This document shows positions 1 to 38,441 of a stretch of DNA of 38,441 nucleotides, piece by piece. The position numbers and the translations under genes were made by a program. How positions within the stretch are numbered: the stretch's first letter is position 1; each line of letters opens with the position of its first letter. The notes below the pieces were generated by a model. The model saw only the letters and a program-made list of their open reading frames with translations, was not told the DNA's origin and made no database searches. The stretch comes from an uncultured Bacteroidia bacterium (GTDB lineage: Bacteria > Bacteroidota > Bacteroidia > Bacteroidales > F082), in NCBI GenBank assembly GCA_902770835.1, contig CACXUM010000034.1, forward strand, positions 1 to 38,441, in the 5' to 3' direction.

Positions 1-155
1 GAATCTCGGGTCCCGCCTCGATGCTCTCTGTGTTCCTTTTATAAGGTTCCTTGCCCCGCGCGGCATCACGCCGCGCCGGTATTGTGCTGGCCTCAGACTA
101 TCAAAGAACTCCGCTCCCGAAATCCCCCCTGTCAACCCCTCTTCCCTTCGGAATT
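1..155 (-). promoter_or_regulatory. Structured leader with boxA-like motif, gene outside window
   Basis: This is the predicted untranslated leader downstream of the minus-strand promoter at 162-191. It carries GTTCTTTGA-like sequence (complement of 101-109), which resembles the boxA antitermination motif found ahead of rRNA operons. It also has a GC-rich hairpin with 7-bp arms (58-64 pairing with 70-76). Local GC is far above that of the adjoining 190-955 region. A stable-RNA operon or a mobile element beyond the left edge would both fit. No 16S sequence is visible, so this is inference. Confidence 0.35.
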
Positions 156-161
156 GGATTG

Positions 162-191
162 CAAAAATACGACCTTTTTTGATACTGGCAA
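162..191 (-). promoter_or_regulatory. Bacteroidota-type promoter reading leftward
   Basis: On the minus strand a TTG (189-191) is followed after exactly 19 nt by TATTTTTG (162-169). This is the TTG-N19-TAnnTTTG layout of primary-sigma promoters in Bacteroides and relatives. The transcript would run left off the window. No open reading frame is apparent in the 160 nt that remain, so the product is unknown. Confidence 0.65.
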
Positions 192-529
192 TCAAAAAAT
201 TCAATTATTTTTGATAAAATATTATATTTGTTTGTTAATCAATTATATAAAAAAATCAAAAACTTATAAAAATGTCAATCAAGAACAAAATCATCCTTTT
301 CAGAGCGGTCGGAGTACTATTATATTAATAAGGTATTGAAAAATTCAAGAATGCTGATAAGTCGAAAAAGGAGAAAAGAAGTAGTTGTTGGCTGAAAAAC
401 CGAAAATGGGGTAGAGGTCATTTTCAGACCATCTGAGCATGTTTACATTTGGGTTGGGAGTGGAGGTGTTTTGGGCGAGAAAAACGTAAAATTCACAATG
501 TTCAGTATTGAGAATCTTTCCAATGTTGA

Positions 530-549
530 TTATTTACACAAGTAAATAA
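530..549. repeat. Inverted repeat, 8-bp arms
   Basis: TTATTTAC (530-537), loop ACAA, and GTAAATAA (542-549) form a perfect inverted repeat. A related perfect palindrome, GTAAA-A-TTTAC, lies at 601-611. GTTTAC also recurs near 438, 806, 850 and 898. This looks like a family of operator-like half-sites, but chance matches are easy in such AT-rich DNA. Confidence 0.4.
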
Positions 550-777
550 ATTTCATATAAATAACAGATAATCAAAACATTGTTTGATAAATTCATATTT
601 GTAAAATTTACATAAATAAACATTGTTGAATTGTGATGTTGTAAAATAAAGCATTATTATTCACAAAATTAAATTATTTTATTGATTATCAATAGTATAG
701 TTGTTTTTATTTGAAGTAAAATATGAGATATTTGTATTTTTCTGTTGATGTTTTGATTATTGATTGAATTGTTTATT

Positions 778-808
778 AAATAGTTGAAAAATAACTATTT
801 AAATAGTT
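778..808. repeat. AACTATTT/AAATAGTT palindrome with third half-site
   Basis: AAATAGTT occurs at 778-785 and again at 801-808, with its complement AACTATTT at 793-800. The last two abut as a perfect 16-bp palindrome (793-808). It lies about 95 bp upstream of the likely -7 element of the XRE gene, so autoregulation by that repressor-like protein is a reasonable guess. Confidence 0.4.
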
Positions 809-900
809 TACTATGAAGTGAAATTCCAATATGTTAGTAATGAAATAGAAGTTTACAAAAATAAATTCCAAAGATTTGTGTTTTGTAACTTACAATTGTT

Positions 901-908
901 TACTTTTG
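901..908 (+). promoter_or_regulatory. Likely -7 element of the XRE gene
   Basis: TACTTTTG matches the Bacteroidota TAnnTTTG element and lies 48 bp before the start codon. TTTG copies at 875-878 and 882-885 are candidate -33 elements, but their spacings (22 and 15) are not ideal. Confidence 0.45.
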
Positions 909-955
909 TCAATCGAAAACATGGAGAAAATTGAAAATTTGAGGAGTTTGCTATT

Positions 956-1366
956 ATGAAAACTGAAGAAATGAAAGATCGGATTGCGCACATCATTCGC
1001 ACAAAAAACCTGACTGCAGCCGACTTTGCAATGCGTTTGGGTATTCAACCTTCAAACATCTCACATCTTTTGTCGGGTCGAAACAATCCGAGTTTGGATT
1101 TTGTGAAGAAACTCAAAGAAACGTTTCCCGAATACAATTTGGACTGGATTGTGTTTGGCACTGGAGCGATGACGGTGTCGGAGCCTTTTGAACCTGTTCC
1201 ACAAGTTGAAATGCCGAAGGATGCTCCTATTGAGGGTACGCTTTTCACTTCTTTGGATACCCATGAATCTAAGGAAATATCGGCTTCATTGGCGAATCGT
1301 TCAAAGTTGAAACACCTTATTTTGGTCTATGAGGACAATAGTTTTGAGGTTCTGTCGCCACGATGA
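956..1366 (+). CDS. XRE-family helix-turn-helix regulator
   Basis: A 136-residue DNA-binding protein. Residues about 8-60 form an XRE/Cro-type helix-turn-helix, with the recognition part reading IQPSNISHLLSGRNNPS and followed by a conserved LDWIVFGTG segment. A variable middle leads to a C-terminal tail, LILVYEDNSFEVLSP. Small proteins of this layout are common as stand-alone regulators in Bacteroidales. The ATG at 956 is preceded by a purine-rich GAGGAG. The gene stands alone, with the long palindrome-rich AT-rich region upstream and nrnA downstream under its own promoter. Target genes are unknown. Confidence 0.8.
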   Translation: MKTEEMKDRIAHIIRTKNLTAADFAMRLGIQPSNISHLLSGRNNPSLDFVKKLKETFPEYNLDWIVFGTGAMTVSEPFEPVPQVEMPKDAPIEGTLFTSLDTHESKEISASLANRSKLKHLILVYEDNSFEVLSPR

Positions 1367-1408
1367 GCCTTTTCTATTAATTAATAGGTGTCGAATCGGA
1401 AAAAAGTG

Positions 1409-1416
1409 TAATTTTG
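1409..1416 (+). promoter_or_regulatory. -7 element for the nrnA-FKBP operon
   Basis: TAATTTTG fits TAnnTTTG and lies 18 bp before the ATG at 1435. A TTG codon inside it (1414) is in frame with nrnA and could be mistaken for the start. Its place in the promoter argues for the ATG at 1435. No clear TTG -33 box is seen at the expected distance. Confidence 0.5.
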
Positions 1417-1434
1417 CAAGTTTTTATTGAAGTT

Positions 1435-2457
1435 ATGCCACAAGACGCTTTTTTTGAACGCTTTGATGCTGTAATTCAGTCACCTAAACGAATAGTTTTG
1501 GCTTGCCATGTCAATCCTGACGGCGATGCCATTGGTTCTGTATTGGCCATGTCGGAGTTCCTGAAAAGGAAGGGACATGAGACTAAAATGGTGGTAGCCA
1601 ACGATTTCCCAGACTTTTTGCATTGGATGCCTGGCTCACAGGATTTTCTCATTTTCGAGAAGGATGGTGAAGCCTGCAAGGAAGCAATCGCTGAATCCGA
1701 AGTGATTATAATGTTGGATTTCAACAACTTGGCTCGTAGTGGAATTTTGCATAATGAAATTGGGAAGACGCGTTGTCCTCGTGTTTTGATTGACCATCAT
1801 CGTGACGCTGACTTGAGCCAGTTTTATTGCGCCTATTCAGATTCCTGTGTTTCAAGTGCTTCCGAAATCGTTACGGAGATTATTCTGCACTATGGCAAGA
1901 GCCATTTCACTGAGAGCATTGCCACAAATTTGTTGGTGGGCATGATGACAGATACTGGCTCGTTTGCCCATTCCTTGTATCATTCGCGCACTTTCGAGTT
2001 GTGCGGCCTGCTGGTGGAGCGTTCCATTCCGTATAATCTTATCCATCAGTTGGTTTACGATACGATGTCGGAAAACCGCCTGCGTCTTTTGGGTTATTCC
2101 ATCAGCAGCAGGTTGGAGGTGCTTGAAGACTATTCAACAGCCATTATTGCGTTGAATAAGAGCGACTTGGAACAGTTTGACTACCATACGGGCGATACTG
2201 AAGGCGTGGTAAATTTCCCGCTGTCGATGAAGAAAATCAGGATGTCGGTGTTGGTGACTGAGCGACAGGATCAAATTCGGCTGTCGTTCCGATCGAAGAG
2301 CGATTTTTCGGTGCATGAGTTGGCACAAAAGCATTTCAAGGGTGGCGGACATACCAATGCTGCCGGAGGCACCTTGAATTGTTCGTTTGACGAAGCTGTC
2401 AAGCAATTGAAAGCGGTGTTGCCTGAATATCAAGAATTGTTAAACAAGAAGGAATGA
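1435..2457 (+). CDS. nrnA: DHH/DHHA1 phosphoesterase, NrnA type
   Basis: About 340 residues. The N-terminal DHH domain shows the metal-binding motifs NPDGDAIGS and VLIDHHRD. The C-terminal DHHA1 domain shows the substrate-binding GGGHTNAAGG near the end. This is the layout of NrnA-type enzymes, which degrade nanoRNAs (2-5 nt) and often dephosphorylate 3'-phosphoadenosine 5'-phosphate, both in the cytoplasm. I start it at the ATG at 1435 rather than the in-frame TTG at 1414, which lies within the promoter. The last codons overlap the start of the first FKBP lipoprotein gene by 4 nt (ATGA). NrnA next to a GldI-like isomerase is a known arrangement in Bacteroidota such as Flavobacterium. Confidence 0.9.
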   Translation: MPQDAFFERFDAVIQSPKRIVLACHVNPDGDAIGSVLAMSEFLKRKGHETKMVVANDFPDFLHWMPGSQDFLIFEKDGEACKEAIAESEVIIMLDFNNLARSGILHNEIGKTRCPRVLIDHHRDADLSQFYCAYSDSCVSSASEIVTEIILHYGKSHFTESIATNLLVGMMTDTGSFAHSLYHSRTFELCGLLVERSIPYNLIHQLVYDTMSENRLRLLGYSISSRLEVLEDYSTAIIALNKSDLEQFDYHTGDTEGVVNFPLSMKKIRMSVLVTERQDQIRLSFRSKSDFSVHELAQKHFKGGGHTNAAGGTLNCSFDEAVKQLKAVLPEYQELLNKKE

Positions 2458-2981
2458 AGTGTGTTTGTAAATATCTGATAATGTTATTGTTGCTCGCTTT
2501 TTTTTCATGTGGTGGAAAACCTTCCGGGCAATCGGTAAACGTTTCAAAAAGCGACATGAAAAGCAGCATGGAGAAGGCCAACCGCTATTTGCTGAACGAG
2601 GAAGAGGAAGACATTGAGAACTATATCAAAAGGCACGGCTTGTCCATGACCTCGACGGGAACAGGGCTGAGGTATCAGATTCTGGAACAAGGTTCCGGCC
2701 CATTGATTGAGAAGGGGCAGAGTGTCCGACTTGAATATGTGTTGCATAATATTGCTGGAGAATTGATTTATTCATCTGATAATGATGGTGTTAAAGAATT
2801 TGTTGTTGGGAATGGAAGCGTTGAGTCGGGTCTTGACGAAGCCATGACTTACTTGCATCGAGGAGATGTGGCCAAACTCATCATTCCGTTCCATTTGGGC
2901 TATGGCCTTCATGGCGACGATGATAGGATTCCCGAATACGCAACATTGGTTTATACGATTAAAGTAATAGATAATCAATAA
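2454..2981 (+). CDS. FKBP-type prolyl isomerase lipoprotein, GldI-like
   Basis: A 175-residue predicted lipoprotein: a hydrophobic signal peptide ends in FFSC with the lipidated Cys at residue 19. One FKBP domain follows (about 85-173). It keeps the hydrophobic core and the GYG segment near the C terminus. It lacks the canonical Phe-Asp pair (here IYSSD) and has Leu in place of the active-site Trp (SGLDEA), so catalysis may be weak. Size, lipobox and position right behind nrnA resemble GldI, the gliding-motility/type IX secretion-associated isomerase. Orthology is inferred from context, not proven. It is translationally coupled to nrnA and 3 bp upstream of the next FKBP gene. Confidence 0.8.
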   Translation: MKCVCKYLIMLLLLAFFSCGGKPSGQSVNVSKSDMKSSMEKANRYLLNEEEEDIENYIKRHGLSMTSTGTGLRYQILEQGSGPLIEKGQSVRLEYVLHNIAGELIYSSDNDGVKEFVVGNGSVESGLDEAMTYLHRGDVAKLIIPFHLGYGLHGDDDRIPEYATLVYTIKVIDNQ

Positions 2982-2984
2982 GTT

Positions 2985-4298
2985 ATGAAGAGAAAAAGTG
3001 TATTGTTTGTTTCTGCTTGCCTGATGGCGATGATGATGCTTTCGGCTTGCACCCAGAAGTTTCCGGGCTACAAGAAAACCCAGAGCGGCTTGTATTACAA
3101 GTTCCATAGCCACAATCAGGCGGCCATTCAGCCTCATTTGACTGATTTTATGAAGGTCGCGATGACGTGCTATTTGCATGATTCCTTGTTTTTTGACTGG
3201 CAAGGCTCTCAGCATGAGGTGTTTACACAATTGCGTGAACCATTTTTTGCCGGTGACCTTCAGGAAGCATATTCCATGATGCATGTGGGCGACTCTGCTT
3301 CGTTTTACGTGAAAGCGGATTCGATTGCGATACTTTATTACGAGCAAGACCCTCAAACGGTAGGATTAAAAGCCGAGGATTATTTCCGTTATGAGGTGAA
3401 ACTCGTTGAGGTTCAGACTGAAGAGGAATTCCAGTCGAGCCTCGAGAAGATGAAAGAGTCGATGATGGAGGCTTCAAGGAAGGCTTTGGCAGCGTATGTT
3501 GCGGCAAACAATATCACGGTAACGCCTGAATCTTCAGGTATTTATATCATCACCAAAGAGCAAGGCAAGGGTCGCTGTCCGGTAAAGGGCGAAAAGGTTG
3601 AACTCGATTTTTCGGCCACTTTGCTAAACGGGCAGTCGGTGGGTTCCACATTCGACAGTCCCGAAAAGTTCTCTTTCGTCTTGGGCGAGGGCTTTACCAT
3701 ACAAGGTTGGGAAGAGATTGTTCCCAAGATGCACCTTGGCGAGCGCATTACGGCCATCATCCCGTTTGACATGGCTTATGGCGAACATTCCGTTGGTTCC
3801 ATTCCCGCCTATGCCAACTTGGTTTATGACATCAAGTTGCTGAAAATCACGACGGAAAAGGAATTGCAGAAACAGGCTGAAGAAGCGATGAAAGCCTTGA
3901 AGGCTGATTCAGAAAAAGAGTTTTGGGAATACTTGAAAACCAATAACATAACAGATTACACCGCCTCGGGTCTTTTCTATTCCAAATCGGTGACCACCGA
4001 AGGCGCGTCTCCAAAAGTCGGGCAAACGGCTCAAATCAGGTTTGTGGCAACCTACCTTAACGGTACGCCGTTGGGCGACTCTGACCAATTGGGCGGGCAT
4101 TATGATGTGGAGTTTGGCAAAGGCATGGTGTTGAGAGGTTTGGAGGAAGGCATCGGCCTGATGCGGGTGGGCGAGAAGGCTCGCTTGGTCTTGCCTTATA
4201 CTTTGGCATACGGCGAGAATCCCTATGGCAACATTCCTGCCTATTCCAACCTTGTCTTTGACGTTGAATTAATTGACATAATCGATAGTAAACAATAA
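2985..4298 (+). CDS. Lipoprotein with three FKBP-like domains
   Basis: A 437-residue predicted lipoprotein (lipobox LSAC, Cys22). Three FKBP-like units are visible. A very degenerate one covers about 30-165. A second, about 185-300, retains the active-site Trp in IQGWEE and ends SIPAYANLVYDIKLL. A third, about 320-435, has LRGLEEG in place of the Trp and ends NIPAYSNLVFDVELID. Charged helical linkers rich in Glu and Lys join the units. The likely role is a periplasmic or outer-membrane-anchored folding factor; degenerate units in such proteins usually act as chaperone modules rather than enzymes. It is the second of four adjacent FKBP genes in one transcription unit. Confidence 0.8.
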   Translation: MKRKSVLFVSACLMAMMMLSACTQKFPGYKKTQSGLYYKFHSHNQAAIQPHLTDFMKVAMTCYLHDSLFFDWQGSQHEVFTQLREPFFAGDLQEAYSMMHVGDSASFYVKADSIAILYYEQDPQTVGLKAEDYFRYEVKLVEVQTEEEFQSSLEKMKESMMEASRKALAAYVAANNITVTPESSGIYIITKEQGKGRCPVKGEKVELDFSATLLNGQSVGSTFDSPEKFSFVLGEGFTIQGWEEIVPKMHLGERITAIIPFDMAYGEHSVGSIPAYANLVYDIKLLKITTEKELQKQAEEAMKALKADSEKEFWEYLKTNNITDYTASGLFYSKSVTTEGASPKVGQTAQIRFVATYLNGTPLGDSDQLGGHYDVEFGKGMVLRGLEEGIGLMRVGEKARLVLPYTLAYGENPYGNIPAYSNLVFDVELIDIIDSKQ

Positions 4299-4325
4299 TC
4301 AATCAACAATTTAATTACACAAAAA

Positions 4326-5246
4326 ATGAAAAAAAGCATCGTAACGATGGCCGCATTGGCCATGCTGATGGCAGGCACCATGAGTGCTTGCGGCGAGAAG
4401 AATCCGAATTCGGGATTCCAAAAGTCAAAAAACGGACTGTTTTATCAGTTCTTCAACAAGAATGAAGGCAATCTGCCCCAGTTGGGCGATTTGCTTGAAT
4501 TGAGCATCGGTTGCAAGGTGAACGACACAACCGTCATCATTCCGGTCATGGAAAACATCATGCAATTGCAGGAATCGCAGTTTGCCGGCGACCTCTTCGA
4601 AGGTCTTGCCATGATGCACAAGGGCGATTCGGCCGCTTTCATCGTGGACATCGACTCCACGTTCAAGAAATTGATGGGTCAACCCCAGTTGCCCGAAGGG
4701 TTCTCATCTTCTGACGAGATGCGTTTCAATGTTCGCCTGGACGATTTCTATCCTGAAAGCGAGTATGCCAAGCGCATGGCCGTGAAAGCCAAGAAAGCCA
4801 GCGAAGAACGCATTGCCAAGATGAAGGAAGACCATCCTGAAGAAACCGCAAACGCCGCGCAGCAATTGACTGATTATCTGAATGATAATAAGATTGTTGT
4901 GGAGCCTACCGCTTCGGGTCTTTGCTATGTGATGACCACCGAAGGCAATGGCGAGAAGCCTCAAGTTGGCCAGATGGTGAAGGTGCATTATACTGGCAAA
5001 CTGCTCGACGGAACTGTTTTCGATTCGTCGGTTGAGAGAGGCCAGCCCTTCCAATTCCCCTTGGGTGTCGGTCAGGTGATTCCCGGCTGGGACGAAGGCA
5101 TCCAACTGATGTCGAAAGGCGAGAAAGGCGTGCTTTACATTCCTTATTACCTTGCCTATGGCGACAGGGCTGCCGGTGACAAGATTGTTCCGTTCTCGAA
5201 CTTGATGTTTGAAGTGGAACTCATTGATTTTGAAGACATGCACTAA
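4326..5246 (+). CDS. FKBP-type prolyl isomerase lipoprotein with one canonical domain
   Basis: A 306-residue predicted lipoprotein (lipobox MSAC, Cys22). The N-terminal half (about 30-150) is a degenerate FKBP-like unit. A Lys/Glu-rich helix follows, then a canonical FKBP domain at about 200-304 with VHYTG, VFDSS, PFQFPLG, VIPGWDEG and LAYGDRAAG. These carry the usual Tyr, Phe-Asp, Val-Ile and Trp active-site residues. Of the four adjacent isomerase genes this is the one most clearly expected to be enzymatically active. The stop codon overlaps the next start (TAATG), indicating coupled translation. Confidence 0.85.
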   Translation: MKKSIVTMAALAMLMAGTMSACGEKNPNSGFQKSKNGLFYQFFNKNEGNLPQLGDLLELSIGCKVNDTTVIIPVMENIMQLQESQFAGDLFEGLAMMHKGDSAAFIVDIDSTFKKLMGQPQLPEGFSSSDEMRFNVRLDDFYPESEYAKRMAVKAKKASEERIAKMKEDHPEETANAAQQLTDYLNDNKIVVEPTASGLCYVMTTEGNGEKPQVGQMVKVHYTGKLLDGTVFDSSVERGQPFQFPLGVGQVIPGWDEGIQLMSKGEKGVLYIPYYLAYGDRAAGDKIVPFSNLMFEVELIDFEDMH

Positions 5247-6562
5247 TGAAAAAGTGGAGTAAACTTGCATTGGTTCTCTCGTTGGGCCTATTGGTGGTTT
5301 CGTGTGGTAACGATTCCATCTACAAGGGCTTCCAGCGTATGGAGAACGGTGCTTACATGAAGTTTTATAGCAAGGGCGACTCGGAGGTGATGCCTCGTTT
5401 GGACGACGAGGCCACCTTTGAGATGGCTCAGTATTTCAATGATTCCCTGCTGTTTACGACCTTTGGCAATGAGCCAATGAGGATTGTGCTGAAAAAGGCC
5501 GATTTCCAAGGGGATGTCAGTGACGGACTGCAAATGATGCATGTCGGTGACTCGGCTCGTCTTGTGGTGTTGGCTGATTCGGTGCTTATTACGATGTTGG
5601 GAATGGAGGAAGTTCCCGCCGAATATGTAGGGAAACCCATCTATTACGATTTGAAACTCCTTTCCGTGAAATCGTCGGAAGTGCTCGCAGCAGAACGCAA
5701 AGCCTTGCTGGACATACTGAAAGGCGAAGAAAATGCCTTCCTGACGCCTTTGAGGGACGATAGCAAAAACACGCAGACGGAATCGGGACTTATCATCTTG
5801 GAAAAGAGCGGCAAAGGCAAGCCAGCGAAAATGGGCGAGTATGTCGATTTCGATTTCACGATGTGCAATCCCAAGGGCGACACCATTATGAATTCGTTTG
5901 GTATTGAGGCTGTTGAGATGCAGTATGGCGAGGAGTTCATTTGCGAAGGCTTCACTGAGGCTTTGGGCTTGGTGCCTGCGGGTGGTTCGATGCGTTTCGT
6001 GATTCCTTCCGAACTGGCTTTCGACAGTGCTGGCTATGAGCATTATATCCAACCATTTACGCCTTTGGTTGTTCTGTTGAGGATGAACAGCGTGATGGAC
6101 AAGGAAACTTACGAAAAAAGGCAAGCCGAACTTGAGGCCAAGAAAGAAGCCGAACTTGAACGACTGATGTTGATGGAAAGCAAGGTGATTGAAGATTACA
6201 TCAAAGCAAATGGCATTTCCGAAACGCCAACGGAATCAGGACTTTACATCATCAGAAAGGAAGAAGGCAAAGGCGATTTGGCCAAATGGGGTGACCATGT
6301 GGCGGTGCATTACATCCTGAGCAACCTGAAAGGCGACGAGATTGAGTCGAGTTATGAATACGAGCAGCCTTTTGAGTTCCGCATCGGAAACAATGAGATG
6401 ATTCCCGCCATTGAGGAGGCCGTGATGACTATGGCTCCGGGCGCGAAGGTCACCTTGATTACCCCGTCGGAACTGGCATTCGGCGAGTTTGCTATTGATG
6501 ACGAACTTTTGCCGCCCTATTCTCCGATGAAGATTGAGTTGGAGTTGATAGAAATCAAGTAA
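5246..6562 (+). CDS. Lipoprotein with three FKBP-like domains
   Basis: A 438-residue predicted lipoprotein (lipobox VVSC, Cys20). It has the same plan as the gene at 2985: a degenerate N-terminal unit (about 28-150), a second FKBP-like unit (about 170-280), a long charged helix rich in Glu, Lys and Arg (about 285-315), and a third unit (about 330-437) with VHYILS and LAFGEF. None keeps the full set of active-site residues; for example the third unit has IPAIEEA where the Trp would be. It closes the four-gene FKBP series and is followed by a strong terminator. A chaperone-like role is more likely than catalysis. Confidence 0.8.
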   Translation: MKKWSKLALVLSLGLLVVSCGNDSIYKGFQRMENGAYMKFYSKGDSEVMPRLDDEATFEMAQYFNDSLLFTTFGNEPMRIVLKKADFQGDVSDGLQMMHVGDSARLVVLADSVLITMLGMEEVPAEYVGKPIYYDLKLLSVKSSEVLAAERKALLDILKGEENAFLTPLRDDSKNTQTESGLIILEKSGKGKPAKMGEYVDFDFTMCNPKGDTIMNSFGIEAVEMQYGEEFICEGFTEALGLVPAGGSMRFVIPSELAFDSAGYEHYIQPFTPLVVLLRMNSVMDKETYEKRQAELEAKKEAELERLMLMESKVIEDYIKANGISETPTESGLYIIRKEEGKGDLAKWGDHVAVHYILSNLKGDEIESSYEYEQPFEFRIGNNEMIPAIEEAVMTMAPGAKVTLITPSELAFGEFAIDDELLPPYSPMKIELELIEIK

Positions 6563-6580
6563 ACTATTTCTTATTGAATG

Positions 6581-6610
6581 AAAAATGCCGCCCAAAAGCG
6601 GCATTTTTTT
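6581..6610. terminator. Bidirectional rho-independent terminator
   Basis: A perfect 11-bp stem pairs 6581-6591 (AAAAATGCCGC) with 6598-6608, around a 6-nt loop. Flanking A and T runs give a U-tract on both strands. It ends the FKBP operon from the left and the polysaccharide operon from the right. Its right arm lies next to the stop codon of the O-antigen ligase-like gene. Confidence 0.9.
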
Positions 6611-8048
6611 ATTTCACTTCATCAAATCCCTCTTTATCAGCATAATAAACATCAATCGAAGCAATCAATGCAGCGAGGCTCCATACGGGGATGGCTAATT
6701 TGTCGGTGTCCATGAAGTTGTTGAGGAAACCGTGGACAAAATAACTGATGAAGGCGAGGGTGGCTCCCAACACTAACACCTTGGCTTTCTTGTTCTTGCA
6801 GCGGTTGTAGGCCATAATGCCGCAATACACCGTTACGATGACAAAGGTCAGCACGAGGAGCGAGCCTACTAAGCCCTGCTCCGCCAACGGGCCGAAATAC
6901 TCGGAGTGGGCATTGCCGCCATCGCCGGCGTTGGTGCTGATGATGGTCTTCTCCTTCGACATTTGGAATGGCGCGTAAACAAACTGGTAAGTGCCAGGTC
7001 CCCAGCCAAATACAGGCCGCTCGTTGAACAATCGGAAAGCCGACTGCCAGCGGTTGATGCGTTCCAAATTGGAGGCATCGGTGGAGATATTGGTGATGGA
7101 TTGGATGTTCTCAACAAGGTCGCCGGAAGCGTCTTGGTTGTTCTTTTCCAAAGTGTCGATGATTTGGTTTTGGAAAGTGAAAAACAGCCCAACCAAAATG
7201 ACCAAAATGGTGGCAATCCAGCGGAACTTGATCTTCAGCAATACGCAGAACAAGACACCCAAGGCGGCAATCATGCTAATCCAAGCCGCGCGGCAGTTGG
7301 AGAGCGTTAGTGCCACGCTCAGCAAAACGACTACACCTATAATAATAAGTTTCCTCGATTTCTTGATGCCGGGCAGGAAAACATAGGTCAGGGCAAGGAT
7401 AAGGTAGATGGCCAAGGCCGCGCCGTAGGCCGTGTGGTCGTTATAGAAAGGCGACATCACCCAGTGCGCCGAGTCGCCGTCGAAGCCGTATTGCGCATGG
7501 TGGACGATGGTGAAAACGCACACGATGCACAGCGCGGCGATGTAAAGCCAAATGAAACGGTGGATGTTTTTCGGCTCCCTGAAGAGCAAGGCGCAAAGGA
7601 AGAAACCCGGAACGACAAACCACAGTCTTGAGGCAATAAACTTAAGCGACACCACGGGCATTTCGCTCGTGATGGTGGTGACCAACATCCAAGCGAACAT
7701 GCAATAGATGACGATGGCGATGGGATGCTGCGAGATGCGCTTGTCGTATCGGCCATCGTATAGCATTTTGGCGATGAAAAGCACCAAAATACCCATTAGT
7801 AGCGGTTCGGCGGGCAGCGAAATGGCCAAACCCGCATCCAAGGAATCCAAATTGATGGAAAGGGGCACGGTGAAAGCCGTGAGCAACAGCACTTTATCCA
7901 ACGAGAAGATGTAGAGCAGCAAAACGCCAAGCACAACGGGCAGGGCAAAAAAGAGGTAGGTGTTCTTCTTTACCACAAGGAACAGCCCAACGGCCACGAA
8001 AAGTGCCGCAATCAGGTAAAGCCAGGCTATTTTCGCTTTTTTCTCCAC
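6609..8048 (-). CDS. O-antigen ligase/polymerase family membrane protein
   Basis: A 479-residue polytopic membrane protein with about a dozen hydrophobic segments. A large loop before the last helices carries the Wzy_C/WaaL-type signature: RINRWQSAFRLF, then FGWGPGTYQF and AHSEYFGPLAEQGLVG. Members either polymerise lipid-linked oligosaccharide units (Wzy) or ligate O-antigen to lipid A-core (WaaL); the sequence alone does not decide. The start is a GTG at 8048, three nucleotides after the stop of the upstream Wzz-like gene, so the two are probably co-translated. It is the last gene of a minus-strand polysaccharide operon. Confidence 0.85.
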   Translation of the reverse strand: MEKKAKIAWLYLIAALFVAVGLFLVVKKNTYLFFALPVVLGVLLLYIFSLDKVLLLTAFTVPLSINLDSLDAGLAISLPAEPLLMGILVLFIAKMLYDGRYDKRISQHPIAIVIYCMFAWMLVTTITSEMPVVSLKFIASRLWFVVPGFFLCALLFREPKNIHRFIWLYIAALCIVCVFTIVHHAQYGFDGDSAHWVMSPFYNDHTAYGAALAIYLILALTYVFLPGIKKSRKLIIIGVVVLLSVALTLSNCRAAWISMIAALGVLFCVLLKIKFRWIATILVILVGLFFTFQNQIIDTLEKNNQDASGDLVENIQSITNISTDASNLERINRWQSAFRLFNERPVFGWGPGTYQFVYAPFQMSKEKTIISTNAGDGGNAHSEYFGPLAEQGLVGSLLVLTFVIVTVYCGIMAYNRCKNKKAKVLVLGATLAFISYFVHGFLNNFMDTDKLAIPVWSLAALIASIDVYYADKEGFDEVK

Positions 8049-8051
8049 AAC

Positions 8052-8987
8052 TTACTTTGTTTCGGGAACGAAACGCTTCCGGTTCTCGATGATGAAGATG
8101 ACAACGATGGAAAGCAACAAGGCTCCCAAGCCGCTCAAAGCGACCACCACCCAGCGCACGGGGAAGGATTTCTTGTCGGCAGGGAAGGGTTCGGTGATGA
8201 TGTTGGAATAAGTGAGGTTGGAGTTGTAGAAACGCAGGTTCTGCTCGTAGTCTCTTTTGATGAGCGAATAGGTATTGGCTTCGGCAATGATTTTGGTTTC
8301 CAAATCGACGGCATCGGCACCGTATTGTTCAAGGTTTTGCTTGAGTTCGTTGGCCTTGTTGGAGCCGTTGATGAAGCCGCGCGTCACTTCGCGGAGTTGG
8401 CCGGAATAATTAAGCACGCCGTAATTGGTGGCGAGGTCGGTAAGGTTCTGTTTAAGCGAATCAATGTCGCGTTGCTTCATTTTGAGTTGCATGTCGTACA
8501 TGTCAACCACTTCGCCAACTTTCTGTTTATGAAGGTTGTGTACCTTTTGGTCATAGAATTTGAGAATATCGTTGGCGATGTTGCAAGCCACGAATGGGTC
8601 TTTGTCCATGACGGTGATGCTGATGGCCTCGTAAGGCGTTTTGCCAATCTTGATTTTGCTGCGATACTCGTTAATCATATAGGTCTTGGCAAACTTGTAA
8701 TTCCTATCGATTTTGTAGTCGGTCCACAAGTCGTGTTTCTCGATGATGGAGTCCATGATTGACCTTGAGTTGATGATTTCGAGCATTTGTTCGGTCTCGC
8801 TTTCATCGGAATAGGGGCTGATGTTGGCGGGATAGGCCACGGCCACCGACTTGTAGAGCGGGGTGATGAACATGGAACTTGAGAAAATGGCGCCGCAAAT
8901 GGCCGCAGCCAAAGTGATGATGATGATGTGCCATTTCCATTTCAGGATGAGTTGCACCAAAGAAAGATTGTTGAAATTGTTATCCAT
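8052..8987 (-). CDS. Wzz-like polysaccharide chain-length determinant
   Basis: A 311-residue inner-membrane protein of polysaccharide co-polymerase type. One transmembrane helix lies near the N terminus (about 18-36) and one near the C terminus (about 277-300). Between them is a periplasmic domain with a central coiled-coil (about 145-225). Conserved Wzz-type features include the FITPLYKS segment after TM1 and the proline-rich FPVRWVV before TM2. No tyrosine-kinase domain is attached. It probably sets chain length for the polymerase encoded just downstream. It is related to the next Wzz-like protein upstream (9043-10110), so the operon carries two. Confidence 0.85.
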   Translation of the reverse strand: MDNNFNNLSLVQLILKWKWHIIIITLAAAICGAIFSSSMFITPLYKSVAVAYPANISPYSDESETEQMLEIINSRSIMDSIIEKHDLWTDYKIDRNYKFAKTYMINEYRSKIKIGKTPYEAISITVMDKDPFVACNIANDILKFYDQKVHNLHKQKVGEVVDMYDMQLKMKQRDIDSLKQNLTDLATNYGVLNYSGQLREVTRGFINGSNKANELKQNLEQYGADAVDLETKIIAEANTYSLIKRDYEQNLRFYNSNLTYSNIITEPFPADKKSFPVRWVVVALSGLGALLLSIVVIFIIENRKRFVPETK

Positions 8988-9042
8988 TGTTGTTTGTGTT
9001 ATTTTCCGATTGATGTTGAAAGGGTTGGTAAATGAGGCTAAT

Positions 9043-10110
9043 TCATTTGTTTTCTTTGTTTTGCGGGGATTTGGCGACCGATTTTTTCTCGGCCTCCCGA
9101 CGAAAAAAGTCTTTTGAGCGGTCGTAGAAGACGATGCAGAAAATGAGCAACAGGAAGGTGCTCAAAACGGTGACTACCACGATAATCCATCGAATGGGGT
9201 AACTCTTGCGCTCGGCTTGGAACGCCGAAGTGACCACAAATTTATGGGGAATGTCTTGCGTGGCGTCCATCTTGGCTTCCTCATATTTCGACTTGACCAA
9301 CGAAAGTTGAAGGCGGTCGTTGTCCAAACGCTCATTGATGGCGTATGACGCGCCGCCGTATTCTGCCAAAATGTCTAATTGTTTCTGTATGTTATTGATT
9401 CCTTGTGTGTTGCCTTTGCCTAATTCAACGGCCATTTGCTGGCTGAGCATTTCCACTTGCGACTCATAATCGAACACACCCAACTTGCGCAAGGTGTTCA
9501 GCGAGTCTTCCAATTGGTGCATTTCGTTCCAAAGCGTGGTGTATTCTTCCTCCACCAATCGGAAAGCCTTCACAGCCACTTCCTTCTGCATTTGGTTCAT
9601 GGTGCTGTCGAAGATTTCCGCGATTTCGTTGGCGATGCGGGCTGAAAGTGCAGCGTCAGAATCCAAAACGGTGATTTTCACGGCATTGTATTCCGTGCGG
9701 CGGAACTTGATGCGAGCGTCGTACAATTTGTTGAGTTTCGTGTAAGGATACTTGCTGTCGGGCTTGATGTTGTAGTGCTCCATCAGGTTGAAGCGGCTGA
9801 TGACCTTGTCGCGCACGCGGTTCGAGTTCAGCACTTGCAACATCTGTTCGGTTTGCTCGTCCTCACCGAAATTCATGATGTCCTTTTCCGATTGGTAAGT
9901 GGTGCTAATCAGCACTTTGGAGATGGAGTTGCTGGAGGTGGGGTAGATGATTGTGGTGGATTTGAAAAGAGGGGTGATGAAGAAAGGTGCGCTGAAAATC
10001 ACGGCGCAGAGGGCGGCCACCGCCAAAATGATGAGGATGGGTTTCCTATATTCCACCAAAAGTTTGCATAAGTATTTGGAATTGTATGTGTTATGTTGCT
10101 GTTCTTCCAT
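9043..10110 (-). CDS. Wzz-like polysaccharide chain-length determinant, second copy
   Basis: A 355-residue protein with the same design as its downstream neighbour: TM1 at about 24-43 followed by FITPLFKST, a long periplasmic coiled-coil region, then YPIRWIIVVVTVLST and TM2 near the C terminus. I start it at the ATG at 10110. A longer in-frame start at 10161 would lie within the promoter (TTG 10159-10161, 19 nt, TATTTTTG 10132-10139). Duplication of the chain-length regulator suggests two modal lengths or a hetero-oligomer; this is inference. Confidence 0.85.
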   Translation of the reverse strand: MEEQQHNTYNSKYLCKLLVEYRKPILIILAVAALCAVIFSAPFFITPLFKSTTIIYPTSSNSISKVLISTTYQSEKDIMNFGEDEQTEQMLQVLNSNRVRDKVISRFNLMEHYNIKPDSKYPYTKLNKLYDARIKFRRTEYNAVKITVLDSDAALSARIANEIAEIFDSTMNQMQKEVAVKAFRLVEEEYTTLWNEMHQLEDSLNTLRKLGVFDYESQVEMLSQQMAVELGKGNTQGINNIQKQLDILAEYGGASYAINERLDNDRLQLSLVKSKYEEAKMDATQDIPHKFVVTSAFQAERKSYPIRWIIVVVTVLSTFLLLIFCIVFYDRSKDFFRREAEKKSVAKSPQNKENK

Positions 10111-10131
10111 AGAATGTGTGAAATAAGTCGT

Positions 10132-10161
10132 CAAAAATAGGGAATTCCCCTGAAATGGCAA
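10132..10161 (-). promoter_or_regulatory. Promoter of the Wzz/ligase operon
   Basis: TTG (10159-10161), then 19 nt, then TATTTTTG (10132-10139) on the minus strand: a full match to the Bacteroidota promoter layout, about 22 bp before the ATG at 10110. It lies just behind the stop of the flippase gene, so the two Wzz genes and the ligase can be transcribed independently of it. Confidence 0.75.
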
Positions 10162-10175
10162 TGAAAAATGTCAAT

Positions 10176-11666
10176 TTAGGCCTTTTTTTCGTGTGGAATG
10201 ACGAGGCTGACAATCTCCTTGAGGCTCAACAAGCGGGTGAGGAAGATGACTCCGCAATTGATGACAAACGCAATGGCGAACCCAATCATCCAATTGACAT
10301 TCAATTGTTTGACAATGAAAGTAATCACGATGACAGAAGCCATGAACAGCACAATGTGAAGCCAATAACGCCCATTGATTTCCAACTTCAGGATGCGTTT
10401 GGCGAGCAGGTATTGCAAGAAAGCGGTTACGGTTTGCACGCAAAGGCTGGTGCAGGCCGCTCCCACCGCCTTGAATCGCGGTATGACGATGAGATTCAGC
10501 AAGATATTGATGATTACGCCCGCAGCTGCCACGAGGTTGAGTTGCTTCAAACTGCCGTTGGCCGTGAGCAATGTGCCGAAAACGTATGTTGTTGAAAGAC
10601 AGAAGAAACTGCCCATCAACAAGGGGAATACGTTGGCATATTGCCCGATACGCAAGAGGTAGGCGGCTTCGGTTTCGGCTTCTTCGGGGTTATACATCAT
10701 TTGCATGATTTCTTGACGATAGAAAACGCACATTATCAGCACGATGCCCGCCATTGCCACGATAACATTAAACGAAGTCTTGACTAAGTTGTTCAAGTCC
10801 GTTTTGTTTTTCAATGTGGCTGCAAACATGGGCAAGAGCATGATTGCGAACAGGTTGGAGATGTTGTTGCCCGCGTCGAAAAGGCGGTAGGCACGGCTGT
10901 ATATCCCGGCTTGCACGCCCTTGTCGTCCAACAGCCTTTCCAAAAGGACGGGTTCGATACGGCTATAGACGCTCATCAGCAACACGAGCAAGGCAAAGGG
11001 CAAACTTTGTCGCAATATCTCCTTGAAAAACCGGAAGTTAATCCTGAAACTGAGGTTTTCGGCATGGCGCAAAACGACGGTCAAGGCGAAGACGAGGGTG
11101 ACAATGTAGGCCACGGTCTGCGCTTGGAGAAACCAGATGACGTTGAACTTTTCCTTCGGGAACCAGCCGCTCCACAGCACGAAACACATCAGGACGATGG
11201 CCAAAACGCGGTCGAAGACGCTCAGGATGCTGTCTTGCTTGAACAAAAGCAAGCCTTGTATGTTCGACCTTAAATATAAGATGAACGAGAGCAGGATTTG
11301 GTTCAGTCCGCACCAGAACAATAGTTTGAGTTTCAGGCCTTCGTTGTAGCCGACGAAGTAGCCCACGACGAAGATGACGAGGGCATAAAGCAGCCCCAGC
11401 AGCAACTTGATTTCGGTGAGGCCTCCGAAGTGCTTGGAAAGGTTTTTCGGGTCTTGTGCGACGCTGCGGCTGTTGAAGTTGGTGATGCCGAGGTCGAGCA
11501 ATATATAAAATAGGTAGGAGAAGTTGAAGATGGCCTGATAGGTGCCGTAGGAAGCGTCGCCAAGCAGGTTTTGCACCTCGCGGTCGATGCCGAGAATCCA
11601 GAACGGCTTCACCAACAGGTTGAGGAACAACAGGAAAATGATATTTTTTATGAAGCGGTTTTGCAT
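10176..11666 (-). CDS. Wzx-like polysaccharide flippase (MOP superfamily)
   Basis: A 496-residue membrane protein with about 12-14 hydrophobic segments, of the MOP flippase/oligosaccharide exporter family. Typical features are the N-terminal FIKNIIFLLFLNLLVKP segment, an early SYLFYILLDLGITNFNSR region, and paired C-terminal helices. Such proteins move undecaprenyl-linked sugar units across the inner membrane, upstream of Wzz/Wzy action, which fits the genes that follow. No glycosyltransferase lies nearby, so the sugar units must be made elsewhere. It starts 6 bp after the DUF1016 gene stop and may be co-transcribed with it. Confidence 0.85.
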   Translation of the reverse strand: MQNRFIKNIIFLLFLNLLVKPFWILGIDREVQNLLGDASYGTYQAIFNFSYLFYILLDLGITNFNSRSVAQDPKNLSKHFGGLTEIKLLLGLLYALVIFVVGYFVGYNEGLKLKLLFWCGLNQILLSFILYLRSNIQGLLLFKQDSILSVFDRVLAIVLMCFVLWSGWFPKEKFNVIWFLQAQTVAYIVTLVFALTVVLRHAENLSFRINFRFFKEILRQSLPFALLVLLMSVYSRIEPVLLERLLDDKGVQAGIYSRAYRLFDAGNNISNLFAIMLLPMFAATLKNKTDLNNLVKTSFNVIVAMAGIVLIMCVFYRQEIMQMMYNPEEAETEAAYLLRIGQYANVFPLLMGSFFCLSTTYVFGTLLTANGSLKQLNLVAAAGVIINILLNLIVIPRFKAVGAACTSLCVQTVTAFLQYLLAKRILKLEINGRYWLHIVLFMASVIVITFIVKQLNVNWMIGFAIAFVINCGVIFLTRLLSLKEIVSLVIPHEKKA

Positions 11667-11672
11667 TTTCGG

Positions 11673-12848
11673 TCAGTTTATATCGTCAGACAGCAGTCTT
11701 TTCAGGTCCTCGATGTCGGGCAGGGCCTTGCGGAGGTTTTCGGGCATGTCGTCAGAGGTTTTGTAGGTGGCCACGCCCATAGGCGCATCATATTTTTGTA
11801 TCACAAATTCAACATACGCTTTATTCATTTCGCGGCACAGAATAATACCTATTGAAGGGTTTTCATTCTTTTTGCGTATGTCAGTATCAAGTATTTGCAA
11901 ATAGGATTGCAACTGGCCCAAATAAGCAGGCTTGAATTTGCCTTTTTTCAATTCAACGGCAACTAAACACGCCAACTCGCGATTATAGAAAAGAAGGTCG
12001 ATAAATTCATTCTCGCCGAATTTCTCCAAGTGATATTGGTTGCCTACAAAAGTGAAGTCCTTGCCAAAAGTCATGATGAAGTTCTTCACGTTTTGTACGA
12101 TGGCGTTTTCCACAACTTTTTCATCAATATCCGCTTCATCCCTTACCCCTAATTCCTCGACATTGACATAATCCAAGAAATATTCATCCTTGAACATCTC
12201 GATGGCCTTTAGTGCTTGTACCCGTTTCGGCAAAGTTTGCAAGAAATTGTTGGGCATGGCCGATTGGTGATGGTACAAGTCTTGTTTCAGCAAATCGCGT
12301 AACCGGTATTTGTCCCACTTGTAGGCTGCGGTATGTCTGATATAGAATAATCGTTCCTCTAAAGTGTCCGTTTTGTTCAGGATTTCCATGTGGTGCGTGA
12401 AGCTGATGGACAAGAAGTCGTGTGCGGTTTGTACATCAAATGCAGTCGATAGGAATTTCGTTTGCAGGATTGGTAGAGCAATTTGGGTAGCCGTTGGCTG
12501 GCGAATTTCATCTTGCACAATTTCAGTTACTTGTATTTCGCCAGCCATCGGCTGGCGAAATACGAATTTGCTCCATTCTTCATAAAATTGGCGCATGTTT
12601 TTTATGTTGGATTCACCGAAACCTCTTAATCCAGGCAATTCTTTCTGCAATTGATCACTAATGGATTTTATTGCACCGCTTCCCCATTTTTGTTTGCGAG
12701 AGTTCTCGGAAATGAACCCGCCCACAGAATAATACAAAGCAAGTACATCGGAATTGACATTCTTCGCAGTGCGTATTTGACTTTGTAAAATGGCGGATTT
12801 AATTACTTGAACCGCTTGGGAAATATGTATGGGTGAATCATTTTCCAT
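11673..12848 (-). CDS. DUF1016/YhcG-family PDDEXK nuclease
   Basis: A 391-residue protein. Residues about 10-90 match the N-terminal DUF1016 (YhcG_N) domain, including LYYSVGGFISE and GFGESNIKNMRQFYEEW. The C-terminal domain (about 215-370) is PDDEXK-like, with FIDLLFYNRELACLVAVELK giving the Asp and Glu-x-Lys of the nuclease core, followed by LGQLQSYLQILD. Function is not established for most members; a role with mobile DNA or defence is often suggested. The linker (about 95-125) contains two RQP(M/T)A repeats, and the first is encoded by a 31-bp near-perfect DNA palindrome. Its position ahead of a polysaccharide flippase is odd and probably incidental. Confidence 0.85.
   Translation of the reverse strand: MENDSPIHISQAVQVIKSAILQSQIRTAKNVNSDVLALYYSVGGFISENSRKQKWGSGAIKSISDQLQKELPGLRGFGESNIKNMRQFYEEWSKFVFRQPMAGEIQVTEIVQDEIRQPTATQIALPILQTKFLSTAFDVQTAHDFLSISFTHHMEILNKTDTLEERLFYIRHTAAYKWDKYRLRDLLKQDLYHHQSAMPNNFLQTLPKRVQALKAIEMFKDEYFLDYVNVEELGVRDEADIDEKVVENAIVQNVKNFIMTFGKDFTFVGNQYHLEKFGENEFIDLLFYNRELACLVAVELKKGKFKPAYLGQLQSYLQILDTDIRKKNENPSIGIILCREMNKAYVEFVIQKYDAPMGVATYKTSDDMPENLRKALPDIEDLKRLLSDDIN
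12533..12563. repeat. Perfect 14-bp-arm palindrome inside the DUF1016 gene
   Basis: GTATTTCGCCAGCC (12533-12546), loop ATC, then its exact complement (12550-12563). On the coding strand it encodes the FRQPMAGEI stretch. A degenerate second copy, with the same GGCTGGCGAA half, lies at 12485-12508. RNA from either strand would fold into a stable hairpin inside the coding sequence. Confidence 0.85.
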
Positions 12849-12866
12849 AAATGGTGATTTAGACTA

Positions 12867-12874
12867 CAAAAATA
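12867..12874 (-). promoter_or_regulatory. -7 element of the DUF1016 gene
   Basis: TATTTTTG on the minus strand, 18 bp before the ATG at 12848. The -33 region is weak (no clear TTG at 19-21 nt). The context TTCC-TATTTTTG is shared with other promoters in this window. Confidence 0.5.
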
Positions 12875-12959
12875 GGAAATTTTTCTGATGTGAATAATAA
12901 ATGGGTTCGGTTTTGGAAATAATATGTATTTTTACCCCGCGAAAAATTGACTAAAGGAA

Positions 12960-13235
12960 ATGATCAAGGAACAGGAAGATATTGATGTTTTGGAAGAGGA
13001 ACTCGTTGAGAATGAGAAGAGTTTGCTACTCATCAACGACGATGTGAATACGTTTGAATTTGTCATCGACACCTTGATGAAGGTGTGCCACCATACCCGC
13101 GAACAGGCCGAAACATGCGCTTGGATTACGCACTACAAGGGCAAATGCGCCGTCATGCACGGCAGTTTCGAGGAACTCAAACCCTATTACGACATCCTGC
13201 TTGGTCATCAACTGACGGTAAAAATCACTGACTAA
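12960..13235 (+). CDS. clpS: ClpS, N-end rule adaptor of Clp protease
   Basis: A 91-residue protein that matches ClpS along its length. An acidic, unstructured N-terminal arm is followed by LLLINDDVNTFEFVIDTLMKV, the Asn-Asp-Asp pocket that binds destabilising N-terminal residues, and a C-terminal part with AWITHYKGKCAVMHGSFEEL. ClpS hands such substrates to the Clp AAA+ unfoldase in the cytoplasm. The ATG at 12960 follows AAAGGAA. Its stop codon overlaps the start of the ppGpp synthetase gene (TAATG), so the two are translationally coupled. A weak -7-like TATTTTTA lies at 12927-12934. Confidence 0.92.
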   Translation: MIKEQEDIDVLEEELVENEKSLLLINDDVNTFEFVIDTLMKVCHHTREQAETCAWITHYKGKCAVMHGSFEELKPYYDILLGHQLTVKITD

Positions 13236-15448
13236 TGGCAGGCTACACTTCATTGGAAATATTGGCCATCCAACAGGCCTACGAGTCGATGTTGGACGAC
13301 ATTCACCCCTCCGTCAACGCGCCGGAACATCTTGCCTTGATTGACAAGGCTTACCGCTATTGTTTGGAGAAATACGACGGTCGCTATCTGCTTTCGGGCA
13401 AGGCCTACATGCTGCACCTTATCGACATGGCACGCATCGCCGTGGTGGAGGTGGGTTTGGGCTACATATCGGTTGTGGCGGCATTCCTTCACGGCATTGA
13501 TTATAAGAAAGGAGTGACTATCAAGGAATTACGAGAGCAGTTTGGCAGAACGGTGGCTATCATTTTGGAAGATTTCAGCGAGATTTCGAGATTGGACACT
13601 GAAAAAGTGGCCTACAACTCCGACAACTTCCAAGTGATGTACCTTTCGCTGATTGACGACATGCGCTCTGTGTTGCTCAAGATGGTTCACCGGGTATATG
13701 ATGTGCGCAACCAGAATGATGTCGATAAAGGCCGATTGTCGCGTTACTTCCACGAAATCAAGTACATATATATTCCGATTTTGCATCGACTTGGCTTGTA
13801 CAAGTTGAAAGCCGAGTTAGAGGAGAAGTTGATGCTTTACGAGAATCCGGCGATGTTTCACGAAATTGAGGCCAAGATTGAGGCCACAAGTGAGGCACGC
13901 AGGCAAACCGCTGAGGAGTTTGTGACTCGCATTTCGGAGGCCATCAATGCCGAGTTGGAACGCACCAAGAAAAACGGGAAGAGCAAGTTCGCGTATTCCG
14001 TCAAGTGGCGTTTGAAGTCAATTCCGTCGATTTATGCCAAGATGAAGGCGCAAAATGTGCCTTTCGAGGAGGTCTTTGACCTGATGGCGGCACGGGTCAT
14101 CATCCGTTGCGCCTTGAAGGACGAGCAGGAGTGCTGCTGGAGCGTTTATTCGGCGATTACGAACATTTATGAGCCTATGCCGGAACGCCTCCGCGACTGG
14201 ATTACGAAACCGAAAGCCTCTGGTTATGAGTCACTTCACACGACTGTGAAGTATGACGACAAAATGTGGTTTGAGGTGCAAATCCGCACCACCCGCATGG
14301 ACGACATTGCCGAAACGGGGCAGGCGGCGCACTATTTATATAAAGGTGAGAAGGAAACCTCTGAGGAGTGGCTTTTGAATGTGCGCGAGGTGCTCGAAAA
14401 CCCGGGTTTGGTGTCGTTCGAGAACTCGTATAGGAAACTATACAAATCGGATAAAATCTTCATTTTCACGCCCGAAGGCGACTTGAAGCAGTTGCCGATT
14501 GGCTCCACTGTGCTTGATTTCGCCTACGAGGTGCATACCCGTGTGGGCGAGACCTGCAACGGTGCCCGCGTGAACGGAAAGATGGTGCCCATCCGCCATG
14601 TGCTGACTAATGGTGACAAGGTGGAAATCATTACTAGTAAAAAGCAGTCGCCGCGTGCCGACTGGCTCAATGTGGTTGTTTCGGAGAAGGCTAAGAATAA
14701 GATTAGGCGTTATCTGAAGGAGGAGGAACTGAAAGAGTCGGAATTGGGCAAGGGCATGTTGCAGAGAAGGCTGAAAAACTGGAAGTTACCCTTCTCTGAG
14801 ACCGTAGTTGATATGTTGGTGAAGGAGTTCAAATTGGAAAACTCGTTGCAACTTTACCATCAGATTTCGACCGAGAAAATCGACATGGCGGATGTGAAAC
14901 ATTTCCTTGTCACTAAGTTCGATGGCATGTCCGACAAGTCGGAAAAGTCTGTGCCTGAGTTGGTTGAATCAAGGAAAGACAATATTGTCGAGTCGGAGGA
15001 AAGTCTTTCCATCGGTGAGGACATCGATAATGTGACCTTCAAGTTGGCCAAATGCTGCAATCCCATTCCGGGCGACAAGGTGTTTGGTTTTGTCACCAAC
15101 GAGGGTACCATCAGCATCCATCGTATCAACTGCCCGAATGCCAAGAGTATGCAGCAACGTTACGGCTACCGCATCATCAACGTAAAGTGGAACGGCATCG
15201 AAAACGAAGGCTCGCAAGCCACCATCCGCATTTATGGTCGCGATGTGCTCGGCTTGTTGGGCAAGATAACCAAAATCATTTCCGAAGACCTTCAGGTGAA
15301 CATGAAAAACATCGTCTTCAACTCCGACAAGGAAGGTTATTTCGACGGTAGAATCGTCTTGCAAATTGCCGATGTTGAGGCCTTAGAGCAGTTAATGACG
15401 AAAATCAAGTCCATTGAAGGAGTCATGGAAGTAGTCAGAATTGATTGA
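13235..15448 (+). CDS. relA: RelA/SpoT-family ppGpp synthetase with inactive hydrolase domain
   Basis: A 737-residue long RelA/SpoT homologue: HD hydrolase-like region (about 45-200), synthetase (about 245-375), TGS (about 405-470), zinc-finger/CC region (KCCNPIPGD) and C-terminal ACT. The synthetase keeps its key segments, including DLMAARVII, RLRDWITKPKASGYESLHT and EVQIRTTRMDDIAE. In the hydrolase part the HD pair is His86-Gly87, the following Glu-Asp is replaced by Tyr-Lys, and the late Asp and Asn read MVHRVYDVR, so pyrophosphohydrolase activity should be lost. It would therefore be a synthetase only, acting as the ribosome-linked starvation sensor. A hydrolase-competent SpoT must exist elsewhere. 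Confidence 0.92.
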   Translation: MAGYTSLEILAIQQAYESMLDDIHPSVNAPEHLALIDKAYRYCLEKYDGRYLLSGKAYMLHLIDMARIAVVEVGLGYISVVAAFLHGIDYKKGVTIKELREQFGRTVAIILEDFSEISRLDTEKVAYNSDNFQVMYLSLIDDMRSVLLKMVHRVYDVRNQNDVDKGRLSRYFHEIKYIYIPILHRLGLYKLKAELEEKLMLYENPAMFHEIEAKIEATSEARRQTAEEFVTRISEAINAELERTKKNGKSKFAYSVKWRLKSIPSIYAKMKAQNVPFEEVFDLMAARVIIRCALKDEQECCWSVYSAITNIYEPMPERLRDWITKPKASGYESLHTTVKYDDKMWFEVQIRTTRMDDIAETGQAAHYLYKGEKETSEEWLLNVREVLENPGLVSFENSYRKLYKSDKIFIFTPEGDLKQLPIGSTVLDFAYEVHTRVGETCNGARVNGKMVPIRHVLTNGDKVEIITSKKQSPRADWLNVVVSEKAKNKIRRYLKEEELKESELGKGMLQRRLKNWKLPFSETVVDMLVKEFKLENSLQLYHQISTEKIDMADVKHFLVTKFDGMSDKSEKSVPELVESRKDNIVESEESLSIGEDIDNVTFKLAKCCNPIPGDKVFGFVTNEGTISIHRINCPNAKSMQQRYGYRIINVKWNGIENEGSQATIRIYGRDVLGLLGKITKIISEDLQVNMKNIVFNSDKEGYFDGRIVLQIADVEALEQLMTKIKSIEGVMEVVRID

Positions 15449-15474
15449 ATATGAACTAAATAGACAATAATACA

Positions 15475-17100
15475 ATGAAAAGGAATTTGCTTATTTCAAC
15501 TATAGTGTTGATGATGGCAACGGTTGCGGCTTCGGCTCAAGAATTGCCATTTGCGAAAGGCACTTACTGCGTGGACGCGCAAAAGAAGATTATCGTGGTT
15601 TCGGGCCGTGAGAACAGCTCGGAAACCATTGAAATACAAGGAGAAACCTATAAACTTTTTCGCACGGCAATGCCCATCATCACTATTGCCACTGATGGGC
15701 CAATTGTCAATTCGCCCGCTGTTCACGGCACTATCAGCGTGGCCGATGCCGATGGCAATGTCATTGAGATGCACGCTGGATTCAAGATTAGGGGAACTTC
15801 ATCGCAGCAATACGACAAGAAGTCGTATCGTGTTGAACTGTGGGCGGATGCGACTGGTTCAACCATGATGGACACCACTTTCCTTGGACTACGAAGCGAC
15901 GACGACTGGAACCTTGAGGCGATGTGGGCGCAACCGCTCCGCCTTCGCGACAAGGTGGCCAACCAACTTTGGATGGAGATGCATCCGCTTTATTATCAAG
16001 ATCTTGAACCCGAAGCCCGCAGCGGTGTGCGCATGGAATATGCCGATGTGTTCGTCAATGACTCGTATGTGGGCATCTATGCTCTCAGCGAGCGCATGGA
16101 CCGCAAGCAACTCGAACTGAAGAAATTCAACGGAGAGAACCGAGGTTTGCTCTATAAAGGCAACGGCTCCGGTGCCCCGACTTTCGAGAGTTTGCCTGCC
16201 TATGACAACACGCTTGGCACTTGGGACAACTACGAATGGGTGTATCCTAACGAGGCCGAGGCTTCCTACGATTGGAGCCATCTTTATAGTTTTACCAATT
16301 TCGTGATGAATGCCTCCGATAATGTGTTTTATGCTCAATACAGTGCCCAGTTCGATAAGGGCAATGCCATTGATTACTATATGTTTATCAATGTTTTGCA
16401 GGCAATGGACAACATGGGACGAAATCTGTTTTTGGCACGTTACAAGAAGACGGGACCTTATTTCTACCTACCTTGGGACTTGGATGCTGTGTGGGGCTTG
16501 GACACCGATGGCAAACCCACCAACAACGCCAACGGCCTGATGAGCAATGGTTTCTATGACCGCTTGATTCATGACTGCACGGACAACGGTTTTGTAGCTT
16601 CGGCGCAAACCCGCTACAATGCCTTGCGCAACACCATCTTGACCAAGGAGCATATCATGCAATTGGTTCAAAACCAATATAATGCCTTGCTTGAAAATGG
16701 TGCCTATGACCGCGAACACGAGGCTTGGCCAGATTTCACCCTCGATGAAAGCCAACTGACCTACATGAGCAATTGGTTGGAAGCCCGATTCAACTATTTG
16801 GACGCTGAAATCAATGCGGCCTGCGGTACATGGGGCATTGAGGATCCTGAGCCTGTCGAAAGGCCGACCCAAGCTGTTGAAGTGTTCCCCAATCCTGCGA
16901 AAGACCGTATCAACATCCATTTTGCCGAGGCTTGCGATGCTTCCGTCAGTCTGTACGATATGATGGGACGGTTGGTCTATTCCAATGCCACTTCATCGAA
17001 CACTTTTGTCATCCCGACGCAAGGATTATCCAAGGGAATTTACACCTTATTAATTAATGTTGGCGGGAAACAAGAGGTAGATAGGGTGGTGGTGGAGTGA
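15475..17100 (+). CDS. CotH-family protein exported by type IX secretion
   Basis: A 541-residue secreted protein. A signal peptide (residues 1-21, ending ASAQ) is followed by a CotH kinase-like domain (about 90-420) with IRGTSSQQYDKKSYRVEL, SDDDWNLEAMW and YVGIYALSERMDRKQLELK. The last 75 residues are a type A type IX secretion sorting domain: VFPNPAKDRINIHF, SLYDMMGRLVY and GLSKGIYTLLIN. CotH domains include protein kinases of spore coats; in Bacteroidota they occur on many surface proteins of uncertain substrate. It probably ends up on the cell surface or outside. It lies 26 bp behind relA. Its stop codon touches the first unit of a 32-bp-period repeat array. Confidence 0.88.
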   Translation: MKRNLLISTIVLMMATVAASAQELPFAKGTYCVDAQKKIIVVSGRENSSETIEIQGETYKLFRTAMPIITIATDGPIVNSPAVHGTISVADADGNVIEMHAGFKIRGTSSQQYDKKSYRVELWADATGSTMMDTTFLGLRSDDDWNLEAMWAQPLRLRDKVANQLWMEMHPLYYQDLEPEARSGVRMEYADVFVNDSYVGIYALSERMDRKQLELKKFNGENRGLLYKGNGSGAPTFESLPAYDNTLGTWDNYEWVYPNEAEASYDWSHLYSFTNFVMNASDNVFYAQYSAQFDKGNAIDYYMFINVLQAMDNMGRNLFLARYKKTGPYFYLPWDLDAVWGLDTDGKPTNNANGLMSNGFYDRLIHDCTDNGFVASAQTRYNALRNTILTKEHIMQLVQNQYNALLENGAYDREHEAWPDFTLDESQLTYMSNWLEARFNYLDAEINAACGTWGIEDPEPVERPTQAVEVFPNPAKDRINIHFAEACDASVSLYDMMGRLVYSNATSSNTFVIPTQGLSKGIYTLLINVGGKQEVDRVVVE

Positions 17101-17219
17101 AAATGTACGCAGCATTGCAGTTTGTAAGCCGAAAATGTACGCAGCATTGCAGTTTTGAAGTTGAAAATGTACGCAGCATTGCAGTTTGAAGAGTAAAAAT
17201 GTACGCAGCATTGCAGTTT
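17100..17219. repeat. Four 24-bp direct repeats with exact 32-bp period
   Basis: Four identical 24-bp units, each containing TGTACGCAGCATTGCAG, start at 17100, 17132, 17164 and 17196. They are separated by three unrelated 8-bp spacers. The first unit shares its first base with the CotH stop codon. The last ends 16 bp before the -7 element of the downstream ATPase gene. The 32-bp period is close to three helical turns, so bound proteins would sit on one face of the DNA. The spacers are too short for CRISPR. Operator array or mobile repeat are both possible. Confidence 0.95.
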
Positions 17220-17235
17220 GTATTGGGATTTTTTA

Positions 17236-17243
17236 TACTTTTG
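17236..17243 (+). promoter_or_regulatory. -7 element of the AAA/DUF4143 gene
   Basis: TACTTTTG fits TAnnTTTG and lies 18 bp before the ATG. The nearest TTG elements are inside or at the edge of the fourth repeat (17211-17213 at 22 nt, 17218-17220 at 15 nt), so the repeat array overlaps the likely -33 region. Confidence 0.55.
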
Positions 17244-17261
17244 CGGCAAAATTCTTAAGCC

Positions 17262-18548
17262 ATGATAGAGAAAAGAATCCTTGAGGAAGTGGTAACAGAG
17301 CAGCATCAAGAACTATTGGATATGGCTTCGGCTCGTCTGTGTTCTCGTAAGGAAGAAAATCAGATAGACCTTGAAAGCACTATGGCTCAATGCGTTATCG
17401 GTGTTCGTCGTTCTGGGAAATCGACATTGTGTTACAGTATGTTGCGTTCGCGAAAAGTGAAATTCGCTTACGTCAATTTCGATGACGAGCGTTTGGAAGC
17501 GTTGAAGACAGAAGACCTCAATCCGATGTTGGAGGTGCTTTACAAAATCTATGGCGATTTCAAGTACTTGTTTATCGATGAGATTCAGAACATAAAAGGC
17601 TGGTATCTTTTCGTGAATCGGTTGCTGAGGACGAAGATGCACATCATCATTACTGGCTCAAATGCCAATTTGCTTAGTGGAGAATTGGCTACCCATTTGA
17701 CAGGGCGGCACGATGAAATAGAGTTGTATCCGTTCTCGTTCAGGGATTTTTGCACAGCCAAAAATGTTGATGCGACCACATTGACGACCAAAAACGAGGC
17801 GTTTAGGCGAGATGCTTTCGACCAATACCTCAAGCAGGGTGGTTTTCCCGAACTGCTTCATAGGAAAAACAAGACGGGCTATGTCAATACATTGGTTGAG
17901 AACATCTTGAAGCGTGATATTGAACAACGACACAAAATCAAGTATAGCCGCGCTTTTGAGCAATTGGCACAGCATCTGTTGAACATTGCCCCAGCTACAA
18001 TAGTGTCGAAGGATTTGGCTAATTTATTGAAAATCAAATCGAGCCATACGGTTGACAATTACATCAATTATTTGATGGAGGCCTATCTTCTTGTGGAATT
18101 GCGAAGATATTCCACCAAAAGCAAAAACAGGTTGTACGACAAGAAAGTCTACCCGATTGATGTGGCCTTGATGGATGGCCGCGAGGATGCTTTTTCGGGT
18201 GAGAATTTGGGTTTTCGTTTGGAGTCTTTGGTTTACATCGAGTTGCTTCGCCGCAACCGTCCTTTGGAGCAAGACATCTATTATTTTAAGAATAGCAACG
18301 GCTATGAGGCTGATTTTGTGGTTTGTAAGGGAAACAAGGTACTTGAAATCTATCAAGTGAGTTACGACATCAGTTCGGAGAAAACTTTCAATAGGGAAGT
18401 TAGGGGGCTGCTGACGACTTCGCGGGAAACTCGGTGTGACAAGTTGTTTTTAATTACTGATTTCCAGCGTGATACACTACTAAAAGAGGGTAAGACCATA
18501 AAAATCATTCCTGCCTACGAATGGATGCTTGGGGAACGGGAAGATTGA
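17262..18548 (+). CDS. AAA ATPase with DUF4143 domain
   Basis: A 428-residue protein of the AAA_14/DUF4143 family. Walker A is GVRRSGKST (about residues 48-56) and Walker B is YLFIDEIQN. A sensor-like IIITGSNANLL follows. The C-terminal DUF4143 region ends with a PDDEXK-like segment (YYFKNSNGYEADFVV, then VLEIYQVSYD). Many Bacteroidota genomes carry several copies of such ATPases and their role is not known. The PDDEXK-like tail suggests a DNA-directed function. The gene is a single-gene unit directly behind the repeat array, whose last unit overlaps its promoter, suggesting a functional link between the two. Confidence 0.85.
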   Translation: MIEKRILEEVVTEQHQELLDMASARLCSRKEENQIDLESTMAQCVIGVRRSGKSTLCYSMLRSRKVKFAYVNFDDERLEALKTEDLNPMLEVLYKIYGDFKYLFIDEIQNIKGWYLFVNRLLRTKMHIIITGSNANLLSGELATHLTGRHDEIELYPFSFRDFCTAKNVDATTLTTKNEAFRRDAFDQYLKQGGFPELLHRKNKTGYVNTLVENILKRDIEQRHKIKYSRAFEQLAQHLLNIAPATIVSKDLANLLKIKSSHTVDNYINYLMEAYLLVELRRYSTKSKNRLYDKKVYPIDVALMDGREDAFSGENLGFRLESLVYIELLRRNRPLEQDIYYFKNSNGYEADFVVCKGNKVLEIYQVSYDISSEKTFNREVRGLLTTSRETRCDKLFLITDFQRDTLLKEGKTIKIIPAYEWMLGERED

Positions 18549-18572
18549 TTTATGCTTTTAACTTTCTTTCCA

Positions 18573-20756
18573 TTATAGTTTCCAAATCGCCTCCACCTTC
18601 AAATCCGTTTTATGATTTCCCTCGATGAGCGTCAGGCCGCTGCCGATTTGGTCGCGGTCGCTGTAAATAGTGCGGCCTATGCGGGCGTAAAGGGTTAAGG
18701 CGTTGAATAACTTTACTTTACCTAAGAGATACACCCTCATACCTTTGCCGTAAAGGGCTGGCACGCTGAATGAGTAGAGTATATCGCTTTCGTAGGTGTA
18801 GATGCGGGCGTTGTAGTCCTTCGCATCGAAGATGGCGTAGCGGAAAGTGAGGCTAAAGGGCTTGTTTTCAGGCTTGTAGGCTATGTCCTGACAAAGGAAA
18901 TAGCCGTGTTCGTTGGTGCCGTCGTCGTTGTGGTAATGGGCGTATTCGGCCTTGTTGCAGAAATGGAAATCGCTGCCCATCTGATAGTTGATATTGAAAC
19001 GGACGGCGTTTTTGGTGTACGAAATAGGGTAGTGGGTGAACGCAAAACCGTCAGTCGAGTTTTTCATTTTGGTCTTGGAACGGAATTGCAGATAGGCGTG
19101 GGTTCGGCGATTGAAACTGTGGCTGATACGCAGATAATAGTCGTGGCCGCGACTCGGCGCATAGACTTGCGAAGTCAACCAAGTGAACTGGAATTGGTCG
19201 GCGTAGGCGAGAATGTGCCAATAGGGTGCAGGGGCGGCTTCCACACCGAGGTAGATGCCGCGCTGCCCTTGGTTGCGGCTGCCTTCGCCAAAGGCATTGC
19301 TGAATAGGTTTTGGTAGGCTCTGCCAAAGTCGCGATACATGAGGGTAAAGTTCAGATAACCAGCGGGTTTGACGGTCAATCCGACCAAACCTGCAAAACG
19401 GCTAAGGGTCGTTGAGCCTACCGAAACGCCCACCAAAGCCGTGCTGTCAAAGTTCATACTCATCGCGACCTCGCCAAAGAGCGCATACTTGCCTTTAACA
19501 TACTTAAAATCAACACCTTGATTGGTGAGGCGTTGGCCTTGGAAATAGAATTGGTTGTAATGGCTTGGACTGAGTTGTAATGGGGCACTAAGCCAAGTGT
19601 GGTGCGCAGTATAGCCGACCTCAAAATGGTTCATGGCGTAACTCAAATGACCGCCAATCACCTGTTGCCGTATGGCGTGACGGTCTTGCAACTCACCTAT
19701 AGTACGGTGATAACCAGTTTCTTGCAGGCTGCTGACGAATTCGGCCACCTCATTGTCAATGGTGTCAAAAACGCTGACATTGGCGTCAATCCAGCGGTTG
19801 GAATAGAATAGTGTGCCTCTGAATGGTCCGTCTCCAAGAGTGACCGCCGAGCCGCGCATAAAACTGTATTCGCTGGCGGAGCCTTTTGGGATGATGCCGC
19901 GACCTTGTTTCATCACGCTGCTACCCGCACCAGCCTTGCCGAAACTCAATCCTGACCACATCGTAAGTCCTTGACCGAAAGCGAGTTGATAGTCTCCCAA
20001 AACGGCGGCTTTCACGATGCCCAAGTCCTTGGCGTAGAGGTGGAAACCGAAAAAATCAAAGCCTTTTCGGTAGTTTTTGCCCAACAAAGCCTGAATTGTG
20101 TCGCTGACCTTGTCGGTGAAAAACAGTTCGCCCGCGTCCTTTTTCAACACGAACCCTGCACGAATTCGGTTCCTATAATTATAGGTGTATTTGAATTGGT
20201 ATTTCTGCGGACTGCCAAGGTAGCGCGAGTTGGGTTTGGCCAACAAAAGAGAGTCGTCGTACGGCTCGTAACCCTGCTGTTTTTCAAGGATTTGCTCATA
20301 ACGCCCCACAATCTGGTGCTTGCCGTAACGAGCCATCTTGTTAAGGGTCAGTTTGTCCTTGCTTTGGTCTTTGCCGACATAGACGACGGGTCGGATGATG
20401 GCTAAAGTCTGCTCATCGAAGCCCTCGACCATCTCCAACTCTTCAAGAAACAGAAAATCACCGTAATAGCGACGGTATCGCTTCAGTTCCTCATACTGAA
20501 ACACGCTGAGTAGTCGTAGTTCCAGCAACTGCATGACATCCTCGCTGTTGATGTTGATGGGGTTCTCGCTGAAAAAGATGTAATTCTCCAAAAGTTCTTC
20601 AAAATCAATGTCTTCGTCGCTGTCTTCGGCCAAGCGTTCAATTTGTTCGATGAGCAACTGGTTCAAAACCTCTGTGTTGAGTGTATCGATGGCGATTTGA
20701 GCCTTCGCAATGGAGGCCGCAAAAAAGGATAATATGATGAAAACCAGTCGTTTCAT
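18573..20756 (-). CDS. Helix-hairpin-helix domain outer-membrane protein
   Basis: About 727 residues. A signal peptide (KRLVFIILSFFAASIAKAQ) is followed by an N-terminal segment with helix-hairpin-helix character (NPININSEDVMQLLEL, then FLFLEELEMVEGFDEQTL). The rest, from about residue 150, is a long series of amphipathic beta strands ending TDLKVEAIWKL, typical of an outer-membrane beta-barrel. The HhH part in such exported proteins is unlikely to bind chromosomal DNA; its role is unknown. I start it at the ATG at 20756, one base after the TGA of the upstream gene. The longer TTG start at 20768 would place charged residues ahead of the signal peptide. Confidence 0.7.
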   Translation of the reverse strand: MKRLVFIILSFFAASIAKAQIAIDTLNTEVLNQLLIEQIERLAEDSDEDIDFEELLENYIFFSENPININSEDVMQLLELRLLSVFQYEELKRYRRYYGDFLFLEELEMVEGFDEQTLAIIRPVVYVGKDQSKDKLTLNKMARYGKHQIVGRYEQILEKQQGYEPYDDSLLLAKPNSRYLGSPQKYQFKYTYNYRNRIRAGFVLKKDAGELFFTDKVSDTIQALLGKNYRKGFDFFGFHLYAKDLGIVKAAVLGDYQLAFGQGLTMWSGLSFGKAGAGSSVMKQGRGIIPKGSASEYSFMRGSAVTLGDGPFRGTLFYSNRWIDANVSVFDTIDNEVAEFVSSLQETGYHRTIGELQDRHAIRQQVIGGHLSYAMNHFEVGYTAHHTWLSAPLQLSPSHYNQFYFQGQRLTNQGVDFKYVKGKYALFGEVAMSMNFDSTALVGVSVGSTTLSRFAGLVGLTVKPAGYLNFTLMYRDFGRAYQNLFSNAFGEGSRNQGQRGIYLGVEAAPAPYWHILAYADQFQFTWLTSQVYAPSRGHDYYLRISHSFNRRTHAYLQFRSKTKMKNSTDGFAFTHYPISYTKNAVRFNINYQMGSDFHFCNKAEYAHYHNDDGTNEHGYFLCQDIAYKPENKPFSLTFRYAIFDAKDYNARIYTYESDILYSFSVPALYGKGMRVYLLGKVKLFNALTLYARIGRTIYSDRDQIGSGLTLIEGNHKTDLKVEAIWKL

Positions 20757-20757
20757 G

Positions 20758-21582
20758 TCACTTTCCAATGCTGAAAATCATGCCGATTTGAACCGAAGCT
20801 CCTAATTCATTGTGCAGTTGAGCAGCCACATTAACTTGTGCGAAACTGATGGCATAGCCGAGGCCAAAACTCAAAATGCCGGGATTGGTCTGCACACCAG
20901 CGCGGATGAAAAAGTTCCTTACGGCTTCGAATTCCAATCCACCGCGCAGGCTAACACCCTCACGTTCAGTGTCTTTCTCGATTTCGCATTGTCCAATGAA
21001 GCTTTTGGTGAACTTGTAAGCCAACCCGAAACGCATCACAATAGAAATCTTCTCATGGTTCAAAGTTTGCTTGAAACTGAAATTGACAGGATTGAAGATG
21101 TAGGTGCCAAGTGTCAGTTTGTCAGTAACTTGCGATTGAATACCCAACTCAAAGGTGACTGCGCTAAAGCTCCCGTAGTCGTTCCCGATTTTGAGCAGTA
21201 AATAGTCGAGTTGGAGGCCGATTTGCAGGTAGCGACCGAAGTCTTTAGCATAGGCCAAACCAAACTTGTTTTCGTTGTACTTCGATGAGCCGAATTGGTT
21301 GAAACTCAGTCCCAAACAACCGAATTTGGTGGGTAGGGCAAAGGCTCCGCACTTGTAGGCGGTTTCTGGCATCAGCCAACGGTTTTCATAGTACAAACCA
21401 AGGCTGATTTTTTCCAAATTGGCCATGCCAGCGGGATTGTTTTGCATTGCCCATAGCCCTTGCGAGGCCACCGACGAGCCTCCCATCGCCGCCGCGCGAC
21501 CGCCCATTGGATGGATGAAGTCGTAGGCGAAAAGCGTTGAGGTAGTGAGAATTATGGTGAATAAAAGTAGAAATTTCTTCAT
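20758..21582 (-). CDS. PorV/PorQ-like outer-membrane beta-barrel protein
   Basis: A 274-residue exported protein. The signal peptide is followed by MGGRAAAMGGSSVASQGLWAMQNNPAGMANL, of which the GGRAAAMGG and NNPAGMA parts are typical of PorV/PorQ and FadL-like barrels in Bacteroidota. The remainder alternates as amphipathic strands. PorV and PorQ take part in type IX secretion, but many relatives have no assigned role. This one is next to a helix-hairpin-helix barrel protein, not to por genes. It begins a two-gene operon with its own promoter, and its stop lies one base from the next start. Confidence 0.65.
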   Translation of the reverse strand: MKKFLLLFTIILTTSTLFAYDFIHPMGGRAAAMGGSSVASQGLWAMQNNPAGMANLEKISLGLYYENRWLMPETAYKCGAFALPTKFGCLGLSFNQFGSSKYNENKFGLAYAKDFGRYLQIGLQLDYLLLKIGNDYGSFSAVTFELGIQSQVTDKLTLGTYIFNPVNFSFKQTLNHEKISIVMRFGLAYKFTKSFIGQCEIEKDTEREGVSLRGGLEFEAVRNFFIRAGVQTNPGILSFGLGYAISFAQVNVAAQLHNELGASVQIGMIFSIGK

Positions 21583-21602
21583 GCAATTAAGGTTTGATGG
21601 GG

Positions 21603-21633
21603 CAAATTTAAGGCTGATTTCTCAAAAAACAAA
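21603..21633 (-). promoter_or_regulatory. Promoter of the two-gene outer-membrane operon
   Basis: On the minus strand TTTG (21630-21633), 19 nt, TAAATTTG (21603-21610), 20 bp before the ATG at 21582. This is a full match to the Bacteroidota promoter layout. A divergent -7-like TATTTTCG for DUF456 lies near 21643-21650. Confidence 0.7.
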
Positions 21634-21669
21634 ATAATTTCCTATTTTCGCAGTCAAAACGAAAACGTT

Positions 21670-22170
21670 ATGATGTATGTTTTGATTATCGCTGCCATTC
21701 TTCTCGCTTTGTTCGGGTTGGTGGGTGCCGTGGTGCCGGGCATCGCGGGAACGCCGTTCAGTTTTCTGGCTTTGTTGGCCTTGTCTTTTGTCAAAGGCAT
21801 CGATTATTCCACTGAATTTCTGGTGATTATGGGTATCATCGGAGCCGTTGTCTTTGCAGTGGATTATGTTGTCCCGATTTGGGGCACGAAGCGATTTGGA
21901 GGCACAAAGGCGGGTGTCCGAGGCAGCACAATCGGGCTTTTTGCCGGACTTTTCATCACTTTCATTTTCCCGATAGGCTTTATTGCGGTGCTGTTGGGTC
22001 CGTTCATCGGGGCTTACCTCGGCGAAAAATCAGTAGGCGTCGACGACCACAAGGCATGGAAGTCGGCCTTCGGGTCGTTCATCGGGTTTTTGCTCGGCAC
22101 AGGCATTAAAATAGTTTATGCTTGTGTCTGTATTTACTTTATTGTCAGAGATTTAATTGGATTGATATGA
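21670..22170 (+). CDS. DUF456 family membrane protein
   Basis: A 166-residue inner-membrane protein with four or five hydrophobic segments and Gly-rich helices. It matches DUF456 by the N-terminal FGLVGAVVPGIAGTPFSFLALL, the central WGTKRFGGTKAGVRGSTIG and the IGAYLGE segment. The function of the family is unknown. ATG codons at 21670 and 21673 are both possible. The stop TGA overlaps the ATG of the transketolase N-terminal subunit, so it is translationally coupled to an unrelated metabolic gene. Confidence 0.8.
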   Translation: MMYVLIIAAILLALFGLVGAVVPGIAGTPFSFLALLALSFVKGIDYSTEFLVIMGIIGAVVFAVDYVVPIWGTKRFGGTKAGVRGSTIGLFAGLFITFIFPIGFIAVLLGPFIGAYLGEKSVGVDDHKAWKSAFGSFIGFLLGTGIKIVYACVCIYFIVRDLIGLI

Positions 22171-22994
22171 TGGATTTGCAAGCAAAGGCGAAGCACATTC
22201 GCGAATTGATTTTGACCGCCTTGGCGGAGGCTGGCTCGGGACATACGGGCGGCTCTCTTGATTTGGTGGACATATTTACTGTATTGTATTTCAATCATTT
22301 GCACCACGACCCCAAGCATCCCGATTGGGAAGGTCGCGACAAGGTAGTGCTTTCCATCGGGCATACGGCTCCCGTGCTGTATGCGACTTTGGCGGCGGCT
22401 GGCTATTTTCCAGAGGATGAGATGCTTACGCTGCGCAAATTGGGCAGCCGTTTGCAAGGTCATCCGAGTTATGAGTTCCGCTTGCCGGGTTTGGAGACTT
22501 GTTCGGGCAGTTTGGGACAAGGCCTTGGCGTGGCTTTGGGCATGGCTTTGGCGGCCAAGATGGACGGTACTTCTATAGGCTCAGGAACCGAGAACCGCGT
22601 TTTTTGCATCATGGGCGATGGCGAGCAGCAGGAGGGAAGCGTGTGGGAATCGGCGATGGCGGCTGCGCATCACAAATTGGACAACCTTTGCGCCATCATC
22701 GACCGAAACCGTCTGCAAATTGATGGCGGTACGGAAAAAGTGATGGCCATCGACCCTTTGCGCGACAAATGGGCGGCCTTCGGCTGGCATACGATTGAGA
22801 TTGACGGCCACGATTTCAGTCAAATCAAGATGGCATTGGAAATGGCTGACAATGAGAAGGGTAAACCGACGGTTATCATTGCCGACACCATCATGGGAAA
22901 GGGTGTGAAAAGCATAGAAAACAACAACCAATGGCATGGCAAGGTGCCGACCAAGGAACAATTAAAGGATTTTTTGCATGAACTACATCAATAA
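22167..22994 (+). CDS. Transketolase, N-terminal subunit
   Basis: About 275 residues, forming the thiamine-diphosphate-binding half of a two-subunit transketolase. It shows GSGHTGGSLDLVDI near the N terminus, GSLGQGLGVALGMALAAK, and the TPP/Mg motif GDGEQQEGSVWE followed by DRNRLQIDG. The enzyme moves two-carbon ketol units between sugar phosphates in the pentose phosphate pathway. I start it at the ATG at 22167 (ATGATGG), which overlaps the DUF456 stop. A longer frame from 22122 lacks homology. Its end overlaps the C-terminal subunit gene by 17 bp. Confidence 0.9.
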   Translation: MMDLQAKAKHIRELILTALAEAGSGHTGGSLDLVDIFTVLYFNHLHHDPKHPDWEGRDKVVLSIGHTAPVLYATLAAAGYFPEDEMLTLRKLGSRLQGHPSYEFRLPGLETCSGSLGQGLGVALGMALAAKMDGTSIGSGTENRVFCIMGDGEQQEGSVWESAMAAAHHKLDNLCAIIDRNRLQIDGGTEKVMAIDPLRDKWAAFGWHTIEIDGHDFSQIKMALEMADNEKGKPTVIIADTIMGKGVKSIENNNQWHGKVPTKEQLKDFLHELHQ

Positions 22995-23925
22995 AGGAAA
23001 CAAACCCACAAAAACAGGCTTTGGCGAGGGCGTTCTCGCTGCGGCTCAACAAGATAGCAGGGTGGTTGGTTTGGGTGCCGACATCACCAATTCGGTCGGG
23101 ATGAACTTTTTTGCGGAGGCTTTTCCCGACAGGTTTTTCTCGATGGGCATAGCCGAGCAAGACTGCGTGGCCACGGCTGCCGGCCTTGCCTTGAGCGGCA
23201 AGATTCCCGTGTTCAGCACTTACGGCGTTTTTGCAGCGCACCGTGCCAACGACCAGATTCGTATCTCCGTGTGTTACAACAATGTGCATGTCGTTATCGG
23301 CGGCGCACATGCGGGCGTTTCGGTCGGGCCTGACGGAGCCACACATCAGGCTTTGGAGGACATGGCCACCATGCGAGTGCTGCCCGATATGACCGTCATT
23401 TCGCCCTGCGATGCCACACAAGCCAAAATCGCCACTGAGAAAGCCATTTTGGAGTGCAAAGGCCCTGTCTATGTGCGTTTTGGTCGTGAGGCTGTTCCTG
23501 ATTTTACCGCTGAGAATCAAGGATTTGAGATAGGGAAGGCCCAACTGATGCGCGAAGGCAATGACATTACCATTGTGGCCACTGGTCACGAGGTTTGGGA
23601 AGCCCTTGAAGCGGCCAAAATCCTTGAGCAAAAGAATATTTCGGCGCGTGTCATCAACATGCACACCATCAAGCCTTTGGATGGTGAAATTTTGATGAAA
23701 GCCGCCTCGGAAACCCGCATGATTTTCACCGTCGAAGAACACCAAATAATAGGTGGACTCGGTAGTGCAGTAGCCGAATATCTGTCTGAAAACCATCCCA
23801 TTAAGGTTGTTCGTATTGGCATGAACGACCGTTTCGGCGAGTCGGGGCAAGCCTCAGAATTGATGCACAAATTTGGTTTGGACGCTGAGGGGATTGTCAA
23901 TCGGGTTTTAAGAGAATGGGCTTAA
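22978..23925 (+). CDS. Transketolase, C-terminal subunit
   Basis: A 315-residue partner of the preceding subunit. It carries the pyrimidine-binding domain (VVGLGADITNSVGM, MGIAEQDCVATAAGLAL with the catalytic Glu, and FSTYGVFAAHRANDQIR) and the C-terminal regulatory domain (ITIVATGHEVWEALEAAKIL, TVEEHQIIGGLGSAVAEYL). Together the two subunits make one transketolase. Split transketolases are common in anaerobes. It ends tail-to-tail with the minus-strand RyR-domain gene: the two TAA stops interlock in TTAA (23922-23925), leaving no space for a terminator. Confidence 0.9.
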   Translation: MNYINKGNKPTKTGFGEGVLAAAQQDSRVVGLGADITNSVGMNFFAEAFPDRFFSMGIAEQDCVATAAGLALSGKIPVFSTYGVFAAHRANDQIRISVCYNNVHVVIGGAHAGVSVGPDGATHQALEDMATMRVLPDMTVISPCDATQAKIATEKAILECKGPVYVRFGREAVPDFTAENQGFEIGKAQLMREGNDITIVATGHEVWEALEAAKILEQKNISARVINMHTIKPLDGEILMKAASETRMIFTVEEHQIIGGLGSAVAEYLSENHPIKVVRIGMNDRFGESGQASELMHKFGLDAEGIVNRVLREWA

Positions 23926-25013
23926 CTCAGTTTTTCCAATATTCCGGGGATAGCCAGCATCAAAAAGCTGTCGTATTTCAGGTCGGAAGGGTTGATGCGT
24001 CGCAATTCTGCAAAAGAACAGAGGTCGATGTGAGCAGGGTCTAAAGCGTTCTTTTTCAATTTGTTGCGATATTGTCTCTTTTCCGCTCCAAACAAAACCT
24101 CGTCTTTCATGCGCTCCTTCTCATTCAATGGCCTGAAACCCATGATGAGTTTTTCGACCACCCATCGGGCATGTTCGCTCTTCGACAATCCCTCTACACA
24201 GTCGTTCCATGCTTCTTTTTCTGTAATCCCTTGATTCTTTGCGTGTTGTTTTACTCCAGCAGCTCTCGATTCAAAACAATCGCCGCAAAAGATACTTGAC
24301 AAACCGTTTCTGACCGTGGTCATGTCGGATTCCCATTTTTTCGCGTTGACTAACGGATCGATGGGCTTCCTTAATAGGTTGTGTTGGAAGATGTTGAGTG
24401 CCATTGCATAGCGCTCGGCGTTATGGATGTTTTCGGCGGGCAAGTTGTCAATCCACGAGCCTAAGGAATACATCCTTTGGGTCAAAACGGCTTTGCGCGT
24501 GTCGATGCAATAAATGTCCTTGTTGCAGAACGCCCTCACTTCGTCCTCCGATATGACAACGGCCTCATTGGTGCTGTTTTCTTGCCAATTTTCAACCACA
24601 CGAAGTTCAATGTCGATGTGGGAATCTTCGTTCTTAGTTGTTGATTCATAGACTGATAGTTTGCATAACAAAGGAAGGTTGCAAAGATATTCCTCTTGCT
24701 CTAAAACTTCAGCGATCTGCTTGTTTTTGCTCACAATGGTGATGACGCTTCTCAATGGACATGTTTCGTCGAAATTGGCAAAATGGGCCGACAGCGCCAC
24801 TTGCCTTGCAACCGAAAGCATCAATGGACTGTCGCCGTTGACCACCACTTGCAAATGCTTACCCGACTCTTGAACAATGGCCACATCTTTCAGTCTATCA
24901 AGGACGTATGCTCGTGCCACATACCAGTTTCTAATGGTTTCGTCCGAAAACCTCTCGCCGTTTTTCCGCCTCAAATACTCAAAGGGCTTTTCTTTTTTGA
25001 AACCTTTGCTCAT
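23922..25013 (-). CDS. RyR-domain protein with Rossmann-like region
   Basis: About 363 residues. The C-terminal part (about 270-360) fits the prokaryotic RyR domain: LSKSEHARWVVEKLIMGFRP with the conserved His-x-x-Trp, then LDPAHIDLCSFAEL and KYDSFLMLAIPGIL. The middle, about residues 50-110 (HLQVVVNGDSPLMLSVARQV, then VITIVSKNKQIAEVL), resembles a TrkA-N-like nucleotide-binding fold, a pairing known in bacterial RyR proteins. I start it at the ATG at 25013, which overlaps the stop of the MscS gene by ATGA. Tight coupling to a mechanosensitive channel suggests a role in ion or osmotic control. The ligand is unknown and may be a nucleotide-derived signal. Confidence 0.65.
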   Translation of the reverse strand: MSKGFKKEKPFEYLRRKNGERFSDETIRNWYVARAYVLDRLKDVAIVQESGKHLQVVVNGDSPLMLSVARQVALSAHFANFDETCPLRSVITIVSKNKQIAEVLEQEEYLCNLPLLCKLSVYESTTKNEDSHIDIELRVVENWQENSTNEAVVISEDEVRAFCNKDIYCIDTRKAVLTQRMYSLGSWIDNLPAENIHNAERYAMALNIFQHNLLRKPIDPLVNAKKWESDMTTVRNGLSSIFCGDCFESRAAGVKQHAKNQGITEKEAWNDCVEGLSKSEHARWVVEKLIMGFRPLNEKERMKDEVLFGAEKRQYRNKLKKNALDPAHIDLCSFAELRRINPSDLKYDSFLMLAIPGILEKLS

Positions 25014-26071
25014 GCTATGTTTTCCTTTCTGTTTGTGACCTCTTTGAGGTGGTCGATGCAAGTGCTGAGGTCATAACTCGACGGGCTTTGGTAAAGACGG
25101 AGGCCAAACCATTCGAGCGATTCCATAATATGCTCCGTGATTCTCGATTGCTCCCATTCGAAGGTGGAAAAACCGGTCTTCAAAAGGTGGGCAAACACTT
25201 GCAGAGGCATCCCCGAATCCTTCTGTTCTTTCCAACTCACCATCAGTCGTGGGTTTTGCGAAACAACGGGGTCGTTCATCAGCCAATGGAACAGGTAAGT
25301 CCTGAACAAGTGGGCGTTGAGGATTCCTTCATGGATTTCCTCTGCGGGCAGAATATGCTTCAACTCGTCCATGTTTTTCAGCCGTTCAGCCTCCTCAGCG
25401 GAAATGGGACGAAACCGGCTCGTGTCGAGGATGAAATTTTTCGTCAAAAGCCTTCCGTAGGTCTTTCCTTCAGCCATCTTCTGGAAATTGATAAAATGGT
25501 CGGAATGTAGCACACTGGTGGGTATTGACGAGGTGGTTGTGTCCCAATTGAGGATGGTGACCGTCGTCAAGGTGATGCGTTTCACCTCGCCGTCAACATT
25601 ATATTTCGGCACTTGAATCCAGTCGTCGATGCTCAGGAGATGGTTCAACCTGACGTGAAGGAACGCCACCACGCCTTTCAGGGTGTCTTGAAAAACCCAA
25701 CTCAGCACGGTGCCGATAATGCCAAAAACCAAGAAATAGCTGGAGTCTTTTTGTATGTCGAAGACGAGAAGGAAACCGAGAATCCACAGCGCAACTGCGA
25801 TGAGGATGGCGATTTGGCACCAAGTCAGGCCGCTTTCTTGCTTGCGAAGGATGAAAATGTCAGTCAGTTTGTTGCAAATCGAGATGATAAGCCACAAAAA
25901 CAATGTCAAACCTGTCATTTGGAACCATGATTTCCCGATGACCGTTGCGAATTCCCCACTATACATGGGTACCAAAAACAACGCTATCAGTACTGCAAAC
26001 AATACAATCGACCTCAGCCAGAAACGGAGGTTCAAACTGCGTGGTTCATCGTTCCTTCTCTTTTTCCTCAT
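25010..26071 (-). CDS. MscS-family mechanosensitive channel, YbdG-like
   Basis: A 353-residue membrane protein with four or five N-terminal transmembrane helices. The MscS pore/beta region follows: FQDTLKGVVAFLHVRLNHLLSIDDWIQVP, then GEVKRITLTTVTILNWDTTTSSIPTSVL, which is closest to the YbdG/MscM branch. A C-terminal cytosolic domain of about 150 residues follows. Such channels release solutes or ions on membrane tension. It is encoded between DUF4301 (33 bp upstream) and the RyR-domain gene, with which it shares ATGA. Confidence 0.85.
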   Translation of the reverse strand: MRKKRRNDEPRSLNLRFWLRSIVLFAVLIALFLVPMYSGEFATVIGKSWFQMTGLTLFLWLIISICNKLTDIFILRKQESGLTWCQIAILIAVALWILGFLLVFDIQKDSSYFLVFGIIGTVLSWVFQDTLKGVVAFLHVRLNHLLSIDDWIQVPKYNVDGEVKRITLTTVTILNWDTTTSSIPTSVLHSDHFINFQKMAEGKTYGRLLTKNFILDTSRFRPISAEEAERLKNMDELKHILPAEEIHEGILNAHLFRTYLFHWLMNDPVVSQNPRLMVSWKEQKDSGMPLQVFAHLLKTGFSTFEWEQSRITEHIMESLEWFGLRLYQSPSSYDLSTCIDHLKEVTNRKENIA

Positions 26072-26104
26072 GTATGTTGATGCTTCTGATTATTTGGTTA
26101 TCAT

Positions 26105-27616
26105 TCAATTATGCATCGGCTTCAGCAAATCATTCACCGTTTTCACGGGGTTGAAGGTTTCGATGGGCACCTCAACAAAGATGGTAATCCAGTCGGCCAT
26201 TGCGCCGTTCCAGAGGCCGGGCAACTCCAAGGCTTTCAGTTCGCGACCGTCTTTCGACTTGTTGGAAACAAAGCCTGTGTTGGCGTCCACATAGTCCGTC
26301 AGGTTGAAGGCCTCGCCTTGGTAGTTCCAGCAACCGCACACCAAATCGACGGGGTTGAAGTGGGTCGAGGCTTGGAAAATGGCTTCCTGTTGCGGGTTTT
26401 TGTGATCGATTTGCGAGGATTCGATGATTTGCAGCGACACCTCATCGTCGTCGTTTTTCACCCAGAAGGGACCGCCACCGGGTTCGCCCTCGTTCTTCAC
26501 CATGCCGCAAATGCGCATCGGTCGGTTGAGTTTATTGTACAGATAATCAATCTTTTCAAACTCGTTGTATTCCTTCACGAAATCGGGAATGTCAATCATC
26601 AGCGACTCTTTCGCAAAACGAGTGATTTCCTCTAATTCTTCCTCGATGACAAAACCGCTGTCGAGCAGTTCGAGGTATTCAAAGGTCTTTTGTTGCAACT
26701 TGAGCAGTAGTCCGGCCAACACCTTTTTATATATAATGGTAGTTTGCGCCTTGGTTTCGGGGACGATGTTGTCGATGTTCTTGATGAAGACGATTTCCTC
26801 GCCGAGGTCGTTCAGGTTCTCGATGAGTGCCCCGTGACCGCCCGGACGGAACAGAATCTTGCCGTTGGCCTCGCGGAACAGGTTGCCGTCGGCATCGATG
26901 GCAACCGTGTCGGTGGAAGGCTTTTGGCACGAATAGGTGATGTCGTAGCGCACGCGGTATTTTTCTTCGTAACTGTCAATCAGTGCATTAACCGTCTTCT
27001 TAAAAGGCTCTTCATGCTCTGGCGAAACGGTGAAGTGCAGTTTGGCCACGCCATCATTGTCGGTGGCATAGCGGGCAGCCTCCACCAAATGCTCTTCCAA
27101 AGCCAAACGGTTAAATCCCTCATAATGATGGAATTTCAGTAGGGCTTTGGGCAGTTTGCCGTAGTTCAAGCCGTTTTCGAGGAGCAGGGCTTTCACCACA
27201 TCGACTTTGCGGCCTTGTTGAAGCATGGCATCAATATCGAGGCTGTAAAGGCGTTTCACGGCGACGTTGAGGTCGTCGAAGAAGGCGAAGCTGTGGATGT
27301 GGGCGAAGAAAATGTCCGTGAATTTGGTTTCCTCGCCCGATTCGGCGAAAGCGAACAAGTCCTTGAACATGCGCGAAGCCGCGCCCGAAGCAGGCACGAA
27401 TTTCGTGAATTGGTAATATTCCTTGTCGGCTTCAAAGTCGGCGGTCATCTGCTTCACTTGCTCGTCGTCGAGGCGCAGGATGCCGTCGCCGAGGGTGGCG
27501 GGACGCATCAGTTGGACGAATTGGGTGCCTCTTTTCAGTTGGGCCACTTGCTGTAACACCTGATTTTCAGCGATATTTCTTTCCGAAAGCTGTTGAAGGT
27601 CTTGATCTGTAAACAT
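26105..27616 (-). CDS. DUF4301 family protein
   Basis: A 503-residue soluble protein that matches DUF4301 throughout. Visible landmarks are FVPASGAASRMFKDLF near residue 95, LRPGGHGALIENLNDL (written FRPGGHGALI here) near 260, and GEPGGGPFWVKNDD near 385. The first looks like the phosphate-binding loop of a nucleotidyltransferase-like fold and the second a second substrate loop. No function is established; sugar-nucleotide chemistry is a guess. It is the first gene of the operon with the MscS and RyR genes. The promoter -7 element lies 23 bp before the ATG. Confidence 0.85.
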   Translation of the reverse strand: MFTDQDLQQLSERNIAENQVLQQVAQLKRGTQFVQLMRPATLGDGILRLDDEQVKQMTADFEADKEYYQFTKFVPASGAASRMFKDLFAFAESGEETKFTDIFFAHIHSFAFFDDLNVAVKRLYSLDIDAMLQQGRKVDVVKALLLENGLNYGKLPKALLKFHHYEGFNRLALEEHLVEAARYATDNDGVAKLHFTVSPEHEEPFKKTVNALIDSYEEKYRVRYDITYSCQKPSTDTVAIDADGNLFREANGKILFRPGGHGALIENLNDLGEEIVFIKNIDNIVPETKAQTTIIYKKVLAGLLLKLQQKTFEYLELLDSGFVIEEELEEITRFAKESLMIDIPDFVKEYNEFEKIDYLYNKLNRPMRICGMVKNEGEPGGGPFWVKNDDDEVSLQIIESSQIDHKNPQQEAIFQASTHFNPVDLVCGCWNYQGEAFNLTDYVDANTGFVSNKSKDGRELKALELPGLWNGAMADWITIFVEVPIETFNPVKTVNDLLKPMHN

Positions 27617-27638
27617 GATATTAGGTTTTTATGCGGTT

Positions 27639-27646
27639 CAAAAATA
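27639..27646 (-). promoter_or_regulatory. -7 element of the DUF4301-MscS-RyR operon
   Basis: TATTTTTG on the minus strand, in the same TTCCC-TATTTTTGA setting as the Wzz promoter. The -33 region is TTTC rather than TTTG at about 20 nt. Confidence 0.55.
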
Positions 27647-27698
27647 GGGAATTAAGTAATGCGATGAAAAAAAACGACAAAATTTTTCTGAAAAAGCA

Positions 27699-27727
27699 TT
27701 GTCGCATTGAAAAAAGCTGTATCTTTG
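27699..27727 (+). promoter_or_regulatory. Promoter of the tRNA-Leu gene
   Basis: TTG (27699-27701), 18 nt, TATCTTTG (27720-27727), with the tRNA 5' end 13 nt further on. It suggests that the tRNA gene is still transcribed despite its odd 3' half. Confidence 0.6.
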
Positions 27728-27740
27728 CAGCCGATTTCAA

Positions 27741-27853
27741 GCCCAGGTGGTGAAATTGGTAGACACGCCACTTTGAGGGGGTGGTGCCGATTACGGCATG
27801 CAAGTTCGACTCTTGTATCGAGAGGTGTGCAGGTTCGACTCCTGTTCGGGGCA
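27741..27853 (+). tRNA. tRNA-Leu(GAG) with duplicated T-arm, possibly defective
   Basis: The 5' half is a normal tRNA-Leu: acceptor GCCCAGG, the D-arm around AAATTGGTAGACAC, anticodon stem CCACT/GGTGG with loop TTGAGGG (anticodon GAG), and a long variable arm (TGCCG-ATTA-CGGCA). A proper T-arm follows (27800-27816), but the next bases (ATCGAGAG) do not pair with the acceptor. A second T-arm lies at 27829-27845, followed by TCGGGGC-A (27846-27853), which does pair with the 5' strand except for one A-G mismatch and a G-U. The total of 113 nt is too long for an ordinary tRNA-Leu. It may be a tRNA altered by integration and excision at its 3' end. Confidence 0.7.
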
Positions 27854-27900
27854 CGCAATATAGCTTTAACTCATTGAAAATCAGGGTTAAGGCTTTTTCT

Positions 27901-27940
27901 TTGCCCCACCGTTGCCCCACCAAACAATTTTACCCCACAC
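27901..27940. repeat. TTGCCCCACC direct repeats beside the tRNA
   Basis: TTGCCCCACC occurs at 27901-27910 and 27912-27921, with a related TTTACCCCACAC at 27929-27940. Short direct repeats close to a tRNA 3' end resemble arm-type binding sites of a tyrosine integrase at an attachment site. No integrase gene is present here, so this would be a remnant. Confidence 0.5.
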
Positions 27941-28039
27941 TAAAAACCGCCTGCCAACGGATTGACAGACTATAATGCTCCCTAAGATTTAGGCCAAAGG
28001 TTAAAGTGGTTATCTTTGCAGAAACGAAAGGGAAAAAAG

Positions 28040-28558
28040 ATGACCAACACGAAGACAAGGAGCCGCCGGAAGTTCACGGCGGAGTTCAAGGCGAAAGTCG
28101 CCATGGAAGCATTACAGGAGAGACTGACATTGAGCGAGTTGAGCAAGAAGCATGAAGTCCATCCGAATCTGATCACGAAATGGAAGAACCAGCTGAAAGA
28201 GCAAAGCTCGAGCGTTTTCAAGGAACGCGGCGAGGCCGCCGAGAGCGACAAGGACAAGCTCATAGAGCAGCTGTACAAGACCATCGGGTCGTTGACGATG
28301 GACGTGGAGTTCCTAAAAAAACTGTCGCTATTAGCAAGGAAGAGCGCAAGAGGATGGTTTCCAAGGATGAGAAGCTTAGCGTCCGCCGACAATGCGTGCT
28401 GCTCGGCCTGTGCCGTACCTCGTTGTACTACACCGCATCGGAGGAGACGGCGGAGAACCTGGAGGTCATGCGCCTTCTGGACCGGCAATACGCCGTCACG
28501 CCGTTCTACGGCCAGCGCCGCCTTCAGGCGTGGCTCGCCGGGAAGGGATACCGGGTGA
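28040..28558 (+). CDS. IS3-family transposase OrfA
   Basis: Residues about 1-60 form the IS3 helix-turn-helix (RRKFTAEFKAKVAMEAL, then LSELSKKHEVHPNLITKWK), followed by a leucine-zipper-like helix through IEQLYKTIGSLTMDVEFLKK. The sequence CTA-AAA-AAA-CTG at 28313-28324 holds a canonical A-AAA-AAA slippery heptamer (28315-28321), at which a -1 shift would give the OrfAB transposase. In the zero frame translation continues for another 79 codons of Arg-rich, unrelated residues instead of stopping soon after the slippery site. The native OrfA stop may have been lost, or the tail may be harmless. Confidence 0.85.
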   Translation: MTNTKTRSRRKFTAEFKAKVAMEALQERLTLSELSKKHEVHPNLITKWKNQLKEQSSSVFKERGEAAESDKDKLIEQLYKTIGSLTMDVEFLKKLSLLARKSARGWFPRMRSLASADNACCSACAVPRCTTPHRRRRRRTWRSCAFWTGNTPSRRSTASAAFRRGSPGRDTG

Positions 28559-29172
28559 ACATCAAGCGTCTGCGGAGGCTGATGGGGCTGGTCCGATGGA
28601 GGACACTGTTCCCGAAACCCCGCACGACAGCCGCCGACAAGAAGGCATACAAGTACCCGTACCTGCTGAAAGGCCTCGACATAGACCGCCGCAACCAAGT
28701 CTGGGAGCTTGACATCAGCTACATCCCGATGCGACGCGGCTACATGTACCTGTTCGCCATCATAGACGTGTACACGCGCTACGTGGTGGGCTGGAGCCTG
28801 AGCAACACGATGACGGCACAATGGTGCGTCGCGGCGCTCAGGGAAGCCTTCGAGCGCCACGGATGCCCAGAAATCGTCAACAGCGACCAAGGCAGCCAGT
28901 TCACTTCGGCGGACTATGTGGAGCTGTTGGAGGGCAACGGCGTCGCCATCAGTATGGACGGCCGTGGCCGCGCCTTGGACGACATCTTCATCGAGCGGCT
29001 GTGGCGCAGCGTGAAGCAGGAGCACGTGTACCTGAACCCTTGCGAAACGGGCGACGAGCTATGGCTCGGCCTGGACGGATACTTCCGCTTATACAACGAC
29101 GAGAGGCTTCACCAGAGCCTTGGATACAAGACACCCGCAAGCCGCTATCTCCTCCAAAACGAGACGGCTTGA
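28321..29172 (+). CDS. IS3-family transposase OrfB (DDE catalytic domain)
   Basis: A 283-residue frame entered by -1 frameshifting from OrfA. It has the HTH_21-like region (RRLQAWLAGKGYRVNIKRLRRLMG) and an rve integrase core. The catalytic triad is Asp131 (WELDIS), Asp189 (NSDQGSQF) and Glu225 (FIERLWRSVKQE), with exactly 35 residues between the last two as usual for IS3. The C terminus LHQSLGYKTPASRYL is also standard. All catalytic residues are intact, so the element could be active. No separate start codon with a good ribosome-binding site is evident, which supports expression by frameshift. Confidence 0.9.
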   Translation, partial: TVAISKEERKRMVSKDEKLSVRRQCVLLGLCRTSLYYTASEETAENLEVMRLLDRQYAVTPFYGQRRLQAWLAGKGYRVNIKRLRRLMGLVRWRTLFPKPRTTAADKKAYKYPYLLKGLDIDRRNQVWELDISYIPMRRGYMYLFAIIDVYTRYVVGWSLSNTMTAQWCVAALREAFERHGCPEIVNSDQGSQFTSADYVELLEGNGVAISMDGRGRALDDIFIERLWRSVKQEHVYLNPCETGDELWLGLDGYFRLYNDERLHQSLGYKTPASRYLLQNETA

Positions 29173-29199
29173 CACAAAAAGAGACAAAAACACTACCGA

Positions 29200-29337
29200 A
29201 TGAGAAACAATTTGTATATTTGCAACGCCAACCCGCAAACGAAAACCACCTTAACCGCACCTATCTGTGGTTCAAACTTCGGGACGCATTATACTATAAA
29301 AGAACTCATAGATGAGGAGAAAAAGCTGGGAAAGTAG
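29200..29337 (+). other. Possible 3' remnant of an interrupted gene
   Basis: Across the right end of the IS an open frame runs to a TAG at 29335-29337, ending THYTIKELIDEEKKLGK. The last 20 or so codons outside the IS look more protein-like than random sequence. They may be the tail of a gene cut off by the insertion. No matching 5' part is seen on the left side of the IS. It could also be chance. Confidence 0.25.
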
Positions 29338-29379
29338 TTCACGGTTGCTATTTTGGAAGCGATTTGAACTTGTCCCAAA

Positions 29380-29402
29380 TTGTGCAGATGCAATCTGCAC
29401 AA
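29380..29402. promoter_or_regulatory. Palindrome upstream of the NRPS gene
   Basis: TTGTGCAGAT (29380-29389), loop GCA, ATCTGCACAA (29393-29402): a perfect 10-bp-arm inverted repeat. It has no T-run behind it, so it is not a convincing terminator. It lies about 77 bp ahead of the likely -7 element and could be an operator. Confidence 0.5.
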
Positions 29403-29479
29403 ATTATCTTGTCACTCTTGCGCGGCGTTGAAAAAACCGAAATTTCCCCCACCTCACACTTGTTTTCTCCATTTTTTTC

Positions 29480-29487
29480 TATTTTTG
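29480..29487 (+). promoter_or_regulatory. -7 element of the NRPS gene
   Basis: TATTTTTG, with TTG at 29460-29462 giving a slightly short 17-nt spacer. The start codon lies 40 bp downstream. The element is outside the IS, so the NRPS has its own promoter. Confidence 0.55.
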
Positions 29488-29527
29488 CAACTTTCTTTTC
29501 CAACTAATTCAACATAAATAGATCAAT

Positions 29528-32500
29528 ATGAAAACAACCACTGATGCAACTGCCCCCTTAACAAGATCGCAATATGGCATCTACGCTGAATGTGTAAGCC
29601 ATGAAAACGAGGTTTTCTATAACCTTCCGTTTCTTTTTGTCTTTGACGGCAGCCTCGATGCCGACCGCTTGTGTCGCGCCATCGAGACGACGATCATGGC
29701 GCACCCCACTTTCTTCACACGGATTGGGGTGACCGACGACGGCGAACCCTTCCAGTCCGTGGATATGGAAAAGGAAGACTTCAGCCTTAACGTCGAACAG
29801 GTCTTGGACCTTGAGGCCGAGAAGCAGAAATTCATCGAGCCGTTCAAGCTCTATGGCGGCAGGCTGTTTCATACCAAAGTGATGCGCGACGCGAACCATA
29901 CCTATTGGCTCTTTGATATGCACCATATCATCAGCGACGGCACCTCTTACAATATTATCATTCGCGATGTGGAGACGGCCTACAACGGCGGCACGCTTGC
30001 TCCCGAGGAAATGACGATGCGGGAACTGGCCCACGCCGAAGCCGAGATGCGCAAAACGCCCGCTTTCGAGGAAGGCAAACAATGGTATGCCCAAAACTTC
30101 GATTGCGGCGACACGTTCACCCAACTCATTCCCGACCGCGAAATCCCCGGACAATCGGATGCCCATTTGGACCGTATCCTCAATATCGACATGGATCGGG
30201 TGGATGCCTTCTGCAAGGCCAACGACATCAAAAAAAGTGCCTTTTTCACAGGGGCGTATGCCTACCTGTTGGCCAAATACAACAATGAGCAGGAATCGCT
30301 GTTCAACACGGTTTACAATGGTCGCACCGAGCCCAAGTTCCAACATTCCGTTGGCATGACGGTGAAAACGCTACCCGTTTACTCCAAGTTTACCGACGAC
30401 ACCACCGTGCTTGACTTCCTGAAAGCCAATCAGGAACAGATGGACGGCTGCCGCAAGCACGACATCTATGCCTATTCCGACCTGATGGCCGACCTCAACC
30501 TGCAAAGCAACTCCATCTTTGTGTGGCACGGACTCTTGCTTGATTACACCGAACTGATGGGCAAGCCCATGCAGGCCATACAACTCAGCAAGCACAACGA
30601 GGAAGTGTCGTTTTATCTGATGGCCTTCTATGTCGGCAAACAATATCATATCAGGGCGGAATACAATGCCAACGAATATTCCGAGACGCTGATTGCCCAG
30701 TTTATGGAGAGTTACGAGGCCACCTTGGAAGGCTTTTTGAGCCAAACCAATCTGCGCGACATCGACATCACCACAAAGAGCCAATGCGCCTTGCTTGACA
30801 GTTTCAACCAGACTGATACCGAACTGGACAAGAACGCAACCATCGTTTCCATGTTCCGTGAGCAGGTGGCGAAAACGCCCGACAACATCGCTGTGGTCTA
30901 TAAGGACAAGCGTTTCACCTATCGCGAGTTGGATGAGATTTCCGACCGCATCGCTGCCTATATTCATGGGAAAGGCCTTCAAGCAGAGGATGTCGTTTCC
31001 ATATTGATTCCCCGTTGCGAGTGGATGCCGATTGTCTCCATGGGCGTGTTGAAGGCCGGCTGTGCCTATCAGCCCCTCGACCCGACCTATCCTTCGGAGC
31101 GCCTCAACTTCATGATGCAAGATGCTTCCGTCAAGTTGCTCATCGCCGATGAATCGTTGCGCGACATCGTGAACGAGTACCAAGGCGATGTTCTGCTGAC
31201 GAAAGACATCAACCAACTGCCAACTGCCGACTGCCAACTGCCAACTGTAAATCCGGAGGATTTGTTCATCATGCTTTACACTTCCGGAACTACGGGCACG
31301 CCCAAGGGCTGTCAGTTGGTGCATCGTAACCTTGTCGCATTCTGTGAGTGGTATCACCGCAGGTTTAGCCTAACCTCTGGCTGCAAGGTTACGGCCTATG
31401 CCAGTTTTGGTTTCGATGCCAATATGATGGAAACCTATCCCGCGCTCACATGCGGTGCCACAATCTACATCATCCCTGAAGAACTGCGCTTGGATTTGCT
31501 GGCGTTGAACGAATACTTTGAACAAGAGCAGATTACCCACGGATTCATGACCACGCAAGTGGCCTATCAGTTTGCCACTTCCGTTGAGAACCATTGCCTG
31601 CGCTATCTGTTGACAGGCGGCGAGAAGTTGGCACCGCTGACTCCGCCCACGAATTACACTTTGGCCAACCTTTACGGCCCCACTGAAAGCACCGTTTGCA
31701 TCACCTCCTTCGATGTGACGAAGCCCATGAAGGACATCCCGATTGGCGCGGCTTTGGACAACACCAAACTTTATATTGTCGACAAGGCTGGCCACCGTTT
31801 GCCTGTGGGCGCGGCGGGCGAGCTTTGGGTTGCCGGACCGCAAGTGAGCCGTGGCTACCTCAACCGTCCCGAAAAGACCGCTGAGGTCTATATCGCCAAC
31901 CCCTTCGATACTAACGAAAAATACGCCCACATCTACCGCACTGGCGACATCGTCCGCTATCTCCCTGATGGCAACATCCAGTTTGTGGGACGAAAGGACG
32001 GTCAGGTTAAGATTCGCGGCTTCCGCATCGAGCTTAAGGAAGTTGAAGGTGTCATCCTTCAGTTCCCGGGCATCAAAGACGCCACTGTGCAGGCCTTCGA
32101 CGAAGAAGGTGGCGGCAAGTTCATCGCTGCCTACATCGTTTCGGATGAAGCCGTTGACATTCAAGCGTTGAACGACTTCATCCTTGACCAAAAGCCGCCT
32201 TATATGGTGCCTGCCGTGACGATGCAAATCGACCGCATCCCGCTCAACCAGAACCAGAAGGTGAACAAGAAAGCTCTGCCCAAGCCCGAAAAGAAAGCAG
32301 CCGAGGCAGTGGTGGAGAGCAACGTACCGATGAACCTGTTGGAGCAGGAAATCCATGGCATCATTGCAAAAATCATCAATACCGATGACTTTGGCGTGAC
32401 GACGGTGTTGGGCTATGTCGGCCTCACCTCTATCATGGCCATCAAGTTAGCCATTCAAATCAACAAGCGCTTCGGCGTCACCCTCGACTCGAAATCTTTG

Positions 32501-34678
32501 GCCAAGACGGGCACTTTGCAGACCATCGAGAACGAGATTTTAGCCAAGATGATGAGCGAAGACGCTGGAGAAGAGGCGGTTAAGGAGGAAAAACATGCCG
32601 ACACGAACAATGTTCCGTTGTCATACGCGCAGATGGGCGTTTATGTGGATTGCGTAAAGCAGCCAGAGGCCACCGTTTATAATATCCCGATGGCGGTTCG
32701 TTTCCCCAAGGATGTGGACATCACCCTGCTTACCACGGCATTGGAAACCCTCGTCAAGGCACATCCCCAGATGCGGGCGCATTTTGGAAGTTCGGGTTCC
32801 GACATCATCCAAATCATTGATTTCGACCAACCTATTGAAGTTCTGCACAGCCAGCACAACGAGGCAGAGATGGACCAATACAAACGGGAATTCGTCAAGC
32901 CGTTCAATTTGAGGCAAGGCCCGCTCTACCGCATGGAGATTGTCACCACCGAGCAGTGGGTCTATCTGATGCTCGATTTCCATCATCTCGTCATGGATGG
33001 CGGCTCCTTCGACCTGTTTTTGACCCAACTCTTTGAATTGCTCAACGGTCATGAGATTGAACCCGAATCGTTCACCTACGCTGATTTTGTGGCAGCAGAG
33101 AAGGCCGCCGAAAACAGCCCCGAACACACTGCCGCCAAGGACTTCTTCCAAGAACGTTTGGGCAAGGTGGAGGGCGTGACCGAGGTTCCTTCAGACCTGA
33201 CCAACCCCAAAGAGCAAGGCGTGATAGAAGCCCTGTCGAGTCCGTTGGATTTTGATGCCATTGAGAACTTCTGCCGTCAGCACAATATCACTCCGGCGCA
33301 CCTCACCCTTGCTGCAACCTTCTACGCACTTTCGCGTTTCACCAACAATGAGCAATTGTGCATCACCACCATCAGCAATGGGCGTTCCGACTTGCGCATC
33401 AGCAATACGACAGGTATGTTTGTCAATACTTTGGCATTGAGTTCCACCATCGGCGAACAGACAGTGCTTGAGTTCCTTGACGAGACCAGCAAACAATTCG
33501 ATGAGACGCTGCGGCATGAGAAATATCCTTTCGCGCAAATCGCCAACGACTACGACCTTTCCGCCGAAATCATGTTTGCCTACCAGATGGGCGTTATCGA
33601 AGAGCATAAGTTCAAAGGCCAGACGATTGCCATTGAGAGTATGGAGTCTGACGTGCCCAAGTTCCGCGTCGCTTTTTATATCATGAACGACAAGACGGGC
33701 AAGCCGAGCGTGTGTGTGGAATATGACAATGGCCGCTACAGCCACGATCTGATGCAGACCCTGGCCCAGTCGATTTGCAACGCTGCAAAGGCGTTCATTC
33801 GTCAGCCGGAAATGAAATTGCAGCAGGTGTCGCTGTTGGATGCCGGGCAAACCGAAATCCTCGACAGCTTCAACCAGACCGACGTGCCTTACGACGACAC
33901 CCAGACCATCATCTCGCTGTTCCGCAAGCAAGTGGCCCAAACTCCAGACAACATGGCGGTGGTGTACCTTGACAAGCACTATACTTACAAAGAAGTGGAT
34001 GCCATTTCGGAGCGTATCGCCAATTACCTTGTGAAACAAGGCCTTGGCAACGAGGATGTGGTCTCGGTGCTTATCCCGCGCTGCGAATGGATGGCCATTG
34101 CCTCTTTGGGCGTGCTGAAGGCCGGTTGCGCTTATCAGCCTCTCGACCCGAGTTATCCTGACGAGCGCTTGAACTTCATGATGAAGGATGCCAACGCCAA
34201 GTTGCTCATCGCCGATGAAGAATTGCGTCCCATCGTTGATGAATACCAAGGTGAGGTGCTGCTGACGAAAGACATCGACACCCTGCCTACGGCTGAGCCT
34301 GTAAAGGCCGACATCACGCCTTCGAGCCTCTTTATTATGCTCTATACAAGCGGTTCGACGGGCACGCCCAAGGGCTGCCAATTGGAACACGGCAATTTGG
34401 TGGCTTTCTGCCATTGGTACCAGAGACACTATGGCCTGACTTCCAACGACAAGGTGGCCGCCTACGCCAGTTACGGCTTCGATGCCTGCATGATGGATAT
34501 GTATCCAGCGCTGACATGCGGTGCCTGTGTCTATATCATCGGCGAGGACATCCGCTTGAACTTACCTGATTTGAATGATTACTTCAATTCAAATGGCATA
34601 ACCCATTCATTTATAACGACACAGGTTGGTTACCAGTTCGCGACCAATCTCGGCACTCAACCCGCCGACCAACTATAA
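29528..34678 (+). CDS. Nonribosomal peptide synthetase, C-A-T-C-A(partial), truncated by frameshift
   Basis: A 1716-residue NRPS portion. C1 spans about 1-430 (HHIISDG, His132-Gly138). A1 spans about 445-920 (LYTSGTTGTPKG at 583, NLYGPTE at 714, YRTGD, GRKDGQVKIRGFRIEL, NQNQKVNKK at 907). T1 carries the carrier Ser968 in GLTSIM, a variant of the usual LGGxS. C2 spans about 1040-1450 (HHLVMDG, His1152-Gly1158). A2 starts near 1470 (LYTSGSTGTPKG at 1605). The frame ends abruptly 11 codons after YQFATN, in the middle of A2, because about 47 bp are missing compared with A1. The N-terminal C domain implies that an acyl or aminoacyl donor is condensed first. A 5 x 7-bp repeat lies inside A1. No phosphopantetheinyl transferase is nearby. 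Confidence 0.9.
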   Translation: MKTTTDATAPLTRSQYGIYAECVSHENEVFYNLPFLFVFDGSLDADRLCRAIETTIMAHPTFFTRIGVTDDGEPFQSVDMEKEDFSLNVEQVLDLEAEKQKFIEPFKLYGGRLFHTKVMRDANHTYWLFDMHHIISDGTSYNIIIRDVETAYNGGTLAPEEMTMRELAHAEAEMRKTPAFEEGKQWYAQNFDCGDTFTQLIPDREIPGQSDAHLDRILNIDMDRVDAFCKANDIKKSAFFTGAYAYLLAKYNNEQESLFNTVYNGRTEPKFQHSVGMTVKTLPVYSKFTDDTTVLDFLKANQEQMDGCRKHDIYAYSDLMADLNLQSNSIFVWHGLLLDYTELMGKPMQAIQLSKHNEEVSFYLMAFYVGKQYHIRAEYNANEYSETLIAQFMESYEATLEGFLSQTNLRDIDITTKSQCALLDSFNQTDTELDKNATIVSMFREQVAKTPDNIAVVYKDKRFTYRELDEISDRIAAYIHGKGLQAEDVVSILIPRCEWMPIVSMGVLKAGCAYQPLDPTYPSERLNFMMQDASVKLLIADESLRDIVNEYQGDVLLTKDINQLPTADCQLPTVNPEDLFIMLYTSGTTGTPKGCQLVHRNLVAFCEWYHRRFSLTSGCKVTAYASFGFDANMMETYPALTCGATIYIIPEELRLDLLALNEYFEQEQITHGFMTTQVAYQFATSVENHCLRYLLTGGEKLAPLTPPTNYTLANLYGPTESTVCITSFDVTKPMKDIPIGAALDNTKLYIVDKAGHRLPVGAAGELWVAGPQVSRGYLNRPEKTAEVYIANPFDTNEKYAHIYRTGDIVRYLPDGNIQFVGRKDGQVKIRGFRIELKEVEGVILQFPGIKDATVQAFDEEGGGKFIAAYIVSDEAVDIQALNDFILDQKPPYMVPAVTMQIDRIPLNQNQKVNKKALPKPEKKAAEAVVESNVPMNLLEQEIHGIIAKIINTDDFGVTTVLGYVGLTSIMAIKLAIQINKRFGVTLDSKSLAKTGTLQTIENEILAKMMSEDAGEEAVKEEKHADTNNVPLSYAQMGVYVDCVKQPEATVYNIPMAVRFPKDVDITLLTTALETLVKAHPQMRAHFGSSGSDIIQIIDFDQPIEVLHSQHNEAEMDQYKREFVKPFNLRQGPLYRMEIVTTEQWVYLMLDFHHLVMDGGSFDLFLTQLFELLNGHEIEPESFTYADFVAAEKAAENSPEHTAAKDFFQERLGKVEGVTEVPSDLTNPKEQGVIEALSSPLDFDAIENFCRQHNITPAHLTLAATFYALSRFTNNEQLCITTISNGRSDLRISNTTGMFVNTLALSSTIGEQTVLEFLDETSKQFDETLRHEKYPFAQIANDYDLSAEIMFAYQMGVIEEHKFKGQTIAIESMESDVPKFRVAFYIMNDKTGKPSVCVEYDNGRYSHDLMQTLAQSICNAAKAFIRQPEMKLQQVSLLDAGQTEILDSFNQTDVPYDDTQTIISLFRKQVAQTPDNMAVVYLDKHYTYKEVDAISERIANYLVKQGLGNEDVVSVLIPRCEWMAIASLGVLKAGCAYQPLDPSYPDERLNFMMKDANAKLLIADEELRPIVDEYQGEVLLTKDIDTLPTAEPVKADITPSSLFIMLYTSGSTGTPKGCQLEHGNLVAFCHWYQRHYGLTSNDKVAAYASYGFDACMMDMYPALTCGACVYIIGEDIRLNLPDLNDYFNSNGITHSFITTQVGYQFATNLGTQPADQL
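31213..31247 (+). repeat. Five tandem heptamers inside the A1 domain
   Basis: CCAACTG, CCAACTG, CCGACTG, CCAACTG and CCAACTG follow head to tail. They encode the linker QLPTADCQLPTV just ahead of the A3 core motif. The paralogous A2 domain has a non-repetitive linker of the same length (TLPTAEPVKADIT), so the array was probably acquired or amplified in place without changing the frame. Confidence 0.9.
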
Positions 34679-36758
34679 GATGTACAACGGCTATGGTCCG
34701 ACGGAATGTACCATTTTCACCACAAATTACTGGGTGAAGGATTACGAATTGGACATCCCCATCGGCAAGCCGTTAGACAATCTGAGACTCTATATCGTTG
34801 ACAAGCAATTCAACAGACTTCCCATCGGCGCCATGGGCGAGTTGTGGGTCACGGGACCGCAAGTGAGCCGTGGCTATCTGAACCGTCCCGAAAAGACTGC
34901 CGAGACCTATATAAAGAATCCTTTCAGCGACGACCCGAAGCACAGTCGTGTGTATCGCACTGGCGACATCGTGCGTTACCTCCCAGATGGCAACATCCAG
35001 TTTGTGGGTCGTAAAGACGGTCAGGTGAAGATTCGTGGTTTCCGCATCGAATTGAAGGAAGTCGAGGCCGTCATCCGACAATTCCCGGGCATCAAGGATG
35101 CTACCGTGCAAGACTTTGAGTATGAGAACGGTGGGAAGTACATCGCCGCCTACATCGTCAGCGACGAGAAGGTGGACATCAAGGCACTGAACGCCTTCAT
35201 CGGGCAGCAGAAACCGCCTTATATGATTCCTGCCGCCACGATGCAAATCGACGCCATCCCGCTCAACCAGAACCAGAAGGTGAACCGAAAAGCATTGCCT
35301 GCTCCTGTCATTCAGACTGCCGACCACGAGTATGTGGAGCCTGCCAACGAGGTCGAGAGGCTGTTCTGCAAGATTTACAGCGACATTTTGTCGATGGACA
35401 AGATTGGCGCGACCGACAACTTCTTCGAGTTGGGCGGCACCTCGCTCATGGTGACCCGCGTCATCATCGAGGCCGACAAGGCCGGTCATCATATCGCTTA
35501 CGGCGATGTGTTCGCCAACCCGACACCGCGAATGTTGGCCAACTTCCTCACCGGCGGCACCGTCGACGAGGACGAGGAGGCCCGCAACTACAACTATGGT
35601 CCCGTCAACCGCATCCTTGAAGGCAACACCCTCGACGCTTTCCGCAACGGCGAGCGTCAAACCATTGGGAATGTGCTGCTTACGGGAGCCACAGGCTTCT
35701 TGGGCATCCATATCCTCAAGGAACTCATCGACCGCGAGGATGTGCCTGTCATTTGGTGTATGGTGAGAGCCGAGAACGAGGAAAAGGCCGAGCGTCGACT
35801 GAAAGGGATGTTGTATTACTACTTCAGCCACAACTATAACGAGTTGTTTGGTAGTCGTTTGCGTGTCATCAATGGCGATGTGACCCAAGAAATCAAGGTG
35901 GATGGCAAAGTCGATACCGTTTTCAATTGCGCTGCCGTGGTGAAGCACTTCTCCAAAGGCACCGAGATTGAGGATGTCAATGTGGGCGGCGCGGCACACT
36001 GCGTCAAATTCTGCCTGCTGAACAACGCCCGACTGATTCATGTTTCCACCTACAGCACCGCTGGAATGTCCATCAATGGGATGCCGCCAGAGGATACGGT
36101 TTATACGGAGCAAAAACTCTATTTCGGCCAGAACCTTGACAACCAATACGTACACTCGAAATTTATCTCCGAGCGTATCGTGCTGGATGCCGTGGCCTTG
36201 CACAAGTTGAACGCCAAGGTGATGCGTGTGGGCAATCTTGCGCCGCGTTCCACCGATGGAGAGTTCCAGATCAACTTCCAGACCAACAGTGCGATGGGTC
36301 GTATCAGGGTGTATCAAATGTTGGGCTGCTATCCATACGATTTGACTGACGCGCCGATGGAGTTCTCACCCATCAACGAGGTCGCCAAGGCCATCGTGAC
36401 GCTTTCGGAAACGCCGCAATCGTGCTGCCTGTTCCATCCTTACAACAACCACTATGTCCACTTCGGTGACGTTTTGGAGGAACTTTCAAAGGTCACTCAG
36501 GGTCCGCGTCAGGTGGAGGCCGAGGCCTTCAACGAGGCTTTGGAAACCGCCAAGCAAGACCCCGAAAAGGCCAAGCGCCTTTCCAGTCTGCTGGCCTACC
36601 AAGACATGGCACACGGACAAAAGGCTATGATGATTCTCGCCGATAACCAATACACTTCACAAGTGTTGTATCGCCTTGGGTTCCGCTGGTCGAGCACTTC
36701 GTGGGATTATGTTGATCAGATGCTGAAGGCCATTGCCGGGTTTGGGTATTTTGAATAA
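34626..36758 (+). CDS. NRPS C-terminal part: A2(rest)-T-reductase, separate frame
   Basis: A 710-residue frame continuing the NRPS in a different phase. It begins inside A2 with NPPTNYKMYNGYGPTE and runs through A7-A10. T2 has the standard FFELGGTSLM with Ser273 as carrier site. A thioester reductase domain (about 345-710) follows: NADPH loop LLTGATGFLG (351-360), a catalytic Tyr508-x-x-x-Lys512 (YVHSK) and VSTYSTAG. The reductase would release the peptide as an aldehyde (or alcohol) instead of hydrolysing it. The ATG at 34626 is only where the frame opens, and M at 34680 is equally possible. Neither has evident translation signals, so as it stands this is probably not made as a working protein. 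Confidence 0.85.
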   Translation: MVTSSRPISALNPPTNYKMYNGYGPTECTIFTTNYWVKDYELDIPIGKPLDNLRLYIVDKQFNRLPIGAMGELWVTGPQVSRGYLNRPEKTAETYIKNPFSDDPKHSRVYRTGDIVRYLPDGNIQFVGRKDGQVKIRGFRIELKEVEAVIRQFPGIKDATVQDFEYENGGKYIAAYIVSDEKVDIKALNAFIGQQKPPYMIPAATMQIDAIPLNQNQKVNRKALPAPVIQTADHEYVEPANEVERLFCKIYSDILSMDKIGATDNFFELGGTSLMVTRVIIEADKAGHHIAYGDVFANPTPRMLANFLTGGTVDEDEEARNYNYGPVNRILEGNTLDAFRNGERQTIGNVLLTGATGFLGIHILKELIDREDVPVIWCMVRAENEEKAERRLKGMLYYYFSHNYNELFGSRLRVINGDVTQEIKVDGKVDTVFNCAAVVKHFSKGTEIEDVNVGGAAHCVKFCLLNNARLIHVSTYSTAGMSINGMPPEDTVYTEQKLYFGQNLDNQYVHSKFISERIVLDAVALHKLNAKVMRVGNLAPRSTDGEFQINFQTNSAMGRIRVYQMLGCYPYDLTDAPMEFSPINEVAKAIVTLSETPQSCCLFHPYNNHYVHFGDVLEELSKVTQGPRQVEAEAFNEALETAKQDPEKAKRLSSLLAYQDMAHGQKAMMILADNQYTSQVLYRLGFRWSSTSWDYVDQMLKAIAGFGYFE

Positions 36759-36770
36759 TTAGAGAAGGAG

Positions 36771-36805
36771 AAAAGGACTCCCGTCGACGATGGGAGTCCT
36801 TTTTT
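36771..36805 (+). terminator. Rho-independent terminator after the NRPS
   Basis: AAAAGGACTCCC (36771-36782) pairs with GGGAGTCCTTTT (36792-36803) around a 9-nt loop, followed by a T run. It ends 47 bp after the NRPS stop codon. It also faces the minus-strand traX-like gene. Confidence 0.9.
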
Positions 36806-36815
36806 GTCTTTTGCA

Positions 36816-37529
36816 TTATCTTACAAGATAAATCACCAACATGTGAAGCGGATAAAACGCATAGAAGAAATACTTCCAAAATATCGACTTGATAAACCCG
36901 CGTTCCCCATTGTATAGGCAGGTCAGCAGTAACGACATAAAAACCATTGCCTTCATGGAAAGTAACACGGGTGCAACGATACATTGAATGACTTTTTCTT
37001 TTCTTAAACCATACATTAGCAAGATAAATACAAAGCCTGCTGTTTGGTAGTCGGCGTGCATATACCTAGTAATCAAAAACATAATTAGTAATATCACCAT
37101 GCTTAGGATAGGCTTATTTTTGAAGTGTTCCAGACAGCACATCGCAAGGTAACCTAAAAGCAAAGTGAACATAACGTTCTGTTTTGCAAACAACAATGCA
37201 CCACCATTCATCAGATTGAATGGAATTTCGGAAAGCAAAGCCAAAACAAACAGGTTTAGGCCATATTTTTTCCTGTTTCTTGTATTCAAAAAGCCCTAGA
37301 CCAATAAGAAAACGAAAATAGGAAAGGCAAACCTCCCGAACATCAACATTAGTTGCATCAGTGATATTGGTTTTCCCGCAAAACTAAACCAAACACTGTT
37401 AACCCATGTAGTTTTTTGGAAATAGAATTTTGCGAAATGGTCAGCAAGCATTGAGATACATGCGATTACTTTCAATGCGCTGCCACTGAGTATTTTAATT
37501 CGACTTGGCAAAAGGATTTGTGTATCCAT
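36816..37529 (-). pseudogene. TraX-family membrane protein with in-frame TAG
   Basis: A 237-codon frame for a TraX-like polytopic membrane protein (relatives of the F-pilin acetylase; role in chromosomal copies unknown). The N-terminal part SGSALKVIACISMLADHFAKF continues to FGRFAFPIFVFLLV. A TAG (37296-37298) follows, and the same frame continues GFLNTRNRKKYGLNLFVLALLSEIPFNL to a TAA. TraX relatives have Glu at or near this place, so a GAG-to-TAG change is likely. There is no frameshift and the rest looks undamaged, so the lesion is recent or a sequencing error. The gene starts 1 bp after the LolA-like gene stop and is its operon partner. Confidence 0.75.
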
Positions 37530-37530
37530 A

Positions 37531-38163
37531 TTAGTTTTCTCGCTTGTCAACAATAGTGGCTTTCGGGTACTTCTTCGGGTCGAAAGTGACTTGCTCTTCG
37601 GTGACACCAAAGGAAATGTCGCGCATGGTCACCGAGGCAGCCGTGACGCTTGTGGTCAGGCTTACAGGCCAATAGGTCCCTTTGGCCACAACCAAATCCA
37701 TCCTTTTGGGAGCGTCCTTGTCGGGATTCGACTTCGATCTCTTGCAGCGGATGTGCCATTCGGTGGCAGTTTCCTTGTCGATTTTGATGTCATAACCGTC
37801 TGTGATGCCCTTGAACAACTTAGTGTCGCCGTCCGTTTCGGTTTTTTCCTTGGGTTTTGCGTTGGTGATTTCAATTTGGTTCTTTCCAAAATCGTAAGTC
37901 CAGTCCGTTTTTCCATCGCTCCAAGTGATGAATTGATTGTCATCCCTATTTGCCTCAACACGCATCTTGTCGCCCAAGACATAACTTCGTGAACTTATCG
38001 TTCCAATAATGAACACCTTGATGTCCATAGTCATGGCAAAGCCTTCACTTTCGTTGTGTTTGCTCATCTCTGCCTCCATGCGAGAGACGATTTCTTCTGC
38101 GGTTTGAGCCATGACAGCGGTGGTCAAGGCGATAAAGCCAATGATTGCGATTAGTTTTTTCAT
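37531..38163 (-). CDS. LolA-like outer-membrane lipoprotein carrier family protein
   Basis: A 210-residue exported protein with a signal peptide (MKKLIAIIGFIALTTAVMAQ). The mature part fits the LolA fold: an N-terminal AEEIVSRMEAEM helix, then strands with SYVLGDKMRVEA, ITWSDGKTDWTYDFGKNQIEI and DLVVAKGTYWPVSLTT, ending VTFDPKKYPKATIVD. LolA carries lipoproteins through the periplasm to the outer membrane. Bacteroidota have several LolA-like proteins and this one need not be the main carrier. It is followed after 1 bp by the traX-like gene. Confidence 0.75.
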   Translation of the reverse strand: MKKLIAIIGFIALTTAVMAQTAEEIVSRMEAEMSKHNESEGFAMTMDIKVFIIGTISSRSYVLGDKMRVEANRDDNQFITWSDGKTDWTYDFGKNQIEITNAKPKEKTETDGDTKLFKGITDGYDIKIDKETATEWHIRCKRSKSNPDKDAPKRMDLVVAKGTYWPVSLTTSVTAASVTMRDISFGVTEEQVTFDPKKYPKATIVDKREN

Positions 38164-38206
38164 GGTTTTTGTTGAATAAGATTGATTTGCGATTCAGTTT
38201 AGGTTG

Positions 38207-38214
38207 CAAAAATA
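38207..38214 (-). promoter_or_regulatory. -7 element of the lolA-traX operon
   Basis: TATTTTTG on the minus strand, 43 bp before the ATG at 38163. No good TTG is seen at 19-21 nt. It lies directly behind the terminator of the upstream gene, as expected for a fresh promoter. Confidence 0.5.
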
Positions 38215-38246
38215 ATGGTTTTTCTCGACTTATAGCCAGATATAAT

Positions 38247-38280
38247 AAAAAAGTAGAGCCGCTGCACGCAACGGCTCTAC
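38247..38280 (-). terminator. Rho-independent terminator behind the etfA fragment
   Basis: GTAGAGCCG and CGGCTCTAC (38253-38261 and 38272-38280) form a 9-bp stem. On the minus strand the stem is followed by TTTTTTATTA. It ends transcription coming from the right-edge gene, 26 bp after its stop codon. Confidence 0.88.
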
Positions 38281-38306
38281 AATGATAACCAATAATCCGA
38301 TTAGGA

Positions 38307-38441
38307 TTATTTTTCGATCTCCTTCTTCAACCTCTCCGTCAGCATGGGGACAATCTTGTGCAGGTCTCCAACGATGCCGAGGTCGGCGACGCTGAAGATG
38401 GGCGCGAACTTGTCCTTGTTGATGGCGATGATGAAGTCGGA
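38307..38441 (-). CDS. etfA: Electron transfer flavoprotein alpha subunit, C-terminal end (partial)
   Basis: Only the last 44 codons and the TAA stop are inside the window; the 5' part lies beyond the right edge. They read [20 protein letters not shown] and then [20 protein letters not shown], the conserved FAD-binding C terminus of EtfA/FixB (AINKD-APIF-AD-GIVGDL). EtfA with EtfB carries electrons from acyl-CoA or other dehydrogenases, and in anaerobes may take part in electron bifurcation. A terminator follows directly. Confidence 0.88.

Follow-up and report, generated by a model that had tools for sequence, protein, structure and literature searches.

Peptide aldehydes inhibit proteases, and the NRPSs that make N-acyl dipeptide aldehydes in the gut, encoded by Clostridium BGC0001686 and by the ruminopeptin cluster of Ruminococcus, have a C-A-T-C-A-T-R layout, in which two modules of condensation (C), adenylation (A) and carrier (T) domains are followed by a reductase (R). 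Precedents from the gut are N-octanoyl-Met-Phe-H, made by an NRPS cluster of Clostridium, and ruminopeptin (PMC8518294, PMC12327764); the products of AusA are pyrazinones (PMC8210680). An NRPS of Methanobrevibacter ruminantium M1 is represented by the structure 6vtj (PMC8097023), and the NRPS neighbours in that organism include a serine phosphatase, an anti-sigma factor antagonist and MatE (PMC2812497). A survey of 8,160 rumen genomes listed 5,346 NRPS clusters, 934 of them in Bacteroidaceae (PMC8241843). In this study, we analysed a 38,441-nucleotide stretch of DNA from an uncultured Bacteroidia bacterium, hereafter the window, which carries a dimodular NRPS with a 47-nt deletion; for the intact relatives of this gene, an N-acyl dipeptide aldehyde is the likeliest product (probability roughly 0.6). 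The NRPS itself is a known kind of enzyme, and it is the module mosaic of its family and the cassette of genes found near it that are of interest.

The synthetase is spread over two adjacent forward-strand frames, at 29528-34678 and 34626-36758. Frame 1 (1716 aa) encodes C1-A1-T1-C2 and part of A2, and its residues 1-1708 are 96% identical to those of L003, the closest intact copy; frame 2 (710 aa from a TTG that we doubt is a real start) encodes the remaining A2, T2 and the reductase. In frame 1, Pfam matched Condensation and AMP-binding over two stretches each, together with AMP-binding_C and PP-binding; frame 2 matched the last part of the AMP-binding profile (positions 313-384) as well as AMP-binding_C, PP-binding and NAD_binding_4. 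E-values across the two frames ran from 1.1e-134 to 9.5e-06, all passing the curated cut-offs and far beyond chance. Domain annotation therefore bears out the C-A-T-C-A-T-R layout of the original prediction, with both C domains and the terminal reductase, and the motifs that it named (two HHxxxDG, two carrier serines and Tyr-x-x-x-Lys) are all present.

All domains lie on the forward strand. C1 (29549-30775; PF00668, 197.5 bits) carries HHIISDG, and C2 (32606-33856; PF00668, 220.8 bits) carries HHLVMDG. By Pfam and code alignment, A1 with its C-terminal subdomain spans 30854-32260 and has the code DAMFLGLVCK, and the N-terminal part of A2 (33899-34651, edges estimated) reads DAMF at code positions 1-4, the ten positions being those that we take to be set by GrsA residue numbering. 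Pfam and motif alignment place T1 at 32348-32530, with its serine within GLTSI, and T2 at 35367-35549, with ELGGTSL. Among 63 long frames of relatives, the C2 HHxxxDG, both carrier serines and the Y-x3-K are found in all 63; the C1 HHxxxDG is found in 52 and missing in 11, eight of which have gaps only there. The terminal thioester reductase (35658-36755; GATGFLG, HVSTYSTAG and YVHSK) was identified by NAD_binding_4, by TIGR01746 (157.3 bits, under its cut-off of 213.35) and by PDB matches, of which 6vtj came first (215 bits) and AusA, 4f6c, second (133 bits), both of them NRPS reductases. In a PDB profile search, 7c1h, 7c1k and 7c1p, presumably rhizomide starter C domains, matched C1 type b and C2, not the C1 type of the window (E 1e-5). 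A further entry, 8f7f, was dropped as a starter C domain; the available part of PMC11142918, the one paper with that code, does not say so.

At 34647-34652 on the forward strand, 47 nt of A2 are absent from the window and present in 12/12 relatives aligned across the break, which were chosen from 80 loci. Two of the ten A2 code positions lie in the lost stretch, where the code alignment is filled by out-of-frame residues; with A2 short of these 47 nt, the window does not hold two complete A domains. Because part of A2 is gone, the gene as assembled is unlikely to make anything. Intact orthologues, which the original prediction had proposed looking for, were found in related genomes: L003, a single open frame of 2431 aa that is 95-96% identical to the two window frames, and L005, a single open frame of 2452 aa. 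In both, and in L010, the counterparts of the two window frames lie within one open frame, with the domain order in one chain. Since the missing 47 nt occur in all 12 aligned relatives and L003 has one frame throughout, the two window frames are, by this comparison, one gene. That they might instead be a genuine, working two-protein synthetase, as two open frames that both have low dN/dS could suggest, is so improbable that we reject it: the split falls within A2 and costs residues that include two of the ten pocket positions, frame 2 could start only at a TTG overlapping frame 1, and none of the 12 aligned relatives shares the split. The predicted synthetase therefore extends across both frames as proposed, but these are not two cleanly separated genes, A2 having lost 47 nt. 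A programmed ribosomal frameshift joining the frames was likewise rejected, as it would not restore the lost 47 nt.

As to its origin, we consider it about equally likely that the deletion is a recent mutation or an assembly error. The latter is suggested by another small deletion on the same contig, which affects tandem tRNA-Leu genes. The window pieces align with L003 and L005 without gaps over 1708 and 703 codons, with dN/dS of ~0.05-0.08; purifying selection on the NRPS is strong, and this comparison revealed no decay beyond the 47-nt gap. A true pseudogene, with a genuine deletion that has become fixed in the strain, sits less easily with the lack of further decay and with the loss of parts of two tRNA genes on the same contig, which hints at assembly trouble. 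We put it slightly short of an even chance, given that the gap edges show a 5-nt ambiguity in 3/7 relatives checked, which fits replication slippage, that an IS lies upstream of the NRPS, and that L016, L022, L066, L074 (a named strain) and the second copy in G059 also consist of two frames, split elsewhere.

For intact copies we favour the following route to an aldehyde. C1 would acylate the amino acid on T1, chosen by an A1 with a nonpolar pocket, and C2 would couple the acylated residue to that on T2, with A2 also predicted to have a nonpolar pocket. The chain would then be released by the NAD(P)H-dependent R domain as an aldehyde, which could trap cysteine or serine proteases. In principle, the R domain could reduce the chain to an alcohol. 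An Sfp-like PPTase in the genome was counted in favour of the aldehyde reading. The leading C domain suggests N-acylation, and because it is present, and a pyrazinone needs a free amine, the product is more likely N-acylated. Were C1 inactive or otherwise used, a free-amine dipeptide aldehyde could cyclise and oxidise to a pyrazinone, as with staphylococcal AusA. A pyrazinone ring cannot form from an acylated amine, however, C1 looks active, judging by HHIISDG in the window and by the 52/63 long frames with HHxxxDG, and the AusA model, NF047350, scores far under its cut-off of 2500. We therefore regard a pyrazinone as decidedly unlikely, even though, of the named reductase NRPSs with that layout in NCBIfam, NF047350 scores highest (717 and 454 bits), the R domain of AusA ranks second among the PDB matches, and gut dipeptide aldehydes have been isolated as pyrazinones (PMC12327764). 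Of the dipeptide-aldehyde synthase originally predicted, the dimodular layout and a reductase akin to NRPS reductases of known structure stand; activity of the assembled copy is unlikely, and the leading C domain speaks against the pyrazinone.

Upstream of the NRPS, a transposase frame at 28180-29172 (rve/HTH_21), which we read as IS3-like, confirms the adjoining IS that had been claimed; the element spans 27970-29288 on the forward strand, with edges estimated and terminal inverted repeats found by eye. The claimed tRNA is present only as a remnant: ARAGORN reported 0 tRNA in the window, and the Rfam tRNA match at 27741-27853 (forward strand) is a fusion of tRNA-Leu(GAG) and tRNA-Leu(CAG), which stand in tandem in relatives and are joined here by a deletion of ~63 nt at 27816. 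This deletion led us to reject 27816 as the edge of a tRNA-borne integrative element; an integrative element may begin after 27854. Downstream, on the reverse strand, profile and clustering identified a TraX-family frame (36816-37289) that also clusters with the downstream frames of six relatives. No tailoring genes were seen among the 10 scanned context frames of the window.

The NRPS does stand alone on its contig, as predicted, but not in its genome, where other parts lie elsewhere: a second NRPS, encoded by a single open frame and accompanied by MatE, the Sfp-like PPTase, and, on contig C47, the usual neighbouring cassette. Many relatives have a sensor-phosphatase, STAS, PPTase or barrel-like gene near the NRPS; near L003, the cassette was not found. 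C47 ends within another copy of the IS found upstream of the window NRPS. In the genus, the locus is ordered mnmE-sensor-STAS-barrel-NRPS, and the window NRPS is probably part of it, with its left side replaced or mis-joined at the IS3-like copy. In draft genomes, IS repeats and small deletions from assembly can partly account for a cluster that looks "lone" and "broken".

The rarity of NRPSs claimed for Bacteroidales holds in the order sample (10/393 with reductase NRPS relatives) but not in the genus sample (25/99). Across 60 frames, A2 has 11 codes against 31 for A1, a lower diversity that is partly selection, because the relatives were gathered with the A2C-T2-R end as query. The related NRPS genes of the genus look module-swapped with each other, and we found no description of this NRPS family together with its cassette in the one open-access library searched. 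Reductase NRPSs in a quarter of one genus, often with a putative signal switch and export pore nearby, offer testable genes behind anonymous rumen NRPS clusters. More speculatively, and on balance improbably, rumen Bacteroidales may share a module-swapping reductase-NRPS family that is regulated through partner switching, by STAS and a PDC sensor-SpoIIE phosphatase-HATPase protein, and that has its own outer-membrane barrel for aldehyde exit; the same kind of control cassette stands beside NRPSs in a rumen methanogen, so that a protease-inhibitor system and its switch may have crossed domains of life within the rumen.

Altogether, the window NRPS shares its gut setting and product logic with the N-acyl dipeptide aldehyde synthases of Clostridium and Ruminococcus, from which it differs in its Bacteroidales host, its broken copy and a product that is predicted only. 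Like Staphylococcus AusA/PznA (aureusimine), it is dimodular with a terminal reductase, and the AusA profile matches over much of both frames, at 717.3 and 453.7 bits, below the cut-off; unlike AusA, it has a C1 that suggests acylation. The M. ruminantium M1 NRPSs (mru0068, mru0351) are archaeal, and within the PDB, to which our comparison of archaeal kinship is limited, the R domain of an M1 NRPS (6vtj) is the nearest to that of the window. The genes described beside the M1 NRPSs are also alike in kind, and by gene kind only, to those of the Bacteroidales cassette.

The original prediction of a nonribosomal peptide synthetase (NRPS) with two condensation domains (C1, C2) and a terminal reductase (R) is borne out by Pfam annotation of two forward-strand frames, at 29528-34678 (1716 aa) and 34626-36758 (710 aa). 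The first matches two Condensation, two AMP-binding, one PP-binding and one AMP-binding_C domain; the second holds the tail of an AMP-binding domain, followed by AMP-binding_C, PP-binding and NAD_binding_4. Relatives were found by searching genome contigs with the second frame, which gave at least 594 stretches, at least 584 of them from relatives, and the best 80 of these relatives' stretches were taken as the NRPS loci. Their titles name Bacteroidales and kin, the host animal, where given, is a ruminant, and "RUG" in record titles we take to mean rumen genomes. All 63 long frames of relatives have the HHxxxDG motif of C2, the serine of each carrier and the Y-x3-K of the reductase, and the C1 HHxxxDG is retained in 52, with 8 of the other 11 showing gaps only.

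Intact orthologues sought in related genomes are present: at locus L003 a single frame of 2431 aa shares 96% identity with the first window frame and 95% with the second, and L005 likewise has a single frame, of 2452 aa. Compared with all 12 relatives among the 80 loci with which the site was aligned, the window has a 47-nt gap at 34647-34652 (edges ambiguous by up to 5 nt, as judged from seven relatives), lying inside the second adenylation domain (A2) and removing two of its ten pocket positions. Elsewhere both pieces give gap-free alignments to L003 and L005, with a dN/dS of 0.05-0.08, indicating that the break is either recent or not real. True breaks in this NRPS family are also plausible, since four other loci (L016, L022, L066 and L074) hold two-frame copies broken at other places. 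The last of these is from Phocaeicola barnesiae DSM 18169 (4835-12097); a stop codon separates its two frames, a STAS-cluster frame precedes them, and MatE- and PPTase-cluster frames come after.

A second deletion bears on this choice. Up to 27816, the window's left arm is 97-98% identical to stretches of loci L120 and L122, from two relatives, where it leads into a tandem tRNA-Leu(GAG) and tRNA-Leu(CAG). At 27741-27853 the window has instead a fused remnant of the pair, from which about 63 nt and parts of both tRNAs are gone and in which ARAGORN finds no tRNA. A search of the window's own genome with 2510 bases containing the second tRNA returned only a 39-nt window remnant. We judge an assembly fault likelier than loss of both tRNAs from a living cell, and the same kind of fault may account for the NRPS break. 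The alternative, that the NRPS deletion is real and fixed in this strain, making the gene a true pseudogene, is given not quite even odds; it is rated higher than it otherwise would be because two of 13 relatives' loci (L099, L100) have 15-16 nt gaps in the same tRNA pair, so that small losses there are not unique to the window. ARAGORN detects both tRNAs in 8 of these 13 loci, one in 4 (two of which, L104 and L108, end at that point) and none in 1 (L107). The spot is either error-prone to assemble in such drafts or tolerant of loss.

The neighbourhood of the NRPS was compared by single-linkage clustering of flanking frames, with Pfam run on one representative per cluster and on the genome's own MatE and PPTase. 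Recurrent neighbours are a sensor phosphatase (42 loci; PDC/Cache, SpoIIE and HATPase_c_2), a barrel-like gene (30; Alginate_exp at 21.5 bits, under the cut-off of 25.2), a STAS-domain protein (25), a PPTase of the ACPS superfamily (10) and a MatE-domain protein (7, including the genome's own locus on contig C6). Of the 80 loci, 48 have at least 4.5 kb of upstream sequence, and at 32 of these at least one of the recurrent neighbours lies upstream on the same strand (sensor 28, barrel 21, STAS 16, PPTase 5, MatE 0). When both sides and both strands are counted, 39 of the 48 have one and nine, including L003, have none. Directly after the window NRPS is a TraX-family frame (36816-37289, reverse strand) that clusters with frames of six relatives.

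In the window's own genome the cassette is found on contig C47, where mnmE (so named by us on sequence grounds) is followed by the sensor, two further frames, a STAS-like frame, the barrel and a partial IS. A 1252-aa frame between its sensor and STAS-like frame (L092 2247-6005) is missing in L012 and L015, whose cassettes are shorter. C47 breaks off 326 nt into an IS copy that shares 94% identity with the window IS. These two IS3-like copies, at L092 1-326 after the barrel and at window 27970-29288 before the NRPS, are likely an assembly or recombination point. Right of the window IS, 29296-29405 has a 91% match in another genome (L110), lying downstream of the barrel gene by about 535 bp. In genome G065 the DUF4301 gene known from the window's left arm is on a different contig from the barrel and an NRPS, which share one. 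Together these point to an IS-mediated rearrangement or a mis-join on the window's left side. A gene may also be absent between C47 and the window, since L011, L016 and L017 have two NRPSs each and L124 (genome G059) has another NRPS stretch, itself in broken frames, upstream of the window-NRPS counterpart. Condensation matches in the own genome are confined to the window and contig C6; on C6, the MatE gene is followed by a 2485-aa frame that has a reductase match as well as two Condensation matches. Contig C2 has one ACPS-superfamily gene, which looks Sfp-like from its motifs.

That such NRPSs are rare in Bacteroidales holds for the order but not for the genus. With the reductase as query, a spread sample of 393 genomes from the order gave matches at E 1e-30 in 10, the window's own genome among them (at most five candidates scored per genome), whereas 25 of 99 genus genomes, own included, match at E 1e-20 or better. 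The best match reaches at least 88% identity in 19 of these 25; four (G011, G067, G012, G060) have more distant homologues only and two (G007, G064) fragments only. A search across the family covered 173 genomes; none of the 74 that belong to other genera matches at E 1e-20, and their weaker matches (best 1.7e-13) look like other SDR proteins.

Identity to the window shifts sharply, domain by domain, along single proteins. In L007, L012, L013 and L015, C1 is 33-34% and R 89-90% identical; in L034, L037, L040 and L058, C1 and A1 are 81-95% and R 60-61%; and in L009 and L078, C1 is 87%, C2 67% and the C-terminal part of A2 96%. Module exchange would fit this pattern better than uniform drift; our choice of query could favour the first combination, but hardly the other two. 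Among the 60 two-module frames the A1 code takes 31 forms and the A2 code 11, counts that carry a query bias, the relatives having been gathered with the end spanning the C-terminal part of A2, T2 and R. Three longer relatives (L060, L062, L063) have three A domains in about 3000 aa.

Our best reading, to which we give a probability of roughly 60%, is that C1 would acylate, two nonpolar residues would be incorporated and the chain would be released reductively as an aldehyde. Gut examples described in the literature are N-acyl dipeptide aldehydes that act as protease inhibitors (PMC8518294, PMC12327764). Of the two-module reductase NRPSs named in NCBIfam, AusA comes closest, with both window pieces far under its family cut-off (717 and 454 against 2500 bits). 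The solved structure closest to the R domain is that of an M. ruminantium NRPS. The R-domain kinship might reflect transfer between domains of life, as might the gene neighbourhoods: M. ruminantium NRPSs adjoin serine phosphatases and anti-sigma factor antagonists, and one a MatE protein (PMC2812497), by description neighbours of similar kinds (phosphatase, STAS-type, MatE) to those of the window's relatives.
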